Origin: a virus
Direction: 5' to 3' (one strand)
Length of the DNA: 64,000 bases
Virus record (IMG/VR): IMGVR_UViG_3300020471_000004
Span: 124,001 to 188,000 of that record
In this document: in pieces, positions 1-64,000 of the stretch
Layout of the letters: every line of letters begins with the position of its first letter
How positions within the stretch are numbered: position 1 is the stretch's first letter
The notes under the pieces: generated by a model
What the model saw: the letters and a program-made list of their open reading frames with translations, nothing else
What the model was told of the DNA's origin: nothing
The model's database searches: none
Program-made: the position numbers and the translations under genes

Positions 1-44
1 CTTTCGAAAAACCTAAACTTGCTCAGGCAGTTTCTAAGAAATAA
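1..44 (+). CDS. 3' end of an upstream gene (partial)
   Basis: An open frame enters from the left edge (first full codon at 3) and ends with TAA at 42-44. Only the last 13 residues are visible and they end in two lysines. The product cannot be named. It is called because the frame is open to the edge and is followed by hairpins that could terminate an operon. Confidence 0.5.
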   Translation, partial: FEKPKLAQAVSKK

Positions 45-130
45 GTTTTACCCCGCCTAGCTAGGTGGCGCTGTACGCTACTTGCGCCCCAACAATAGCG
101 CCTTACTCTGAACCTAGCTAGGTGGTTTTT
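45..130 (+). terminator. tandem hairpins behind the upstream gene
   Basis: Two copies of TAGCTAGGTG (58-67 and 115-124) lie in palindromic settings. The second sits in ACCTAGCTAGGT and is followed after GG by a run of six T, which resembles an intrinsic terminator. Between them GGCGC and GCGCC can pair. The stems are short, so termination is plausible rather than certain. Confidence 0.4.
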
Positions 131-135
131 TGAGT

Positions 136-227
136 ATATCAAGATACTGCTTACTTCCCAGTATCGGCGGCAACTTACCGCATTATACTGCCTAAAGCTT
201 TGACCCCTTTAGGCAGTATCTTGATAT
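136..227 (+). ncRNA. structured RNA or switch-like inverted-repeat element
   Basis: A perfect 15-nt inverted repeat (136-150 with 213-227) encloses a perfect 13-bp hairpin (185-197 with 207-219, 9-nt loop). Two smaller hairpins lie between: GATACTG 143-149 with CAGTATC 159-165, and GCGG 167-170 with CCGC 178-181. The 3' arm at 213-219 is shared by the outer and inner stems, so the two folds exclude each other, as in an attenuator or riboswitch. No reading frame is evident and the family is not recognised. A replication or packaging site is an alternative. Confidence 0.45.
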
Positions 228-287
228 GCTTCTCATATCACCTCGATGATTGTTGTAGTAATGTTCCATGCGCTCACATGGATCTTT

Positions 288-321
288 AGCCCAGATGCTT
301 ACCCTAGCTCTGGGCTTTTTT
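288..321 (+). terminator. rho-independent terminator
   Basis: AGCCCAGA (288-295) pairs perfectly with TCTGGGCT (309-316), followed by five more T. A second small hairpin, TCCATG with CATGGA, lies just upstream at 264-282. It could end a short transcript containing the 136-227 element. From 322 to 423 I see only an inverted repeat around CACGTTAA/TTAATACGTG (373-400) and the ribosome binding site of the next gene. Confidence 0.8.
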
Positions 322-423
322 CGTTCTATACACTATTCGGTTCACTAATTTAAAGTATGCTCCTTGCTTGGCTCACGTTAATTTTCCCGTTAATACGTGG
401 GTCCTTTTTATTCAGGAATTAGA

Positions 424-963
424 ATGGAATTAGAAACTAAAATCCTCTACACGCCTCTTGCGTGGCCTGTTTTATACAGGATGTTTTCCCTTCTTTTTAT
501 AAATCAAAAACAAATCAAGAAAAATTCTATATACATAGAAAGCAGATATATTATAGGTAACCAGTTTAAGAAAGGTATGGCATACACAGATGTACCGTTA
601 GTAGACCGAAGTTTTCTTTTGCTTTCTCGCCGTACTGAGGACATTCTTGCATTCTGTAAATCAAACAAGTTACCTCGTACTGCAAGCGTAGTAAAGGCAT
701 ACCTACAGTCTAAACCTAAAGGAACTCCTATTGCAGTACGCGAATACTATTCAAGCGCCAACCTTGCTGCCACTATAGCTGAGGTACTACAAGAAGGTCT
801 TACTCGGCAATATCCTAGCTTTAGTTGGCGTGTCGATATTGATGATCAAAACTCTTGGGTTATGTATGTACGCCGAGATAAAAATATCAAATCAATAAAG
901 CTAACCAGAAACCTCAGGTGGACGGACTATAAGAAATTCTCTAAGGAGTTAGCAAATGGCTGA
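424..963 (+). CDS. hypothetical protein
   Basis: A 179-residue protein of unknown function. The ATG at 424 is preferred over the in-frame GTG at 397 because AGGA lies about 8 bases upstream. The N-terminal third has a mildly hydrophobic stretch (about residues 7-25); the rest is basic and mixed alpha/beta with no motif I recognise. It overlaps the next gene by 8 bp, so the two are probably translationally coupled. They form a small operon with the genes to 2759. Confidence 0.7.
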   Translation: MELETKILYTPLAWPVLYRMFSLLFINQKQIKKNSIYIESRYIIGNQFKKGMAYTDVPLVDRSFLLLSRRTEDILAFCKSNKLPRTASVVKAYLQSKPKGTPIAVREYYSSANLAATIAEVLQEGLTRQYPSFSWRVDIDDQNSWVMYVRRDKNIKSIKLTRNLRWTDYKKFSKELANG

Positions 964-1552
964 GTTCGGAAAGAAAGTAAAAGAAATGGACATAACCCTA
1001 GCCACTATATACCGTGCGTTTTATCTGGCTGCTCCTTTTCATACCAATCTAGTCAGAAACCCTATTATCAACCTTTACGAGCAAACAACGTATAGCGGTC
1101 GCACTGTCCGTAACAGCAGAGCGTATCGCCGTCACGGTGGGGAGTCTAACGTAACAGAGCGTTACCTTATGGACTTCGAAAAAGCTTGGTACTCTATCTA
1201 TATCCGTTCTGGTGATATAAGTAAAGTTCTGTATTCGTTTGAAAGAACTAAAGTTGCTGCAAAATCTCTATACGCTATGACAAAGCAAGCAGAGGCTGGT
1301 AAAGGCAAATACGCTTGCATTACTTTCCTAAAGAAAAGCTTTTATAGTACTTTAGGTGCAGTGTGTTGTCAGTTGATAAAGCAGAGACTGCAACTGGACA
1401 TTAAAGTTACAGTAGGGCCAAGTACTATTACGTTTGAAGGCCCTGACAGAAAGTCCTTTCTTATAGAGTATGCCTCACAGACAGGCAAAAATGATCCCTA
1501 CTCTAACCCTTCTAACATGCTTAAAGCAGTGTACAAAGCTTTTACTGAGTAG
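956..1552 (+). CDS. hypothetical protein
   Basis: A 198-residue basic protein of unknown function. It starts inside the end of the preceding gene, with AAGGAG about 8 bases before the ATG. The arrangement of a hydrophobic helix and then beta strands in its second half loosely resembles the preceding protein, so the two could be distant paralogues, but no alignment was possible. Confidence 0.7.
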   Translation: MAEFGKKVKEMDITLATIYRAFYLAAPFHTNLVRNPIINLYEQTTYSGRTVRNSRAYRRHGGESNVTERYLMDFEKAWYSIYIRSGDISKVLYSFERTKVAAKSLYAMTKQAEAGKGKYACITFLKKSFYSTLGAVCCQLIKQRLQLDIKVTVGPSTITFEGPDRKSFLIEYASQTGKNDPYSNPSNMLKAVYKAFTE

Positions 1553-1558
1553 ACAGTT

Positions 1559-2314
1559 ATGCTTATATCTTTATCTAAAGAACAAGAAATAAAAAGGCTT
1601 ACGAGGGAAAAGTTCGACAAACTTTCTCGCAGTGACCAAAAGAAATACTTAGAAGCTTTTCCTTCAAGCAGTTTTCGATCTAATATGAAGCTTCCGCCTT
1701 CTATGAAAAAGGTGTCAGATAGTTTAGGTGTCACAGGCGAGAACTTAAAGATATTCTATCTTGAACCTGCTGTACGCGATTTGACACATGCTTTAGGTAA
1801 AGGGTTTAAAAACCTATACGATACCATTGATAAAGTTATAAAGTTGCCTAATAAAGCTATGCGTAAAGGCTTTGAAAAGCTGCACAAGACCAAAGCTTTT
1901 CAAGCACTGCACAAAGGTACAATCAAAGTAGACGAATTCTTAGAGAAGAATCCTGTACTTAAAAAGATGGGTGGCCCTGTGGTTGCAGGCGCTTTAGCTT
2001 ATCAGTGGCTTAATATGAGCTTCAGCGGAGACTTCGATGACGATTTCAATGTAGATACCTTAGTCGAAGCACTTCAAGGCAATTACTCTATAGAAGAACT
2101 TTTAGGTTCACCTGATGGTCTAAAAGCATGTACCCAGTTGGTTGCAGGTATGGCAACAGGCGGTCTTCTCTCTTTTCCCTGGCATTCTAAAATGAACATA
2201 GCCTTTGCTCTTGCCTATACAGGAGCTCGTAGACTAGGTAATACTGAAATTGCCAATCAAATGCATTCTCGTTTCAAAAAAGGTTTAAATAATGAAAGCC
2301 CAGATTTCACTTAG
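1559..2314 (+). CDS. hypothetical protein, possibly membrane-associated
   Basis: A 251-residue protein of unknown function. The first 120 residues are lysine-rich and helical. Two hydrophobic Gly/Ala-rich stretches follow (about 138-152 and 190-215), separated by an acidic loop, suggesting membrane association or a buried helical core. The ribosome binding site is weak, and its position 6 bp behind the previous stop suggests coupling. Its 3' end overlaps the Nudix gene by 23 bp. Confidence 0.65.
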   Translation: MLISLSKEQEIKRLTREKFDKLSRSDQKKYLEAFPSSSFRSNMKLPPSMKKVSDSLGVTGENLKIFYLEPAVRDLTHALGKGFKNLYDTIDKVIKLPNKAMRKGFEKLHKTKAFQALHKGTIKVDEFLEKNPVLKKMGGPVVAGALAYQWLNMSFSGDFDDDFNVDTLVEALQGNYSIEELLGSPDGLKACTQLVAGMATGGLLSFPWHSKMNIAFALAYTGARRLGNTEIANQMHSRFKKGLNNESPDFT

Positions 2315-2759
2315 TAGTAAAGTTATGAAAGTTCGAATGAGTCCCCGAAAGCAGTCTGGCGTTATTGCTTTCAAAGTAACCAACAAAATGAACGTCAAGT
2401 TCCTGCTAATTAGAAAAACTGGCAGCAACAAGTGGGGCTTCCCTAAAGGTAAGGTAGAATCTCACCTTACTAAAAAGCAAAGTGCGTTGGTCGAGGCACA
2501 TGAAGAAGGCGGAGTTTCAGGTAAGATAATAAAGTCTATAGGTCGGTACCGCTATATTAAGAATAAAACCAAACGGGTACAATTAGTGGACTTATTCTTA
2601 ATGGAGGTTACCAAAACACACAAAGAATATTTAGAGATTGCTCGCGAACGCAGATGGTTTACTTACAAGGATGCGTTAAAAGTATTACCTAAAGAGCAGA
2701 TGCCTTTTCTAGTTTTAGCAGGTCACTATATTGAGCAAGAAGAAGGCTTAATGGTATAA
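2292..2759 (+). CDS. Nudix hydrolase
   Basis: A 155-residue Nudix-fold protein, predicted to hydrolyse a nucleoside diphosphate linked to another moiety. The box begins at FPKGK (50-54) and continues to EAHEEGGV (68-75), keeping the metal-binding glutamates E68, E71 and E72 and the final Gly-Val. It departs from consensus: the first Glu is Leu and the usual Arg before the Glu pair is Val. FPKG resembles the diphosphoinositol polyphosphate/ApnA branch, but the substrate cannot be read from sequence. The start overlaps the previous gene; an ATG at 2325 is an alternative. Confidence 0.85.
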   Translation: MKAQISLSSKVMKVRMSPRKQSGVIAFKVTNKMNVKFLLIRKTGSNKWGFPKGKVESHLTKKQSALVEAHEEGGVSGKIIKSIGRYRYIKNKTKRVQLVDLFLMEVTKTHKEYLEIARERRWFTYKDALKVLPKEQMPFLVLAGHYIEQEEGLMV

Positions 2760-2771
2760 CTTTACTATGCT

Positions 2772-2815
2772 GGTACAATACAGCAGTAGTATGCCTATGC
2801 TTATATTGCTATAAT
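2772..2815 (+). promoter_or_regulatory. GGTAC-box promoter 1
   Basis: GGTACAATAC (2772-2781), 28 bp, then TGCTATAAT with the -10 at 2810-2815. No TTGACA-like -35 is present. The upstream flank CTTTACTATGCT resembles the AACTTTATTAAGTC flank of the other boxes. It drives the gene at 2852. No conserved leader hairpin is seen here. Confidence 0.75.
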
Positions 2816-2851
2816 GCGCTTATTGTCATTACTTGAACAGGATACCTATTT

Positions 2852-4021
2852 ATGACGAAGCGCAAACAGAAACAACTTAAACGCCAAAACCGTAAAGCAA
2901 AACAAGCTAAACAAAATAAGGCTAAACCTAGCTTTACTCCTAAGCTTATTATTACCGAAGGTTCTGAAAACATGGCCTGTATATTAGGTGTATTGCAGGC
3001 AGCAGATTTGAAAGAAGAGGTGCGTTTTTTACTAGACCGCGTGTCTAGTTTGTCAGGCCACAAGCCTACAGGTGCATATTCTGATACGCAAGTTTCAGAG
3101 ATAGTTAACTCTAACCCTACTCAATATTCTAATGTTTTTAAGAGCAGTAGAGAAAAAGTTACAGATTGTGTTAAAAGATTGCGTAACTCTTTCTATAACC
3201 TTTTAGACGGTCAAGCAGTCGGATCTTTAACGTTGACTGACCAAAGTGAGCATACCGAAGTAGATAATATGCTCAGTCTATCTATTGCTATGCTTGAGAC
3301 TCTTGAAGACAAAAAAGTTAGACACTTTGTATCAACTTCTGACAAAAGGTTGATTGAGCCTTTTGAGGACGCTTTTGCAGTAGATGTAAAAGAAAGTAAA
3401 TTTGCATGTAAGCCGTTTATATTCGAGTTCTGTACCAGTACAGCTCAGAATAAATTTGTGTTAGTTTCTTTTTACTTCCAAGAGGCTATGCATTTTGCGA
3501 TATTTAATTACCGCAATGAGGTAGATGATTACCAGATAATTTCTATCCACAAACATGTAATAGAAGAAGGCGAAGAAGGTCTAGAGGCCGTTCAAGACCT
3601 TGCTGGAAATGCCGCTTTAGCTTTTTATTCTATACACGAGGAGATGCTTTATGAGACTCGTATGTATTCTTCTAGTAACATGAGTGCTACAAGTGTTTAT
3701 TCATGTGTAGGTTCTTATTTTCTTTTTAGAGCTTTAGGTAGGGTAAATGAACTGACTATCAAACAGGCGTCACCTAGGAGTTCACAAGCCCCTAAGCCTG
3801 TAACAACTGATGCACCTATTGAAGTATGCCCTTACACTAAGCTTGATGATTTTACTACCCAAATCGTTTCGCGTAAAGGTATTGGTCTAGGTGCGACACA
3901 TGCAAGCCCTGTTGAGCATGTCCGTAGAGCACATGAGCGCAAGTACCGTGACTCTAGCGGTAACGTTGTTAAAATAGTGGAAATCGCACAATCAACTATA
4001 AATAAAGGTCATGTAAAATAA
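2852..4021 (+). CDS. protein with AcrVA2-like C-terminal signature
   Basis: A 389-residue protein behind its own promoter, AGGAT before ATG 2852. Residues 2-27 are a dense Lys/Arg/Gln tail likely to bind nucleic acid. The middle has a beta-rich segment (about 190-245). The last 35 residues read HVRRAHERKY (356-365), a beta strand, then INKG. From memory, the anti-CRISPR AcrVA2 and its many mobile-element homologues end in a similar HIRRGHW...VNSG pattern with a comparable central domain. The resemblance is seen by eye only. AcrVA2 acts on Cas12a mRNA; homologues also occur without Cas12a, so the function here is open. Confidence 0.45.
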   Translation: MTKRKQKQLKRQNRKAKQAKQNKAKPSFTPKLIITEGSENMACILGVLQAADLKEEVRFLLDRVSSLSGHKPTGAYSDTQVSEIVNSNPTQYSNVFKSSREKVTDCVKRLRNSFYNLLDGQAVGSLTLTDQSEHTEVDNMLSLSIAMLETLEDKKVRHFVSTSDKRLIEPFEDAFAVDVKESKFACKPFIFEFCTSTAQNKFVLVSFYFQEAMHFAIFNYRNEVDDYQIISIHKHVIEEGEEGLEAVQDLAGNAALAFYSIHEEMLYETRMYSSSNMSATSVYSCVGSYFLFRALGRVNELTIKQASPRSSQAPKPVTTDAPIEVCPYTKLDDFTTQIVSRKGIGLGATHASPVEHVRRAHERKYRDSSGNVVKIVEIAQSTINKGHVK

Positions 4022-4072
4022 GCTATAGACTGCCTACATTAAACAAGTTGCTTCTCTTAATAAGGAAATAGT

Positions 4073-4495
4073 ATGCAAACACTTTTAAATTTCTTAGAAG
4101 AAAGTAGAACCAATCTCAGGCTTTCTATAGTTCACTATTCTGACTACCCTACATTTAAAATGGACACAAAGCTTAGTTTGAAGTTGGTGTCTGTAGATTA
4201 CCCTGATAAAGTTGTGTTGGTGATAAAAGAACCTTTGATGCGGACAGACCTAGATCCTGATATTTGCTATGAACTAGCACAAGGTTCCGGCACGACCGTA
4301 GCTGAGGCAATCGGTAATTTTTTACGCAAGGTAACCAAAGAAACGGTCGTGGTAGTCGATACAACTGACTCTGCTAGTGACTTTAAAAGCTTCCCTATAC
4401 TTGCTGAATATAAAGCCCCTTCATTTAATCTAGATATTGCTGTAGAGCTTGTACACCAGTACAGAAACTCCCTGTGTGACATTCTAGGCATCTAG
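4073..4495 (+). CDS. hypothetical protein
   Basis: A 140-residue acidic protein with AAGGA before ATG 4073. It has a beta-rich first half and helical end and no recognised motif. It is probably co-transcribed with the preceding gene and is followed at once by a strong palindromic hairpin. Confidence 0.7.
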   Translation: MQTLLNFLEESRTNLRLSIVHYSDYPTFKMDTKLSLKLVSVDYPDKVVLVIKEPLMRTDLDPDICYELAQGSGTTVAEAIGNFLRKVTKETVVVVDTTDSASDFKSFPILAEYKAPSFNLDIAVELVHQYRNSLCDILGI

Positions 4496-4502
4496 ACTCC
4501 TA

Positions 4503-4526
4503 AAGAGGACGCAATTGCGTCCTCTT
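4503..4526 (+). terminator. palindromic terminator-like hairpin
   Basis: A perfect 10-bp stem with an AATT loop, centred on GAGGACGCAATTGCGTCCTC, starts 7 bp after the stop codon. The tail is only moderately T-rich (TCCTATAT). As a palindrome it could work on both strands. Confidence 0.6.
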
Positions 4527-4552
4527 CCTATATCTCCTATCTTAATTAACTT

Positions 4553-4622
4553 GGTACAAAACACCAGTATACTAGACCCCTCCCCTTTGCTATAATTGGT
4601 TCATGTTGTGAAGAAGCACAGC
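4553..4622 (+). promoter_or_regulatory. GGTAC-box promoter 2 with 5' hairpin (no gene directly behind)
   Basis: GGTACAAAAC (4553-4562), 28 bp, then TGCTATAAT (-10 at 4591-4596). Eight bases later the leader hairpin GTTGTGAAGAAGCACAGC (4605-4622) begins. No reading frame follows before the next promoter 80 bp on; the stretch 4623-4697 holds only a TAGCTAGGTG copy (4637-4646). It is either a tandem promoter for the 4812 gene or the relic of a lost promoter-gene unit. Confidence 0.8.
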
Positions 4623-4703
4623 GCGCCTTAGCTTGCTAGCTAGGTGAGCCTGCTTTAAACGGCATTCGCTGATTTACGCTTGTTTGCTTAACTTTATTAA
4701 GCT

Positions 4704-4773
4704 GGTACAAAACAACCGTATTCGTAAAACTTACTTTTTGCTATAATAGGTACATGTTGTGAAGAAGCACAGC
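4704..4773 (+). promoter_or_regulatory. GGTAC-box promoter 3 with 5' hairpin
   Basis: AACTTTATTAAGCT then GGTACAAAAC (4704-4713), 28 bp, -10 TATAAT at 4742-4747 preceded by TTTGC. The leader hairpin GTTGTG-AAGAAG-CACAGC occupies 4756-4773, with the predicted RNA start just before it. It drives the basic protein at 4812. Confidence 0.85.
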
Positions 4774-4811
4774 ACACCTAATTTTTAAACGTCATTATTT
4801 GGAGACTACTT

Positions 4812-5591
4812 ATGACTACTTTCGCTACCGCTAAGAAAATCACCACTGCACAAGTTAACGCTGTTGAAAAATTTGCCGCAAAAGCAATTGACGCAACTAC
4901 CAAAACACAAGAACGTAAGGTTCAACTTGGTAAGCGCATTAGCGTTGAAGGTAAGCGTTACACAATTGAAGGCCTTCGCCGCACTGGTAAGAATCCTGTT
5001 TTCTTTTTGCAAGCTACCACAAAAGATAAAACAATCATCGAGGTGCCGGTGTCAACTATCGCCGAGTTGGTTACTGCCAAGAAAGCAAATAAGAAAACCA
5101 AGCCTGCTTCTACTAAAAAGCCAGGTGTTAAGAAAACTGGTAGCAGACGTAAAGTGCCTCTTACTTTAGAAATGCAGGTTGAAGAACTAACTGCTCGCGT
5201 TCATTCGCTAGAGAAGTTCATTGTTGAAATGCGCTCTGATTTGTTAAAAGAAGCCGCTAAAGAGTTCGGTAAAGTAGTTGGTGAAAGCACAGCCAAACAA
5301 AAGAAGACCAAGACTAAAACAAAGGAAAAGCCTGCTAGCTCGTTAGTTTCATTCGATCATTTTGTTCTAGTTACCGAGAAGGATCCTAGAGAACGCCCTT
5401 TCAGAAAGCTGTCTGGAGCAACTGCTTTCCATAAAGCTAAGAAAGAGAGTGCCACTGTTTACGGTGTCACCGAGTCAGGTAAGAAAACTAAACTTAAGGT
5501 CTTTGCTACTAAAGATCCTGTTTCTAAGAAAGAAACACGTAGCCGCAAATGGCACTGGGCAACAAAGCGTACTGCTACTAAGTTCGCTTAA
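4812..5591 (+). CDS. very basic nucleic-acid-binding-like protein
   Basis: A 259-residue Lys/Thr-rich protein with GGAG before ATG 4812. Two compact segments (about 38-90 and 175-225) are joined by lysine/threonine linkers (91-115 and 160-172). A helical, partly heptad-like stretch lies at 117-150. Composition suggests DNA or RNA binding. It is expressed from tandem GGTAC-box promoters, consistent with high early expression. It shares linker style with the 25595 product but no clear domain. Function unknown. Confidence 0.7.
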   Translation: MTTFATAKKITTAQVNAVEKFAAKAIDATTKTQERKVQLGKRISVEGKRYTIEGLRRTGKNPVFFLQATTKDKTIIEVPVSTIAELVTAKKANKKTKPASTKKPGVKKTGSRRKVPLTLEMQVEELTARVHSLEKFIVEMRSDLLKEAAKEFGKVVGESTAKQKKTKTKTKEKPASSLVSFDHFVLVTEKDPRERPFRKLSGATAFHKAKKESATVYGVTESGKKTKLKVFATKDPVSKKETRSRKWHWATKRTATKFA

Positions 5592-5616
5592 TTGAAAAAG
5601 CTTATTCGTAGTAAGG

Positions 5617-5638
5617 AGACTGCACCGAGGTGCAGTCT
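5617..5638 (+). terminator. terminator hairpin
   Basis: AGACTGCAC (5617-5625) pairs with GTGCAGTCT (5630-5638) around a CGAG tetraloop, followed by TTGTTTATCTT. It ends the 4812 transcript. Confidence 0.7.
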
Positions 5639-5669
5639 TGTTTATCTTAAATAATTAACCGAGGTTTTT

Positions 5670-5864
5670 ATGGAAAAGTTTACACCACCTTTCGCAGAAA
5701 TGTTTCAGCGTGATATGAAACTACATGCCGAGAAATTGCTAAAGGAATACGGCACTAATTCTGTCGGTGTTCAATGTTGCACAAAGGTATCTGAAACAAA
5801 AGGTATGCTAGAAGTCTATTACTTTATAAAAGACGAAGACAATACCGAAGACGGTACTGAATAG
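5670..5864 (+). CDS. small acidic protein
   Basis: 64 residues, GAGG before ATG 5670. It has a helical N-terminus and an acidic C-terminus, with two cysteines in the middle. It lies between a terminator and the next promoter, so it depends on read-through or an unseen promoter. Function unknown. Confidence 0.6.
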   Translation: MEKFTPPFAEMFQRDMKLHAEKLLKEYGTNSVGVQCCTKVSETKGMLEVYYFIKDEDNTEDGTE

Positions 5865-5880
5865 CTATCTTTAATACGTT

Positions 5881-5950
5881 GGTACAAAACAGTGGTGCTT
5901 GCCACCGCTGCTTTTTGTTATAATAGCTACATGTTGTGAAGAAGCACAGC
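5881..5950 (+). promoter_or_regulatory. GGTAC-box promoter 4 with 5' hairpin
   Basis: GGTACAAAAC (5881-5890), 28 bp, TATAAT at 5919-5924, then the same leader hairpin at 5933-5950. The spacer contains GGTGCTTGCCACC, an extra small inverted repeat. It drives the operon starting at 5983. Confidence 0.85.
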
Positions 5951-5982
5951 ACAATTTTTGACATTATTTGAGGAACCTATTT

Positions 5983-6651
5983 ATGTCACGTATTAACAAA
6001 AAACTTGCTCAGCACATTGTTCACCTTCAAAACGAAAGCGTACCACACTTGGTAGACCTTATTCTACGCAAGCAGGCGAAATCGCCTAGCCTGCCTAAGC
6101 ACTTTGATAAGAGTGTTGATTACTACAAAGGTTGCCTAGATTCTCTTTACACCCAGATTGAATCTTTGTTGTTTATGCATAACGTGTATTACGGTTACAG
6201 AGAGTCAGTAGTGAGAGGCGTTTCTATTCGCCGCTATGTTTTCCCTGATGAATGTACCAACGTGGTGTCTGTCTCAGAGCTTAAAAGAAAGTGTACTGAG
6301 AAGTACATTAGCTCTAGCCTAATCGAAGCAGAGAGAAGTGCTAAAGAGTATCAGCCTGAGCATAACCTAGATTACACTATCTATCAAGCTGAGGAAGCTA
6401 TACCAACGACTTGTCGTCCGTATATCCGACTTAAAACAAAAAGCGGTAGCTATGCTTACCTGATGACCAAAACTAAGACAGTTACTAAAGCACTCCTTGA
6501 AGGTGCTGAGCTTAACTTTGTTGCATATACTCCTGACGGTGTTGCGGTATATGATTTACAAAACCAACACGCTTTTCATAACGTTATTACTGCAGGTGAC
6601 GAGTTTGAAAATTACTTTATTCTTCACCGCCCTGATGAAGTACCAGCATAA
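5983..6651 (+). CDS. hypothetical protein
   Basis: A 222-residue protein. The ATG at 5983 with GAGGA upstream is chosen over an in-frame start at 5968. It looks soluble and mixed alpha/beta with no recognised motif. It is the first gene of an operon running to at least 7689. Confidence 0.7.
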   Translation: MSRINKKLAQHIVHLQNESVPHLVDLILRKQAKSPSLPKHFDKSVDYYKGCLDSLYTQIESLLFMHNVYYGYRESVVRGVSIRRYVFPDECTNVVSVSELKRKCTEKYISSSLIEAERSAKEYQPEHNLDYTIYQAEEAIPTTCRPYIRLKTKSGSYAYLMTKTKTVTKALLEGAELNFVAYTPDGVAVYDLQNQHAFHNVITAGDEFENYFILHRPDEVPA

Positions 6652-6661
6652 GGAAAAAAAA

Positions 6662-7090
6662 ATGAAAGCTGTATCTGCATTACGCGCATTAAGAAAGGCG
6701 CAAAAATCTTTGGCTTCAACTGAAGAGCGAATTAAAGAACTACAGGCAGAGCTAGACTCTGCCTATGAAGACAAACAGACGTTTTCAGACGCTACACATA
6801 CTCTAACTAAGTTGCTAGTAGAAGCTAGAGCCAAAGAAGACCCAGAAGGTTTCTATTTGTTCATTAAGGGTATGTGTACTAATAGTTGTCGCCGTATGCC
6901 TTATTCTAAAGAAGTAAAGTCTCTAGATAGGGCCTTAAAGCAAGGTGTACCAGAAGACTGTTACGAGGCCCGTCTAGTTGTTGTATTCAACAAGAAGGGC
7001 AAACGTGATAAAGTTATTGCTAAACAAAACATCAATCAGTGGGATATAACCCCTGCAGGTAAAAAGACAATTAAGGAACTGTCGCTATGA
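6662..7090 (+). CDS. hypothetical protein with N-terminal coiled coil
   Basis: 142 residues. ATG 6662 has AAGGA 6-8 bases upstream; a longer frame from 6497 lies inside the previous gene and is rejected. Residues 2-50 are strongly helical with heptad-like spacing; the rest is basic. Its stop overlaps the next start as ATGA. Confidence 0.7.
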   Translation: MKAVSALRALRKAQKSLASTEERIKELQAELDSAYEDKQTFSDATHTLTKLLVEARAKEDPEGFYLFIKGMCTNSCRRMPYSKEVKSLDRALKQGVPEDCYEARLVVVFNKKGKRDKVIAKQNINQWDITPAGKKTIKELSL

Positions 7091-7689
7091 TAAATATTAA
7101 GAATGTAAATGTAGAAGCTGTTTTCCACGAAAAGTACGGAAACTCGCCTGAGATTAAAATAGAGGTTAAGGAAGAAGGTAAAGCAAACCCTTTTATGTGC
7201 TTTGAGCATGGAGGTAAAGACTTTCTCCTTTCACTAACTAACGGTGTCGGTAAATACGGTATCTACGGTAACTCGAAAGAAAGAGAACTTTTTCAAAGAA
7301 GAGGTACCTACACGGTGCTTGTCTTAGATAAAGACGAAAAGACTGTGGTAGAACGCAAGTATCGAACTTGGTCAAGTTCTCGCCCTTCTATTATGAACGA
7401 GGTATTCGCTCTTGAAGGAGATAATTACCTAACAGACTGCGAGGTACGACTTGAATGTAACAGGTCACCTGTAGGTAACGCCACAGTAGGTTTACTTAAA
7501 CAGTTGAAAGACCAAGTAGAAGGCTTTTTTATTCTTGCTTGCTTAGACCTAGAGGATTTTGACGATTACGGAGAAAAAGTAATTCGTTACTTCCCTAGTT
7601 TACAGGCAGACCGCTTTGACTTCGGTCCTGAATGTGAATGGAAAGCAAAGCGGTTCAGCAAAGATTACCAAATCTTGGAAACACTGTAA
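7087..7689 (+). CDS. hypothetical protein
   Basis: A 200-residue beta-rich acidic protein, start coupled to the previous stop (ATGA). No motif recognised. Its end merges with a copy of the recurrent motif, ACACTGTAAAC (7681-7691), and a GC-rich hairpin. Confidence 0.7.
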   Translation: MINIKNVNVEAVFHEKYGNSPEIKIEVKEEGKANPFMCFEHGGKDFLLSLTNGVGKYGIYGNSKERELFQRRGTYTVLVLDKDEKTVVERKYRTWSSSRPSIMNEVFALEGDNYLTDCEVRLECNRSPVGNATVGLLKQLKDQVEGFFILACLDLEDFDDYGEKVIRYFPSLQADRFDFGPECEWKAKRFSKDYQILETL

Positions 7690-7700
7690 ACACAATAAAT

Positions 7701-7720
7701 AGCGGGGCATTGCCCCCGCT
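7701..7720 (+). terminator. GC-rich hairpin
   Basis: AGCGGGG (7701-7707) pairs with CCCCGCT (7714-7720). There is no T run behind it, so it may be an RNA-stability element rather than a terminator. Confidence 0.45.
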
Positions 7721-7738
7721 GTATACGTAGAGAAAATT

Positions 7739-7900
7739 ATGCTTACTCTGGACGATTTTATTAGCGACTACCAGCACTTGGTTGTCCGTAATATGAATAA
7801 AGATGGTCAGCTTCTTAAAAACCAAGCTTTAGCTCACGTAGAGAAATACTACACTCACTGTAAAGCAGAGTGTTTAGATTTTCTAAACAGAAAAAGTTAA
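7739..7900 (+). CDS. small hypothetical protein (53 aa)
   Basis: An ATG at 7739 with AGAGA upstream opens a 53-codon frame ending TAA at 7898-7900. The product starts MLTLDDFISDYQHL and is helical with two cysteines near the end. It fills the gap between neighbours and has normal codon use. Confidence 0.6.
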   Translation: MLTLDDFISDYQHLVVRNMNKDGQLLKNQALAHVEKYYTHCKAECLDFLNRKS

Positions 7901-7933
7901 CCCCTCGGCATTATTTATCAAAGGAGATTACTT

Positions 7934-8296
7934 ATGCCACGCGCAATCGAAGTAGAACACAAACGTTGGACCCAGACTTCTGTATTGATCGATACAGGTG
8001 AGTACAGTTACATATACGGTTACTACCAAGGTAACGCCGTTAAAACTATAGGTATGCGGTGGAACGGTAAAGGTCAAGACGCAGGTTACCCTAAGCTATT
8101 TAAGCGACCTGTATGGTTTAATATTCCACAAGAGCTTACTTTGCCTACTTTACTTATGCTTAGTTCTCACCTAGCTTTAACTTATGCAGGTCCTGTTCTT
8201 TCAAAGAACGGCACGATGACAAAAGCAGAGTTTGACGAGTACACCATCAACATCAAATCAGCTATCGCTAACTGTAGAGAAGGAAACCTACTATGA
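7934..8296 (+). CDS. hypothetical protein
   Basis: 120 residues, a perfect AAAGGAG before ATG 7934. It has an aromatic-rich beta segment (about 10-60) followed by helices. Function unknown. It is coupled to the next gene by ATGA. Confidence 0.7.
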   Translation: MPRAIEVEHKRWTQTSVLIDTGEYSYIYGYYQGNAVKTIGMRWNGKGQDAGYPKLFKRPVWFNIPQELTLPTLLMLSSHLALTYAGPVLSKNGTMTKAEFDEYTINIKSAIANCREGNLL

Positions 8297-9060
8297 AAAC
8301 TTGTAACTTCCATATAGCGTGGGTCGGAAAGTGTAAGGCAAAAGTAGTTGAAGGTACTGACTATTGCGAAGACCATACTGTTGGTTGTGAAGTATGTGGT
8401 GCGCAGGCTACTGACTCTTGTGACCATACAGGTTCACTGGTTTGCGGAGCACCTTTGTGTGGTTCAGTTCTTTGTAAGTACAAGCACAGGTTCACCAAGC
8501 ACTGTAGTTCAGGTAGCTTTAACTTAGCAACTTTGCCTTACCTTATTTTTGATTTTTGCCAAGGTACTGCTCAGACTAGCGTTAGTTCTATGAAGCAGGT
8601 AACGAGTGCTATGCGTACAACACTCCGAAATGAACAAAAGTTTTATAACCAATACATGCCTGAAAAGGCAAAAGAAAGAGCTTTTTCTTACACTCGATGG
8701 GCTGCAACTATTGACCTGCTAGAGACTTTGTTGGACAAGTGCATAGACTTTCAACTTAATACAGGTTTTGCGTTTGCCGACGAGATAGATAACATGACGG
8801 TGAAAATATATCGGGTCTGTATTACTGATCCTGCTCGAAATAAAGCACACGTTTTCTTTATACGACCTTGGTTAGAAAGCAGCGCATTCACTTTCTTAAA
8901 GGGTTTACCTTCTGTAACACACTTGGAAATAGATGCAGATGAACAGGCATGCATTAAGTTTTTCAAAGAGGGTATGTTTGTCCAAAACGCTTTCCCTACA
9001 CTAGCGCCTGAGGTTCGGGAGTATTTAATCACAGGTCTTTTGCCAGAGGAGCAAGCGTGA
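8293..9060 (+). CDS. zinc-finger-like protein
   Basis: A 255-residue protein. Residues 4-75 hold a dense Cys/His set (C4, H6, C14, C26, H29, then CEVC, C and H, CGAPLC, and H/C pairs), suggesting two or more zinc sites of B-box/MYND-like spacing. The remainder is helical. It could mediate protein or nucleic-acid contacts; no family is assigned. It is coupled to neighbours on both sides. Confidence 0.6.
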   Translation: MKTCNFHIAWVGKCKAKVVEGTDYCEDHTVGCEVCGAQATDSCDHTGSLVCGAPLCGSVLCKYKHRFTKHCSSGSFNLATLPYLIFDFCQGTAQTSVSSMKQVTSAMRTTLRNEQKFYNQYMPEKAKERAFSYTRWAATIDLLETLLDKCIDFQLNTGFAFADEIDNMTVKIYRVCITDPARNKAHVFFIRPWLESSAFTFLKGLPSVTHLEIDADEQACIKFFKEGMFVQNAFPTLAPEVREYLITGLLPEEQA

Positions 9061-9269
9061 TGCCTATGCTAGTTAAATTTTCAGTAGCGATAGTTATGCT
9101 GGTTTCTTTTGGTCTACTCCCTTTATTGTGGACATTGCTAATAGACCTTGGCGTTAACCAAGCTATTTGCTTTATGTTGGTATCTGCACTTCCTTTTATT
9201 ATTGCAAAGATAGCAGAGAACGTTCTACTAAAACTAGGCTACCTTTCTAAGCGTAACCCTATTAAGTAA
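9060..9269 (+). CDS. small membrane protein
   Basis: 69 residues from ATG 9060 (GAGGAG upstream; the GTG at 9057 is the alternative). Two hydrophobic helices (about 5-30 and 35-55) are followed by a short basic tail, giving a hairpin membrane topology. It may be an inner-membrane effector or holin-like; nothing more can be said. Confidence 0.65.
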   Translation: MPMLVKFSVAIVMLVSFGLLPLLWTLLIDLGVNQAICFMLVSALPFIIAKIAENVLLKLGYLSKRNPIK

Positions 9270-9441
9270 TGCGGTGACGCTTGATACTCCTGGGCGTTAA
9301 AGGGATGTTCGGTAGGTAAGGGTTTATTTCTTTCCCGATTAGCTTAACCGATCTACCAAGGGGAGCCACTTCTGTCGAATCGGTTTGTTCCTTTCCACTG
9401 TGGCGAAAATAAGGAACACCTAGAAGCGCATTTAACCAAGT
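9270..9441 (+). ncRNA. structured intergenic RNA candidate
   Basis: No reading frame. Several inverted repeats are packed together: AACCGAT 9346-9352 with ATCGGTT 9379-9385, TGTTCCTT 9386-9393 with AAGGAACA 9411-9418 (enclosing CCACTGTGG), GGTAG 9311-9315 with CTACC 9353-9357, and ACGC/GCGT near 9277-9297. The density is well above that of neighbouring gaps. It could be a small RNA or a long 5' leader. Family unknown. Confidence 0.4.
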
Positions 9442-9463
9442 GTGTTTTTAGGTACACTAAATA

Positions 9464-9507
9464 GGTACAAAATAACTATATTCCCTGTATGGGTATTTTG
9501 CTATAAT
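9464..9507 (+). promoter_or_regulatory. GGTAC-box promoter 5
   Basis: ACTAAATA then GGTACAAAAT (9464-9473), 28 bp, TTTGCTATAAT with -10 at 9502-9507. No conserved leader hairpin. It drives the 9538 operon. A second weaker GGTACA lies at 9451-9456. Confidence 0.8.
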
Positions 9508-9537
9508 AAGCATATTGAACGAACTGAGGAAAAGCAC

Positions 9538-9867
9538 ATGTTGCATACCGGTAATACTTACACTTTAAAACACTTATTCAATCTAGACCTGACAGACGTA
9601 CCTAGTCTGTCGGTAATAGTTGAAGGTAACGAGTCTCCTATTCAACACAGCCATATGACTGTTTCGGATTTTTTAGATCAACCTGAATGGGCAGAGACTA
9701 AATGGGTTTTCTTATTCACTACGCATGAGGAGATTCCTTGTTTCGTAGCTTCGAATAGCCAAGAGGTTCTTAAATTGGTTACAGTTGAAGAACCTGTAGA
9801 CAGGTATCTTGATTACTGGATAGTGCCTAAATCGCACCCTAGAGAACAGTACGGTGTTTCAAAATGA
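9538..9867 (+). CDS. hypothetical protein
   Basis: 109 residues. ATG 9538 with GAGGA upstream; the longer frame from 9442 would start inside the promoter. It is acidic, with no motif recognised. Its stop is coupled to the next small gene (ATGA). Confidence 0.7.
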   Translation: MLHTGNTYTLKHLFNLDLTDVPSLSVIVEGNESPIQHSHMTVSDFLDQPEWAETKWVFLFTTHEEIPCFVASNSQEVLKLVTVEEPVDRYLDYWIVPKSHPREQYGVSK

Positions 9868-9956
9868 AACACCATAAGTTTTTAGCTGGAATATCTCTTA
9901 TAATAATAGCTGGTATCATTCTTTACTTAACCAGCGTTTACTACTATTACATTTAA
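9864..9956 (+). CDS. tiny membrane protein (30 aa)
   Basis: A 30-codon frame from ATG 9864, overlapping the previous stop, to TAA 9954-9956. It encodes a basic N-terminus (MKHHK) and one hydrophobic helix ending in YYYYI. The ATGA overlap and position inside the operon support it. Confidence 0.55.
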   Translation: MKHHKFLAGISLIIIAGIILYLTSVYYYYI

Positions 9957-9966
9957 GGAAACACCG

Positions 9967-10305
9967 ATGACTGATATTAAAATCTCAAAATCTATTCTGG
10001 TTGAATTGACCGAAATTGCCGCTTTTCATGCCAAGTATCTGCACATGTCTAAAACAAACTTTGAAGGTCAAGGTATTGATTCAGACGTGGCTGAAATGCT
10101 TGTAAGAGACCAACGCACTGTAATTGATACAAGCGTAGGTGCTCTTATCCGCGTTCATGCTTATAGCCATGTTTTAGAAAACGTAACAGCAGGTGACTAC
10201 TCAGACCACCCTGCAAAGTATGACAACCAGGTTCATGCTATTGCTGCCGAACTACGCGCACAGTACAAAACATGTTTAGATAAACTACTTGAGGAGAGCA
10301 AATAA
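9967..10305 (+). CDS. hypothetical protein
   Basis: 112 residues, AAGGA before ATG 9967. All-helical, acidic; the stop TAA shares its A with the next ATG (TAATG). The helical profile and conserved-looking His residues do not match a family I know. Confidence 0.7.
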   Translation: MTDIKISKSILVELTEIAAFHAKYLHMSKTNFEGQGIDSDVAEMLVRDQRTVIDTSVGALIRVHAYSHVLENVTAGDYSDHPAKYDNQVHAIAAELRAQYKTCLDKLLEESK

Positions 10306-13118
10306 TGGGCAAGCAAACTAACTTTAGAAACGTTTTTACTGGCCCTAATGTATTTTTCTCGGCAACTTGCCTGACTGGAAATACCCAGCTGATGAAAGTA
10401 GTAGAAGCATTTAAGATAGATAAAGATGCCTCTCACTTCTTTACGGTCAGTGTTAGAGATTTTATTGATAACGAAGACGGAGGTTACTTCCGGTATTCTT
10501 TCTCTATATCTAAGGTACTTGTTCAATATATTCAACAGGTAACAGACTCTCCCTATAAAGATATTATGAAGGAGTTCCATACTTTATTTAAGCAATGGGC
10601 TGTATGTGTGAATTTAAGCTCTAGCTTAACAGATGCCGTAGCTATAGTGGTTGAAGATAAGACTATTTGTATCGATGTTATTGACCAGTCTCATGTAGAG
10701 CAGTACTTTCCTGAAAGCAGCACAGGGTACAAAGCGTATCTGAAAGGCAGACGGTTAGAATACAGCCGTCCAAACAATCCTATTGTTAGCGAGTTTATGG
10801 CAATGTATCTTGTAAGTACTGGTGCTACTACAAGGTACGATTTAGAGAAAACTCCTTACTATAACGGCGCTTCTTTACATGCTTTCTTTTGGTCAAGCAT
10901 ACAAGAAGATGCAATGTCTATTAGTGATATGGTCAAAACCCGCGCCCAGAGCATAATTGAAATGGCGGCACTTATAGTCAAGTACTCTGTAGATGCTGGT
11001 TTAAGTGAGCAAGACCATTACGAACAGGAAGTAGAAAACTTACTTCAAAAGTCCAAGCTGGTTATAGATGAACAAGGCACAACTGTAGCTGAACGTCTAT
11101 ATACCAAAGCGTTTGAGATGATAGACCTCAATGAAGTGGTGCCTGTTAAAGTGCTTTCTCAGTATCTGCCCCCTGAAAGTATTGCATTTTTTGCCGCTTG
11201 CTCCATGCAATGGGAACTGGAAGATGATTACGACTTTGAAGAAAGCGTAGACTTTTTAACTGAACAAGCAGTAACCTTTTCTAACCATCTTAGATTAGAA
11301 GACGCAACTAGGAAAAATGATATGGACAATATACCTACTACCAGTGATTTAGATAACGAACATCCTTTAGATCAGTCTGAAAAAGCTCTTGACCTAGACA
11401 CCGCTAAATCTGTACTGACTGAAAAATTAGGTTTCACAGACCGAGTGGTGTCTAAAATGACAGATGAAGAAGTTCTCCAAGCCGTTGAACGCAATACGCC
11501 TTATAAAGAAGTTGCAGAGAAAGACACGCAACCGAGCGAACCTTTTACGATGTATAAAAGAGAGATTATTGCCAAGAATCTTACGTTTTTTCAGCCTTCT
11601 AACATAGAGCTGTTTTCAGATTTGCGTATGAAGGCAACGGCATTGTGTGTTGCACCTAATGTAGTTTTAGCAGACAATATACCTAAACACTTGCAGTCAG
11701 GTGACCAAGGTGCGTATCAAGATTGTGTTTTTGAAACCTTCTTAAATCTAATAGAGCCTTTAGGTTTTGGCACTCTTTCAACTCGAAAAGAATTCACTAG
11801 CCTAAGTAGCCGTTTGAACACGTTGCGAAAGCCTGTTATTGCTAACGCTCAAAAGTCTTACAAGTTGCCTAAAAACGTTACAGATATAATCTGCCCTAGA
11901 GATAATCAAGACCTTACTTTTGAAAACTTGTTAGAGGCATTCGCTTGGGTATTTCCGACAAGACAGGGAAATAGCTTTGAAGGTTACACCCTTCTAGGCG
12001 AACAAGTGGTAAAGGTATTTTCAGATCCAAATAGCGCAGGCGGTCTTTCTTATGAAGATGCCTTTACTTTAGCTTTTATGTTAACAGGTTTCTACGCTGC
12101 GGTAGATTTCAAAATATATGGTAACGCACTTGTAACAGAGCAAGATTTTCAATGTGTACTTCGAAGTATAGCCTTTATGTCTTTGTATTTATACCATATT
12201 GCTTATGGTAACTCAGAGCTGAAACCTGAAAGGTTTGAATATAAACATATAAGGTGTGTAAAGGCGATATTGCTTTCCTCTGGATTGAAAGAGCAACTTC
12301 ATGTTACGTCTCGCTCATTCCGTACAAAAGAGTTTGAAGATCTAGAAGAAGGCTACTCTGAACATCTTAATAAATTTATTGATTTTAGTCCTTTGTACGC
12401 CGAGTTTGCAAACACTTTTAACCTTGCACAGGACTTCAATATAGAAGACTACATAAGGCAGTTTATCTCAAGCTTTGATTTGCTAAAATTCAAGTCTCTT
12501 GAATCCGAAGAAGCACCTAAAGGGAAAGGTAACCCTTTCCCTGCTTACTTGTCGGAGTATATATATACTGACCGAGATACAAAAAGTTTAGACAAGAAAC
12601 TTAAAATTACCGGAAAGAGATTCCCAAGAGCTATTTCTGATGAAGATAAAATATTTGCGCTAAACATGGTTCGCTATGCTGCAAAAAACCTTGTTATAAA
12701 TGACGTAAAAGAGTTCTTGCACGATCTAGAAGACTACGATGACGGTAAGCTAGGTCTTATGGGAATTGCATTCGGAGTATCAAAGAAAAACACTTCCGAA
12801 GAAGAGACATTTGAGAGACTCTGGCATCATTTTAAGTTACCTGCAGATGAAATAAGCCTAGAGCTAGAAGATGAAGAGGGTTGTTGCGGTGAAGATGGTT
12901 GTGAGTGTGATGAATACACCGAGACTAATGAATTCCAAGAGCCTGTTGTTGCGAAAACCGAGGAACCTGCTGTTATTAAAGGTGGACCTAAGGAAAAGGA
13001 ATCTGTTTCCTCAGAAGTAATACGTTTGTCTCTATGGAAAGAAAAGGTCCTTTCTCTGAAACAATTGGCTGTAATGAGTGACGACTCTGTTCGCACTATT
13101 TACGAAAATATGCTTTAA
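10305..13118 (+). CDS. large hypothetical protein (937 aa)
   Basis: The longest reading frame in the window, coupled to the previous gene, with GAGGAG upstream. No domain recognised. It appears soluble and helical with acidic low-complexity linkers (about 335-370). Near the end a cysteine cluster (about 862-870, pattern CC...C.C) is embedded in acidic residues and could bind metal. Size and position in the early/accessory region suggest a multi-domain host-takeover or nucleic-acid protein, but this is inference. Confidence 0.7.
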   Translation: MGKQTNFRNVFTGPNVFFSATCLTGNTQLMKVVEAFKIDKDASHFFTVSVRDFIDNEDGGYFRYSFSISKVLVQYIQQVTDSPYKDIMKEFHTLFKQWAVCVNLSSSLTDAVAIVVEDKTICIDVIDQSHVEQYFPESSTGYKAYLKGRRLEYSRPNNPIVSEFMAMYLVSTGATTRYDLEKTPYYNGASLHAFFWSSIQEDAMSISDMVKTRAQSIIEMAALIVKYSVDAGLSEQDHYEQEVENLLQKSKLVIDEQGTTVAERLYTKAFEMIDLNEVVPVKVLSQYLPPESIAFFAACSMQWELEDDYDFEESVDFLTEQAVTFSNHLRLEDATRKNDMDNIPTTSDLDNEHPLDQSEKALDLDTAKSVLTEKLGFTDRVVSKMTDEEVLQAVERNTPYKEVAEKDTQPSEPFTMYKREIIAKNLTFFQPSNIELFSDLRMKATALCVAPNVVLADNIPKHLQSGDQGAYQDCVFETFLNLIEPLGFGTLSTRKEFTSLSSRLNTLRKPVIANAQKSYKLPKNVTDIICPRDNQDLTFENLLEAFAWVFPTRQGNSFEGYTLLGEQVVKVFSDPNSAGGLSYEDAFTLAFMLTGFYAAVDFKIYGNALVTEQDFQCVLRSIAFMSLYLYHIAYGNSELKPERFEYKHIRCVKAILLSSGLKEQLHVTSRSFRTKEFEDLEEGYSEHLNKFIDFSPLYAEFANTFNLAQDFNIEDYIRQFISSFDLLKFKSLESEEAPKGKGNPFPAYLSEYIYTDRDTKSLDKKLKITGKRFPRAISDEDKIFALNMVRYAAKNLVINDVKEFLHDLEDYDDGKLGLMGIAFGVSKKNTSEEETFERLWHHFKLPADEISLELEDEEGCCGEDGCECDEYTETNEFQEPVVAKTEEPAVIKGGPKEKESVSSEVIRLSLWKEKVLSLKQLAVMSDDSVRTIYENML

Positions 13119-13124
13119 AGTTTC

Positions 13125-13186
13125 GCCTGCTTCACCGTTTTAAAACCTCTCCCCTTGTCATCGGTGGTGTGAAGCAGGCTTTTTTA
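13125..13186 (+). terminator. rho-independent terminator with long loop
   Basis: GCCTGCTTCAC (13125-13135) pairs perfectly over 11 bp with GTGAAGCAGGC (13169-13179), followed by seven T. The 33-nt loop is unusually long and contains AACCTCTCCCCTTG. It ends the 10305 operon. Confidence 0.8.
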
Positions 13187-13229
13187 TTAAAAGTGTAAAC
13201 ATGTATTAGCCGTATAAATAGGAAAGTAC

Positions 13230-13379
13230 ATGAGTGTTCACAAGCAAAAACCGCTTCTTAAACTTTTGAAAAGACGATACTAGTTATTCTGTATAGAGCA
13301 CGGAGTGTATGAAGTTGCCTTGTCTAGTTTGACTTGGTCTACTAACCGTGCTGAAAAGGTATTAAACTACTGTTGTTAA
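13230..13379 (+). pseudogene. 50-codon ORF interrupted by one in-frame amber codon
   Basis: ATG 13230 has AGGAAAG at ideal distance. The frame reads MSVHKQKPLLKLLKRRY, then TAG at 13281-13283, then continues open for 31 more codons (LFCIEHGVYEVAL...) to TAA at 13377-13379. The part after TAG looks like a helix-turn-helix continuing the basic helix before it. TAATAC-like TATAAATAGG lies just upstream at 13213-13222. It is either a nonsense-inactivated gene or an amber readthrough gene. Many neighbours end in TAG, so general amber recoding is unlikely. Confidence 0.5.
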
Positions 13380-13393
13380 AGGGAAATTCGTAG

Positions 13394-14017
13394 ATGAAAA
13401 GTAAATTACCTTCACATATAATTAATGCGATAAATGCAGTTCACATTCGTATAGATACTTCTGAATTTGAAACAACTCTCCGAAGTCTAGGTACGTCCTT
13501 AAGCAACCTAACAAGTGTCGCGTATGGCTTAGACAGTTACGTAAATACAAAAGACTTGCAGTGGATTGCCAGCAGAGAACAATCTATACAACAAGGCATC
13601 GATACTTATGTAGAAGCTATTTCAAAGTTTGTGTCTTTGAAATCAAAAGTTCCTTATGATGATGTTTACCAAGAGCTTGAGAAACAAAAGCAATCTATTT
13701 TAGAAGGCAAACCTATATACGATACTGTACAGTACTTGCTGACTTTAAAGAATATTCCGTCTACGGGGCACTGTATTATTCCGCATGAAGCTTTCACCTA
13801 TCCTGTAAAAACTATTCATCGCCTTTGGGTAGCGTACCCTGAGTTTAAATACGGTGACGTACCAGAGCACCGTCGTAATGCTTTCTTGGAAGATAAAGGT
13901 CACGACTGGAATTTATCAAGCCGAGGAATCTCTTACTCCGGTATACTTCGCAATTATGGTGAAGATGGTAAAGGTAGTGGTAGGTTACTTATAGAGTATA
14001 AAGTAAAACGGGCATGA
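13394..14017 (+). CDS. hypothetical protein
   Basis: 207 residues, AAAGGGAA before ATG 13394. The helical first half (about 1-110) is followed by a C-terminal part with several His and aromatic residues. No family recognised. Its stop overlaps the next start (ATGA). Confidence 0.7.
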   Translation: MKSKLPSHIINAINAVHIRIDTSEFETTLRSLGTSLSNLTSVAYGLDSYVNTKDLQWIASREQSIQQGIDTYVEAISKFVSLKSKVPYDDVYQELEKQKQSILEGKPIYDTVQYLLTLKNIPSTGHCIIPHEAFTYPVKTIHRLWVAYPEFKYGDVPEHRRNAFLEDKGHDWNLSSRGISYSGILRNYGEDGKGSGRLLIEYKVKRA

Positions 14018-14145
14018 AAGTGTTAAATATATTTTTTAATTGGTACCGTTCCCCTGTAAATCCAATGTGTTGGTATGATGTGCGAACGTTTCTTGGTAAG
14101 TGTTTTGTCTGGTTTGTTTTAGCTCTAATCAATTATTTAATCTAG
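14014..14145 (+). CDS. small membrane-associated protein (43 aa)
   Basis: A 43-codon frame from ATG 14014, coupled to the previous stop, to TAG 14143-14145. The product has an aromatic N-terminal half and a C-terminal hydrophobic helix (FVWFVLALINYLI). It fills an otherwise empty gap and ends just before the next gene's AGGAGA. Confidence 0.55.
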   Translation: MKVLNIFFNWYRSPVNPMCWYDVRTFLGKCFVWFVLALINYLI

Positions 14146-14153
14146 GAGAAATT

Positions 14154-14669
14154 ATGTCACATAAAGTACATGGTGCTACGGAATTCAGAAACGAAAATGG
14201 TTTGTACAAAAAAGGATTGTGTCCTGATAACTGTGACCCTTCTTACTTTGAAAGCAGAACTCATAGGCAGTTGGCAAAGCTTGAACTCGAAAGCTGGTTT
14301 CAAAACGGCTGTAACGGTTTCTTTCTTATCAAAGAAGAAGGCTACCCTCACCAGTTGCCTAATAGCCCTAATCGTCTAGGTCTTGATTGGATTTTTGTAG
14401 AGATAGACTTCTCTAACATGCGCGAAATAATGAAGTTCATCGGTCTTGACCCGAAACGTCTAGAAGAAGAAATGAATTTCTTTATGGGAGGTGATACCTT
14501 TATATTCAAAGACACCTCAGGTAATGACATTGAACTTGGTCCTGAAACTGATTGGAAATCAAGCCAGTGTTTTGTAATGAAGAACGAACAAGGTTGCTAC
14601 ATGATGACCTTGCAAATGTTTAAAAATGTATTCGGAGATTATGATGGGACTAAGAAGACTACTGCGTGA
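14154..14669 (+). CDS. hypothetical protein
   Basis: 171 residues from ATG 14154 with AGGAGA 7 bases upstream; the longer frame from 14100 is rejected. Soluble and acidic. Two closely spaced cysteines near the N-terminus (LCPDNCD) may pair or bind metal. Function unknown. Confidence 0.7.
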   Translation: MSHKVHGATEFRNENGLYKKGLCPDNCDPSYFESRTHRQLAKLELESWFQNGCNGFFLIKEEGYPHQLPNSPNRLGLDWIFVEIDFSNMREIMKFIGLDPKRLEEEMNFFMGGDTFIFKDTSGNDIELGPETDWKSSQCFVMKNEQGCYMMTLQMFKNVFGDYDGTKKTTA

Positions 14670-14871
14670 AGAACGTGAGCTAGAAGAAGACGTTGACCAT
14701 TACAAGTATCGCATAGAGGAGTGCGATGATGATTCTCTAGAAACTTTAGAGAGTGCAAAAAGCACAGATGACCGCCTGTTAAAGGTTCGCCGTCAGATTG
14801 TTAATGTGATGGAAAGTAACCTAGAGCGTAGACAAAATTGGTTGCGTAAACACGGGAGAAAAAAGAAATGA
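14644..14871 (+). CDS. small coiled-coil protein
   Basis: 75 residues, highly charged and almost entirely helical, overlapping the previous gene by 26 bp. ATG 14644 is better spaced from GGAG (14634-14637) than ATG 14641. Probably dimeric. Coupled to the next gene. Confidence 0.6.
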   Translation: MGLRRLLREERELEEDVDHYKYRIEECDDDSLETLESAKSTDDRLLKVRRQIVNVMESNLERRQNWLRKHGRKKK

Positions 14872-15104
14872 TTGTGTTCAAACTGCCTGTTATCTTGATA
14901 TGCATGTTGCTTGCTTTGGTTTCTACCGTATTCAAAGTTACTGTAATAACTTTCTTCTTCTGTTTGTTTATTTGGTTCGAAGGTTCACCTAGCCCTGGTA
15001 CTAACATTTACCAAGACGTATCTTTTGCCAAAGACTACAACAAGCTTAAAGGCGTTTTTAAATCAGTATATAGCTGGTTCTTAAATGAGGTAAAGTCTAT
15101 ATGA
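14868..15104 (+). CDS. small membrane protein
   Basis: 78 residues with a long hydrophobic N-terminal segment (about 4-38, perhaps two helices) and a soluble basic tail. Coupled by ATGA overlaps to both neighbours. Function unknown. Confidence 0.6.
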   Translation: MIVFKLPVILICMLLALVSTVFKVTVITFFFCLFIWFEGSPSPGTNIYQDVSFAKDYNKLKGVFKSVYSWFLNEVKSI

Positions 15105-15322
15105 AGTTATTTTCTTATACTGGACAAGGCGTATCTAACGGCTGCTTTGTACTTGTTACAGCGCGAAGCGATTTAACTGCTGCTAAACTAGTACGCAAAA
15201 AACTAACAGATTTAGGTCTAGAGACTTCAAAATCTTTGTTAGACATTCGCCAAGCTTTAACGCCCGTAATGGAATCACTTGATTCACCAGCTGTTATCTA
15301 CTACGACAACGGAGACTACTAA
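15101..15322 (+). CDS. small hypothetical protein
   Basis: 73 residues with a beta-alpha-beta pattern; start overlaps the previous stop. No motif. It may end in a short acidic tail with aromatic residues (YYDNGDY). Confidence 0.6.
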   Translation: MKLFSYTGQGVSNGCFVLVTARSDLTAAKLVRKKLTDLGLETSKSLLDIRQALTPVMESLDSPAVIYYDNGDY

Positions 15323-15323
15323 A

Positions 15324-15818
15324 ATGAAATTTGCACAAGGAAATGATTGGTTAAACGGCGGTAAAGGTTTTACCAAGGAAGATCTTGACCAACTAGTCAA
15401 ACAAAGCGAGACTAAAGAGTGCAGTATGGATGAGGTTCTGGCAGGTGGTGACGAAGCCGCATCCAAAGAGGTTATTGCCTCTCTTTTAAAACGTATCGAT
15501 GAGCTAGAGGCCCAGCTTGTATCGGGCCCTAAAAAGATTGAAAGTGCTGATTACCACTCTATTACTTGGACAATAGCTACAGACAAGAAAACTCCTCAGG
15601 CAGGGGAACAAGCTGTTAGTCTTTTGGTCACTGCGGTAGAGAATGCTTATGCCAAGTATTTCAAATCTACTATGTTCGGAAAGCTTTTAGCCAAAGGTCG
15701 ATACTGCGGGGCTGTTAATACTATCGAGCTATCTTCTCCTACAGTAGTAGACGGCGAGTTTAAAGGAATTTACGACAACTTAATCCTTTCTAATGTCAAG
15801 AACAGAGATATTTTGTGA
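15324..15818 (+). CDS. hypothetical protein
   Basis: 164 residues; ATG 15324 directly follows the previous stop with GGAG about 12 bases upstream, and is preferred over an in-frame start at 15279 inside the previous gene. A short coiled-coil segment (about 58-70) precedes a mixed alpha/beta domain. Coupled to the SLOG gene (GTGA). Confidence 0.65.
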   Translation: MKFAQGNDWLNGGKGFTKEDLDQLVKQSETKECSMDEVLAGGDEAASKEVIASLLKRIDELEAQLVSGPKKIESADYHSITWTIATDKKTPQAGEQAVSLLVTAVENAYAKYFKSTMFGKLLAKGRYCGAVNTIELSSPTVVDGEFKGIYDNLILSNVKNRDIL

Positions 15819-16327
15819 TTATAGCAGGCACTGGACATAGACCTAATAAACTAGGAGGCTATGACCAGCAAAACTTTCATAACCTAGTTAAGTTCGCAGG
15901 TGTTCGTCTTGTGCAACAAGAACCTGATTTAGTTGTTTCAGGTACAGCTTTAGGGTGGGATATGGCACTTTTGGTAGCGGCCCGTAAACTAGATTACCGA
16001 GTCCAGGCTGCTGTACCTTTTGAAGGGTTTGATAAAAACTGGCACTACGGTACTAGGCAGTTTTGGAATGCTTGGGTAGAGTCTTGTTCTGAGGTAGTGG
16101 TATTAAAAGATTTAGGGCAAGACTTCCAGTACTATGATGTAGTTAAAGCCCTTGACGAGCGTAATCGTTATATGGTTGATATGTCTGACAGCATGATGGC
16201 TTTATGGAACGGCACAAAAGGAGGTACTGCTAACTGCATACGTTATGCCCAGAATCGCAAAGTGGTTGTTGAAAACCATTGGTATTATTGGGAACGCTCT
16301 AGATTCAATAAGGACCGAATATGTTAG
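15815..16327 (+). CDS. SLOG-family protein (YpsA/DUF1273-like)
   Basis: 170 residues starting at GTG 15815, overlapping the previous stop. A Rossmann-like nucleotide-binding fold of the SLOG superfamily: GTGHRPNKLGG (5-15), SGTALGWDMA (42-51), DERNRYMVD (114-122) and WNGTKGGT (131-138) match the YpsA/DprA-related pattern. Members bind nucleotides or nucleotide-derived ligands; some serve in defence signalling or stress. In phages the role is not established. It could sense or sequester a nucleotide signal, which is inference. Confidence 0.8.
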   Translation: MIIAGTGHRPNKLGGYDQQNFHNLVKFAGVRLVQQEPDLVVSGTALGWDMALLVAARKLDYRVQAAVPFEGFDKNWHYGTRQFWNAWVESCSEVVVLKDLGQDFQYYDVVKALDERNRYMVDMSDSMMALWNGTKGGTANCIRYAQNRKVVVENHWYYWERSRFNKDRIC

Positions 16328-16869
16328 TCCGTAAATTCAAATTCGGAACAGAAGACTTAGTGCCCCTATTCGGCGGCTATAAGAAAGTACCAGCCAGGTG
16401 TCTGTATAATTTTGTTTTTATAGAACACCCTGAACCGTTGGCTCGTAAAATAAAACAACGTCTTTATGTTATAGACACAGAGACTATTTCAGATCATGTT
16501 TATGTATATGCTACCAACATACCTACTATAGACCTCGATTGGAATACTCACCAAAGTTTGCCGACTATAGACTACGATACGTGCCTCGGTTACCCTAAAT
16601 GCTACGCATACGGAGAGCTTGCCCAGATACGTGATATCCAAATTAAGCCTGTTAGTTCTGTAAATACTTTTTGCTCTTGCTGTGGTCATCCTTTTAAAGA
16701 AGGCGACCGAGTTATGAAACTAGAGCTATTCAAATCAAGCGGTTTTAATTATATAAAGGGCTTGTACAAAGTAACCAAAACAAACATTACAATACACGCG
16801 TATCCTAGTCTGTGTAATGCAGGTGGTCAGTTTATTCTAGATACTATCCGAAAAAGATCTTCACATTGA
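16321..16869 (+). CDS. zinc-ribbon-containing hypothetical protein
   Basis: 182 residues overlapping the SLOG gene by 7 bp. Residues 118-125 (CSCCGHPF) look like one half of a zinc ribbon, with other cysteines at 88, 94 and 167. A helix rich in Lys follows. Possibly nucleic-acid binding; no family assigned. Confidence 0.6.
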   Translation: MLVRKFKFGTEDLVPLFGGYKKVPARCLYNFVFIEHPEPLARKIKQRLYVIDTETISDHVYVYATNIPTIDLDWNTHQSLPTIDYDTCLGYPKCYAYGELAQIRDIQIKPVSSVNTFCSCCGHPFKEGDRVMKLELFKSSGFNYIKGLYKVTKTNITIHAYPSLCNAGGQFILDTIRKRSSH

Positions 16870-16878
16870 GGAATTACC

Positions 16879-17556
16879 ATGAACCATGACTTAGCAAAAA
16901 TACTTTTTAAATCTCATTACGACCAGCCTTGGAGAATCTTCCATTCTTGGCGTCACATAGAGCACGGACTAGAAGCACTACAAGAGTTTATTTATGCCAA
17001 AGAGCTTGATAAATCAGATAGCGAAATAAGAAAGATTGTTCGCCAACACCGTGACTTGCTTTACATTGCTTGGTATATGCATGACTTGGTTTATGTTCCT
17101 AAACACGAAGGTAATGAACAAGCAAGCGCAGACCTAGTTCCTTACTATGCACCTATGTTGATTCCTAATATTGATTTAGAAGGTATCCAAACAATCTCCC
17201 GTCTTATCCTGTGTACAAAAGATCACAAGGTAGTAGACAGGCTGTTCCCAGGTACCCCTGTGTCCAAAGAGCTTGAAGCTTTAAGCAAAGTAATGATTGA
17301 TATTGATCTGATAGGCTTTGCCAAATATCACCCTATGACTTCTTTGTGGGTAAGGGAAGAATTTGAATCGGTCTTGGTTCAAATAAAAGACGAAGACGGT
17401 CTAGATGACTTCGACCGAAAGTGGCGCCTAGGTCAATCTGATTTCTTAACAGGCCTTTTGCTGAAAGACAACCTTTATCAAACAGGTTATTTCCAGTCCA
17501 ATTATCAACAAGAGGCTTTGGCTAATATCCGTGCTGAGGTAGACAGTTACAAATAA
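16879..17556 (+). CDS. HD-superfamily metal-dependent phosphohydrolase
   Basis: 225 residues. The HD signature is complete: RHIEH (25-29), HD in YMHDLVY (66-72), and D in DIDL (141-144). NEQASAD (79-85) after the HD matches the NExxSA element of the COG4339-type predicted HD hydrolases. Such enzymes cleave phosphates from nucleotides or related molecules; the substrate is unknown. It ends just before a new promoter. Confidence 0.85.
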   Translation: MNHDLAKILFKSHYDQPWRIFHSWRHIEHGLEALQEFIYAKELDKSDSEIRKIVRQHRDLLYIAWYMHDLVYVPKHEGNEQASADLVPYYAPMLIPNIDLEGIQTISRLILCTKDHKVVDRLFPGTPVSKELEALSKVMIDIDLIGFAKYHPMTSLWVREEFESVLVQIKDEDGLDDFDRKWRLGQSDFLTGLLLKDNLYQTGYFQSNYQQEALANIRAEVDSYK

Positions 17557-17568
17557 CTTTATTAAGTC

Positions 17569-17614
17569 GGTACAAAACAGCCTTCTAGTTTACCGACTTC
17601 CTATATAGTATAAT
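17569..17614 (+). promoter_or_regulatory. GGTAC-box promoter 6
   Basis: AACTTTATTAAGTC then GGTACAAAAC (17569-17578), then TATAAT at 17609-17614 after 30 bp, the longest spacer of the set. No GTTGTG hairpin. It drives the operon at 17647. Confidence 0.75.
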
Positions 17615-17646
17615 GCACATGAAGTCAACAAGTTTATGGAGTATTT

Positions 17647-18156
17647 ATGCCACGTAAAGTAACTAAAACCATGCGCGAAGCCCGCAAACGCGCAGTACAG
17701 CAAAAGCGGGAACGCAGAGAGTACCAAGCTAGCCTAAACAAAGATTGGCATTGGTCATTAGGAGATTCAGATTCAGATACTCGTAGGGTGTTACATGCCG
17801 CAAAGAAACGCGGACCTAAACTAAGTTCTAGCATTCAAATGAAACCTACCAAAGGTAGACCTACGAAACTCGATTCTGTTTTTCTTGATACAGACTTTAG
17901 TGACCTAGAAAAATCTGTTCTAAAGTCTGAATCGAAAAACTTGAATGGTGCAACAACAGGTAAGTTTTCAACCAAAGCATTATCGCGTTCTAATATTCCG
18001 AAGACCATGAGTGAAGAAGAATACCAAAAGCGAGAAGAGGCAGCTCGTCAAGAAATTGAACGCAAGAAAACTTGTATTGCTCCTGCTTACAACAAAGGTG
18101 CCTACCAGTATATTGCAAGTGAGGAAATGGCAAAAGATGCAGGTAAAAAGAAATGA
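17647..18156 (+). CDS. basic hypothetical protein
   Basis: 169 residues with GGAG before ATG 17647. The first 30 residues are extremely Lys/Arg-rich and the C-terminus ends in lysines; the middle is Ser/Lys-rich and looks disordered. A nucleic-acid-binding role is likely. Coupled to the next gene by ATGA. Confidence 0.65.
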   Translation: MPRKVTKTMREARKRAVQQKRERREYQASLNKDWHWSLGDSDSDTRRVLHAAKKRGPKLSSSIQMKPTKGRPTKLDSVFLDTDFSDLEKSVLKSESKNLNGATTGKFSTKALSRSNIPKTMSEEEYQKREEAARQEIERKKTCIAPAYNKGAYQYIASEEMAKDAGKKK

Positions 18157-18611
18157 AGACATTCGTTAAAGGTCTTATTAAGTACAAGTACCCTATATGC
18201 CTATCAGTTGTACAAGTATCATTTTTGATATTCATTTATGAGCCTGTAGTAATTGCACTGAAAGAATATTTAGGTGAGCCTTTTTGGTTAGCCTATGTTA
18301 TAACTTTTATGGTCTACATTAACATACTAATACCGTCTTTCTATTGGATATACCGATGCGTTAGAGTTGAATTGTGGAAAAGCAAGAACAAAGTTAACTA
18401 CCACAGGTCTATGGAGAAATTGGCTTTTGATAAATGTCCTTGTTGCTTCGGTTCTCTAGAGGTAAACTTTTCTAATGTCGGTCACGTTACTCAAGCATGT
18501 AGGGGTTGCGGGTTCTGCAATCAAATGGTTGCCAGTATACCAACATTTTTGGACAATAAGCCTTCAGGCAATTACATAAAATGGTCTCAATACATACAAG
18601 AGGCTGAATAA
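18153..18611 (+). CDS. membrane protein with cytoplasmic zinc ribbon
   Basis: 152 residues. Two hydrophobic helices (about 14-36 and 46-68) are followed by a soluble domain with CPCC (95-98) and CRGCGFC (116-122), a four-cysteine zinc ribbon. The combination suggests an inner-membrane anchor holding a nucleic-acid or protein-binding finger. No known family recognised. Confidence 0.65.
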   Translation: MKTFVKGLIKYKYPICLSVVQVSFLIFIYEPVVIALKEYLGEPFWLAYVITFMVYINILIPSFYWIYRCVRVELWKSKNKVNYHRSMEKLAFDKCPCCFGSLEVNFSNVGHVTQACRGCGFCNQMVASIPTFLDNKPSGNYIKWSQYIQEAE

Positions 18612-18620
18612 GGAAATAAC

Positions 18621-19436
18621 ATGAGCATTACGCATCTTTTAAACTTACATATTGATACTTCGAATACTCTTTTGAAGGCTCTTTATGAACACGCAGATAC
18701 CTATAAAGATCTTTGGCTATTTGCAACTACTGACCTACAACTAGGTCTGTACCTGGAAGAAGTTAAGACCTTTGTAAAGTCTCTAAAGGATCCCAATAGT
18801 GTTAGGATTGATGTTCATTCTGATATGTTAGCCCTGTATTTAGATTTTGAAAAGTTCGGCACTTACAACCTAGACTTGTATTCTGGTTGTCACGAATTTT
18901 GGACAGAGTGCAGATCTTCTATTGACTTTGATCAAGAGTCTTACTGTAAGAAAATTATGTCTACTTGCCGCGCTCGTGGTATTCGTATAGGTAAACCTAT
19001 AGATAACTTATCTGAGATTGCCGAAGCTCTTGTGTTTAGAGCTATATACACATTCAAGATAGTTGATATGAAGGTAGCGCAAGAGCTATTTGGTTTTACC
19101 TTGAAACCTGCGGTAAAGCCTCTTGTTCTTGAAAGCATTCAGAAATCTAGCAGAAGCTTTGTTCGATGCCAAATTGCAGAGCTTATTCAAAGTAAAGACC
19201 AACAAGAATTTGAAAGAATGTTAGATCGTTTAGACAGTTCTTTAGAGACAGGAAAACATCCCCTGTCTTACGGAGAAGGTAAAGTTTCAGACCTGTTGGT
19301 TGAAGTCGAAGGTAAGGTAACTACTGTTCGACAAATGGACCCTAAAGACGCAGCTTGGGTAATATCAAAGATACTTCCTATAACTGCAATGACAAATTTT
19401 CTAAAGACCTTCGGTCCTAAGACTAAACAAGAGTAA
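18621..19436 (+). CDS. hypothetical protein
   Basis: 271 residues, AAGGA before ATG 18621. Mostly helical and soluble, no motif. Possibly one operon with 17647-20344. Confidence 0.7.
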   Translation: MSITHLLNLHIDTSNTLLKALYEHADTYKDLWLFATTDLQLGLYLEEVKTFVKSLKDPNSVRIDVHSDMLALYLDFEKFGTYNLDLYSGCHEFWTECRSSIDFDQESYCKKIMSTCRARGIRIGKPIDNLSEIAEALVFRAIYTFKIVDMKVAQELFGFTLKPAVKPLVLESIQKSSRSFVRCQIAELIQSKDQQEFERMLDRLDSSLETGKHPLSYGEGKVSDLLVEVEGKVTTVRQMDPKDAAWVISKILPITAMTNFLKTFGPKTKQE

Positions 19437-19441
19437 ATTTT

Positions 19442-19819
19442 ATGCCAGTAACTAAACCTGTTGTAGACACCAAGGCTCCTATTGATACAGATGCCTTTTT
19501 AAAACTTACCCTTAGGGACATAACTCTATCAATTATGGAAAACATTGATTCGCTTTCTAGCAGCGACTACGCAGGACGCATGTTATTGGCTTCTTCGGGA
19601 ATGAGTAAAGACAGTCCTTTGGATTTGCTTATCCAGGCTTTGACAAAAGAGTACTCTACTTACGAAGATATTGCTCGTAAAGTGCTTTCTTTTGACAAAG
19701 CTGAATCTTATAAATTTGTAAAAAGATGGTACACTACTATTTTAAATGTTCATAAAGACGAGTGGGAGGTGATGTACTCGCATACTTATTCTCATGTAAC
19801 TATTGTTTTAGGAAGTTAA
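19442..19819 (+). CDS. hypothetical protein
   Basis: 125 residues, 5 bp behind the previous stop with a weak ribosome binding site, so probably coupled. Helical, no recognised motif. Confidence 0.65.
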   Translation: MPVTKPVVDTKAPIDTDAFLKLTLRDITLSIMENIDSLSSSDYAGRMLLASSGMSKDSPLDLLIQALTKEYSTYEDIARKVLSFDKAESYKFVKRWYTTILNVHKDEWEVMYSHTYSHVTIVLGS

Positions 19820-19846
19820 AATTAGACACTGACAAGGGGAACAAAA

Positions 19847-20344
19847 ATGTCTAACAAACAAATGAAAGTTTTAGAAGTAGCAAACCTTTTACGTTCACTT
19901 TATACCTCAGGTAAAAAGCCGCACCAGATAGCTTACCTGATTCTTTTGCATTACAAGAAAGACCTTAGTGTAGATGAATTCACGTACTTTATGGACGGGT
20001 TCTATACACCGAACGGTAAACCTCTTGATCGTACTAATGTATACGGCCACTTGTATGCACTAGACAAAGCCAACTATATCTACAAGCAAAAAATGCTTGG
20101 TGATTACGGTAAACCTTGTAACGTGTATTTTATTACACCTAAAGGACTGGATGTTATTCAGCCTATCCTTGACATGTGCGGTGATTGGGACACAGTTAAG
20201 AAGTCGAGCACTTTAACAGCTTTGTTTGGTACGCGACCTTCACCTGAGTACAAACCTATTTCTGAGGCGCTTCAACCAGAAAATAAGTCACTTACATCGG
20301 ATCAAGAGTCTGATTCAAAAACACTACAAAAGGAGACACACTAA
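19847..20344 (+). CDS. winged-helix DNA-binding protein
   Basis: 165 residues, AAGGGG before ATG 19847. Residues 10-105 fit a winged helix: helices, then a recognition-helix-like segment (DRTNVYGHLYAL, about 61-72), a wing with Lys/Tyr, and the typical YFITPKG strand (about 94-100). This resembles PadR/MarR-type regulators. The tail from 120 is polar and disordered. It may regulate phage or host promoters; target unknown. Confidence 0.6.
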   Translation: MSNKQMKVLEVANLLRSLYTSGKKPHQIAYLILLHYKKDLSVDEFTYFMDGFYTPNGKPLDRTNVYGHLYALDKANYIYKQKMLGDYGKPCNVYFITPKGLDVIQPILDMCGDWDTVKKSSTLTALFGTRPSPEYKPISEALQPENKSLTSDQESDSKTLQKETH

Positions 20345-20375
20345 TTTAATTGGGATGACACATACGGTGAATCCT

Positions 20376-21155
20376 ATGCGAAAAATAATATTGCTGGCTG
20401 CACTGGTATCGCTTGTTGCCGGTGCCCAGCAAGACAAAGAAATTCTAATAAGCATACCGGAGGACTTTTCATTTCCTCTAGGGCAACAAGTATTGAACGA
20501 TCTTGCAAAACAGGTATACTCAGGTATACCTGTCCGCGTTTCTACTGAATATTTTCCTGACAGGCAATCTGCCTTACTAATAAAGCAAGGCAAGGTCCAC
20601 GGAGAGATATACACATCTAAAGAATTTTACGACTCTTCTGGCATCGAATATATCTCTGAACCTATAACCACTATTCGTATGGCGATGTTTTGTCTAGATA
20701 GGAACGAGTGTGCTTTTCCAGACAAAAACTTTATTTGGATTATTCCAAAAGGCTCTGGCGTAGCAAGTAGCTATTGCCTTGAGAATAAAATATTTTGCGT
20801 TAGCGTAGATAACTCTACCAGTGCTTTTGTAGAGTTACTTAGAAACTCAGGCAGCATTTTGCTAATGGACAAACTTAGCGCCGGAGGGGTTATATGCAAC
20901 TCAGAAATCGATAAGATATATTACCGAGACGTACCTGAATTAGACTCGCTTGCTTTTGTTTCTATAGGCGAAGGTATGTCAGAATATGTTACGGAACTTG
21001 AGACAAATATAAAAAAGCTTAAACGTGATGGAACTATAGATGCTGCGATACAGAGATTCTGGCAAGCTTTGTATGATTGCAACATTTCACCTATTAATGT
21101 AGATGATAGATTTCTACAGTTGACAGAAGGACTAGTTGATGTGGGCACCCAATAA
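20376..21155 (+). CDS. secreted solute-binding-like protein (SBP family 3 type)
   Basis: 259 residues from ATG 20376. A signal peptide (MRKIILLAALVSLVAGA, 1-17) precedes a periplasmic-binding-protein fold: an ISIPEDF-like first strand (about 25-31), a central hinge region, and the C-terminal helix GTIDAAIQRFW typical of amino-acid-binding family 3. ATG 20355 would add seven residues. In bacteria such proteins deliver ligands to ABC importers or sensor kinases; no transporter genes accompany it here. It may bind a periplasmic ligand during infection or alter host sensing. Phage occurrence is unusual. Confidence 0.65.
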   Translation: MRKIILLAALVSLVAGAQQDKEILISIPEDFSFPLGQQVLNDLAKQVYSGIPVRVSTEYFPDRQSALLIKQGKVHGEIYTSKEFYDSSGIEYISEPITTIRMAMFCLDRNECAFPDKNFIWIIPKGSGVASSYCLENKIFCVSVDNSTSAFVELLRNSGSILLMDKLSAGGVICNSEIDKIYYRDVPELDSLAFVSIGEGMSEYVTELETNIKKLKRDGTIDAAIQRFWQALYDCNISPINVDDRFLQLTEGLVDVGTQ

Positions 21156-21564
21156 ATATTATTTAGCGCTTCCTAAAGGTTTACCTAATGAACCTGATAA
21201 CTGGGTAAGCGTTAAGTATACCGAACTTGGACATTTTTATAAAGCAGGAAACACGCACACCTATTATCCAGAAGACTTTGAACAGGTTCTTACTTTGGAT
21301 TTTTACCGTGCGGTCACCTTGTGTAAGCACTACAAAGAAGTATACCAGCAGAAGAAAAGAGACCCTAATTCTGTAGAAGAGATTCTTAAAATTCTTACTG
21401 CCTTGAAAGATGACAGGGAAGGCAATACGTCTATTGCTGACTCTGACCAAAATCAAATGATTCTTAAAATATTCCGATTACTTGATAAGGTAGAGAAAGA
21501 TGATCGAGAGCAAATATCCTCTTGTGACTTTGGGCACAATATTAAAACACAACAAGAACAATAG
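21139..21564 (+). CDS. hypothetical protein
   Basis: 141 residues, ATG 21139 with AAGGA upstream, overlapping the previous gene by 17 bp. Soluble with a charged helical C-terminus. Function unknown. Confidence 0.65.
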   Translation: MWAPNKYYLALPKGLPNEPDNWVSVKYTELGHFYKAGNTHTYYPEDFEQVLTLDFYRAVTLCKHYKEVYQQKKRDPNSVEEILKILTALKDDREGNTSIADSDQNQMILKIFRLLDKVEKDDREQISSCDFGHNIKTQQEQ

Positions 21565-22096
21565 TCCTTATTTGTTTACTATTGTTAGCGAAGACTACAT
21601 TAGTTTTCCTGCGACTTGTTTTTGGACAATCTGCGGTTTAGATGCCCAAGGTCACCCTGATTACAAGTACAAGGTCTTGCGCCCTAATACCCAGACTTGT
21701 TTTGAGCATGACGTGCCTGATGATGTTGATACTTGCTCTAATTGCGCGTTCTTGATAAAAGACTTGTATACTCATGACCTAGCACTTTTGGTTTTACCTA
21801 AAGACTACGCTGACCAGCTTCTTTTTACACAAGACGTTTATTATTCAGCTTCGGTAGCTATGGATAAAGAGTTACCTATTCATTGTAGTTTGAGGTTTAC
21901 ACCTTACGAGACTACCGAGTACTCTGGATTTACTTATGAGGTGCCTTTGAAATTCAGCACAAGCGGTATAAGTATAAAGAAATTTTTAAACCGGCATTTG
22001 CCTTTATGTAGTGCATCTTTCTATAAAAAGAATATGCTTGAGCATAGAGCAGATCACAACTTACTTTCTTTTACTGAGAGTATACGTGTTAGCTAA
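21500..22096 (+). CDS. hypothetical protein
   Basis: 198 residues, overlapping the previous gene by 65 bp. The MIESKYPLVTLG start looks natural. Cysteines at about 45-80, including a CSNC pair, may bind metal. Its stop is immediately followed by AAACTGTAAAC (22096-22106). Confidence 0.65.
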   Translation: MIESKYPLVTLGTILKHNKNNSPYLFTIVSEDYISFPATCFWTICGLDAQGHPDYKYKVLRPNTQTCFEHDVPDDVDTCSNCAFLIKDLYTHDLALLVLPKDYADQLLFTQDVYYSASVAMDKELPIHCSLRFTPYETTEYSGFTYEVPLKFSTSGISIKKFLNRHLPLCSASFYKKNMLEHRADHNLLSFTESIRVS

Positions 22097-22116
22097 AACT
22101 GTAAACTAAAGTAACA

Positions 22117-22163
22117 AAGCACACAAGCTAAGGATTTGTGCTTCAAATCAACGTATGTATAAT
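22117..22163 (+). promoter_or_regulatory. hairpin and -10 element before 22196
   Basis: AAGCACA (22117-22123) pairs with TGTGCTT (22137-22143), then TATAAT at 22158-22163. There is no GGTAC box. It is probably a terminator-promoter junction for the 22196-23757 operon. Confidence 0.4.
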
Positions 22164-22195
22164 GGAATTTGTTGTACGCCAAATAGAGAACTAAT

Positions 22196-22744
22196 ATGTT
22201 ATCAACCTATTCTTTAATAGTGGAAAACCAGGACTTGTTTTCTGCTCAAATTGCACAGGAAGTTTTTGGAGACGTAATAGCAGGTAACAATCCTAATCAA
22301 GTTATAGTAATTACTGATACCTCGCTGCGGAGGAAAGAGCTTACTTCAAACGCGTTTACTTGTTTAGGCGGCTTTGGTTTATTCGCGTCTTTCTTGGATC
22401 TAGACAGGTCTTTTCTAGAGAAAGACGCCGCTAGACCTGCTTTGGTTGCTTGCGCAAACCATGTAGCTAGCGGGTATGACTTTATTAAAGCAGGGCTAAC
22501 AAATTTTTATTTTATAGCTCCTCCTAGATGGACTACTTTGTATGAGCAAAGTAAGCTTGAAGCACACCTTGTGTCCAAGAACTCTATGTTATTGCATTTA
22601 ATGAGCAAGCTTGACCGACCGAGTGTTTTCGATTTTGAAGATATTTCTTTAACAATCGTCTGCAAGGACAAGCGAGTGTACGATATTGTAAAGAAGTGGG
22701 TAGACGATAAAAAGTATATACTATCTTCTAAAGGAGAATTATGA
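22196..22744 (+). CDS. hypothetical protein
   Basis: 182 residues, weak ribosome binding site. The middle (about 35-115: VIVITD, then ANHVASGYDF and NFYFIAPP) is reminiscent of a helicase C-terminal Rossmann half, but key motifs are missing, so this is not a call. Coupled by ATGA to uvsE, which suggests a linked role in DNA repair. Confidence 0.6.
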   Translation: MLSTYSLIVENQDLFSAQIAQEVFGDVIAGNNPNQVIVITDTSLRRKELTSNAFTCLGGFGLFASFLDLDRSFLEKDAARPALVACANHVASGYDFIKAGLTNFYFIAPPRWTTLYEQSKLEAHLVSKNSMLLHLMSKLDRPSVFDFEDISLTIVCKDKRVYDIVKKWVDDKKYILSSKGEL

Positions 22745-23757
22745 AAATAGGATTTGCATGTAAGTACTTTCATCCTGACCGAACTTTGCCTGCCAAAGCT
22801 CTCAAAGAGGAAGAACAAAAATACAACTTTAAATCTACTACTGCAAAATGGTTAAAGGATAACCCTAAACTTGCCTACAAGCGGTTAGAAGAAATTTGTA
22901 TCTACAACGCCGAATGTGTGGTTCGTTTAGTAGACCTGGTTAGTAGCTGGGCCGTGCCGCTAAGAATGTTACGCATAGGGAGCGATGTACTCCCTATGTA
23001 TACCCACAAAGATTTCAGAACTTTCTACAAAAAAGCCCCCTTTATGCAAGAAGTGGAAAACTTACTTGCAGCCGCAGGTCATCGTGCGAGAGCTGCAGGC
23101 GTCAAACTCTCAATGCACCCTGGTCAATTTTGTGTACTTGCTTCTACCAAGCCTGATGTGATTGCCAATTCAATAGAAGAATTCGAGTACCACGTAGACG
23201 TTATCCGAATGATGGGCTACGCCAAGTCTAAACTTGATTTCAAGTGCAATGTCCATCTTTCAGGTGCAGGTGGTGCCGACAAATTCCTATCTACTTACCA
23301 AAAGCTTTCAACCGAAGCCCGCCGCGTTATCACTTTAGAGAATGACGAGTACACCTCCGACCTAAACGACCTGCTGCCTCTAGCAGACTATGTAGGTATC
23401 GTGCTTGATATTCACCACTACTGGATATACAACCATTCTTTTATCTCCTCACAAGACCCTAGACTTGAAATAATAGAGCAATCTTGGCAAGGCAGGCGTC
23501 CCACTATTCATTACTCGTACAGCCGAGAAGAGCATTTAAAAGGTCTTACTGGCACAAAGCCTGACCTGAATGCTCTTGTATATTCAGGCATCCCTAAGTC
23601 TAAACTAAGAGCACATTCTGATAGTTATCCTAATCCTGCAATGAATAGGTATGCACTGGAGTTTCTGCCTCAATTTGATATTATGTGCGAAGCCAAGAAC
23701 AAGAATGAAGCAAGCACACTCCTATACAAGCAGGCGGTACGCGTAGGTGTACTCTAA
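22741..23757 (+). CDS. uvsE: UV damage endonuclease UvsE/UVDE
   Basis: 338 residues, full length for the family. A TIM-barrel apurinic/UV endonuclease that nicks 5' to pyrimidine dimers and other lesions. Conserved blocks in order: RIGSDVLPMYTH (79-89 region), HPGQF (126-130), NVHLSG (170-175), LENDE (199-203), LDIHHY (222-227), HYSYS (257-261), HSDSY (292-296) and CEAKNK (316-321), covering the three-metal ligands. It is coupled to the preceding gene. It would give dimer repair independent of the host excision pathway. Confidence 0.95.
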   Translation: MKIGFACKYFHPDRTLPAKALKEEEQKYNFKSTTAKWLKDNPKLAYKRLEEICIYNAECVVRLVDLVSSWAVPLRMLRIGSDVLPMYTHKDFRTFYKKAPFMQEVENLLAAAGHRARAAGVKLSMHPGQFCVLASTKPDVIANSIEEFEYHVDVIRMMGYAKSKLDFKCNVHLSGAGGADKFLSTYQKLSTEARRVITLENDEYTSDLNDLLPLADYVGIVLDIHHYWIYNHSFISSQDPRLEIIEQSWQGRRPTIHYSYSREEHLKGLTGTKPDLNALVYSGIPKSKLRAHSDSYPNPAMNRYALEFLPQFDIMCEAKNKNEASTLLYKQAVRVGVL

Positions 23758-23769
23758 CTGTATTAAGTC

Positions 23770-23839
23770 GGTACAAAACAGTATATGTTAATACTCGCTT
23801 AATTTGTTATACTTATTAAATGTTGCGAAGAAGCGCAGC
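23770..23839 (+). promoter_or_regulatory. GGTAC-box promoter 7 with covarying 5' hairpin
   Basis: ACTGTATTAAGTC then GGTACAAAAC (23770-23779), 28 bp, TATACT at 23808-23813. The leader hairpin is GTTGCGAAGAAGCGCAGC (23822-23839): relative to GTTGTG...CACAGC one T-A pair has become C-G on both sides, a compensatory change. It drives 23862. Confidence 0.85.
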
Positions 23840-23861
23840 ATATTATTTAGGAGCATTTATT

Positions 23862-24173
23862 ATGGCTAAGCAAGTTTCAGAAAAAACCATGAAGTTTATC
23901 GCACAACGTTTGCGTGATGTAGCAGATACTAAACCTAACTTTAACTCTGAGTTGGTTGATCCTGAAAAGGATTTCGAAAAGTACCAAGACCTGGCTTTGC
24001 TGATTATCGAACCTGATATTCACGCAGAAGGGCCTGACTTCGATTCTAAAACCAATGAGTTTTACATGGACTGGCTACAGAACGATACAGACAACTGGGC
24101 GCAGTATATAAATAACCTGCTCGGTGCAGAGTGGGGAAGAATAGCCAAGTTCGTTTCAACCCACGGTTACTAA
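23862..24173 (+). CDS. small acidic protein, paralogue of the 25096 product
   Basis: 103 residues. ATG 23862 with AGGAG; the longer frame from 23820 starts in the leader hairpin. The second half (YQDLALLIIEP...NDTDNWA...GY) matches the product of 25096-25428 (YSQLAQVIVEP...NNTDNWA...GY). Both stand alone behind GGTAC-box promoters with leader hairpins, implying duplication of a promoter-gene unit. Function unknown. Confidence 0.75.
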   Translation: MAKQVSEKTMKFIAQRLRDVADTKPNFNSELVDPEKDFEKYQDLALLIIEPDIHAEGPDFDSKTNEFYMDWLQNDTDNWAQYINNLLGAEWGRIAKFVSTHGY

Positions 24174-24186
24174 ATAGGGGGTTAAC

Positions 24187-24369
24187 ATGAATTCAGAGAT
24201 TCAAGCCCGCAATATATCTAGCCTGTACTACCAGTTGGTTGATCGGCTTTCAGAATTAGAAAGCACAGGCGACAGCAACCATATTGACCTCAGTATTGTA
24301 ACCCAGTTAAAAAACAAAATGGAAAAGCTTGAACCTATAGTTACCCAAGCTAAAGAATCAATAAAATAA
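24187..24369 (+). CDS. small helical protein
   Basis: 60 residues, GGGG before ATG 24187. Predicted coiled-coil helix throughout. Function unknown. Confidence 0.6.
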   Translation: MNSEIQARNISSLYYQLVDRLSELESTGDSNHIDLSIVTQLKNKMEKLEPIVTQAKESIK

Positions 24370-24380
24370 AAGGAATTAAA

Positions 24381-24473
24381 GTGCGCTTATTAAAAAAGAT
24401 ACTTAAAAGTACTACATTTAATTTACTGGTCGTTATTGTTGTCGTCCTTTATTATCATACCTGTCTTGTGTAG
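24381..24473 (+). CDS. tiny membrane protein (30 aa)
   Basis: A GTG start at 24381 with AGGAA 7 bases upstream. The product has a basic N-terminus (MRLLKKILKS) and one hydrophobic helix (FNLLVVIVVVLYY). It matches the size and topology of the 9864 product. Confidence 0.5.
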   Translation: MRLLKKILKSTTFNLLVVIVVVLYYHTCLV

Positions 24474-24492
24474 TAGGTTTTGAAAATACTAA

Positions 24493-24520
24493 TATAATGT
24501 ATAGGGAGCAAGTCTGCTCC
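24493..24520 (+). promoter_or_regulatory. -10 element with 5' hairpin
   Basis: TATAAT (24493-24498) is followed after 6 bases by GGAGCA-AGTC-TGCTCC (24505-24520). This again places a small hairpin at the expected RNA start, but without the GGTAC box. It precedes the 24595 gene by 75 bp. Confidence 0.4.
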
Positions 24521-24594
24521 TGTTAAAATAACCCAAAGGATTCGCTTCACTATTCCTTTCTAGATACACCTAAAAAACAAGTTGGAAATAAAAT

Positions 24595-24999
24595 ATGGTT
24601 TATATTATTAAACCTATAGGCAGTCTTTACGTTTCCTTACGTGACTTTTTGTCCAAAGCAAATGCGATAAAGAACCTTGATAAAAAGCTGGATGCTTTAA
24701 GAGTAGAGTTTGAAACCAACGGTCGAAGTCGAGAATGGTTCAAAGCTGTCCGTTCTATAGTGCTTGACGTTGCTCGTCACAGAAAAGCTCTTGAGCCTTA
24801 TACGACCTCAACGCTTGCTACCTTAATAAAGATAGTTGGCCCTAACACCGTGCTTAATACGTTGGTAGACGGCAGGTATTTGAATAGACAGGTAGCAGAT
24901 AACCTTCTGTCTGAATATAACGAAACATCTTACATGGTAGACAAGAAAGTAAAGGACTTGCGCCTAGCTAAGTGTATCAAGGGTAACTTTACTAAATAG
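24595..24999 (+). CDS. hypothetical protein
   Basis: 134 residues, basic and helical. GGAA before ATG 24595. The stop codon overlaps the first base of the next GGTAC box. Function unknown. Confidence 0.65.
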   Translation: MVYIIKPIGSLYVSLRDFLSKANAIKNLDKKLDALRVEFETNGRSREWFKAVRSIVLDVARHRKALEPYTTSTLATLIKIVGPNTVLNTLVDGRYLNRQVADNLLSEYNETSYMVDKKVKDLRLAKCIKGNFTK

Positions 25000-25069
25000 G
25001 TACAAAATAGACCATTACGCAGAACACAAATTTTGCTATAATGTAATTGTTGTCGCAGCAAAGCGCAGC
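24999..25069 (+). promoter_or_regulatory. GGTAC-box promoter 8 with 5' hairpin
   Basis: ACTTTACTAAAT then GGTACAAAAT (24999-25008), 28 bp, TTTGCTATAAT (-10 at 25037-25042). The leader 25049-25069 (GTTGTCGC-AGCAAA-GCGCAGC) forms a variant of the hairpin with one bulged C. It drives 25096. Confidence 0.8.
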
Positions 25070-25095
25070 AATCAAACAAACTTTCGGAGATACAA

Positions 25096-25428
25096 ATGGA
25101 CGATATTACTTTAGACGGTCACTCAGCAATTGTTAATGCTATTCTTTCAAGTTGTTCGAGAGAACTTTCTGTTAGCTACGATGACCCAAGCCTTGAAACA
25201 TCGGTTAGCGGCGCCCTTGAAAAGGCGAAACAGGATGACTACGAAGATTATAGCCAACTTGCCCAAGTTATAGTTGAACCAACGTTTACTGAAAACCAAT
25301 CAGTTATCCAAGAAGAATATGCCGAGTATATCGAGAACAATACTGATAACTGGGCAGCCTGGGTACGCCAAACTTTTGGTAACGCTTTAGGTAATCTTGC
25401 CGATGCCGTAAACGAATACGGTTATTAA
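25096..25428 (+). CDS. small acidic protein, paralogue of the 23862 product
   Basis: 110 residues, CGGAG before ATG 25096. The C-terminal two thirds align with the 23862 product (LAQVIVEP, NNTDNWA, final NEYGY). Strongly acidic; function unknown. Single-gene transcript between two GGTAC-box promoters. Confidence 0.75.
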   Translation: MDDITLDGHSAIVNAILSSCSRELSVSYDDPSLETSVSGALEKAKQDDYEDYSQLAQVIVEPTFTENQSVIQEEYAEYIENNTDNWAAWVRQTFGNALGNLADAVNEYGY

Positions 25429-25483
25429 GTTATAAGCTAGTAGGCTTCTGTAGGAGTCTACTGACGTATAACTTTACTAAAGT

Positions 25484-25551
25484 GGTACAAAACACCATAT
25501 ATACGTACCCCTGTAGTTTTGCTATACTGTATGCATGTTGTGACAGACAGC
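25484..25551 (+). promoter_or_regulatory. GGTAC-box promoter 9 with 5' hairpin
   Basis: AACTTTACTAAAGT then GGTACAAAAC (25484-25493), 29 bp, TTTGCTATACT (-10 at 25523-25528). The hairpin GTTGT-GACAG-ACAGC (25537-25551) keeps the stem with a different loop. A longer alternative pairs GTATGC 25529-25534 with GCATAC 25550-25555. It drives 25595. Confidence 0.8.
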
Positions 25552-25594
25552 ATACAAACTTTCGTTAAACAAACAAACTTAAAGGAAATTCAAA

Positions 25595-27439
25595 ATGGCT
25601 AAAGTTCAAACAAACGAAGCAATGGTTGGTAAGCGCATCAAACTAGAAGATGGCAGCCGTGTTAAAATCCTAGAAGCACAGGCTTCTGGTTACAAACTAT
25701 CTAACGGTGACCGATTACCTGCTCGTAAAGTTGAAAAGCGCGGTCGCAGTTTTATCGAAACTGATCTTACTATGCGTGACCTAGAAGATACAGGTGAAGG
25801 TTATGTTGTTAAGCCTGGTTCTGAGGAAGCATCACCTAAGAAATCAGCCACGCGCAATAAAACAACTGGTAAGAAGAAAACTACCAGCAAGAAAAAAGAA
25901 ACAGGTCGTACAACTCGCAACTCTAAAACCAAAACCAAAACCAAAACCAAGTCTAAGTCAAAAACAAAAGACTCGGAAGAGACGCGTACTAATCGTAAGA
26001 CTAAAACCACGCGTAACAAAAAGAAAGACGATGCCCCGTCTTCTAAAAAGACCGTTTCGCGCCGCCGTACTAAGGCGAAAGAAGAAAAGGTTGAAACTAA
26101 GCCAGCTCGTAACCAAGAAGTCGAGTTGAAAAACAAGTCTCAGATGGAAAAAATTCAAACAGCTATTCGTTTAGCTGTCGGTGAGATCTTAGCGCCTTAC
26201 ACAAACATTGATAGTCAGAGCACTTGTTTGATGGCTAATCCTCCGAAGAGCGCGTTCTCGGTAACGATTGAAGTTAAAACTTCTCTAGTTAAGCCTGAAC
26301 ACCACAGCCTAAGCTATTACAAAGCAATTGCTAAGGAAGCAGGTGCTCGAATCATTACGCTTAAACCTAATATTCAGGCAAAGATTGCAGAACGCCTTGA
26401 ACCTGAAGAGTCTGTACGTGATTCGTTTGTTTTAGAATACGGTGATATTCTTCTTGATGAAGACGGTACTACCAAGCTTGTTTATTCAGGTGTTAACGTA
26501 AGAGAAAATAAGTTTGTTCTGGTTAACATGTCTACCGAGCAAGTTATTGAAATCGGCTTATCAGGTTTTGATAGCCTAGATACTACTGGCGTAAACGTTA
26601 CAAGTCTAGGTATGACTATTGAAGAATACAACCAGGAACTTGAAAACGCTGCCGATGTTGATGATGACGAGTTTGCTATTGATTCCGATGAAGATAAAAC
26701 TCCGCTTGAATCTTTAGACTGGGACAACACTGACCACGAAACTTTAGTTGATTTGCTTTCGGATGTTTACACCGAAGAAGAGCTGATTGCTTTCGCAGAG
26801 CAAATGGACGCGTCCGAAGAAGAGCTTGAAGCACCGATTAGCGAGTTGATTGAAATGATCGTTGCAGCACAAAAAGAAGAGTCGGAAGACTTTGAAGACG
26901 CAGACGAAGAACCTGAGTCGGACGAGCTAGAGCTTGGTGATATTGAAATGGACGAAGATGATCTTGAAACAGAAGATGATCTAGACCTAGAGGACGCCGA
27001 AGACCTAGACGGTATAGAAGAAGTTGTCGAAAACAAACTTTCTATTCGTGAAATGGCCGCAGCGTTGATAGAGTCAGGTGACTATACGCCTAAAGGTTTG
27101 AAGCGCCTGTCTGATGATGAAATCGAGCAGGAGTATCAAGACCTAATCGGTGACCAGGAAGAAGAAGCTGAAGAGCTTCCGTCTCTTGAAGAAATGAAAG
27201 AGACTCTTCTGTCAGACGGTCAAGTAACACCTAAAGGCTTAAAGCGTATGGAAGACGAGGAGATTGAAAGTCTTTACATTGAAGTATACGGTGATGAAGT
27301 CGAAGACGACCAAGACGATGTAGATATGCTTTTCGATGCCGACTCTGTTGAAGACGAAAACGACCTTGACTTAGAAGGCGAAGATGACGATGAAGAAGAC
27401 CTAGATCTAGAAGGCGAGTTAGAGTCTGAATTTGAATAA
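25595..27439 (+). CDS. bipartite basic/acidic protein with repeated C-terminal module
   Basis: 614 residues. Residues 1-70 form a small beta-rich domain; about 75-180 is a Lys/Thr/Arg-rich tail-like linker (encoded partly by AAAACC hexamer repeats). A globular segment follows (about 185-350), and the rest is strongly acidic. Two copies of a helical module occur near the end (REMAAALIESGDYTPKGLKR and EEMKETLLSDGQVTPKGLKR), related to a segment of the 31304 product (about 131-167). An architectural or DNA-organising protein is plausible. Function unknown. Confidence 0.7.
   Translation: MAKVQTNEAMVGKRIKLEDGSRVKILEAQASGYKLSNGDRLPARKVEKRGRSFIETDLTMRDLEDTGEGYVVKPGSEEASPKKSATRNKTTGKKKTTSKKKETGRTTRNSKTKTKTKTKSKSKTKDSEETRTNRKTKTTRNKKKDDAPSSKKTVSRRRTKAKEEKVETKPARNQEVELKNKSQMEKIQTAIRLAVGEILAPYTNIDSQSTCLMANPPKSAFSVTIEVKTSLVKPEHHSLSYYKAIAKEAGARIITLKPNIQAKIAERLEPEESVRDSFVLEYGDILLDEDGTTKLVYSGVNVRENKFVLVNMSTEQVIEIGLSGFDSLDTTGVNVTSLGMTIEEYNQELENAADVDDDEFAIDSDEDKTPLESLDWDNTDHETLVDLLSDVYTEEELIAFAEQMDASEEELEAPISELIEMIVAAQKEESEDFEDADEEPESDELELGDIEMDEDDLETEDDLDLEDAEDLDGIEEVVENKLSIREMAAALIESGDYTPKGLKRLSDDEIEQEYQDLIGDQEEEAEELPSLEEMKETLLSDGQVTPKGLKRMEDEEIESLYIEVYGDEVEDDQDDVDMLFDADSVEDENDLDLEGEDDDEEDLDLEGELESEFE
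25925..25950 (+). repeat. AAAACC tandem hexamers
   Basis: Four copies of AAAACC in tandem within the 25595 coding region, encoding alternating Lys-Thr. Such a tract is prone to length change by slippage in units of two codons. Confidence 0.8.
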
Positions 27440-27460
27440 GCCTGTACACCGGAGATAGAT

Positions 27461-27838
27461 ATGTCAGATCTAAAACCGATGTTTATAGGAACGTTTTATA
27501 GTCTTTTAGTCAGGTCTGCAATGTCTAGCGAGGAAGGGTATGTAACAGTACCCGACCTTTCTAAGCAGATAAACATACTACCGAATCGTGGAAACGAGCT
27601 AGGTAAAATTGTTAACCAGACGCTTAAAGAAATTGCTACGTTTGAACACAAGCATAACCGACCTATGTTAACAGCACTGGTCTGCAAACAAGACAAAGCA
27701 AGCGGTTCTTTTTACCCTAGCGATTGGTTCTATGTTTGTGCAGAGCAATTAGGCTACAATGTTCCTAAAACACCAGAAGGGAAGTTACAATTCTGGCGTG
27801 CTGAATTTGAAAAAGTTCACGCATACTGGTCTATATAG
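27461..27838 (+). CDS. hypothetical protein
   Basis: 125 residues, CCGGAG before ATG 27461. Mixed alpha/beta with a helix-turn-helix-like segment around 20-60, not conclusive. Function unknown. Confidence 0.65.
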   Translation: MSDLKPMFIGTFYSLLVRSAMSSEEGYVTVPDLSKQINILPNRGNELGKIVNQTLKEIATFEHKHNRPMLTALVCKQDKASGSFYPSDWFYVCAEQLGYNVPKTPEGKLQFWRAEFEKVHAYWSI

Positions 27839-27846
27839 GAGTTACT

Positions 27847-29223
27847 ATGTCTTATACTCGAGTATATGACGATGTGGATATGGATGCAATGCGCTCCTTG
27901 GTTCACGCTAGAATTTTACATCCGTCTGAATCAAAACTTGAGGGTACAGCATTGTCTGTACCTATTACACTGTTTGGTGAAGCTTACAAAAACACCAGGA
28001 CAGTAGAGCTTAGATTAAGCAAAACCTATCTAAGACAACTGGTTAATAAAGCAGCCGAAGGCTATGACCGTGCTACTTGTGAAACAATCAGCTTGTTATA
28101 CAGAGCAGGTTTAGGTTTGCCGAAATCTAAAGAATGTCATTTGCTATGGGACGTACTCCGAAGCGGGTATCAACCTAAAGTAAATGGTAAGATATTTTCA
28201 TATACAAATATGGTTTATATCTTAAAGCAACACTGGAAGATTTTGAGAGTAGAGAACAAAGATCCTAATTGGGTATACTTTAGTCCTCAAAATGATTTTT
28301 TCCGAAATCTTCTGCAACCTACGTTTAGCACTTACGTAAATGATAAGTTTGTAGCCAAGCGTAAACCTTTTGGTGTGTTTGCAAAATACGCAGGTATTGA
28401 TTGTACTCTTGTGTACAGAGCAAATTCACAAACAGGTGAAGGTACGTTTTGGGCAGCCTATGCAAAAGTACAGGACACTTTATTAAATGTCACTGCACAG
28501 GTAGCATGTTGTCCTAATATACCTAAAACTATAATTAACTCTAAGTTGAGTTCGTTTAGTCCTTTCTTTATGGTGAACGGTACATTAACTGTAAAGAATA
28601 GAGCGTTTAGAAAGCTTTCTAAATACTGGCAGCAAAATAATGTACTAGGTCTAATACGTGCAAGTCTAGACCAGGACATTTACTCGTTGGCAGAGTTTGC
28701 AGGAAGGGATTTACCTTCTAAGCATCCTTCGAAAAGCTTTGTAGATCGTTATCGCGGTAAATATCGTAAAGCAACAAAGTTTGTTGATTCGTTTAGAGGC
28801 AAACGTCCTAATCGAACCGATAGCCGTAGGTTAGAAAAGGCTCAGCATCTAATAGATACGTTTAACACCCATGCTATTGTTGTTGACCAAGCTAAAGAGC
28901 ACCGACAGGAATTAAAGCAATACGATATTGTAGATAACCTACAGTTCGTTGCGTATGACTTGTACGGATACTTATCAGAAGATTCTGATAGTTCTAGGTG
29001 CTTGCGAATACGTACCCCTTACGATAAGGTGCATAGCTTTATCAAAGAAATGGGATTCAATACAGCCGTTATGTGCAAACCTTTAAGTAAGCAAAAGGCA
29101 TGTGTTGACCGTGTAACAAGCACTGTACTTCCAGGCTTCATTATGAAAGGCTTGGTTTACAAGCTAGCTGAAAATTCAGCCGGCTCTGATTTAAACTGGG
29201 TTAAAGTTAAACTAGGAGACTAA
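27847..29223 (+). CDS. hypothetical protein (458 aa)
   Basis: AGGAG before ATG 27847. Basic and soluble, no recognised motif. It has a Lys/Arg-rich helical region (about 295-345) and several conserved-looking aromatic residues. Its place between two low-complexity proteins suggests a DNA-associated or virion role, but this is inference. Confidence 0.7.
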   Translation: MSYTRVYDDVDMDAMRSLVHARILHPSESKLEGTALSVPITLFGEAYKNTRTVELRLSKTYLRQLVNKAAEGYDRATCETISLLYRAGLGLPKSKECHLLWDVLRSGYQPKVNGKIFSYTNMVYILKQHWKILRVENKDPNWVYFSPQNDFFRNLLQPTFSTYVNDKFVAKRKPFGVFAKYAGIDCTLVYRANSQTGEGTFWAAYAKVQDTLLNVTAQVACCPNIPKTIINSKLSSFSPFFMVNGTLTVKNRAFRKLSKYWQQNNVLGLIRASLDQDIYSLAEFAGRDLPSKHPSKSFVDRYRGKYRKATKFVDSFRGKRPNRTDSRRLEKAQHLIDTFNTHAIVVDQAKEHRQELKQYDIVDNLQFVAYDLYGYLSEDSDSSRCLRIRTPYDKVHSFIKEMGFNTAVMCKPLSKQKACVDRVTSTVLPGFIMKGLVYKLAENSAGSDLNWVKVKLGD

Positions 29224-29224
29224 T

Positions 29225-30625
29225 ATGTCTAATCAAGATAACCAGCAAAATACTTCTGAAAACACTAATGTAGTAGAGCCCACTTCTGTTGAAACGGTTG
29301 TAGAGCAAACAACTGAACAGGAAACTGTAAACAATACGCAGAACACAAGTTCTACCGAAACCGAATCACTTACAAAGGATAGCGAAATGAGTAGTGAAAG
29401 CGAAAAGTTACGTCAACGTCAAATCAATGCAGGTATGTCACCTACTGATCAGGCCCGCGAAGAAATGATTAAAGAGCAAGAACAAAGAACAGGCGCTCCT
29501 AATCCTGCACCTCAAGTTGAATCGACTGTGCAAGAGCCGGTTACTGTTTCTCAAACAGAAAACGTTTCTGAAAATGTTTCGTTTGAATCTGAAATGCCTG
29601 TGCAAGAAGTCGAGTTAGCTTCGGCGCGCCCAATGTTTTCTGATTTGTTTGTTCCAGATTCGATGGAACTGTACACTTCTAACATTCGTTTGCACCTGGT
29701 TATTCCTGTTGCGTCTACTAGCATTCTATCTAAGAAGGTTAAGACAGTAGAAGTTGGTGACCAAGAATTCAATATTCGTAACACCTTGGCGCGACCTGTT
29801 AAAGGTAAGCCTGCAGGTCTTATGTTTAATGCGCTAAACGAGCTGCTGTCTACCGCAGACACTTATAACAACCAGCGTTTCTATTACGCAGGTGATGCGC
29901 TTACTCTTGAAAACATGAAAAGCGGACTGTGCGCCCGTCTAACAGACTTTGTTGCAGGTCTTGATTTAGCAGGCGGTCTTTCTAATGAATCTTGGGAAGA
30001 GCAAGTAGGTTTTGCACCTAGCGTTTCAATTACTCCTAGCTTTGACAGCGATGAGCTAATTGTTTCAATGGTTGTTCCGTTTCCTCTACTTTCAATGACG
30101 CCGGATAAACTTGAAACTTCGGCACAGGTAGAAGACTTCATTGTTAAACGTATCGTTGGCGATTCTAACATCAAAGTAGATATAAGTTACGCAATCAACA
30201 CCGTCGATGCAATCATTGACGAATCTGTAAACGAATTGGTGAACGGTCTTGTTGGTGAATCGGATTACGTTCTTGCCACTGACGCGGATCTAATTAGTTT
30301 CTACACTAGCCTGGAAGAAGGCGAAGACGAAGACTTTGATTATAGCGAAGACGAAGGCGAAGATTTTGATTCAGATGAAGATTCGGACGATGACGACCTA
30401 GAATCTGAAGGTGAAGATTCAGACGATGATGACCTTGAGTTAGAAGGTGACGAAGTAGATACAATCGACCTTGGTTATGTGCCGCATAACTCGCTTGCAG
30501 GTCTTGAAGCGCAATTGCGTTATTCTAACATTGGTGACCAATCATTTATCTTGGTTAGCAAATGTGTAAACGAGCTAGAAGATTTAGACTTATCTGGCGC
30601 CGAGCAAGAAGAGTCAGAAGACTAA
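29225..30625 (+). CDS. acidic protein with disordered ends
   Basis: 466 residues, AGGAGA before ATG 29225. Residues 1-135 are Gln/Asn/Thr/Glu-rich and look disordered; a folded beta-rich core spans about 140-370; an Asp/Glu/Ser tract (about 375-415) and an acidic C-terminus follow. No family recognised. The stop is immediately followed by AAACTGTAAAC (30626-30636). Confidence 0.7.
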   Translation: MSNQDNQQNTSENTNVVEPTSVETVVEQTTEQETVNNTQNTSSTETESLTKDSEMSSESEKLRQRQINAGMSPTDQAREEMIKEQEQRTGAPNPAPQVESTVQEPVTVSQTENVSENVSFESEMPVQEVELASARPMFSDLFVPDSMELYTSNIRLHLVIPVASTSILSKKVKTVEVGDQEFNIRNTLARPVKGKPAGLMFNALNELLSTADTYNNQRFYYAGDALTLENMKSGLCARLTDFVAGLDLAGGLSNESWEEQVGFAPSVSITPSFDSDELIVSMVVPFPLLSMTPDKLETSAQVEDFIVKRIVGDSNIKVDISYAINTVDAIIDESVNELVNGLVGESDYVLATDADLISFYTSLEEGEDEDFDYSEDEGEDFDSDEDSDDDDLESEGEDSDDDDLELEGDEVDTIDLGYVPHNSLAGLEAQLRYSNIGDQSFILVSKCVNELEDLDLSGAEQEESED

Positions 30626-30636
30626 AAACTGTAAAC
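30626..30636 (+). promoter_or_regulatory. recurrent AAACTGTAAAC motif
   Basis: This 11-mer lies directly behind the stop codon. Identical copies are at 22096-22106, 31242-31252 and 53480-53490; near copies are at 7681-7691 and 13190-13200. A -10-like TATACT follows at 30647-30652. Promoter or processing signal for the 30695 gene; function inferred. Confidence 0.4.
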
Positions 30637-30694
30637 TTTATTTGAATATACTAATTAAGTAGTTCAAGATTAATTTTGTATTTGGAGAAACATC

Positions 30695-31219
30695 ATGCGT
30701 AAAACAAAAGCACCGGCAAAGAAAGGCGCTGCTCGTAAAGGTAAGAAAACAGGAACAGCAGTTGCTCGTCCTAGCGGTGCAACACGCAATAGCCGTCTTG
30801 CTAAGTTTGAAGGCAAAATCAACAAGCTTGGTACAGACAAAGTTTCAACCAAAGCTTTAGCGGGAATGAAAGCTTCGGTAGTTGTATCGGCACCTGGTCA
30901 AATCGCTCAGATTATCGGTTACATGGTAGCCGCTGATGAAGACACTGTTACCTTGCGTACTAACAAGAAATCAGGTTCTTCTAAGCCTGTAATCAAAGTT
31001 ATCCCACGCAAACGTATTGCAGCATCTATCGGTGCACCTGGTGACAACTGTATCCTTTGGGTACAAGAGCAAAAAGAAATGTTTGTTCTTAAAGAAACAA
31101 CTGTAAAGGTTGAAGGCAACACTGCTTTCGTTACAGACCTTAAAACAGGCGGTGACGTTATTGAGTTCCCTCTTAACAATCCGCTTGTTGATGTAGCAAT
31201 CGAGTATATGGAAGACTAA
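30695..31219 (+). CDS. protein with histone-like basic tail and beta domain
   Basis: 174 residues, GGAG before ATG 30695. Residues 1-50 are a Lys/Arg/Ala tail; 55-170 are beta-rich with a strand pattern (DEDTVTLRTN) like one in the 40672 product (KDTVRLTSDDG). Probably DNA-binding. A 7-bp hairpin has the stop codon in its loop. Confidence 0.65.
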   Translation: MRKTKAPAKKGAARKGKKTGTAVARPSGATRNSRLAKFEGKINKLGTDKVSTKALAGMKASVVVSAPGQIAQIIGYMVAADEDTVTLRTNKKSGSSKPVIKVIPRKRIAASIGAPGDNCILWVQEQKEMFVLKETTVKVEGNTAFVTDLKTGGDVIEFPLNNPLVDVAIEYMED

Positions 31220-31227
31220 GGTCTTCC
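31210..31227 (+). terminator. hairpin around the stop codon
   Basis: GGAAGAC (31210-31216) pairs with GTCTTCC (31221-31227); the TAAG loop includes the stop codon. The tail TTCTC is weakly T-rich. It may terminate transcription or protect the 3' end. Confidence 0.45.
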
Positions 31228-31241
31228 TTCTCACAAAACAA

Positions 31242-31252
31242 AAACTGTAAAC
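31242..31252 (+). promoter_or_regulatory. recurrent AAACTGTAAAC motif
   Basis: A second intergenic copy, 52 bp before the hyperacidic gene at 31304. It is followed by an A+T-rich leader without a clear -10. Confidence 0.4.
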
Positions 31253-31303
31253 ATATTTCGTAACATAACGTTAGACTAAAAACACCTTATTAAGGATACA
31301 ATA

Positions 31304-32350
31304 ATGCGTAAATCAAAATCAGCCGCTAAAAAGACTCAAACTAATGCAGCAGTAGAGCTTCTGAAAACCCTTCTTGTCGGTCTTCAAGATGCTGCTAACG
31401 ATGGTGACGAGTCTTGTGCTGCGATTCTAGAACATGCTGGTGTTACCGCTGATTCTCAGGCAGCCTTAGAAGAAGCCGAAGAAGATGAAGATGAAGATGA
31501 CGAAGATGAAGACGTTGACCTCGAAGAGCTTTCTCTTAAAGAGCTGAAAGCACTTTGTAAAGAGCGTGGAATCAAAGTACCTCGCGGTGCTGACGAAGAC
31601 GCCTTAATCGAGCTTCTTGAGGAAGAAGAAGACGAGGAAGACGAAGAAGACGAGGCTGAGGAAGAAGAAGGTCTTGACGAAGAAGAGCGCGAAGAGCTAA
31701 TCGCTGACCTTGTTGCTGCCAAGATCAAAGGTCTTACAAAAGCCAAGTTGAAGAAAATGTCGGACGAGCAACTGCAAGAGCTTGAAGAAGAGCACTTGGG
31801 CGAAGACGAAGACGAAGACGAAGCTGAAGAAGACGGTGATGACTTGGAAGAGCTTTCTCTTAAAGAGCTTAAAGCGCTTTGTAAAGAACGCGGCATTAAA
31901 GTACCACGTGGTGCCGATGAAGAAAAGCTAATCGAGCTTCTTGAAGATGAAGAAGACGAAGAAGAAGGTGACGAAGAAGACGAGGAAGACGGTGACGATG
32001 TTGACCTTGAAGAGCTTTCTCTTAAAGAACTTAAAGCCCTTTGCAAAGAACGTGGTATTAAAGTTCCGCGCGGCGCAGATGAAGAAGATCTAATCGAGCT
32101 TCTTGAAGACGAAGACGAAGAAGAAGACGAAGAAGACGAGGAAGACGAAGACGATATTCCAGATCTTGATTCAATGTCTGACAAAGAGCTTATCGCTTTA
32201 GCCAAAGAGCTTAAACTTGTTAAAGGCGCAAAAGCTAAAAAGCTGAGTGTTGAAGATGCGCTTGAACTTCTTGCTGACCACTACGATATTGAAATCGAAG
32301 CCGAAGACGAAGAAGATGAAGACGAAGACGAGTGGGGCGAAGACGACTAA
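31304..32350 (+). CDS. hyperacidic protein with three SAP/Rho-N-like repeats
   Basis: 348 residues, AAGGA before ATG 31304. Three near-identical repeats (about 73-105, 181-213, 235-267) of the type LEELSLKELKALCKERGI followed by a basic turn and LIELLE are helix-extended-helix modules like SAP or Rho N-terminal domains, which bind DNA or RNA. They are separated by Asp/Glu tracts. A related helical module lies at about 131-167 and another at 288-328. The C-terminus ends DEDEDEWGEDD, similar to the 52151 product. Acidic tracts may act as a DNA mimic or chaperone for the basic neighbours; this is inference. Confidence 0.75.
   Translation: MRKSKSAAKKTQTNAAVELLKTLLVGLQDAANDGDESCAAILEHAGVTADSQAALEEAEEDEDEDDEDEDVDLEELSLKELKALCKERGIKVPRGADEDALIELLEEEEDEEDEEDEAEEEEGLDEEEREELIADLVAAKIKGLTKAKLKKMSDEQLQELEEEHLGEDEDEDEAEEDGDDLEELSLKELKALCKERGIKVPRGADEEKLIELLEDEEDEEEGDEEDEEDGDDVDLEELSLKELKALCKERGIKVPRGADEEDLIELLEDEDEEEDEEDEEDEDDIPDLDSMSDKELIALAKELKLVKGAKAKKLSVEDALELLADHYDIEIEAEDEEDEDEDEWGEDD
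31520..32104 (+). repeat. three 99-bp coding repeats
   Basis: Copies at about 31520-31618, 31844-31942 and 32006-32104 encode the same 33-residue module. The protein repeats are almost identical while many third positions differ, indicating purifying selection on the protein rather than very recent duplication. Confidence 0.75.
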
Positions 32351-32395
32351 TAGTTGATGTCTTTCGAATTTTAATTTTTTAACTTTTACATTGCA

Positions 32396-32428
32396 GGGAA
32401 GTTGTTAACAGTAAACACTTCCCTTTAT
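32396..32428 (+). terminator. hairpin with T-rich tail
   Basis: GGGAAGT (32396-32402) pairs with ACTTCCC (32417-32423), followed by TTTAT. The loop contains CAGTAAAC, a near copy of the recurrent CTGTAAAC core. Confidence 0.55.
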
Positions 32429-32447
32429 AACAAACTGGAGAACAAAA

Positions 32448-32963
32448 ATGGCTAAGACAGTCACTCTTAAAGCTACAAACTTTAATCAAGCGGGAAAGAA
32501 AGTAGAAGCAGTATTGAAAACTGTTGCAAGTACTAGCGCTATCATCGAAGCTCTTGAAAAAGCTGCGGATGCAACCGAAGACAAGAAAGCGACTCGCGCG
32601 TTTACTTCACAAGCTAACAAGCTAACTAAACTTGTTGAGCGCCAAGAAAAAGCAATTGCAGATCTGCAAGGTAAGCTAGTTGTTGAAGGCGAAGAAGCTC
32701 CGGCGAAAGCAAAAGGCAAAGCGAAAGCTGAAAAAGCTCCAGCGAAGGCAAAAGGCAAAGCGAAAGCAAAAGCAAAAGCCGAAAAGCCTGCCGCTAAAAC
32801 CAAAGCAACCAAGGCAAAAGGCAAAGCGAAGGCAAAAGCCGAAAAGCCTGCTGCTAAAACCAAAGCAAAGGGTAAAGCAAAGGCAAAAGCTACTGCAAAA
32901 CCTGCACGTAAACCTCGCAGCAAAAAGACTGCACCAAAAGGTGAATTCGATTTCGAAGCTTAG
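32448..32963 (+). CDS. histone H1/AlgP-like basic protein
   Basis: 171 residues, GGAG before ATG 32448. Residues 1-80 are helical; 85-160 consist of KAKGKAKAK- and EKPAAKTK-type repeats, as in histone H1 C-terminal tails and bacterial AlgP/Hc1-like proteins. It almost certainly binds nucleic acid without sequence specificity. It sits directly after the hyperacidic repeat protein, which suggests a basic/acidic pair. It could condense phage DNA or be packaged in the head; neither is shown. Confidence 0.75.
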   Translation: MAKTVTLKATNFNQAGKKVEAVLKTVASTSAIIEALEKAADATEDKKATRAFTSQANKLTKLVERQEKAIADLQGKLVVEGEEAPAKAKGKAKAEKAPAKAKGKAKAKAKAEKPAAKTKATKAKGKAKAKAEKPAAKTKAKGKAKAKATAKPARKPRSKKTAPKGEFDFEA

Positions 32964-33004
32964 TCGAATGGATGCTTTTTAGCTAGGTGTTAGAAAGCAA
33001 TATC

Positions 33005-33035
33005 GGGCCGTTAGTTTATACTGCGGCCCTTTATT
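33005..33035 (+). terminator. rho-independent terminator
   Basis: GGGCCG (33005-33010) pairs with CGGCCC (33024-33029), then TTTATTCGTTTTT. It ends the 32448 transcript. A TAGCTAGGTG copy is just upstream (32980-32989). Confidence 0.65.
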
Positions 33036-33053
33036 CGTTTTTAAAGGTATTTT

Positions 33054-33539
33054 ATGTACGATATTCCAGAAACTATCGACCGGTATTTTATTCTTAGTTT
33101 ACTAAACGGTAGCTACAGCTTTGCAGGTTTGTACTCTAGACTAGTTGTTATCCGAAATATTCTTGACCGGCATCTAGAGATAGTTCAACTAGAGTTAGAC
33201 ATTTCTTTAGCAGATACTAAAGAGCGTGGAAAAGTATCTTTTCAACCTACACCTGATTCAATGAGGTTAGAGAACAAGCTAACTGAGGCAAAAGCTCGAA
33301 GCGTACGGTTGTATAATCTAGAGAACAAAAGAACTTTAAAAACTGTAAATGCTATATTAGAAACTATACAATCAGGCTATAGTTCTTTTGTTAGCAGTAT
33401 AGAGGAATTCGCAGATGATCCTTTCATTTGTGATAACCTTAATTTGCCAGAGCCTGATTTAGACCAATTTATACAAGAATTAAAATCATTACTTAAGGTT
33501 GGAAAATGCCTAGCAATAGAAGAACATACAAATCAATAG
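33054..33539 (+). CDS. hypothetical protein
   Basis: 161 residues, AAAGG before ATG 33054. Mostly helical with a possible coiled coil in the middle. The 3' end overlaps the next gene by 34 bp. Function unknown. Confidence 0.65.
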   Translation: MYDIPETIDRYFILSLLNGSYSFAGLYSRLVVIRNILDRHLEIVQLELDISLADTKERGKVSFQPTPDSMRLENKLTEAKARSVRLYNLENKRTLKTVNAILETIQSGYSSFVSSIEEFADDPFICDNLNLPEPDLDQFIQELKSLLKVGKCLAIEEHTNQ

Positions 33540-33934
33540 CTGTGCAAAGCATAGGCGCATTTAACTCTACGCAGACTTTAATTAGGAATTTAAAAGAAGA
33601 CCTTTTTCGAATTATAGCTTTGCCTGGAGGTTACTACTTTTGCAGCTGGATTGATTTCTCTAATTTAGGAACTACAGAAGAAGTTGGTATACACACCAGC
33701 ATGTTAGACTCTGTTTTCAAAAGCTTAGACTCTATAGAGCCTGGCCAGTTTCTAAATATAGATGCATTGCAAGAGTTTTTAACTTTACGTAAGGATTTTG
33801 AAGCATGGGCTCCTATGTATATTATTCAAAAAACGGACACCTACTTCAAAAGAGATTTAGAGTCTGAGACAAAATTCAAAAATTTTATACAGGACAAGAC
33901 TGAGCCTGTAGATCCGAACAATTTTAAAATCTAA
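33506..33934 (+). CDS. hypothetical protein
   Basis: 142 residues starting inside the previous gene with GGTTGGA upstream. Soluble, no motif. It lies directly upstream of the topoisomerase subunit gene. Confidence 0.65.
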   Translation: MPSNRRTYKSIAVQSIGAFNSTQTLIRNLKEDLFRIIALPGGYYFCSWIDFSNLGTTEEVGIHTSMLDSVFKSLDSIEPGQFLNIDALQEFLTLRKDFEAWAPMYIIQKTDTYFKRDLESETKFKNFIQDKTEPVDPNNFKI

Positions 33935-33943
33935 GGAAGTTTG

Positions 33944-35974
33944 ATGGCTTTACGAAAGAGAAAAACAACTACAGCCAAGACCTCAGCGAAGAAAGGCAAA
34001 AACAAAGCTGGTTATGATGAAGATAGCATTGACGTACAGGAAGGTCTAAAAGGTATTCGCCTTAACCCCGGTATGTATCTTGCTGCTCTGGGTAATCGAA
34101 TGGTGTTTCGAATGGTAAAAGAAGTTGTAGATAATTTCTATGACGAATACGCCGCTGGTCGAAACACAGGGGGTGAGGTAATCTACGACCCCAAGACTAA
34201 CGCCTGTATTGTAGCTGACTATGCTCAAGGTATTCCTGTCGGATTAAAACAGACTGAACACGAAGGTAAGGTAAGTACACTTACTCTTATTCTTACAAAA
34301 GTTCACGCAGGTGGTAAGTTTAATGACAAGGCTTACAAAACCTCAAGTGGTACGCACGGTGTTGGTGTTTCTGCGGTAAACGCTGTTTCAAAAGTTCTTG
34401 AAGTATGGACACACCGTGATGGAAGTTGGTACTATCAAAAGTTTAACACTGGTATCCCTGCTGCTAAAGTCAAGAAACTTTCTAAGACGCCTACCGAATT
34501 CAAAAAGATGGGCCTCGCAGAAAAGCGTTTTGACAAGTATGGTACTATTATTCGATTTGTTCCTGACCAGACGGTTGTGTCCGAAGACGCTGCTCGTGGT
34601 AGTCGTAAAACAGAAGACAAACTTACCAAAGCGATTCTGGAAGAAAGCACTACAGAGCGTTGGTTAAAAACGCTTGCCTTATTGAACAAAAATTTTAAGA
34701 TCACATTCAATCATATTGGTAGTGAACCTAAAGTTTTCTTAAACAAGAAAGGTCTAGATTTCCTTATTAGTGAACGCATCAAAGAAAACGAGCTAGGTGC
34801 AGTTATCAAAAAACCTTTTTCGTATTCAGACGGCGAACTTGATTGTGTTGTTACTTGGACTGACCAGCCTGATGACGTACACTTTACATCGTTTGTTAAC
34901 TCGTCTGCTACTTTATCTCATGGTACTCACGTTGAAGGTTTCCGTTCGGCGTTACAAAAAGCAATTAAGCCTCACTTAACAGAGCGCGATAAAAAAGCCA
35001 AGTTCACGGTACATGACCTAATGATTGGTGCGTGTGGTATTCTAAACTTCCGAATGAACTCTGCTATATATGATTCACAGGTCAAAGATAAGTTGGTATC
35101 TAAAGTATCAAAAATCATTGACGATAAACTTAGCGAACCCTTATTGCTGTGGTTTAAAGAAAATCCTCGCGTTGCTAAAAACATAATCAAGAAGGCTACT
35201 ACTGCAAACAGTGCCCGTGAATCTTTGAAAAAGGTAATGCGTTCACTAACAGAAGTTAGAAAAGGCAGTCGTGGTAAGTTGCCTGAAAACCTTACTGAGG
35301 CCCCTAACGTTAAGCCTGATAAAAGAGAAATCTATATAGTAGAAGGTGACTCGGCAGGCGGTACAGCTAAAGACGCCCGTAATGATAACCAAGAGATATT
35401 AAGATTATCTGGTAAGCCTTTGAATGCGCTTAAAGCAGGACTGGACAAATTGCTTACCAGCAAGGCAATAGTTAATATTATTATATCGCTGGGTATTGAC
35501 CCTAGTTCTCTTGATGTTAACTCAGAGAATCCTAAGTTTAGTGTTGATAAGTTGCGTTGTCGTGACGTTATACTTTTAAGTGATCCTGACCCTGATGGTT
35601 CACACATCAATACTCTTATTCTTAGTCTATTCTTCCGACTTATGCCAGACCTTATTAAGCAAGGTCGTTTGTATGTTATTGAAGCCAAGCTGTACAGTGC
35701 TTTGTATAAAGGTAAACTTTACACAGGCGATACGTTTGAAGAATGTTATTCTCAAATGCCCCAGACACCTGATGCTAAACGTAGCGTTATACGCATCAAA
35801 GGTTGGGGAGAAATTAACGCAGATATGATGGACCCTATTGCGTTTGATCCAGAGTTACGCACTATACGCCGTATTACTTGGGTCGATGACCCGGATAAAA
35901 TACAACACTTCCGAAACATTGCTGCTGAATCAAGCGCAAGCCGACGAGAACTTCTAGGTCTCAAGGAAGCTTAA
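33944..35974 (+). CDS. DNA topoisomerase II subunit B (GyrB/ParE-like)
   Basis: 676 residues; ATG 33944 with AAGGAAG, one codon after an in-frame TTG. The GHKL ATPase shows E60 and N64 (KEVVDN), HAGGKF (121-126) and GTHGVG (136-141). The transducer domain follows, then the TOPRIM domain with VEGDSAGGTA (466-475) and SDPDPDGSH (546-554), the metal and DNA-cleavage residues. The C-terminal part is intact. A basic N-terminal extension (about 1-25) is extra. With the 37065 product it should form an A2B2 enzyme for the phage's own supercoiling or decatenation. Confidence 0.95.
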   Translation: MALRKRKTTTAKTSAKKGKNKAGYDEDSIDVQEGLKGIRLNPGMYLAALGNRMVFRMVKEVVDNFYDEYAAGRNTGGEVIYDPKTNACIVADYAQGIPVGLKQTEHEGKVSTLTLILTKVHAGGKFNDKAYKTSSGTHGVGVSAVNAVSKVLEVWTHRDGSWYYQKFNTGIPAAKVKKLSKTPTEFKKMGLAEKRFDKYGTIIRFVPDQTVVSEDAARGSRKTEDKLTKAILEESTTERWLKTLALLNKNFKITFNHIGSEPKVFLNKKGLDFLISERIKENELGAVIKKPFSYSDGELDCVVTWTDQPDDVHFTSFVNSSATLSHGTHVEGFRSALQKAIKPHLTERDKKAKFTVHDLMIGACGILNFRMNSAIYDSQVKDKLVSKVSKIIDDKLSEPLLLWFKENPRVAKNIIKKATTANSARESLKKVMRSLTEVRKGSRGKLPENLTEAPNVKPDKREIYIVEGDSAGGTAKDARNDNQEILRLSGKPLNALKAGLDKLLTSKAIVNIIISLGIDPSSLDVNSENPKFSVDKLRCRDVILLSDPDPDGSHINTLILSLFFRLMPDLIKQGRLYVIEAKLYSALYKGKLYTGDTFEECYSQMPQTPDAKRSVIRIKGWGEINADMMDPIAFDPELRTIRRITWVDDPDKIQHFRNIAAESSASRRELLGLKEA

Positions 35975-35985
35975 GGAAAAATATT

Positions 35986-36453
35986 ATGGACAAGATAAAC
36001 TCTGTGGATGTGTACCTTCTTTTGGATATTGTGTTTACTCCTTTATTCGATGAAAACACAACTTCTATTATGAATATGAATGTCTCTAAACCTATTTGGG
36101 TAGAAACTTCTTTGCTGGTTGAAGGTAACCAGCTAATTTTCCCTACGTTTGTCTTGTCTGTGGTTTGTCCTTTTGTTATTACTAAAGAAGGAAAGATTCT
36201 TAAATGCCGATATAACCCTGCTCTTGAAGGTATCTCCTTTTTTGGGTACGAACTAGAGCTGCTTGAAGGAATGTGTATTCGCACAAAAAATCAAGAGTGG
36301 GATTGGGAATCTTTAACTTCTAAGCATCACAGTTATGCATCTTTAAAATCAGTTTACGGAAGCATGGATGAATTTCGAAGGACGATAGACCAGTATCCTT
36401 ACGATAACTCGTTATTAAAGTCAATTTTAGAGGAAGCAGAACTTGAACTCTGA
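35986..36453 (+). CDS. hypothetical protein
   Basis: 155 residues, AAGGA before ATG 35986. Between the two topoisomerase subunit genes. Beta-rich first half, acidic end. Function unknown. Confidence 0.65.
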   Translation: MDKINSVDVYLLLDIVFTPLFDENTTSIMNMNVSKPIWVETSLLVEGNQLIFPTFVLSVVCPFVITKEGKILKCRYNPALEGISFFGYELELLEGMCIRTKNQEWDWESLTSKHHSYASLKSVYGSMDEFRRTIDQYPYDNSLLKSILEEAELEL

Positions 36454-36970
36454 TATAGGTAAAACAGAATACGATTCTTTTGCTTTGATTTTCATTGAAT
36501 CGATTTATCAACCGATAAACTTAGCAAGCGAGTCAGGGTGGTACAAGCTACCTTGCATAGTTAATCAAGAGGCTCAGACTATAGTGGCACTGAGTACCCA
36601 AAGTCTATTCACTTCTCGCATAACTATCACTAGTGACCGTTTTATTAGGAAGTGGCCCAGTGCTTTACCCCTGGTAGGAAAGCAAATACTGCCGCCTACT
36701 TTTGAAGAGCTTGAAACTAAAGCGGTTGAAGTAAAACAAGAGCATGTTCCTTTTATGTTCAAACAAGGCTCACCTAGCCAATTAGGGTTTACTGATGTTG
36801 AATATAAGCAATTGTGGTCAGGTAAGATATACGAGACACCTACTGCACCTTTTGCAGACCTTTACAAACTGTTTAGAGACATTACTGTTAAGGCATGTCC
36901 TGATTTGTTCAAACAAGGTACTCCCTTAGATGCAGATGCTGATGACGGTTCAGGTTGCTCTACTTGCTAA
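36443..36970 (+). CDS. hypothetical protein (TTG start)
   Basis: 175 residues. The start is TTG 36443, supported by GAGGA 9 bases upstream inside the previous gene. The C-terminus ends GSGCSTC. No family recognised. It ends 13 bp before a GGTAC box. Confidence 0.6.
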   Translation: MNSDIGKTEYDSFALIFIESIYQPINLASESGWYKLPCIVNQEAQTIVALSTQSLFTSRITITSDRFIRKWPSALPLVGKQILPPTFEELETKAVEVKQEHVPFMFKQGSPSQLGFTDVEYKQLWSGKIYETPTAPFADLYKLFRDITVKACPDLFKQGTPLDADADDGSGCSTC

Positions 36971-36982
36971 CTTTATTAAGTC

Positions 36983-37027
36983 GGTACAAAACAGACTATA
37001 AACTTATACGTGTGTTTGTGTTATAAT
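36983..37027 (+). promoter_or_regulatory. GGTAC-box promoter 10
   Basis: AACTTTATTAAGTC then GGTACAAAAC (36983-36992), 29 bp, TTATAAT with -10 at 37022-37027. No GTTGTG hairpin. It drives the topoisomerase A subunit gene. Confidence 0.8.
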
Positions 37028-37064
37028 ATGCGTTCTCAAAAACAACAACTAATAAGGGTTCTTA

Positions 37065-38672
37065 ATGAGAAAGAGAAAAGCTTCCTCAGATTCAGAAGAT
37101 ACCAAACGCCGTCTGGTGCGCAGACGAAAAACAGGCGTTACAAAATCTAAAACAAAAAAGAAATCTTTAGGTAAGCTTGCACAGAAAGCCGCTAAGCCTG
37201 ATTACAACACAAACATCGAAGGTGCAGATGAAATTACCTTGGATGATTTTGCTGGTGCAAGTCTTACACACTACGGATCATATGTTGTAGAAGAACGTGC
37301 TGTACCTGATTACCGCGATGGTCTTAAACCTGTTCACAGATACATACTTTGGGCAATGCATGACCTAGGTATCAATTCTAGATCAGGTTACAAAAAGTCA
37401 GCTCGTACTATTGGTGATGTTCTTGGTAAGTATCACCCGCATGGTGACCAGTCTGCTTACGGTGCTATGTCTACTCTTGTTAACTACAAGTTGAATCCTC
37501 AACTTGTTCAAGGTCAAGGTAACTGGGGTACTCCTGTAGACCCTCATGCTGCAATGCGTTATACCGAGGCCCGATTAAGTGCGTTCAGTGATATTTTCTT
37601 GCTAGATAAGCACTACTTGAAAACTGTTCCTAAAATCGATAACTTTGACCAAACTTTAAAGGTACCGCTGTATTTGCCTGCTACGTTACCTACACTTATG
37701 ATAACAGGTAGCTCTGGAATCGGTTTTGGTATAGCTTCATCGAATCCTCCGTTTGACGTAGACGGTGTGTACAAGATGGCTGTAAGTAGCTTGAAGGCGT
37801 TTGCTGCTAAAAAGAAAGTTACTTATAAAACCTGCATGAAGAACCTGACTATTGATTATGGTTTCGGGTGTACGCAGGTTAGTGGTGATGATGAAATGGA
37901 AGACCTGTTCAAGACAGGTAAAGCTTCTATTAAATTTGTACCTGAAATAAAAGTTGACCCCAAGACCAAGACTATCGAGATAGTTTCATTCGCGCCTGGC
38001 TTTAGAAGTGTAAGTGGTATACAGAAAAAGCTAGACAAGATTGCAGGCTGGGACGGTGTTAGCAGAGCTGGTGACAACTCAGGTGCTAAAAACAAAAAAG
38101 CAGGAAAGCTAGGTGCATATTATTATGTAACTGCTTCGCGTGGAACATCTGAGCAGGCTTTGTATGACTTGGCTGACCGAGTATACAAGGAAGTTACAGG
38201 CTCTGAGAGTTACGATTTAGGATTTACTGTTCGTAACCATGAAGATCGTAACCAGTTTATAAAAAGCGGCTACCCTGCTTACTTTAATAACTGGGCCAAG
38301 TATCGATTCATACTTGAGCACAAAGCTATTGCTATACATATCGAAGAGCGAAAGGCAGCTATTGCCTTGCTTGAATTAAAAGTGTTGGCAGTAGACAAGC
38401 GTGATATAATTATGCAGGTTCTTAAATCTAAAACAAAGGACTTAGATGCTACGCTTGCTAAGAAACTAAGAATACCTCTTGAAGATGCCAAGACTATTCT
38501 GAACCTACAGACTAGACGACTAGCAGCTTTAGAGAAACCTCAACTTCTGGCAGAGATTAAAGACCTCAAGAGTCAGATACGAGAGTTACAAAAGGATGAT
38601 GCAAATCCTTTGAAACGAATCTTGCGAATCACCAAGGAACAGTATGATACGTACCGCAAGCGTATCAAATAA
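37065..38672 (+). CDS. DNA topoisomerase II subunit A (GyrA/ParC-like), short form
   Basis: 535 residues, AAGGG before ATG 37065. After a basic tail (1-45) comes the breakage-reunion core: RDGLKPVHRYILWAM (84-98), GKYHPHGD (121-128), QGNWGTPVD and the catalytic Tyr166 in AAMRYTEAR. The coiled-coil gate is at the end (about 430-520). The C-terminal beta-pinwheel that wraps DNA in GyrA is absent, so relaxing or decatenating activity is more likely than gyrase activity. At the quinolone pocket, E. coli Ser83 and Asp87 correspond to Gln129 and Gly133. Confidence 0.95.
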   Translation: MRKRKASSDSEDTKRRLVRRRKTGVTKSKTKKKSLGKLAQKAAKPDYNTNIEGADEITLDDFAGASLTHYGSYVVEERAVPDYRDGLKPVHRYILWAMHDLGINSRSGYKKSARTIGDVLGKYHPHGDQSAYGAMSTLVNYKLNPQLVQGQGNWGTPVDPHAAMRYTEARLSAFSDIFLLDKHYLKTVPKIDNFDQTLKVPLYLPATLPTLMITGSSGIGFGIASSNPPFDVDGVYKMAVSSLKAFAAKKKVTYKTCMKNLTIDYGFGCTQVSGDDEMEDLFKTGKASIKFVPEIKVDPKTKTIEIVSFAPGFRSVSGIQKKLDKIAGWDGVSRAGDNSGAKNKKAGKLGAYYYVTASRGTSEQALYDLADRVYKEVTGSESYDLGFTVRNHEDRNQFIKSGYPAYFNNWAKYRFILEHKAIAIHIEERKAAIALLELKVLAVDKRDIIMQVLKSKTKDLDATLAKKLRIPLEDAKTILNLQTRRLAALEKPQLLAEIKDLKSQIRELQKDDANPLKRILRITKEQYDTYRKRIK

Positions 38673-38694
38673 CCTGGATGGTTTGTAAGTGCGT

Positions 38695-38776
38695 GTTGCT
38701 GTAAAATGCGCTTCTAGATTCGGTAGCTGAAAATAGTAATTTAACTAGACTACGCTACCGAATCTGGTACAGCAAC
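38695..38776 (+). ncRNA. nested inverted-repeat RNA element
   Basis: GTTGCTGTA (38695-38703) pairs with TACAGCAAC (38768-38776), enclosing AGATTCGGTAGC (38716-38727) paired with GCTACCGAATCT (38754-38765) around a 26-nt A+T-rich loop. Two further hairpins follow (GGGAATGTTCCC at about 38790 and AAGCC/GGCTT at about 38806). It could be an elaborate terminator, a small RNA or a protein-binding site. No tRNA features are present. Confidence 0.5.
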
Positions 38777-38836
38777 TATTTGCATTTTTGGGAATGTTCC
38801 CATTTAAGCCTTTTTGGCTTTTAAGGATATAAAAAT

Positions 38837-40195
38837 ATGACAAAGCAATTGGCAACAAGCCTAGACTCTATCGAGTCTGCGGCCCTTTCTATATTTACCT
38901 CTTTGAAAAGATCTGGTTCTGCTTTAGACCGTAACCAGTTTTGTAAGAACCTTGATAATCTTACAACGCTTGTGGATTCGGCTTTAGGAATCAAAGACAG
39001 ATCTAAACCTCGTGGCACCAAAGCGACACTTACTTATATCCGTAACTCTGTGGACTCTGTTTCACAAGGGATAAAAGATCGCGACCTCAATGTAACCGAA
39101 ACTCGTAGCATATTCTTCACCAAGATAATGCCTCGTGTTAAGACTATAAATGACATTTCCTCTAAAATAAAGAACCGTGCTAGCGAGCAGGAGTTAGTTG
39201 AAAAAACAGCTAACGAAGCCTGGTCTACAGCAACTAAAGGTTCTAAAGGCAGTCAACTTGCAGAAGCTCTTGAGTATGCAAAAGAGGCTACCGAAGCTAG
39301 ACAAGAAGCTCTTGAAAAAGCTTCCCAAGAGATTGAGCTGTCAGCTATGGCTGCCGGTTCACAAAAACTCCGAGATTATTCGGTTCACTCCAAAAAATTC
39401 CTTTCACCTAAAGGCAAAGAATACAAACGTATACTTGAAACAGGGTCTTGTTTACCTGTTCAATCACCTGTGTTTGTATCCTTTTCTCATGGTCGTTTGC
39501 GTGAAACTTCTGTACTGGACGAATTAGGTTTCAAGTACAGTGTTGTTAGTTCACGGGATTCTGACCATGCTGATGTAGCTCTCGTCTTAGAAGATCAAAT
39601 TCTATTACAATTCAGTAAACGTAATGCCCTTATTTACTTTGAAAATCTGGTTGAACAGATGCGTAAAAACATTCGGTCTTCGGATGATAGCAAAACCTGT
39701 AGGCAAAAAAGAAAGCAACTTAAAAGCCTTGAACAAAAGCAGGAGCGTTTATCTAGCCAGTTAAGAAAAGAAAAATTAAACAAAAGCACAGGTGCGACCA
39801 TCCAAAGTCTATTAGACAGAACGCTTGTGCAAGTCGAAGAGACCCAGGCAGATATTGCCAAACTAGAGGAGAATTTAAAACGTAAACGGCACGAAATAAC
39901 GGTACTCAAAAGGGAAGTGTTTCGTAAGTCTACATTGTTAAACAGTGAAGGAAAGCCTAAAGTATTGTTGAAACCTAAAGCTTACGAGCAGTATCTAGGA
40001 TACATACTTAATCAGTTTCACGAAAAAGGTCATCACTATTCAATGCTTTCTAGTCAGTTTGAAACGCATTCGGATATTGCTGATATACAGATAGCGTGGC
40101 TGGTTCACAGTGACGTAGCTGATGTGGTTCGTTCATTATACGGCGACACCAACATAGTTACTAACTGGGGATTTCCTTGGAAACAACATGTCTAA
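38837..40195 (+). CDS. hypothetical protein with coiled coils
   Basis: 452 residues, AAGGA before ATG 38837. Largely helical; strong coiled coils at about 120-165 and 285-355. A small folded region with several His residues lies near the end (about 395-450). Overlaps the HNH gene by 8 bp. Possibly structural or scaffolding; not recognised. Confidence 0.7.
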   Translation: MTKQLATSLDSIESAALSIFTSLKRSGSALDRNQFCKNLDNLTTLVDSALGIKDRSKPRGTKATLTYIRNSVDSVSQGIKDRDLNVTETRSIFFTKIMPRVKTINDISSKIKNRASEQELVEKTANEAWSTATKGSKGSQLAEALEYAKEATEARQEALEKASQEIELSAMAAGSQKLRDYSVHSKKFLSPKGKEYKRILETGSCLPVQSPVFVSFSHGRLRETSVLDELGFKYSVVSSRDSDHADVALVLEDQILLQFSKRNALIYFENLVEQMRKNIRSSDDSKTCRQKRKQLKSLEQKQERLSSQLRKEKLNKSTGATIQSLLDRTLVQVEETQADIAKLEENLKRKRHEITVLKREVFRKSTLLNSEGKPKVLLKPKAYEQYLGYILNQFHEKGHHYSMLSSQFETHSDIADIQIAWLVHSDVADVVRSLYGDTNIVTNWGFPWKQHV

Positions 40196-40775
40196 AAACA
40201 AAGCTAGTGAAAATAAACTCCCGCCTGAGGAGAACGGGGAGTTCACTAGATGCTGTATATGTTTTGGATGGACGCGAAACATCCACTGGCATCATACAGT
40301 ACCTCAAGCTTTAGGTGGAAAGGAAAGCTTGCAGATACCGATAGACGGGAATTGTCATACGACCTTACACGCAAAATCAGAAGCTGTCGTATCGTACTTA
40401 AAAGGAAATCGGACTGAACCACCTGGGAGATTTTGGGATAAGTGGGAATCAGAGCAAAGGGCTGAACCTTACCTACAGATATTAGTTCAAGCTATGTTAG
40501 ATCCTCCCGTAGAGGACGGCGATAAAAAAATTAAGCTTGGGCAACTTGAGGTAGACCTAGTTACAAGGGAACTATTAACAAGACTTAAACTAGATTTGCC
40601 TGGTGTTACTAATATCACCCAAACGTTACATTACTGCATACAATATACATTACAAAATCAAGGGTACAAACATGAAACTGATCACAACAAATCTACCGGT
40701 AAAAGAGATAGTAACAGGTCACCTAACTTGCGGTGGGTGCGCGGGACTAAACGTAGAAAATCTAGTCGGCGGTAA
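40188..40775 (+). CDS. HNH endonuclease-like protein
   Basis: 195 residues. The HNH core is at 22-61: CCIC (22-25), IHWHHTVPQALGG (32-44), DGNCHTTLH (53-61), with the HH pair and later N/H as expected for a beta-beta-alpha-metal nuclease. The C-terminus is basic. A role in DNA processing is likely; homing activity is possible but no intron is seen. The last 104 bp overlap the next gene in another frame, an unusually long overlap. Confidence 0.75.
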   Translation: MSKNKASENKLPPEENGEFTRCCICFGWTRNIHWHHTVPQALGGKESLQIPIDGNCHTTLHAKSEAVVSYLKGNRTEPPGRFWDKWESEQRAEPYLQILVQAMLDPPVEDGDKKIKLGQLEVDLVTRELLTRLKLDLPGVTNITQTLHYCIQYTLQNQGYKHETDHNKSTGKRDSNRSPNLRWVRGTKRRKSSRR

Positions 40776-41553
40776 AGATTTAAAAAGTTGTTCAGAGTTA
40801 GGTAAACTGGAGACCTCTAAAGCGTGTCCGAAGTTCCAGCAAGACCCTACACAAATCAGAGACTTATTGAGCGAAGACTTTGAAGATGGTGTTCGAGAGA
40901 TTGCTGACGTTATGAAGCAGATGAATCCTCGGCAACTTAAAGCAATGGCAGGCATGTTCTTGAATGAAGTACGAACGAGAAAGAGTAAGTTTTTTGCCTG
41001 GCAACCTGTTATTGTTAGATTCAGAGGAACCGCTAGTTCAAACTATATGTCAAACTTTATGACTGCGCGTGTGGTGAACGCGGATAAAGATACAGTACGT
41101 TTAACAAGTGACGATGGTAAAACAGTTCTGCGTTATGAAAATACAGGCGATACAGGCCCTAGTATTTATAGCGTGGCAAACTTTGCACCGTTAAAAGAAA
41201 CGATGATTGAGAAAGGCAAACGCGTTGACCCTAGTGACAGAGCAACACCTAAACGTTTGCGTCCTCTTGATCATAAAGATGTAGACTTCGAGCTTAACAC
41301 CGATGGTTTAAACGGCCACGTATCAAGCATTGGTAAAGTTGTTAAGTCTAACAAAGTTGCAAGGCGCGCCAAGAACGATAGCAACTTATTCGACCTTACT
41401 AAAATCGCACAGCAGATTGACGGCGGTACTGCTAACTACATGGTGCAAGATGAAGACTCTGGTGAGTATCAAATTGCAGCAAACAAGTATACAAAAGGCG
41501 TCAAGCGTAGACGCAAAGGAAGCAGTGAGGTTGAACTAGGGGACTTCGAATAA
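40672..41553 (+). CDS. hypothetical protein with N-terminal cysteine cluster
   Basis: 293 residues; ATG 40672 with AAGGG upstream, inside the end of the HNH gene. CGGC (20-23), C40 and C52 could form a zinc site. A beta-rich central part (about 125-190) contains a KDTVRLTSDDG strand pair similar to the 30695 product, and the C-terminus is basic then acidic. Probably nucleic-acid associated. Confidence 0.65.
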   Translation: MKLITTNLPVKEIVTGHLTCGGCAGLNVENLVGGKDLKSCSELGKLETSKACPKFQQDPTQIRDLLSEDFEDGVREIADVMKQMNPRQLKAMAGMFLNEVRTRKSKFFAWQPVIVRFRGTASSNYMSNFMTARVVNADKDTVRLTSDDGKTVLRYENTGDTGPSIYSVANFAPLKETMIEKGKRVDPSDRATPKRLRPLDHKDVDFELNTDGLNGHVSSIGKVVKSNKVARRAKNDSNLFDLTKIAQQIDGGTANYMVQDEDSGEYQIAANKYTKGVKRRRKGSSEVELGDFE

Positions 41554-41555
41554 AA

Positions 41556-42713
41556 ATGACTCACTACAAAAGCTTATTTGATCACATATCGGATTTGCTG
41601 GAGCTTAAACCTAGAACGCCTGAGTTTTATCAGGCGTTTGTATTCACTCTTGAGCATGTGTGTTTACAAACCTCTATAAAAGAGTTCCACGATAACTTAT
41701 CTACTGTGGTCAATTTCAAAAAATTAAAAAGTGGTCTTACAGCAAGCAAGTTCAGATTAACAATCTCTAAATCAGGTTACGTTATTTTACGCTTGCGTTT
41801 TTATTCTGTTTATATGTGTTTAACACGAGGGGCATCATCTGAGGATTTTGATTATTGGCAACACCAGTATTCAATTGATAGGAAGGACAGAGTTTTATTA
41901 GAGCGCTTACATAAACAGCGTTTTAGCGGACCTAGTCTTAAAACAAAAGTAGGTAAAAAATTCAAGCAGAAAGAGATGTTTAGTGCTGCTTCGGTAGAGA
42001 ATGTTATAACAGAGTTCGGCATAATGCTGCCTGATGTTAAACGCTTTATCAAGATGGTAATAAACAAACGTCTTCGGTTTATTCTGCGCACCTACAATAT
42101 GACTAGGGACGAGTTTATCAGTGAACTAATGTTTAGTGCGGTAAAAGCACATTACAAATCTAAGCCTAATGATTACACCCTAGAGAAATCTACTAACATA
42201 GTTAGAAGAAGTATCGATAACGCGGCGGTAAATATCATTAACGCTTATACCACTACTAAGCGTGAGCGCCTTATAAACGAAGGACAAGATTCACAAGGAC
42301 ATAACGTCTTTACTCTTAGAGTTGTTTCTGAGAATCAGATGCGCTTAAAGGATATGTCAGGCGAAGACCTAGATTTATCTTACGATAGCATGTTCAGTTC
42401 TGCTTTAAGAATTAAAGAAGAAAAATTAAAAGACATTAATTTTAGTGTTGACCAGCTTATCAGAAAGTTCGGGTATCGCTCTAGAAGAGGACGCCTGTTA
42501 ACCGCTTTCTTTAAGCAGGATTGTGTGCGTTTCAACCGGTGGTTAGTGAATAACAAATACCTAAGAAGCGAAACAAAAACAACACAAGAATTTATGGATT
42601 CGAAAACCAGGGAAGAATTTATTAAAATTCTCGCAGTGTATCTGGATACTACGCCTGAGCAAATTAAAGACAAAGCGTTACCGAGTATGGCTAAGGCACT
42701 TGCGCTAATATAA
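41556..42713 (+). CDS. possible sigma-factor-like protein
   Basis: 385 residues. The region about 160-240 (helices around VKRFIKMVINKRLRFIL, then DEFISELMFSAVKAHYK, then IVRRSIDNAAVNIINAY) has the helix order and spacing of sigma-70 region 2, and the C-terminal part (about 290-380) is helical and could hold region-4-like helices. This is pattern-level only. If right, it would direct RNA polymerase to a phage promoter class. A helical structural protein is the alternative. Confidence 0.35.
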   Translation: MTHYKSLFDHISDLLELKPRTPEFYQAFVFTLEHVCLQTSIKEFHDNLSTVVNFKKLKSGLTASKFRLTISKSGYVILRLRFYSVYMCLTRGASSEDFDYWQHQYSIDRKDRVLLERLHKQRFSGPSLKTKVGKKFKQKEMFSAASVENVITEFGIMLPDVKRFIKMVINKRLRFILRTYNMTRDEFISELMFSAVKAHYKSKPNDYTLEKSTNIVRRSIDNAAVNIINAYTTTKRERLINEGQDSQGHNVFTLRVVSENQMRLKDMSGEDLDLSYDSMFSSALRIKEEKLKDINFSVDQLIRKFGYRSRRGRLLTAFFKQDCVRFNRWLVNNKYLRSETKTTQEFMDSKTREEFIKILAVYLDTTPEQIKDKALPSMAKALALI

Positions 42714-42723
42714 AGGAAAGACA

Positions 42724-43197
42724 ATGACTACTGAAATGCTTGCAGAAAAACCACGACCGAGTATACTTTACCCCCATCAACTAGAGGCTCTTTTCTTTTT
42801 AACGTTAGATGAACCTTTAGTTGCGTCTGATCTTCCGAGCCCAGGTCGGCGTTCGGAAGACACTACTGACCCTAAAATTGCTCAAGCAAGACTTTGTTTG
42901 TGGATGACGTATCACCTTATCAAGAATGATACCACTAACTCTATTGCTGATACTAAAATCATTTGGTGGATAAAAAGAAACTACCATATGGAAAGTAGTA
43001 TGATTGTAGCCTGTTTAAAAGGTTTAGAGTCAATCTTTGAGTGCGTTAAATCATTCAGCTACAACAACGATAAAAAGTGTAAAACAAGGTATACTGTTAA
43101 TCGTTGTGATTCTTCTAACTTCGACTTATGGTGTGAAGATTTCGAGAAGAAGAACAAGAATATACTCTTTGTTAAGAGTAAGCTGGTAGCGAAATAG
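42724..43197 (+). CDS. hypothetical protein
   Basis: 157 residues, AAAGGA before ATG 42724. Immediately upstream of the helicase gene. A helix-turn-helix-like stretch is possible around 75-110 but not convincing. It might be a helicase loader or primosome partner by position only. Confidence 0.65.
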   Translation: MTTEMLAEKPRPSILYPHQLEALFFLTLDEPLVASDLPSPGRRSEDTTDPKIAQARLCLWMTYHLIKNDTTNSIADTKIIWWIKRNYHMESSMIVACLKGLESIFECVKSFSYNNDKKCKTRYTVNRCDSSNFDLWCEDFEKKNKNILFVKSKLVAK

Positions 43198-43203
43198 GTA
43201 ACT

Positions 43204-44736
43204 ATGGAAATAAACTCTATTGATGCAGAATTGCAGTTTTTAAAGACTGTAACAAATACTAAAATACCAAAGCAGAAGCGTTTAGAGTTTTTAGGTAAAG
43301 TAAACATACATACTTTTCACCATGAATATACGCAACAGGCGTACAAGCGAATACTTAGCTTGGTTCAGAACCGAAATCATTTACTTGATTGGGGTGAGTT
43401 AAAAACTGACCAAGCTATGGATCGCGATGCTCGTGACCTGTTTGAAGATACAGAAGTACGCTCTGCTAAAGGTGCAAAAAGCGTTCAAAAGCTTATTGAA
43501 GACCTAGACGAATTTCGTAAACGCAGACAGGTATTCGAGTTAATATCTGAAAGTGCTTCAAGTTTTGACCAAGACAAAATCGATATTGATCAAGTACTGG
43601 ATAACATCCGTAATAATATCGGAAAGATTGAAGCAAACACTATCGAAGAAGAGACTATGTGGACGTTCGGTGTTGATGATAACGCCGACGAAATCATAGA
43701 CCGTATTATCAATAACCCTAGTGAAGAGCTGTACAAAACAGGCTTCAAGGAATATGATGAACGTAACGGCGGTCTTCCTACTACTGGTGTAATGATTATG
43801 GCAGCTACCACCTCTGGTGGTAAGTCTGCCGTTTCAATGAACTTGGAAAAGAACTTGGCAGTCCTTAACCCTAACATGAGTGCTACTAAAGTTACTCTAG
43901 AAATGAGTGAGGAACAGGAAGGTAAGCGTGTTGCTTCTATGGTATCAGGTGTACCCCTAGCTAAATTCAAACGTAACCAGTTGTCTGATCGTGAAATCAA
44001 AAAGATTAAAAACGATATGGATGCCTGGCGTAAACAGCTTAGAGCGAATAACAGCCGATTCAGTTATGTGTCTGGTAAAAAGTCTCGTACTATAGACCAG
44101 TTACTTGCTTGGCTTATTCCTTATGCTTTCAAAGTAATAATCATTGACTATATATCTTTGTTAGAAGGTGTTGATGATGATAACCAATGGCGTATGCTTA
44201 GTGCTATTGCTCGTAAGTGTAAGGTATTCGGCGCAGAGCACAATTGCTTGGTAATACTGCTTGCACAGCTGGACACAGAGTCTAGTAAGTTACGTTACTC
44301 TAAAGGTATTAAAGAACACGCGGACGTAATGTGGAAATGGAACTATGCAGATGAAGAGGTTCGTGCAACGCATATTATCAATATTCAAATCGACAAAGCC
44401 CGTGACGGAGAGCTGTTCGACATGCCTGTGCATGAAGACTTTGCCGTTATGCGGATCTCTGACGAAATCGATGACGAATCGAAACAAGCCTATGAAGAGC
44501 TTAAAAATAGTCGCAACAAGCGCAAGAAGAAAAAAGATTCCCAAGACGGGGACAGCGGGCGAGACGAGCGTTCTGAAAGAGGCAATAAGCGCCGTAAAAA
44601 TAGAGCGGAAGATGATTCCGATTCCAGACGTTCTAAGCGAAGATCAAAAAATAGAGATAGAGAAGAATCTGAAACAAGCTCTAGATCTTCACGTAGAAAG
44701 AAATCTTCGTCAAACGATGACTTGATATTAGGTTAA
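43204..44736 (+). CDS. DnaB-family replicative helicase
   Basis: 510 residues. The N-terminal helical domain (about 1-140) precedes a RecA-like motor: Walker A ATTSGGKSA (201-209), TLEMSEEQ (231-238) as in DnaB motif H1a/H2, Walker B IIIDYISLLEG (312-322), then AQLD (H3) and an ADVMWKW/QIDKARDG end. The last 65 residues are a Lys/Arg/Ser tail. It would unwind the phage replication fork as a hexamer. No primase or polymerase is in the window. Confidence 0.92.
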   Translation: MEINSIDAELQFLKTVTNTKIPKQKRLEFLGKVNIHTFHHEYTQQAYKRILSLVQNRNHLLDWGELKTDQAMDRDARDLFEDTEVRSAKGAKSVQKLIEDLDEFRKRRQVFELISESASSFDQDKIDIDQVLDNIRNNIGKIEANTIEEETMWTFGVDDNADEIIDRIINNPSEELYKTGFKEYDERNGGLPTTGVMIMAATTSGGKSAVSMNLEKNLAVLNPNMSATKVTLEMSEEQEGKRVASMVSGVPLAKFKRNQLSDREIKKIKNDMDAWRKQLRANNSRFSYVSGKKSRTIDQLLAWLIPYAFKVIIIDYISLLEGVDDDNQWRMLSAIARKCKVFGAEHNCLVILLAQLDTESSKLRYSKGIKEHADVMWKWNYADEEVRATHIINIQIDKARDGELFDMPVHEDFAVMRISDEIDDESKQAYEELKNSRNKRKKKKDSQDGDSGRDERSERGNKRRKNRAEDDSDSRRSKRRSKNRDREESETSSRSSRRKKSSSNDDLILG

Positions 44737-44737
44737 T

Positions 44738-45595
44738 ATGGACGACAATAATCCTTACGGCTACCTACAAGAAGACGGTCCTTTAAAAGACGTTCCGTAT
44801 AGTGTGATACATCGCTTTATACAGAGTCGTCCTCCTGGGTTCCTTGAAATGAACACTGTTCCTAAAGGCATGGACAATACTGTTTCTTACGTAGATGCAT
44901 TGCCAGTCATCGTAGAAGACAATGCTGTTGTGTACGTTGACGAACAAAACAAAAAGCTAATAGAAGGCCTCTTAGCAAACAGTACTCCTAAAGAAGACGC
45001 TTATCTTAATCTTAATGAGATACGCAGTCGTATAGAGACTCGCAAGTCTACTCACCAAAGATCTAGCATAGCACCTAAGCCTAGTTCTTTGAGGGAGGAG
45101 TCACCTAACGACACCGCGGTAGAGAACGTTATACCTATAGAGAAGTCTGACGTTCAAAAAAGCTTTGATGCTACCGAGATACTAAGCAAACAAATGGGAG
45201 ACCTAAGCGTAGAGCATTTGAACCTTATACTTAGCTTTGACAATGCTTCTAGTTATCTAGAGGCATTTGCTAAGGATGCTTTAGGCATTCAAGGTGAAAT
45301 AAGCGTAGACGAGCATCCTTTTAATTTCATTAGACAGATGTGTAGTGTGAACCTAGTAAGTTCCTACGCAGATAAACTAGCTATGCCTGATGAATACAAA
45401 AAGTACTTTATGGAAAAGACCATAGACTACTTTGCAGGACTAGCTCAACGTGAATCCGATGCTGCTTTAAAGATGGAACTTCTACGCCGCACAAACAATT
45501 CCCAACGGTCTAAAGGTACAGTGAGTTCAGAACGATATGACGATACCGAAACACCTAGTTCCGCACACGGTGCTATTGTAAAGCGTAATAAATGA
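44738..45595 (+). CDS. hypothetical protein upstream of TerL
   Basis: 285 residues. First half polar; second half helical. Coupled to terL (ATGA). The small terminase subunit often lies here, but there is no helix-turn-helix or other evidence to call it. Confidence 0.65.
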   Translation: MDDNNPYGYLQEDGPLKDVPYSVIHRFIQSRPPGFLEMNTVPKGMDNTVSYVDALPVIVEDNAVVYVDEQNKKLIEGLLANSTPKEDAYLNLNEIRSRIETRKSTHQRSSIAPKPSSLREESPNDTAVENVIPIEKSDVQKSFDATEILSKQMGDLSVEHLNLILSFDNASSYLEAFAKDALGIQGEISVDEHPFNFIRQMCSVNLVSSYADKLAMPDEYKKYFMEKTIDYFAGLAQRESDAALKMELLRRTNNSQRSKGTVSSERYDDTETPSSAHGAIVKRNK

Positions 45596-47799
45596 GAAAG
45601 GTACGAACTAAAAAGCCTGCTTCGTCTGGCGAAACCAAGCCGAGACGAAAAATCAAAAGACGTACAAAGAAAACCCTTGCAGAATCTCCTCAGGCTGCCG
45701 ATTTCCTAAAAGAACTTATGGATCTTGGCGCTGATTCAGGAGGTCCTGCTGAAAACTTAGATTTTTTAGAAGACAATTCCGACTACAATCCCTTAAACGA
45801 TTCTGACGGCGTTGACATTGTAGGTATGGTTGATGAAGCTATAGGTCAAGAAGGGTTAGTAGCTCCTGACTTAAAGATAGATGACTCTAGCTGCCCAGAG
45901 GCACCTAATGTTGTTGACTGGCTTCTTAAAGATGAATTTCTAGGTTGCGAACCTCCCTATTTAGAGCAAGCACTTATATGTGTTAAGCTATTTGCCGAAT
46001 ACTGTCCTCACTGCTCTGATACCGAGTGGATGGAGACTGAGAACCATGAACCTCAAGAAGGTCTCGGTGCATTACTAGAAAAAGTGACCATGTTTAATTT
46101 TGGTGTGTGTCCTAGTTGCGGTACACACCGCAGTGATGCAATTGCAGAAGGAGATCTAAATTTCTATAACGAGCTTGCGTGTCTTGCAGGTCAACGTAGT
46201 GGTAAATCAATTGTTACCGCTATGGCTTCTACTTATATTACTCACCGAATCCTCAAAATGCAAAAGCCTACCGAAGTATTCCGCGTAGGTAAAGGTCAGA
46301 TTCTTCATGGTACATTTGTTGCACTTACTCAAGGACAAGCTAAGGACACTTTGTGGGAACCTTTCTACGGCTATCTTCTTGAAAGCCCTTGGTTTAAGAA
46401 ATATCATGCACTTCTTCGCCATTATGAAAAGAAATACCATCAGGAATTTTTCAAACTCAAAGATACATTTGTGCTTTATAGGCATCGTGCTCTTACTGTG
46501 TATCCTGCAGGTCCTGATAAACGTATACTCCGTGGTAGGACTCGTATTTTTGGCGCAATAGATGAAATCGGTTGGTTCGATAACAACAAGGGAACCAACA
46601 AGGTAAAGATAGATGCTAACGGTGTTTATGAAGCAATGGTACGTTCATTGGCTACAGTTCGTTCAAGCGAAGAGCGACTAGTAGCAATGAAGTACGACCA
46701 AGCAATTACTGCCTATATGCTTAACATAAGTTCACCTAGCTCTATTCGCGATAAGATTTGCGAATTGGTTAGGCAGGCTCAAAACAGTGTCAAGACCTTA
46801 GGTGTCCATGCCCCTACTTGGAAGATGAACCCTAATATCACAAGACAAAGCGGCTTCCTGTTAGAAGAATACCGAAAAGATCCTATTACTGCACAGCGAG
46901 ATTACGGTGCAGAACCTCCTCTAAGTGCTAACGCTTTTATCAATAACAAAGATATGATACAAGAAGCACTTAATCCCAAGACTCGAAACCCTATCAAGTA
47001 CAGACTTGAAGAAATCAAGATTGGTAAAGAGAAGTACCGTTATGCGAGTGTTGATAAAATCCGAACATGCGCTCGCGCAAGTATGCTTGCTCTCGATGCA
47101 GGTTTTACTAATAACAGTTTCAGCCTGGTTGTAGGTACACTAGTAGATGGCGTTCCTACTATCGATATATGTGTAGAAGTAATTCCTTTACCTGGTATAC
47201 CTCTTCACTATTCAATGATTTACGAAGAACTGATAAAGCCTATTATTGAGGCTCGTAACGTAAAGATTGTACTTGCGGATAGGTGGAACTCTATCAAACT
47301 ACTACAAGACATGGCTTTCGATTACCAGCACGTTGAGCTTGTGACTCGTCAGTACAGTTTGAAATATCACGATTTTTGGTCTGTTAAGGTTGCCTTTGAA
47401 CAGTACACCTTTGTTATTCCTAATCTAGATAAAGGTCAAGACCTAGATGAAGTTCTAAAAGATACTCTTGAAGAATATCCTAGATGCTTCGAGTACAAAC
47501 CTGTTGCTCACTTTGCTTTGCAGATACTTACTGTACAGGATACAGGTCGTACAGTTACTAAAGGTGAAGGTGATTTGACCGATGATTTGTGGCGTGCCGC
47601 ATGTTTGTTCTATTGGGGATCACAAGAAGACGAGTATATAGAGATACTTACCAAGCCTGTAGAAACTCAGCAGAAAACAATAGGCGCATTAGGTAAAGCA
47701 CTTTTGGGATCATCAAGTTCAAGTACAGGTGTAACAGGCACAAGTATTTCAAGTTCAAGCACCGGCGGTGTGATAGGTCTTACAATGAGGAGAAAGTAA
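45592..47799 (+). CDS. terL: terminase large subunit
   Basis: 735 residues. ATPase: Walker A AGQRSGKS (199-206), Walker B with catalytic Glu in FGAIDEIG (320-327). RNase-H-like nuclease: LALDAGF (499-505, D502), VLADRW (560-565, D563) and DDLW near the end. A basic tail (1-28) and a four-cysteine zinc-ribbon-like pair, CPHC (138-141) and CPSC (173-176), precede the motor and are not part of the standard fold. It packages DNA into the prohead and cuts concatemers. Confidence 0.95.
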   Translation: MRKVRTKKPASSGETKPRRKIKRRTKKTLAESPQAADFLKELMDLGADSGGPAENLDFLEDNSDYNPLNDSDGVDIVGMVDEAIGQEGLVAPDLKIDDSSCPEAPNVVDWLLKDEFLGCEPPYLEQALICVKLFAEYCPHCSDTEWMETENHEPQEGLGALLEKVTMFNFGVCPSCGTHRSDAIAEGDLNFYNELACLAGQRSGKSIVTAMASTYITHRILKMQKPTEVFRVGKGQILHGTFVALTQGQAKDTLWEPFYGYLLESPWFKKYHALLRHYEKKYHQEFFKLKDTFVLYRHRALTVYPAGPDKRILRGRTRIFGAIDEIGWFDNNKGTNKVKIDANGVYEAMVRSLATVRSSEERLVAMKYDQAITAYMLNISSPSSIRDKICELVRQAQNSVKTLGVHAPTWKMNPNITRQSGFLLEEYRKDPITAQRDYGAEPPLSANAFINNKDMIQEALNPKTRNPIKYRLEEIKIGKEKYRYASVDKIRTCARASMLALDAGFTNNSFSLVVGTLVDGVPTIDICVEVIPLPGIPLHYSMIYEELIKPIIEARNVKIVLADRWNSIKLLQDMAFDYQHVELVTRQYSLKYHDFWSVKVAFEQYTFVIPNLDKGQDLDEVLKDTLEEYPRCFEYKPVAHFALQILTVQDTGRTVTKGEGDLTDDLWRAACLFYWGSQEDEYIEILTKPVETQQKTIGALGKALLGSSSSSTGVTGTSISSSSTGGVIGLTMRRK

Positions 47800-48428
47800 T
47801 GCAAGTATCAAAACACCCTTCTGTAGAAATTGTACCTCAAGAATTGTTTAACAATACTTTAATCAGGTATATGGATTTTGATATTGACGATGTTGAAACA
47901 CTTATTGTATTAGCAGAGTCTAATTGGAAATGGGTAGACTCTAAAGGTTGGCACTCCGACAAAAGACCTTTGGAGTATATCTCTCTTATAGCAAGTGAGG
48001 TATACGAAGTATGGACTGCGGTACACAATTATGAAGACAGCGCTCACGAACTAGAGCTGGCAGATATATTTCTAAGAGTTACTGACTTTATTAAAGAGCT
48101 ATCTAGTCTTACACAAGGTCAACTTACTCTCAAAGATGCTTTGTTCACAGGTAATGTTTTAGATAACCGCTTTAAGCTTCAACTTAACCAAGGCGTTACT
48201 CTTGACGGACTATTGTTGTGTATGTATCACAAGCTAGCAAGTACTGTAAACTACTTTAGAGACCATAAAATTTCTCCTGACCATTACTTGGATATAGAAA
48301 GTGCTTTTAACCAAGTTCTGTATCTAACTTTTGTAGCTATGAAACATCTACAGGTCTCCGATGTAATTGAGCCTATAAAGACTAAACTGGACATTAACAG
48401 TACCAGAAAAGTCACCAGGCTCAAATGA
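47799..48428 (+). CDS. MazG-like nucleotide pyrophosphohydrolase
   Basis: 209 residues, start coupled to terL (TAATG). Residues 60-100 carry the all-alpha NTP pyrophosphatase signature: SEVYEVWTA (E67, E70) and ELADIFLRV (E86, D89), the four acidic residues that bind magnesium. Such enzymes hydrolyse (d)NTPs to monophosphates and some act on alarmone-related molecules. Its place between terminase and portal is unusual. Confidence 0.75.
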   Translation: MQVSKHPSVEIVPQELFNNTLIRYMDFDIDDVETLIVLAESNWKWVDSKGWHSDKRPLEYISLIASEVYEVWTAVHNYEDSAHELELADIFLRVTDFIKELSSLTQGQLTLKDALFTGNVLDNRFKLQLNQGVTLDGLLLCMYHKLASTVNYFRDHKISPDHYLDIESAFNQVLYLTFVAMKHLQVSDVIEPIKTKLDINSTRKVTRLK

Positions 48429-48457
48429 TAATTTAATGAAAAACAAGGAGAACAACT

Positions 48458-48679
48458 ATGTCTAAAGCTTTTTTCAACCCGTTAGACCACGTAGAAGCTA
48501 GTACGGTATCAGCTCCCCAGCAAGGTATAGAGTCTAACTCTAAAGCTATGGTCAATGATGATCCTAGTAAATGTCCCAAATGCAGCGGCGCCATGAGTGT
48601 AAGTTCTATTTTAGATAGACAGGAATCTGTTTACTACTGTGGTAAATGCCGTGTAACTAACCCTATGTTGGCTGAATAA
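48458..48679 (+). CDS. small zinc-ribbon protein
   Basis: 73 residues, AAGGAG before ATG 48458. A disordered N-terminus, then CPKC (39-42) and CGKC (61-64), a classic zinc ribbon. Its stop shares an A with the portal start. Possibly nucleic-acid or protein-binding. Confidence 0.7.
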   Translation: MSKAFFNPLDHVEASTVSAPQQGIESNSKAMVNDDPSKCPKCSGAMSVSSILDRQESVYYCGKCRVTNPMLAE

Positions 48680-50550
48680 TGATAAGCATTAAAAACCGTT
48701 ACAAGTCTACCGAGACTAGACGGCAACTTGTTACCCACGGAAAGCGCAATCATAGACTTAATGAAAGCGAAACTTTTCGAGAGCGTGACATTGACCGTCT
48801 ACAGTCTTTGAGCAAGAGTCAAGGTCTGGCGTCTTTATCTGATGCTACACCTAACGTTGCATCGATGCCTTTGGGTATAGATACAGATCCTTTAATGGAC
48901 GGAATGGACTACGATCTTCAAGACAAAGTCCTGTTTAACGTGTATCGAGACATGTACTGGCACGACCCTGTGTGCGGTTCTGCTGTAGACATGTTTAGTA
49001 GTCTGCCGTTCAGCGAGTTCAGCATAGGCGGAGCTAGCGACAAGTACCTAGACCCGTACCGTGAAGCAATCGAAGTGCTTAACTTGCGTAATATATTTCC
49101 TGAAATTGCCACTGACTATAAGGTTACAGGCGGCTTTTGTGGATCTCTTTTGCACAACAGAGAAAACAAAAGATTCATTGACCTTATGTGTCACAGAATG
49201 GATAGTCTTGAAATAAATCCGCTATTCGCCTACGGACAAGACCCTATTCTTATCTTAGAAATGGACAGACAGCTTAAAAGAACTTTAAGCATGGACAGTC
49301 CTCGAATAGAGCGATTAAAGAAAAGCGTAGGTGAAGATTTCTTTAACAAGCTTCTTACTGAAAAGCTTGAACTGGATCCTATCGGTACTTTGTACGTTCC
49401 TCGAAAGACCTTTTCAAACTCGTTGCCTACCAGTTACTTTAAACGGGTGCTGCCTATATGGCTTATAGAAAAGAACTTGTACCGAGGTACTCTTGTAGAG
49501 TCAGGACGTAGACAGCGCGGTATCATGCACCTTCAATTAGGTGACGGTGATATGTGGGAACCTAGTGAAGATGACTTTAACCAGATAGCTGCTATGTTTA
49601 ACAACGCCGATGCAGACCCAATCGGTGCTATAGTTGCAACTCGTTTAGGTGTAGCTGTAGACGAACTCAGACAAGGCGGTGACTTCTGGAAAGTTACAGA
49701 CCTTTGGAACGAAACCACATACGTTAAGATGCGAGCGCTAGGTATATCGGAAGCTTTTCTTTCTGGTGACGCCAGCTATGCAAATATGGAAGGCTCTTTA
49801 ACAGTATTCGTAGAGTCTATGCGTACTTTCAGAGACAGTCTTACTCGCCGTATATTTTATTCGAAAGTATTTCCACTAGTATCTATGATGCAAGGTAATA
49901 CAATCAATAAGCGCGGTAAGATAATTCAAAAGTCTAATCTTATGGACCAAGACTCCGAAGATATTTTGCGTACCATGAATGACGGAAGTAAGTTGTTTAT
50001 TCCTACGGTGCACTGGGCTAAACAGTTGAAACCAGAGGCAGACCAGACTTATATGGAAATGCTTCGCCAGCTTCAAGAGCTAGGTGTACCTGTTCCATTA
50101 AGAGCCCTTGCTGCTGCAGGTGGTTTTAACCTCGACTCGTTGATCAACAACCGCGAAGAAGACCTTGCTTTGCAGAAACAGATCAATGACTACAATACAG
50201 AGTTAGATAAGCTTAAACCTGCAGGTGCAGAAGGTGAAGAAGACGGAGGTTTCGGAGCATTTGCAAGCGCTGACCGACCGAATGGATTCAAGAGCCGAGT
50301 GTTTGACGGTTACAAGCGTAGACCTACTTTAGGCGAACGTGACTTCGGAGAGTCTAGTGAGATATACACTGTGTCTAAATCAGGACGCAAAAAGCAACAC
50401 GTATTCCGACAGGCACATGCTAATGAGGTTGCTAACAACAACATTCATAAAGCTATGCGCAGCTTAGACCCTAAGAAACCTACAACTGTTCACTTATTTT
50501 CTAGCACAAGTACTAGTAAGAAATCCAAGAAGAATGGAAAAACTATTTGA
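48679..50550 (+). CDS. portal protein
   Basis: 623 residues. The N-terminal third (DPLMDGM, then VYRDMYWHDPVCGSAVDM, about 70-105) matches the typical start of the portal stem-wing region, followed by beta-rich wing, a clip-like segment (FLSGDASYANMEGS, about 356-369) and helical crown. The end is Lys/Ser-rich. Position three genes after terL agrees. It forms the dodecameric DNA channel at the head vertex. Assignment is by pattern, not by alignment. Confidence 0.75.
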   Translation: MISIKNRYKSTETRRQLVTHGKRNHRLNESETFRERDIDRLQSLSKSQGLASLSDATPNVASMPLGIDTDPLMDGMDYDLQDKVLFNVYRDMYWHDPVCGSAVDMFSSLPFSEFSIGGASDKYLDPYREAIEVLNLRNIFPEIATDYKVTGGFCGSLLHNRENKRFIDLMCHRMDSLEINPLFAYGQDPILILEMDRQLKRTLSMDSPRIERLKKSVGEDFFNKLLTEKLELDPIGTLYVPRKTFSNSLPTSYFKRVLPIWLIEKNLYRGTLVESGRRQRGIMHLQLGDGDMWEPSEDDFNQIAAMFNNADADPIGAIVATRLGVAVDELRQGGDFWKVTDLWNETTYVKMRALGISEAFLSGDASYANMEGSLTVFVESMRTFRDSLTRRIFYSKVFPLVSMMQGNTINKRGKIIQKSNLMDQDSEDILRTMNDGSKLFIPTVHWAKQLKPEADQTYMEMLRQLQELGVPVPLRALAAAGGFNLDSLINNREEDLALQKQINDYNTELDKLKPAGAEGEEDGGFGAFASADRPNGFKSRVFDGYKRRPTLGERDFGESSEIYTVSKSGRKKQHVFRQAHANEVANNNIHKAMRSLDPKKPTTVHLFSSTSTSKKSKKNGKTI

Positions 50551-51475
50551 CGGTATGAAAAGTAGGACAATACTAAAAGAGGTGTTGTCTTACTTAATTA
50601 AACGCCAGCGTAAACGAATCAAAGATTGGTTTGTTACGTTCAAATCTAATTGGTTCCAAAAGCCTGCAGGAAGTTTAATAATAGCTTACCACAGTATAGT
50701 AGATAAACTCTATACCAAAATGTATGAACGAGGTTGGCTAAAGCGTCCTCGTGAAAGTCTTGAAGACGAGTTTGATAAGAAGTCGAAAGTCTGTTTTGAA
50801 AAAGAGTTTATGTCTAAAATGAAGGCTATATTTGAAGACAGGCACCAAGGTAATGCTAACTTGTTTGCAATACAAGACGGTCAGCCTATATTCAGTGCAG
50901 TAGGTGCCTACATATACCGAGACCTAATTAATAGGCTAGAGTTTGACATACACCAGTACCCTCACTCTAGAAGTTTTGTAGGCGGTTCAAGTGTAGGTAG
51001 TGCATGGGCAGCAGGTCTTAAATCTAAGTTCAACAGCGAATTCTCTAAGCTATTTTTGAGTTACATGGACATAGACGTTGACTGGACAGTCAGCCCTTCT
51101 TCAAATGCGTATTACTCTCGCGGTCTTATAAATATGAGCGAATGGTTCATAGCCTATTTTCATGCAGGTCAAGAAACCAAGTTCTTTATAAAACGCTTTC
51201 TGACCAGCTACATGCGTCTTGTTTATCTAGAGCAACGCAAACTTGATGTTAAAACAGAGTACGTAAATAACCTAAAGAAGAAGTGGGAGCAAGACCTTGT
51301 ACATGAGTTCACTATAGGCGTTACTTTAATTGGTATCTCTCAATACGCACTTGTGTACAAAAGTTTACCTGCACACATAAACAAAAGAGTACCAAGCTAT
51401 AGAGCGCGTAATACCTACGAAACCCAAGGTACTTACCGTAAACCTACTCAGCTTTTTGCAGAAAGGAAACATTAA
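50534..51475 (+). CDS. hypothetical protein, likely virion or morphogenesis
   Basis: 313 residues, overlapping the portal gene by 17 bp with AAGAAG upstream. Basic, aromatic-rich, no motif. The position directly behind the portal suggests head morphogenesis. Coupled to the next gene. Confidence 0.65.
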   Translation: MEKLFDGMKSRTILKEVLSYLIKRQRKRIKDWFVTFKSNWFQKPAGSLIIAYHSIVDKLYTKMYERGWLKRPRESLEDEFDKKSKVCFEKEFMSKMKAIFEDRHQGNANLFAIQDGQPIFSAVGAYIYRDLINRLEFDIHQYPHSRSFVGGSSVGSAWAAGLKSKFNSEFSKLFLSYMDIDVDWTVSPSSNAYYSRGLINMSEWFIAYFHAGQETKFFIKRFLTSYMRLVYLEQRKLDVKTEYVNNLKKKWEQDLVHEFTIGVTLIGISQYALVYKSLPAHINKRVPSYRARNTYETQGTYRKPTQLFAERKH

Positions 51476-51855
51476 TGGAAAACCCTGATGATTTTATTTC
51501 GTGGTCTGAATCTCAAAAGAGCTTGAATCAAAAAGACGTTGCCCAGTTTGTTATAGGCAATAACCTTGCACCTCAGTATGGTATAATCGTCAATGTAGAG
51601 TACAAACATGGTAAAGTCGCTTACCAATATGCTGTGTTCTTGGATTCTAACACAGGCGGAAAGTTTGTGGGCACTGATCCGAGTACCTTGACCCGAATAC
51701 ACTCTGTTTCCCAAATACCTATCGGGATTCTTAAAGGGCTTGTGCGCTTCGATAGCAGATTCCGAGAGTGGTTAAACGGAGAAGTTTTGTGGAAAGGCTT
51801 GTGCTTTGACAGCAAAGAAGAATTCTGTAAAGAACGAGATAAGGATAATTCGTAA
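51475..51855 (+). CDS. hypothetical protein
   Basis: 126 residues, start coupled (TAATGG) to the previous stop. Beta-rich; no motif. Confidence 0.65.
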   Translation: MENPDDFISWSESQKSLNQKDVAQFVIGNNLAPQYGIIVNVEYKHGKVAYQYAVFLDSNTGGKFVGTDPSTLTRIHSVSQIPIGILKGLVRFDSRFREWLNGEVLWKGLCFDSKEEFCKERDKDNS

Positions 51856-52151
51856 TGGATTTAGAGAAACGTAAACAGTTAAGTGACTGGTACGCTAAAG
51901 CATTCGACTTAGACTCTGAAATAGATTGGACTCAAGACACGTATCGAATTAACTTAGACGGTTTTGATCGCCAATCTAAAGTAAAACTAATGCAAGGTAT
52001 TGTTAGCAGTGTAGGCGATGCTGTTTACGCTCAACAAAAAATTGCACCAAACGACCCGGAGGTAAGCTATTTGTTTTACTTCCATACACTAACTGTACCA
52101 AATACCGTGATACTAGAGAACCTATACGCGGTACATTCTGAGGATTTATAA
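51855..52151 (+). CDS. hypothetical protein
   Basis: 98 residues, again coupled by TAATGG. Helical N-terminal half. Function unknown. Confidence 0.65.
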   Translation: MDLEKRKQLSDWYAKAFDLDSEIDWTQDTYRINLDGFDRQSKVKLMQGIVSSVGDAVYAQQKIAPNDPEVSYLFYFHTLTVPNTVILENLYAVHSEDL

Positions 52152-52612
52152 TGGATACTGAATTATTCCAATCAATCGTTTTGGATGAAGAAGACAACAA
52201 CATAATGGTTGTTACTAATAGCTCTCTTGTTGACTTTACTTTCAGTTTGTTTGACCGTTTCGTTTCAGAAGTTCTTGATAACCAAGAAACGATTGAAGAC
52301 GATGACTCGGGCGAAGAGCTAGTTGCATCTGTTATCAGTTATGCCGAAGCTATTATCGATGATGCCTTGGTAGAAGAGCTTACGCCTACTGTTACGCAAG
52401 TTATTCAAGTGGGCAGCACTTTAATCATTGTTGTGGAACTTGATCAAGAAATTATCGAGTACCTTGACGAAGGCTATGCAGATACCGACAGTGTAGCTGC
52501 TGTTATTTTCGGCGATAGTGATTCGGAAGAAGATGAATCTGATGAAGATGACGATGAATCTGACGAAGATGACGATGAAGATGAAGATGAAGACGAATGG
52601 GACGTAGACTAA
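52151..52612 (+). CDS. acidic protein with DEDEDEW tail
   Basis: 153 residues, coupled by TAATGG. A folded helical/beta core (1-125) and an Asp/Glu/Ser tail ending DEDEDEWDVD. The tail closely resembles that of the 31304 product; acidic tails with a terminal aromatic are used by single-strand-binding and sliding-clamp partners for protein contacts. Function unknown. Confidence 0.65.
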   Translation: MDTELFQSIVLDEEDNNIMVVTNSSLVDFTFSLFDRFVSEVLDNQETIEDDDSGEELVASVISYAEAIIDDALVEELTPTVTQVIQVGSTLIIVVELDQEIIEYLDEGYADTDSVAAVIFGDSDSEEDESDEDDDESDEDDDEDEDEDEWDVD

Positions 52613-52911
52613 GGTTATACCTAAGCCAAACTCTAAGCGTTCATACTCTTGTCAAACAGACAGACCCTATCGTAATACTGGTTAGAGGTTCTCAACAAGA
52701 AGCCTCTGCCTACAAAGACAAGTTGCTTGCTGATTTTGAACTGTTTTATCCAGGCAAAGAGCTAGCACCTGCTTTAGTGTTTGTTTATACGCGCAAGACC
52801 TTTAGTGATAACCACAAAGATCTGTATGAATGGGTAGAAAGCAAAATAGAATCTGGTGATATAAACCTTAACGATACCGAAAACAATATCTTCGAGTACG
52901 TTGATTTATGA
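52597..52911 (+). CDS. hypothetical protein
   Basis: 104 residues, overlapping the acidic tail region of the previous gene by 16 bp. No motif. Coupled to the next gene by ATGA. Confidence 0.6.
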   Translation: MGRRLRLYLSQTLSVHTLVKQTDPIVILVRGSQQEASAYKDKLLADFELFYPGKELAPALVFVYTRKTFSDNHKDLYEWVESKIESGDINLNDTENNIFEYVDL

Positions 52912-53480
52912 GTTTATCTGTTACCCCAGCAGTGGCCCGTTGCGGCTGCTGCTTCTTTCGCCCTCAAAAATGTTTAAGACACAATGAACCTTGTGTAATG
53001 TTCGGTAGCGATAGCCGAACGAAACATTCCAAACAAATGCCCTCCTTTAAGTGTTATCACTCTAGCACTTACGCATATCTAAACCATATACGTTCTTCTA
53101 AGTATATGGTTATAGAAAAATTCTCTGAAAAGTACCTACCTTTACTGTCTAATACTTGTAGCATTCTTATTGTTATAGGACACGTACAACCTAAAGACCG
53201 CTCTGTAATCCACTCAGACCAGATAGGCAATACACCTGTATGCACCTATGCGTTTGGTTCAGTGCGCGAACGTTCTGATATGTTCTTCACTGACACTTCA
53301 AGTTGGGATTCATTTATGGAACACGTAGGTAACAGACAGTTTAGTTGGATCAACTGTACCATGGGAAGCTTTTATAGGTATGCCCAAAATAAAGTACACA
53401 CTCGTTTCTTAAACTGCTTTCGCTATATGACAGACGAACGGTTTAGAAATACAGTTCAAGGCAATTACCTTGTAGAGTAA
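52908..53480 (+). CDS. hypothetical protein with N-terminal cysteines
   Basis: 190 residues. CGCC and two further Cys/His within the first 30 residues may bind zinc. The rest is basic and aromatic-rich. The stop is followed by AAACTGTAAAC. Confidence 0.65.
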   Translation: MSLSVTPAVARCGCCFFRPQKCLRHNEPCVMFGSDSRTKHSKQMPSFKCYHSSTYAYLNHIRSSKYMVIEKFSEKYLPLLSNTCSILIVIGHVQPKDRSVIHSDQIGNTPVCTYAFGSVRERSDMFFTDTSSWDSFMEHVGNRQFSWINCTMGSFYRYAQNKVHTRFLNCFRYMTDERFRNTVQGNYLVE

Positions 53481-53502
53481 AACTGTAAACATACTATATA
53501 AG
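53480..53502 (+). promoter_or_regulatory. AAACTGTAAAC motif with TATA element
   Basis: AAACTGTAAAC (53480-53490) overlaps the stop codon and is followed by ACTATATAAGC. It probably marks a promoter or processing site for the exonuclease gene at 53525. A weak ribosome binding site follows. Confidence 0.45.
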
Positions 53503-53524
53503 CAATAACAGAAGAATGCGTTAA

Positions 53525-54577
53525 ATGATATTCAAGAAAGCTAAAAAACCAGTAGTTCATTTAGTGGACGCAAACAACTGGATTAACAGAGCGTACCATG
53601 CAACGCCAGAAATGCACACATCAGACGGGACACCTACTAATGCGCTTAAAGGTTTCTTTAATATGGTCAATAGTCTGTATAAAAAGATTACTGCCGCAGG
53701 ACAAGAGCCTTATATTGTTATTTGCTTTGATATTGCTCGAAGAAAGACTTTTAGAGCCCAAATATTTAATGAATGGAAAAAGCGCGATCCTGAATTGGTA
53801 GACGTACTGTTCCCTGATAAGCAAAAACAGTCTTATAAAGGCAACAGAAAGCAAGACAAAAACAAAAGCGAAGACCTTGGCATTCAGATAGAGCTTGCTA
53901 AAGAAATAATAGACTTAGCAGGCTTTTGTTGGTTCGATGGTAACAAGATAAATCAGCCGGTAGAGGCAGATGACATTATTGGTACTCTTGCTTTTACGCT
54001 AGACCCGAAAAAGTGTTTGTGTTTGATCCAAAGTCGTGATAAAGATTTTAAACAGTTGCTTACTCGCCGCAGAGTTAGGTTGTTTATGCCTGAACAAGCC
54101 AACAGTCCTAGTGATTTATATACTATGGACAACATGTTTGCAAAAGACGGGCTTTATCCGCACCAACAGATTGAATTCTTGATGATGGACGGGGATAAGG
54201 TAGACAATATTGCAGGAGTACCAGGGTGTGGACCTGCTACTGCAATAAAGCTTTTAGATCAATGGGGTTCTATTAAAAACATCATTGAAAAGGCTCCTAG
54301 AATTAAAGGTAGAGAAGCCCGTGCTGCTCGTACATTAGCTGGTTTAGAAGTAGACGTAACTGAATCTATTTGGCATGAAGGCAAGGAGAAGAAAACCAAA
54401 GTTAAACGGGTACTACCTTGTCCTGATTTAACTGTAAATAGAGAACTAGCTACGATACGCACTGACGTACCTGGCTTGCCTACAAAACTAAAACAAATTC
54501 GTATGCGAGAGCCTAACAATAAAGAGCTTCGCAAAATGCGAGATACTTTAGAATTTTCAAATCTATTATGGGTGTAA
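53525..54577 (+). CDS. 5'-3' exonuclease / flap endonuclease
   Basis: 350 residues, FEN/PIN fold as in the Pol I 5' nuclease and T4 RNase H. Metal ligands: D15 in HLVDANNW, EADD (147-150), RDKD (171-174). The helix-hairpin-helix is GDKVDNIAGVPGCG (223-236). GNRK (106-109) lies in the arch region. It would remove RNA primers and flaps in phage replication. Confidence 0.92.
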   Translation: MIFKKAKKPVVHLVDANNWINRAYHATPEMHTSDGTPTNALKGFFNMVNSLYKKITAAGQEPYIVICFDIARRKTFRAQIFNEWKKRDPELVDVLFPDKQKQSYKGNRKQDKNKSEDLGIQIELAKEIIDLAGFCWFDGNKINQPVEADDIIGTLAFTLDPKKCLCLIQSRDKDFKQLLTRRRVRLFMPEQANSPSDLYTMDNMFAKDGLYPHQQIEFLMMDGDKVDNIAGVPGCGPATAIKLLDQWGSIKNIIEKAPRIKGREARAARTLAGLEVDVTESIWHEGKEKKTKVKRVLPCPDLTVNRELATIRTDVPGLPTKLKQIRMREPNNKELRKMRDTLEFSNLLWV

Positions 54578-54578
54578 C

Positions 54579-55211
54579 ATGGCATTTTTATTTGATGCAA
54601 GCAATTTAAGACAAAACAATTACCTTCACGAACCTGTTGTTTTTGAGAACATTATAAGTCCTGAAATGTGCGATGCTTTGGTTGCTGCCAAGACTTCTTT
54701 TGAAAAAGAAAATGGTGGAATTCAAGTGGCAGAAGAAGGGCGCAGAGAAGAGTACTTCGAAGATCCTAAAATACGAGTAGTGGACACCTACTCGTTTGAT
54801 TGGGAAGATGAAGGCTTACCTGATATAGTTTTTGACCTATATACTGAATTAGAAGCTATCGTAACTAGCGCAAATGAAGATTACGATTTCGATTTAGTAG
54901 GTATTTGCGAGACTGTAAACTTTCTTCATTACCATACAAACACAGGTATGCGACAAACAGGTCACTATGTAGGTCATACTGATTTCGGCCCTGAGTTTCT
55001 CTCTACTCGTAAGCTTACGACAATTATTCAGCTTACAGACGGTAATGAATATGAAGGGTGTACACTGAACTTACCTGACTGGGGCGATGCTCCGAGAGAG
55101 AAAGGTTCAGCAATAGTTTTTCCTAGTTATATGTACCATAAAGTGTCCCGTATAACTAAAGGTGAACGTCATTGTTTAAATCTATGGTCACACGGACCTG
55201 CTTTCAGGTAA
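54579..55211 (+). CDS. 2OG-Fe(II) oxygenase (prolyl-4-hydroxylase-like)
   Basis: 210 residues. Iron ligands H133 and D135 in VGHTDFGP and H187 in YMYHKV, with R197 (GERHCLNLW) to hold 2-oxoglutarate. The double-stranded beta-helix strands are clear (LTTIIQLTD; GGxLxL-like ECCTLNL region). Phage members may hydroxylate protein residues or modified bases; the substrate is unknown here. Confidence 0.88.
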   Translation: MAFLFDASNLRQNNYLHEPVVFENIISPEMCDALVAAKTSFEKENGGIQVAEEGRREEYFEDPKIRVVDTYSFDWEDEGLPDIVFDLYTELEAIVTSANEDYDFDLVGICETVNFLHYHTNTGMRQTGHYVGHTDFGPEFLSTRKLTTIIQLTDGNEYEGCTLNLPDWGDAPREKGSAIVFPSYMYHKVSRITKGERHCLNLWSHGPAFR

Positions 55212-55217
55212 AAGATT

Positions 55218-55484
55218 ATGACAATAAGCAAAAAAGAGCAAATAACAGGACTAGCAGTATTGGTTCTTTTCATCCTAGGGTGCCTAACAACTTCGGTAAC
55301 TTGGTTATTCTCTGATTCGTTAGGGTACATGATACTAGGGCCAGTACTAGCAAGTTTAGGAGGGATTCTTTCAGCACAATCAAATAGCAGTACAATAAAA
55401 CGCGTCCAAGATTCTTTTGTCTGGTTATGCATACTAGGCATTGCAGTAGGTATGGCGTATGGACTATTTTTATTAAAACAATAG
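55218..55484 (+). CDS. small membrane protein
   Basis: 88 residues with three hydrophobic stretches (about 10-28, 33-48, 65-86). Holin-like size but far from the lysis genes. Function unknown. Confidence 0.6.
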   Translation: MTISKKEQITGLAVLVLFILGCLTTSVTWLFSDSLGYMILGPVLASLGGILSAQSNSSTIKRVQDSFVWLCILGIAVGMAYGLFLLKQ

Positions 55485-55532
55485 ACTGACCTGTGTAGCA
55501 GTCGAAAACAAAAAGAAACAAAGGAGAATAAA

Positions 55533-56135
55533 ATGGCATCAGTTGAGAAATTAAAGCAGCTGGCAGAAGGTGGCTTTGGTTCAAGAGCGAACTACATTGA
55601 ATACAAAGTAGATAATGCACTTAGCGTATTTACCAAACATTCACGCGCACCCTTCTCTGTTTTAGTGGCTGACATTGGTCCCCATTTTGTACCACGTCTA
55701 GGGATACAAAAGAATATATTTTCTTGTTTTCCTCAGCTTCACTCTAATCAAAGCGAGCGAGGTACTTGTGTGCCTGTTCCTGTAGAGTTTGACGTAGACA
55801 TTAAACAAAAAGCAGTAGCAGGTAACCCTAATCGCGTTAAAACTATTATTCGAAAAGGTGTTGTAGGCGCACTGGTTATTCACCCTAATGATCCTAGCGA
55901 AGTTCGCAAGCCTGAGGATCCTACTTTGTACGATTACATGAAACAAAGCTTTACAGAGCTTGTAAAGTACTGTAACCGATCAGGCGCTAACATTGGTATG
56001 AATCGAATCGGTACCGAAGACAAATGGCCTAACCACGAGTCTATTATAGAGCAAGTGTGTTACGAGCAGAATTTTAAAGGCAAAGTCTTTGTGTATACCC
56101 CTCGTGAAAAACGTAAACCAGCAGGTGGTCAGTGA
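55533..56135 (+). CDS. macro-domain-like protein
   Basis: 200 residues, AAAGGAG before ATG 55533. The C-terminal NIGMNRIGTEDKW (153-165), an intervening helix, and VFVYTP (185-190) match the end of macro domains of the TARG1/ALC1 type (PRIGxG...W...VxVY). VLVADIGPHF...FPQL (43-69) fits the first macro strand and helix. Macro domains bind or hydrolyse ADP-ribose. In a phage this could reverse host ADP-ribosylation or bind NAD-derived signals. The fit is by eye; a 35-residue insert (about 70-108) is atypical. Confidence 0.5.
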   Translation: MASVEKLKQLAEGGFGSRANYIEYKVDNALSVFTKHSRAPFSVLVADIGPHFVPRLGIQKNIFSCFPQLHSNQSERGTCVPVPVEFDVDIKQKAVAGNPNRVKTIIRKGVVGALVIHPNDPSEVRKPEDPTLYDYMKQSFTELVKYCNRSGANIGMNRIGTEDKWPNHESIIEQVCYEQNFKGKVFVYTPREKRKPAGGQ

Positions 56136-56773
56136 TTACTGACCTTTACCAGGTGCCTAAAGAGTCTGACCTAATGGATTTCATCTTTTTAGATGGAACT
56201 ATAGTAAGCACCCGGCAAAAGTCAGAGCAGCACGGCTACAAGGTAATGGATCTTGAAGATTCAGAAGGTCCTCAAGGTAGAGCTTTTACTATCTATACTA
56301 GCATAACCAAAGTGGTGGCGACAATATCTAACCCCTTAAACACCGAGACTAATCTTAACATAATAGTGAACTACGTTACCCGATGTGTTAAAGAATACTC
56401 TCCGTTTATGTGGGAAAAGTTAATAGACAGCGAAGCCTCTTTCAAGTCGTTTAAAGACATTGCTTTGCACCACTCTCTTGCAGGTACTATTTTTCACGAA
56501 ATAGACGATAGTAAGATCGTTCACTACAACATTACTGCGGTAGAAGATTGCGAACCTGAACCTATAGACCACTGTATTTTTGCAAACGGTGTGTTTATAG
56601 GAATCTCTAACAAACTTTCTCTTAGTGTGATAGAGGTAATAAACAGGTTCTTGTTTAACAAAGAAAAATCTAAAGCAGTAGATATGTATAAGGCTTTGCG
56701 TTACGCAAAAGACGACAACAATCTACCTTTGATTCCAGGTATAGATGATTTAAGCGGAGGAGGCGTTGCATAA
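56132..56773 (+). CDS. hypothetical protein (GTG start)
   Basis: 213 residues, GTG 56132 overlapping the previous stop. Soluble, acidic, no motif. Coupled to the next gene (TAATG). Confidence 0.6.
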   Translation: MITDLYQVPKESDLMDFIFLDGTIVSTRQKSEQHGYKVMDLEDSEGPQGRAFTIYTSITKVVATISNPLNTETNLNIIVNYVTRCVKEYSPFMWEKLIDSEASFKSFKDIALHHSLAGTIFHEIDDSKIVHYNITAVEDCEPEPIDHCIFANGVFIGISNKLSLSVIEVINRFLFNKEKSKAVDMYKALRYAKDDNNLPLIPGIDDLSGGGVA

Positions 56774-57378
56774 TGAACCAAGAACTAGAAGTCAATTGGT
56801 CTATTTTAGTTATACCATCTACTACAGAAGGTGAAGTAGATGATGCAGATTTGCTTAGGTACATGGACTTTAACTGTGCTTTAAACAGTAGCCTGGATAC
56901 CGTTCACTCGTGTTCGAATTCTTTAAACTTAGTATTCGGAACCGACCGTGAGCTTATCGATATTTGGTACGCAGGTAAGCGTAAAGACGAGTCTACCGAA
57001 GAGTTATACATTCAATGGATTTCAGATGTTATTGAACACCTTGAAAGCCAAGAAGTCGATATTCTATTACGAGTAGAGATAGAAGGCTCTGACAAGGTAG
57101 ACGTACTTCGATACACTGACCTTAGTGTGCAGCTAACCCAATGTCGATTTATCTTGGATGATGATATTGACCTTATAAACATGGGCGCAATGTTAAAAGG
57201 CATGGACCCTATACCTTTTGAAGATAACACCTTTGTTACGCTAACATACGAGTCATCTTACTCAGGTTCGTATAAAGCGTCTTCTCCTGTGTTGGTAGAA
57301 GGATACGAAAATACTTTTGATGTGTTTTCGTTGCTAGAGCAGACTAAAAGAAAGTTTAAAGCAATTTCTAAACTATAA
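56773..57378 (+). CDS. hypothetical protein
   Basis: 201 residues, acidic, beta-rich. Coupled start. Function unknown. Confidence 0.65.
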   Translation: MNQELEVNWSILVIPSTTEGEVDDADLLRYMDFNCALNSSLDTVHSCSNSLNLVFGTDRELIDIWYAGKRKDESTEELYIQWISDVIEHLESQEVDILLRVEIEGSDKVDVLRYTDLSVQLTQCRFILDDDIDLINMGAMLKGMDPIPFEDNTFVTLTYESSYSGSYKASSPVLVEGYENTFDVFSLLEQTKRKFKAISKL

Positions 57379-57386
57379 GAAGCTAT

Positions 57387-58202
57387 ATGAAACCGATTAA
57401 AGTAATACGATATTTTTATCCAGAATCATTTATTAAAAATACATGGAGTAAGAGTCCTGGCTCTAAAAGTGCAGAAGATCTTTTAATTAGGTTTCACAAA
57501 AAGCACGGATGTGTCCTTCACCTAAATCCTGTTAACTCCAAAGAGTTCGAGTTGAAAGGAATATTCTGTCATGCTAAAGCAGACAGAAAAAAGTCTGATC
57601 CTGTACATGACTTTTTTAGCGCAACAGGAAAGGACACATCCTTTTTAGGGATTCCCTCTACGGTTCACAGCATCAAGAGCCTTAGAGCAGGAAGCAAGAT
57701 AGAAAGTTTTCTAAATTCTGAGATACAGCCTGTGTACCCTGTGTGGTCAAGTCTGGCACTAAGTATTCAAGAGCTAAGTACCTCGGAATCTATATGTATT
57801 CTGCAATTCTTTGTCCACAGAGACCAAGCAATACCTATCGTATGTGTGCTTGATACTATGGACGTTGCAGAAAAAGGCGAGACTCCATTCTTGCCTTTAT
57901 TTGAGACTCCTATTGGTTGGCATGAAGTTCCTCGAGGCGTGTTCGAAGATATAGTCAACCTTGATTTAAAAGATGCCGCTAGAGGTATCTTACAACGTAA
58001 AGGACTTAAACAATATAGACCTGATTGGGTAGTTCTAGAAAACCTTAGCCGAATGTCTAAAGAGTTTGCTAAAGAAGGCAAGAACTGGCCTGAGTATAAA
58101 CGTACAGGATACAAAAACCAAATTGATACTTTGGTAGACTTTGCTGAACGTTTAGGTCTTGATGTTTCTAAAGTGCTTGACCGAATTAAGGAACAGAAAT
58201 GA
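57387..58202 (+). CDS. hypothetical protein
   Basis: 271 residues, AAGAAG before ATG 57387. Mixed alpha/beta; basic first third. Coupled by ATGA to the Ntn hydrolase gene, so a partner role is possible. Confidence 0.65.
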   Translation: MKPIKVIRYFYPESFIKNTWSKSPGSKSAEDLLIRFHKKHGCVLHLNPVNSKEFELKGIFCHAKADRKKSDPVHDFFSATGKDTSFLGIPSTVHSIKSLRAGSKIESFLNSEIQPVYPVWSSLALSIQELSTSESICILQFFVHRDQAIPIVCVLDTMDVAEKGETPFLPLFETPIGWHEVPRGVFEDIVNLDLKDAARGILQRKGLKQYRPDWVVLENLSRMSKEFAKEGKNWPEYKRTGYKNQIDTLVDFAERLGLDVSKVLDRIKEQK

Positions 58203-58942
58203 CAACATGTGTAGGCTTTACCCGAAAAAACGCTATGTATATAGTAGCAGATAGGATGACCAACGATGGTCGCTTTCAGGTATCTTGTAGAGATGAAAAA
58301 ATCTACGCTGTAGACAACTGGGCTATCTGTATTGCAGGAAGTGTTAGAGTGAGAGAGATTGCATACGGTATGATTGACCGACTTAGAAACTGTGCTGAGC
58401 CTGATCTTGTGTTGCTTGAAGACGCATGTCCTGCCAAGTATTCTAGAGACCTTATATTGGATCTAGTCAAAGGTAAGGTACCGCAGTCTATCTCCAGTTG
58501 GCCTGGCTATTTTCAGCGTTGCTTAGAAGAGTTTTGGAAACAAGTCCAGAACCTAGTTAAGATGACAGACACCTACGGTCTTAATCTTGCAGATGACCCA
58601 GATATAGAGACAGAGTGGTTAGTAGTATCTAAAGACCACGGTACTTTCACTATAAGCCGCAATGGTTCTATATCAAAGACACCTTTTGCTGTAATCGGTT
58701 CTGGTCAAAACGCAGTACGTGGCGCTATTACTCTTTTGGCAACTAAAGGTATATCAATGCCTGCTTTAGCTTCAATAGACAAAGACCACGCTATTGAGGA
58801 TTACTTTCTATCACTACACGAAGGTATAAACGGAGATGAAAGTATATTAGATCAACTAAACACCTTAGTGCAAGTGGCAGCAAGTATAGACTTGACTACC
58901 GGTTACGACACTACCCACTTTTATTCGTCTGACAAGGATTAG
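58199..58942 (+). CDS. proteasome/HslV-like Ntn hydrolase
   Basis: 247 residues, AAGGA before ATG 58199. It begins MTTCVGF, like HslV (MTTIV). After removal of Met the nucleophile would be Thr1, with Asp17 (VADRM) and Lys33 (DEK), exactly the proteasome-fold catalytic triad spacing, and an IAGS turn at about 45-48. The protein is longer than HslV (about 175), with a C-terminal extension. It may be a processing protease acting in head assembly or on host proteins. No HslU-like ATPase is in the window. Confidence 0.8.
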   Translation: MTTCVGFTRKNAMYIVADRMTNDGRFQVSCRDEKIYAVDNWAICIAGSVRVREIAYGMIDRLRNCAEPDLVLLEDACPAKYSRDLILDLVKGKVPQSISSWPGYFQRCLEEFWKQVQNLVKMTDTYGLNLADDPDIETEWLVVSKDHGTFTISRNGSISKTPFAVIGSGQNAVRGAITLLATKGISMPALASIDKDHAIEDYFLSLHEGINGDESILDQLNTLVQVAASIDLTTGYDTTHFYSSDKD

Positions 58943-58944
58943 TT

Positions 58945-59580
58945 ATGGCTATTAATGAAAACCTTATTGAGGTAAATCAGAATATATACAGAGCTCTAGA
59001 AGAACTAGGTCCATACGCGCAAATTAATCCTAGAATAGAGTACTATATCAAAATGCTAGGCATGATGCACAGTGCAGGTGAAGACCTTATTAGTGAGCTA
59101 CCTGATGCTATGGCAGAGTTAAGCAACATACCTTGTTCTTTCAGCGATTTACTAGACGATGTTAATTTAATAGTGTCTAAAAGCGAAGGCGTTGTGGGAG
59201 TAGGAGCTATTCGAAAGGAACATGGATTCGACTTTACCAAAGCTGTAACTTACAAAGACAATAACTTCACAAGTGCTTTATTAAAAGTGTACGCGTGTTA
59301 TGCATCGGATTCTCCTACAGAGTGTTGCGCAGGAGAATCTATTCAAGTAGACGGTAAAAAGTTTACATCTCTAGCCTGTTCTGATCTTGTTCAAGGCAAA
59401 GACCCGCGCATCCGCATCTATGAAAAAGAGGCACAGAAAGCAGAGACTGTTTTGTACCTAGACAAAGCCAATCTATCTGTTTCTGATGTGTGTGATATAT
59501 GGTTCGACCCTTTCATTGGCAAAGTAGACATAAAGTGGTGTAAGCCTTTTAACGGATCTGTTTTATTGGAGATTTTATGA
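58945..59580 (+). CDS. hypothetical protein
   Basis: 211 residues, AAGGA before ATG 58945. Helical first half, beta-rich second half, several cysteines (about 117-145). Coupled by ATGA to the next gene. Confidence 0.65.
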   Translation: MAINENLIEVNQNIYRALEELGPYAQINPRIEYYIKMLGMMHSAGEDLISELPDAMAELSNIPCSFSDLLDDVNLIVSKSEGVVGVGAIRKEHGFDFTKAVTYKDNNFTSALLKVYACYASDSPTECCAGESIQVDGKKFTSLACSDLVQGKDPRIRIYEKEAQKAETVLYLDKANLSVSDVCDIWFDPFIGKVDIKWCKPFNGSVLLEIL

Positions 59581-60152
59581 AAGTGCCTGACCAAACTGCT
59601 GCATCAATCTGGGAACAACTTATTTCTACGCGCCCTTCTTCGGCAGTTTCTATAATGCGTAAAGGGTGGACCCCTGATCAGATAGACCAGTGTATTGCAA
59701 AGTACTACCTTAAAGAGTTTGAAGATTGCGAAGCCTACGCCAAGTCTTTTTTAATCAAATACGGACTTTATGAGGTGCCTAGCTCTGTAGTAAGGCTTAC
59801 TACCGTAGCCCGAGATATTGGAGTACCTCTATACGCAGCTTACCATGCTTCTAAAAAGTTCGGTAACAGCCCAGAGCTAATTGATTGTCTAGGGCTTAGG
59901 TATATAGAAGTGTTTGATACTCATTTCGAAAGAGAGCATTTCTTTAAAACTTTCGGTATAAAAACCGATAAGGCTAAAGCTGACTTTATGGACCTTTACT
60001 TCACGCACTACGATACTATAAAGGCTTGTGAAAAATACGGCATTGATGTTCGAGCTCGCTATACGCGCATGACTAATGCTACTGAAAAGGCATTTAAGGA
60101 AGGCGGTAAGCTTAAAAAGAGCGATACGAACGACAAAATTTTTGAGGTGTAA
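59577..60152 (+). CDS. hypothetical helical protein
   Basis: 191 residues. Repeated short helical hairpins with helix-turn-helix-like spacing (TTVARDIGVPLYAAYHASKK, about 75-94; KACEKYGIDVRARYTRM, about 144-160) suggest a DNA-binding or adaptor protein, but no family is assigned. Basic C-terminus. Confidence 0.6.
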   Translation: MKVPDQTAASIWEQLISTRPSSAVSIMRKGWTPDQIDQCIAKYYLKEFEDCEAYAKSFLIKYGLYEVPSSVVRLTTVARDIGVPLYAAYHASKKFGNSPELIDCLGLRYIEVFDTHFEREHFFKTFGIKTDKAKADFMDLYFTHYDTIKACEKYGIDVRARYTRMTNATEKAFKEGGKLKKSDTNDKIFEV

Positions 60153-60153
60153 T

Positions 60154-60723
60154 ATGATTCGCGATCCAGATTTTAAGGTATCTACTCACTTTAAGTTCAA
60201 AGAAGTTTTCAAAAGTTACGAGGCAGAGCGCCTAGGCATAGACAACGGTTCTTTTATCACAGAAGATATACTTGCCTGTGCAGTAGCTACTGCTGAAAAC
60301 ATTCTTGAACCTGTTCGTAAGTGGGTCAAACGTCCTATGACTCCTAGCAGTTGGTTCCGTTGTGAAGAATTGGAATTTCTCCTGTGTAGCGAGTCGTTCT
60401 TTAAAAAACTTATGCGTAAAGGCATACCTGGTGTAGATAAAAATACTTACCTCCAGTACCCTACGCTTTATACCCTAGGCGAGCAGTTTATCGCTGAATG
60501 GAAAGAATACTATGAACGCAAGCAACATCCTAAAGGAATGGCCGTCGATTACGAAATCCCCGGACTTTCAAACCAAACTCTCTTCGAGTGGTCACGCGAC
60601 AACCTTCGATTCGATCAGCTTATTCTGGAGTTCCATAGACCAGAACTTGGATCTAACTCGGGATGGGTTCATGGAAGCTATAACTCAAAAGGGCCTAATA
60701 GAGGTCAATTGCTTCGATACTGA
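60154..60723 (+). CDS. M15-type peptidase endolysin
   Basis: 189 residues; ATG 60154 with GAGG upstream, chosen over a frame starting at 60076. Zinc ligands of the M15 D-Ala-D-Ala carboxypeptidase/L-Ala-D-Glu endopeptidase fold: H125 and D132 in QHPKGMAVD, and H173 in WVHGSY. SSWFRCEELE (65-74) corresponds to the SGYRxxxLN element. It would cleave peptidoglycan cross-links at lysis. No signal peptide, so it needs a holin, and a holin candidate lies on the opposite strand just beyond. Confidence 0.85.
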   Translation: MIRDPDFKVSTHFKFKEVFKSYEAERLGIDNGSFITEDILACAVATAENILEPVRKWVKRPMTPSSWFRCEELEFLLCSESFFKKLMRKGIPGVDKNTYLQYPTLYTLGEQFIAEWKEYYERKQHPKGMAVDYEIPGLSNQTLFEWSRDNLRFDQLILEFHRPELGSNSGWVHGSYNSKGPNRGQLLRY

Positions 60724-60973
60724 TGTATTTACGGTTATTGGGCTTTACTTGAATGCTGACTTCTACAAGGTAAATGGCGTAATAGGTTCTCACCTGTTTG
60801 ACAATTACCAGTACAACACCACTTTTCGTATGGGCAGAGCATACTTTATTAACGGAGTATGTTTCTATCCAGGATATTACGGTACTTGTGCAAAGGCACA
60901 ATGGGTGTTTAACGAGCATGAAGCTAACCTAAAGTCCATTAAACGTAAATTTTGTACTGCGCCTTACGTATGA
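60671..60973 (+). CDS. hypothetical protein
   Basis: 100 residues from ATG 60671 (GGATGGG upstream), overlapping the endolysin end by 53 bp. An in-frame upstream ATG at 60512 is less likely. Aromatic-rich with three cysteines. Coupled to the next small gene (ATGA). Confidence 0.55.
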   Translation: MEAITQKGLIEVNCFDTDVFTVIGLYLNADFYKVNGVIGSHLFDNYQYNTTFRMGRAYFINGVCFYPGYYGTCAKAQWVFNEHEANLKSIKRKFCTAPYV

Positions 60974-61086
60974 CAAAACGAAAAATGGGATTGATAAGCG
61001 GCATTGTGTTTATAATTCTTTGCCTCTTGTCTGACTTACCCTCAAATAAAGAGATAACTGATCATGCATGTTTATTCTGCGATTGA
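60970..61086 (+). CDS. small membrane/secreted protein (38 aa)
   Basis: ATG 60970 overlaps the previous stop; TGA at 61084-61086. The sequence has a basic start (MTKRK), a hydrophobic helix and a polar end with two cysteines, like a signal anchor. Next to lysis genes, it may assist lysis. Confidence 0.5.
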   Translation: MTKRKMGLISGIVFIILCLLSDLPSNKEITDHACLFCD

Positions 61087-61255
61087 TTGGTTAAAAGATA
61101 ATATATCGGAAGTAATTGAAAACTATTTGGTGGGAGACCAGGCAAGCATGTTACTGCTGTCTAGTTTTTCAGAGTGGTGTGTTGATATGAGTTCAGAGAA
61201 CTATTGTGACTTACATAATAGTGTAATGTTCTATAAGCAAGCCACATCTCACTAA
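61064..61255 (+). CDS. small hypothetical protein
   Basis: 63 residues, the last + strand gene. It overlaps the previous small gene by 23 bp, and its TAA (61253-61255) overlaps the stop codon of the convergent - strand gene. Acidic, helical. Function unknown. Confidence 0.55.
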   Translation: MHVYSAIDWLKDNISEVIENYLVGDQASMLLLSSFSEWCVDMSSENYCDLHNSVMFYKQATSH

Positions 61256-61830
61256 ATGGCAACTACTAGGGACAGTACTGCAATAATACGCCAAGTTATA
61301 GAGTCTATTTGGTTTTCTGTAGCTTGGCGTTTCAGTTCATCTTGATAGTACTTGTTAAACTCTTGCATACGCCTAGTATGAGCATACTCTAGTTTAAGCA
61401 TCCTAAGTACTTGGTTCCTTTCTTCAACGCTTAGTTCTAGTATACGGTCAAGTTTCTCTACTAACTTGCCGTTTTCCCTTGCAGATATTACTGCATCTCT
61501 TATTTTGAATACGGTTTCTGTATCCAAAAGAATATATAATTCATCTCCGCGTTCTGCTAAAGGCAACTGACCTTTATTCGTATCTTCTGAACCTACATGT
61601 ACCTCTTCGTATAGCTCAAAGTTATGGTCATATCTCTTTCTTACTACACGAGCTGCCTTTATTTTTGCTTCTATATCACTAGGGTATTCTAATGCTTCGG
61701 TACGAGTATGAGTTAAGTTTTCTAATTGATTAAGCTCTTGGTAGGCTGATGGAGTTTCGATACGCTGCTCTGTAGGAACAGCGCACCCGGCTATTGTTAT
61801 ACACAACACCCCTAAAATATTTCTTACCAT
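61252..61830 (-). CDS. spanin-like lipoprotein (u-spanin topology)
   Basis: 192 residues. An N-terminal lipoprotein signal with IAGC lipobox (Cys16) would anchor it to the outer membrane; the middle is helical and charged; a C-terminal hydrophobic segment (about 176-192) could sit in the inner membrane. This two-ended anchoring is the unimolecular spanin layout that fuses the membranes in the last lysis step. It overlaps the 61824 gene by 7 bp. Confidence 0.65.
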   Translation of the reverse strand: MVRNILGVLCITIAGCAVPTEQRIETPSAYQELNQLENLTHTRTEALEYPSDIEAKIKAARVVRKRYDHNFELYEEVHVGSEDTNKGQLPLAERGDELYILLDTETVFKIRDAVISARENGKLVEKLDRILELSVEERNQVLRMLKLEYAHTRRMQEFNKYYQDELKRQATENQIDSITWRIIAVLSLVVAI

Positions 61831-62153
61831 TTTGAACTCTTGAACGATTCTAGGTTTTCTTTGTCACTTTTGGAAGGGTCGTACTTGGGAGCAGAATCAA
61901 GTTTATTGTGTGCTTGCTCTGCTACTTGCCTCAGTTCCTCTTTTTCTTGAGACAAGCTATCAGTAAGCTTTCGGCTTTCTTCAAGCTGTTCTTTTAGCTC
62001 ATCTTCGTTAATATCTCTTAACTTCTTTTCAAGTTTCCCTACACGTTTACCTTTAGCGCCTCCTGTTACTGCAAGTGCGATTCCTGCTAGTACCATGCCT
62101 AAGCCTGCAACAATGGCAAGCCACCATCTTTTATACCAAGGTTCTTGCGTCAT
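61824..62153 (-). CDS. i-spanin-like protein
   Basis: 109 residues: a single N-terminal membrane helix (about 10-32, Gly/Ala-rich) followed by a periplasmic coiled coil (about 38-85). This is the usual Rz/i-spanin design. AGGA upstream; start overlaps the holin-like stop (ATGA). With the downstream lipoprotein it would form the spanin pair; if the lipoprotein is a u-spanin, this gene's role is less clear. Confidence 0.6.
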   Translation of the reverse strand: MTQEPWYKRWWLAIVAGLGMVLAGIALAVTGGAKGKRVGKLEKKLRDINEDELKEQLEESRKLTDSLSQEKEELRQVAEQAHNKLDSAPKYDPSKSDKENLESFKSSKW

Positions 62154-62500
62154 TTTGTATCATCCTGTCTAAACGCATCGCTAGCTCTTCGTCTAGGAAC
62201 TTTGTTGCTAGGAGGGGCCTTATTAAACATGCTATCAATAGCGTAACCTACCGCAATAAAAGTAAGTAAACTAGGATCTGCTTCTGTGTATAGAATGGTA
62301 AAGTAAGAACTAAACACTGCTATTAAGGCAGTGATGGTTTGAGGTTTGTTTTTAGACCAGTAAGTATTCCAGTCTGCTTCTAACTTGATACACTTTTTTA
62401 CATAGTGTATTAATGTGCCTAATATAGTTATCCCGAAACTAAGTAAGATATAGCCCCAGGAGTAGTCTGCAATAGGACCTAATAGGTGTGCGACATCCAT
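62150..62500 (-). CDS. holin-like membrane protein
   Basis: 116 residues with three hydrophobic segments (about 17-35, 53-72, 76-91) and a basic C-terminal tail rich in Arg/Lys. Size and topology fit a class I holin. It is the first gene of a lysis cassette with the two spanin-like genes, and would release the endolysin encoded on the other strand. Confidence 0.65.
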   Translation of the reverse strand: MDVAHLLGPIADYSWGYILLSFGITILGTLIHYVKKCIKLEADWNTYWSKNKPQTITALIAVFSSYFTILYTEADPSLLTFIAVGYAIDSMFNKAPPSNKVPRRRASDAFRQDDTK

Positions 62501-62507
62501 AGGTATT

Positions 62508-62535
62508 AGTTGTAGCCCTAAAGAGAGCTACAACT
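62508..62535 (-). terminator. hairpin between tail and lysis genes
   Basis: A 9-bp inverted repeat (AGTTGTAGC 62508-62516, GCTACAACT 62527-62535). On the - strand it lies between the 62544 gene and the holin-like gene. No T run, so it may attenuate or process the transcript. Confidence 0.45.
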
Positions 62536-62543
62536 TGATCCCA

Positions 62544-62828
62544 TTATAGACCTGCTTCTGAGGCATCAATTGTGCCGTCATCTACTAACTCTTGTTTACG
62601 TCTAACCCAACGCTTTTTGACTTTATCAAAGAAGCTTTTTATTTCTTCTTCGTTGCCTTCAAAAGGTGATTTGTTAAAACCTTCTTCTGCAATCAGTCCG
62701 CGAAAGAATTTCTGATACTCTTGCTGTAGTACAGATTGCTCTGCACTTTGAGATTCAAGCTTATCTGCTCTGTTTAAGGCACGGTTGCCTACAAGGGTTA
62801 AGCCGTTAAGATCAAGTTGCGCTTTCAT
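62544..62828 (-). CDS. hypothetical tail-associated protein
   Basis: 94 residues, helical and charged, ending acidic. Between fibre-type and lysis genes. It could be a tail-fibre assembly factor by position only. Confidence 0.6.
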   Translation of the reverse strand: MKAQLDLNGLTLVGNRALNRADKLESQSAEQSVLQQEYQKFFRGLIAEEGFNKSPFEGNEEEIKSFFDKVKKRWVRRKQELVDDGTIDASEAGL

Positions 62829-62835
62829 AGTATAC

Positions 62836-63411
62836 CTAGTCTTTTAGTACTGCTAGTTGCCCAGCAATCGTGATTGAAATTTCTTTAAGGGTAGCGTCTC
62901 TAACTTCAGGTGCTTTTAGAGAAACTATTTCACCGCGTTGAATCAACATGTCACCTGGTGCTATCGCAGAGAATAAGCCTTCTTTTACATTAGCTTCGAA
63001 AACTATTGTTCCTAATTCACGAACTACGTTGCCGTCACGGTCAATGATCCGTAGATTAAAAGTAGCTTGGCTAGTAGCAGCTTCTTGTGCAAGCGCCAGG
63101 CTTTTATCAAAGTCTGCATAAATAGAGGCGGTTCGTACTGCTATATAATTGGCTACGATAGCATTAGGTTTAGGACGACCTATTACTGTCATACCAATAT
63201 CGTAAGGTTGCTTTTCGTCATCTTCTTGGATTACCCAATCAGACTTCGCTCCGCTATATACGTATATACCAGGTAGCTTATCACTTACAGGTGCCGTCAA
63301 TTGAAAAACTTGTGCGTTAGTAGGTTCAGTAGGAAATTCAGTACCACGGTTATCTATAAATTCCCGTGTGATTTCACTATCGTCTATCAAGTCAATACCG
63401 TCTGCCTTCAT
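62836..63411 (-). CDS. tail fibre-type protein
   Basis: 191 residues. PTEPTNAQVFQL followed by a PGIYVYSGAKSDW motif (about 27-60) is the small beta motif often seen in tail-fibre proteins. The rest is beta-rich. Start overlaps the stop of the 63408 gene (ATGA). Confidence 0.6.
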   Translation of the reverse strand: MKADGIDLIDDSEITREFIDNRGTEFPTEPTNAQVFQLTAPVSDKLPGIYVYSGAKSDWVIQEDDEKQPYDIGMTVIGRPKPNAIVANYIAVRTASIYADFDKSLALAQEAATSQATFNLRIIDRDGNVVRELGTIVFEANVKEGLFSAIAPGDMLIQRGEIVSLKAPEVRDATLKEISITIAGQLAVLKD

Positions 63412-63644
63412 GACACTCTCACTTTTCCTGTAAACGGGCGCGAGAAAGATATTACCAACGTATTTAGATCTTGATTGACCTGACTCTTAGGTAATATCTT
63501 TTCAAGTTTACCGTCTATACTTACTAGAACATCGCATACAACTTCACGCCCAGAGTTGTGTACCACAGTCCAAGTATCACTAGGTGTGTCTTGGATGTGG
63601 GTATGTCCGTTCTGAATAAAGATTCTTTTACCGTTAATAGGCAT
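63408..63644 (-). CDS. short tail fibre-type beta protein
   Basis: 78 residues, AAGGAG before the start. The pattern W-V-HN-G...V-V-IDGK...FSRPFTGKVRVS is the repeat seen also in the neighbouring 63654 product (HMLGYEP...V..DG...FSSPTTGK). Likely a fibre or tip adaptor domain. Confidence 0.6.
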   Translation of the reverse strand: MPINGKRIFIQNGHTHIQDTPSDTWTVVHNSGREVVCDVLVSIDGKLEKILPKSQVNQDLNTLVISFSRPFTGKVRVS

Positions 63645-63653
63645 ACAGTCTCC

Positions 63654-64000
63654 TTAGATTGCAATAATCTTACCAGTAGTAGGTGAACTGAATTCAACGG
63701 TAGCGTTGTTTGTATCTACGTGAAGAATGCTGTGCGGCTGTATTTCATAACCATCAACAATAACACGTATAACAGGTTCATAACCAAGCATGTGCGGAAC
63801 ATTGACAACAGTTTTGTTATCAAAGGTAACATCAAACCCTATATTAGGTTTAGGAGTCCCGTCAATAGAGCCTAGAAGAACTACAGCTTTACCTATCATA
63901 GGTGTGTCGTTGAATGAAACAATAGTAGAGTTATTGTCTACTGCTTCAATCTCTGAAGGTATGACAACTTTACCTGTTTCATCAAAACACTGGACAATAG
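63654..64000 (-). CDS. tail fibre-type protein (partial, enters from right edge)
   Basis: The frame is open on the - strand from the window edge to the stop at 63654; the ATG at 63899 is probably internal because 33 further codons upstream are open and read as the same beta-repeat style (FDETGKVVIPSEIEAVD, then VSFNDTPM). Visible part about 115 residues with V-HMLGYEPVIRVIVDG and FSSPTTGK. Part of a fibre with short beta repeats. Confidence 0.6.
   Translation of the reverse strand, partial: IVQCFDETGKVVIPSEIEAVDNNSTIVSFNDTPMIGKAVVLLGSIDGTPKPNIGFDVTFDNKTVVNVPHMLGYEPVIRVIVDGYEIQPHSILHVDTNNATVEFSSPTTGKIIAI

Follow-up and report, generated by a model that had tools for sequence, protein, structure and literature searches.

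A run of highly charged proteins is encoded ahead of the gyrase genes in a 232,692-bp phage record. It bears on an open question, how jumbo phages that form no nucleus arrange hundreds of kilobases of DNA while it is being replicated. The window analysed here covers 64,000 nt of that record (positions 124001–188000). An initial annotation of the window had noticed the run and had likened it to a histone paired with an acidic histone chaperone, serving either to organise phage DNA in the cell or to be packaged with it. The observation is confirmed and the interpretation partly supported. On balance, at slightly better than an even chance, the block would be an intracellular, replication-phase module of DNA-organising proteins.

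The five charged ORFs first placed within 7.4 kb (starting at 25595, 29225, 30695, 31304, and 32448) all lie on the + strand at those coordinates, and their charge character is borne out, with K+R/D+E contents of 0.13/0.27 (25595, with a basic linker and an acidic tail), 0.05/0.22 (29225), 0.17/0.10 (30695), 0.11/0.43 (31304), and 0.27/0.11 (32448). With ORFs of at least 60 aa ranked by local charge, 18 of the 267 ORFs of the record are charge extremes, and five of these 18 fall inside seven consecutive ORFs spanning exactly 25595–32963, the densest such run (permutation p 0.003, on mechanical ORF calls and with thresholds picked after inspection of the data). The charge test, like the promoter and hairpin tests below, was designed after looking at the data. 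The features of the block and its surroundings are as follows.

25484..25528, + strand: putative promoter (early type) for gene A, GGTACAAAACA ... TGCTATACT; phage NCTB has it ahead of its gene A too
25595..27439, + strand: gene A; conserved small N-terminal domain, then a linker rich in K/R, a middle region, and a tail rich in D/E
27461..27838, + strand: gene B; ~125 aa, 57% in NCTB, elsewhere conserved by position
27847..29223, + strand: gene C; ~460 aa, with a Sel1-like repeat and a region resembling a coiled coil
29225..30625, + strand: gene D; acidic, alpha/beta core with D/E-rich inserts
30625..30636, + strand: putative replication-class promoter motif AAAACTGTAAAC, 70 nt 5′ of the SH3-like gene
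30695..31219, + strand: SH3-like gene (label provisional); disordered basic N-terminus, two predicted small beta-barrels
31241..31252, + strand: putative replication-class promoter motif AAAACTGTAAAC, 63 nt 5′ of the polyanion gene
31304..32350, + strand: polyanion (net charge −109); K-rich start, helical head of ~40 aa, and three SAP modules
32395..32424, + strand: hairpin AGGGAAGTTGTTAACAGTAAACACTTCCCT in the polyanion/H1-like gap
32448..32963, + strand: H1-like polycation (net charge +29); helical head of ~80 aa and K/A/P tail, ending in EFDFEA
33005..33042, + strand: hairpin plus T tract resembling an intrinsic terminator, at the end of the polyanion/H1-like unit
33506..33934, + strand: small conserved gene preceding gyrB
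33941..35974, + strand: gyrB / topoisomerase II large subunit
36983..37024, + strand: putative early-type promoter of gyrA, GGTACAAAACA ... TGTTATAAT
37065..38672, + strand: gyrA / topoisomerase II

The block was said to stand directly before the topoisomerase genes; gyrB (33941) and gyrA (37065) do follow, after two small ORFs.

No DNA-level similarity to deposited phages was found. At the protein level, NCTB is the closest of the named phages (GyrB 72%), and no close relative besides it was found; GyrB stands at ~43–45% in PaBG, Lu11, Yoloswag, AD1, JA29, and fHe-Yen9-02. PaBG, Lu11, NCTB, and their kin have already been grouped as the “Lupandier group” (PMC7412058), to which fHe-Yen9-02 is an addition made in the present analysis. 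The order A-(B)-C-D-SH3-polyanion-H1 upstream of gyrB is common to all six of NCTB, AD1, JA29, Yoloswag, fHe-Yen9-02, and contig L021, and the block order is kept across NCTB, phages of Dickeya, Erwinia, and Yersinia, and IMG/VR contigs. HMMs for the block genes, trained on six phages, recovered at least 17 loci as well as part of the block in PaBG and Lu11. The gene A model found orthologues at all Dickeya/Erwinia/Yersinia loci, in NCTB, and in L021, and further contig searches with gene C as query gave no additional matches.

A test for the module across the Lupandier clade recovered A, C, D, SH3, polyanion, and H1 as orthologues in synteny. The set is complete and in the order A, C, D, SH3-like, polyanion, H1-like in both PaBG (gp131, 128, 127, 126, 125, and 124) and Lu11 (gp157, 161, 162, 163, 164, and 165), with genes A, D, and the polyanion assigned from order, size, and architecture. 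In these two phages the block sits at another site, downstream of gyrB and not adjoining it; gyrase adjacency is thus not essential, and the block moves as a unit. Values of dN/dS between close pairs among the relatives are 0.00–0.29 for the SH3-like, polyanion, H1-like, A, C, and D genes, indicating that the charged ORFs are translated and under constraint (purifying selection). Over the lineages compared, which are few and unequally related, the block is, on sequence comparison, a conserved module of one jumbo-phage clade. No description of it was found in the open-access literature, which is not proof of absence.

Charge is held within narrow limits at the end of the block. Across ten lineages, the polyanion has a net charge of −97±7 (CV 0.08) over lengths of 150–348 aa (CV 0.23), charge and length being uncorrelated (r −0.35), and the H1-like protein has a net charge of +27±3; the net charges of genes A and D vary far more (CV 0.29 and 0.61, respectively). 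The 31304 product had been described as an acidic SAP-repeat protein, and Pfam agrees (PF02037, E 2e-9, in three near-identical modules), with a match to Rho_N too. An essential DNA-binding role for the SAP module is not supported, as the polyanion orthologues of NCTB, AD1, L021, PaBG, and Lu11 give no Pfam SAP match. The polyanions of PaBG and Lu11 are a nearly pure D/E chain with the same charge in the absence of SAP modules, and the conserved trait therefore appears to be total charge rather than the SAP module.

The H1-like protein earns its name by composition. Its tail contains K31, A29, and P7 among ~90 residues in this phage and is similar in all ten phages, and its C-terminus is acidic-aromatic in 10/10 (e.g., EFDFEA, DFDFEME, and FEDFDDLD). 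Membership of a linker-histone family was considered and rejected: hmmscan of the window, NCTB, PaBG, Lu11, L021, and AD1 proteins gave no match to the H1 globular winged helix, Hc1, or HC2. In the domain search the head gives weak matches to coiled-coil families only. What stands of the proposed histone/acidic-chaperone pairing is a conserved polycation/polyanion unit with conserved net charges, present by composition, adjacency, and a shared apparent operon, which speaks of composition and not of function; SAP as its essential part is not supported.

The record contains two promoter-like classes, early-type and replication-class, whose promoter function is inferred from sequence. The early-type element consists of CTTTATTAAG-GGTACAAAACA followed ~20–25 nt on by a TGCTATAAT-like element and precedes the ORFs at 4812, 5968, 17647, 23820, 25096, 25595 (gene A), and 37065 (gyrA), with several small genes among them. 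The replication-class motif, AA[A/T]CTGTAAA, has 24 sites where 3.3 would be expected, and although non-coding DNA makes up only 9.5% of the sequence, 15 of the sites fall in it. It or a one-base variant precedes the genes for DNA polymerase, the clamp, a further DNA-polymerase-family protein, primase, dCMP deaminase, and the 5′-3′ exonuclease, and lies farther (583 nt) from the clamp loader gene. The motif also precedes the SH3-like and polyanion genes, standing 53–84 nt upstream of the latter in 8/9 phages (the PaBG variant is AAAAGTGTAAAC), and is the one annotated as “putative middle/late promoter” in Lu11. No match to sigma-70 region 2 was found in the record.

No convincing promoter motif of either class precedes the H1-like gene in any of nine phages. 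The polyanion–H1 gap contains a hairpin in all ten phages (z −1.8 to −7.1 versus shuffles), the window's own being of modest stability (z −1.9); within the Dickeya/Erwinia/Yersinia subgroup, to which the covariation result applies, compensatory changes affect 5/18 pairs and covariation exceeds that in all 500 shuffles. Downstream of the H1-like gene, 8/10 phages have a T-tract terminator, which is not clear in NCTB and Yoloswag. Rfam gave no match over 25–34 kb. Together, the lack of a promoter for the H1-like gene, the gap hairpin, and the terminator make a single polyanion–H1 transcript the simplest reading, and on the same reading of the sequence, the polyanion would have to be made before the polycation, the two being separated by a structured element.

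Gene A has an N-terminal domain that is KOW/SH3-like by eye only, and its D/E-rich tail carries short helix-pair modules; searches for KOW or NusG gave no significant match. Gene C is a conserved block member that was absent from the initial list of charged proteins. A motif resemblance to a degenerate NAD-ligase was discarded, as Pfam and PDB profile searches returned a Sel1-like repeat and spectrin-like coils. Gene D (29225) is 466 aa long here and up to 1062 aa in relatives; a nucleoplasmin-like core was considered for it, and the AF2 model of the core came out mixed alpha/beta at low confidence and with no PDB match. The 30695 product had been called basic-tailed, and the basic stretch is present, but it is N-terminal here and forms a C-terminal tail in the Dickeya/Erwinia/Yersinia relatives. 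The AF2 model of this 174-aa protein (pLDDT 68 overall, mostly 78–93 across residues 61–170) predicts a basic disordered N-terminus followed by two small beta-barrels. The fold has no significant match in the PDB, a PDB profile search with the family gave no match, and weak matches of the protein are to RNase P p29 and RimP (E>0.1). Its orthologues include PaBG gp126 and Lu11 gp163. None of the AF2 models contains a recognisable DNA-binding or chaperone fold.

Several known systems resemble the pair in part. H1.0 (+53) and prothymosin-α (−44) bind each other with picomolar affinity while disordered (PMC7661507). The phage pair (+27/−97) likewise joins a Lys-rich disordered polycation to a D/E-rich disordered polyanion, but has no sequence homology to that pair and no H1 globular domain; its genes are adjacent in one apparent operon, and the polyanion has a ~3.6-fold charge excess per molecule, a ratio that, speculatively, a tetrameric H1-like head would match. 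HbhA, a coiled coil with a Lys-Pro-Ala tail, binds DNA non-specifically through that tail (PMC10665949). The helical N-terminal head and K/A/P tail of the H1-like protein recall mycobacterial HbhA and bacterial Lys/Ala/Pro-tailed nucleoid proteins; unlike HbhA, to which no homology was found, the phage protein has a polyanion partner and ends in an acidic tip whose [DE]F[DE]xF-like pattern is conserved. The three SAP modules of 31304 are like those of SAP/Rho_N helix-extended-helix proteins, but are embedded in poly-D/E.

Phage nucleoproteins that organise DNA during replication include phi29 p6 and SPO1 TF1. The block shares with them a phage origin and a proposed DNA-organising role in replication, with different folds, and to our knowledge neither has an acidic partner in the same operon. 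The T4 internal proteins and the phiKZ inner body are charged, phage-DNA-associated virion proteins; the present block differs from them in its replication-class promoter, and none of its PaBG homologues is among the virion proteins identified in that phage. The outgroup phage Motura yielded neither the promoter motif nor orthologues of A, C, D, the SH3-like protein, or the polyanion. It encodes an unrelated-looking basic/acidic protein upstream of gyrB and a K/A-tailed protein downstream of gyrA. The HMM score of the latter is mostly due to low complexity, so the likeness is analogy only, and the charged proteins of Motura may reflect convergence or remote kinship.

Four other explanations have to be weighed against a DNA-organising role. 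The polyanion could mimic DNA and so titrate nucleoid proteins of the host or nucleases that attack DNA, with the polycation and the SH3/KOW-like proteins displacing or silencing the host nucleoid. Other phages are known to make polyacidic mimics of DNA, and gene A has an early-type promoter, but the polyanion and SH3-like genes belong to the replication class and not the early one, and a co-transcribed polycation of fixed charge would oppose a free DNA mimic; host takeover or defence, the least improbable of the four, is nevertheless unlikely. Packaging, which the initial annotation had itself proposed, would make these internal head proteins, encapsidated with the genome and neutralising the DNA or ejected with it in the manner of the T4 internal proteins and the phiKZ inner body. 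Some viruses do neutralise packaged DNA with polycations, terminase and portal genes lie ~13–16 kb downstream, and the Lu11 label of the motif is “middle/late”. A PF07068 search for the major capsid protein gave no match, and its control was silent too. Against packaging, the promoter class is common to replication genes, and gp124–131 are not among the PaBG virion bands (gp76, 80, 81, 83, 94, 191, 202, 213, 214, 215, 240, 257, 261, and 263), a low-sensitivity proteome of 14 Coomassie-visible proteins. This half of the original proposal is accordingly not supported, and packaging ranks behind host takeover as quite improbable.

Ranked next, and about as improbable as packaging, is an RNA or transcription module in which the transcription complex is the target of the SH3/KOW-like and Rho_N/SAP-like proteins and the H1-like protein binds RNA. 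The Rho_N match of 31304, the resemblance of the gene A N-terminus and the SH3-like barrels to small RNA/polymerase-binding folds, and the weak RNase P p29 and RimP matches of 30695 (E>0.1) point this way; several orthologues, however, have no SAP/Rho_N modules, and there is neither a significant KOW/NusG match nor a PDB fold match. That the genes are unrelated charged neighbours, their charge extremes the result of drift in low-complexity tails, is the least probable explanation of all. Other charge-extreme ORFs do occur in the record outside the block and the tails diverge fast, but a fixed order in at least eight lineages, dN/dS of 0.00–0.29, a net charge kept within 8% despite a twofold length range, and a conserved promoter and hairpin all disfavour it.

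Replication co-regulation, absence from the PaBG virion bands, and conserved charges together favour an intracellular DNA-organising or condensate role over packaging, and the proposal that the block organises DNA in the cell fits a conserved charge pair apparently co-regulated with DNA replication. We infer a set of proteins that forms a nucleoprotein or a condensate in the replication phase and works in the manner of the H1/prothymosin-α pair. Gene A and gyrA would be expressed from early-type promoters, and the SH3-like gene and the polyanion/H1-like operon would be driven by the class that serves DNA polymerase, clamp, primase, and exonuclease, with transcripts expected to start downstream of AACTGTAAA. 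The H1-like protein would bind newly made phage DNA non-specifically and condense it. The polyanion, as the first product of the shared transcript, would balance its charge as a disordered chaperone, so that the polycation stays in solution and can exchange, and the genome might replicate inside a condensate made by the two together. A counterpoint to the DNA-organising model is that low-complexity charged tails arise easily and can serve other roles. The AF2 models, the modest stability of the window's hairpin, the missing sigma-70 region-2 match, and the site away from gyrB in PaBG and Lu11 also count against it. A bolder version, in which a stoichiometry-controlled pair (near −97/+27, from one transcript via a structured RNA) forms a liquid- or gel-like chromatin-type compartment independent of a protein-shelled phage nucleus, is a speculative proposition with perhaps a small chance of being right.

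For the question of how jumbo phages without a nucleus manage their replicating DNA, the block offers a conserved set of candidate genes. Phages that carry it infect hosts that can be cultured (Dickeya, Erwinia, Yersinia, and Pseudomonas), and the model makes specific predictions about timing, partners, and stoichiometry. If the DNA-organising reading is true, bacterial viruses would have come independently to the logic of histone tail and acidic chaperone, and what selection acts on would be total charge and not sequence.

The polyanion and the H1-like polycation of the charged block carry charges in a ratio of 3.0-4.2 in all ten lineages (this phage and its relatives), as if one polyanion were balanced by approximately four H1-like chains. 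The pair lies in the window at:
31304-32350, polyanion
32448-32963, H1-like polycation

Two further charge-extreme proteins are encoded by this phage:
record 20620-22599 (L023:623-2599, a piece of the same record), - strand, 659-aa phage ATPase-family protein (phrog_20988)
window 52151-52612, 153-aa acidic ORF (37% D+E, 1% K+R)
The former reaches a net charge of -44 within one 50-residue stretch, more extreme than any in the charged block. No family match was found for the latter.

Dickeya/Erwinia phages have an additional gene downstream of gene A, which looks like a duplicate of the gene A N-terminal domain, with weak HMM support:
L002:6804-8036
L003:8276-9205
L004:7181-8260
Lu11 gp157 seems to contain about four copies of this domain.

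A strongly conserved putative early-type promoter, CTTTATTAAG-GGTACAAAACA-N20-25-TGCTATAAT, is often followed by CATGTTGTGAAGA and stands in two tandem copies upstream of the basic ORF at 4812. Its window sites are:
4553-4760
5881
17569
23770
24999
25484
36983

The outgroup phage Motura, which lacks the charged block, encodes:
L034:44516-45403, basic/poly-D/E protein adjoining gyrB
L035:25268-28093, homospermidine synthase and glutathionylspermidine synthase
The former is a single chain whose N-terminus is basic, whose core is beta-rich and whose tail is poly-D/E; it resembles an SH3-like/polyanion fusion in architecture, though not by HMM. Small polycations from the two synthases possibly serve DNA neutralisation in Motura.
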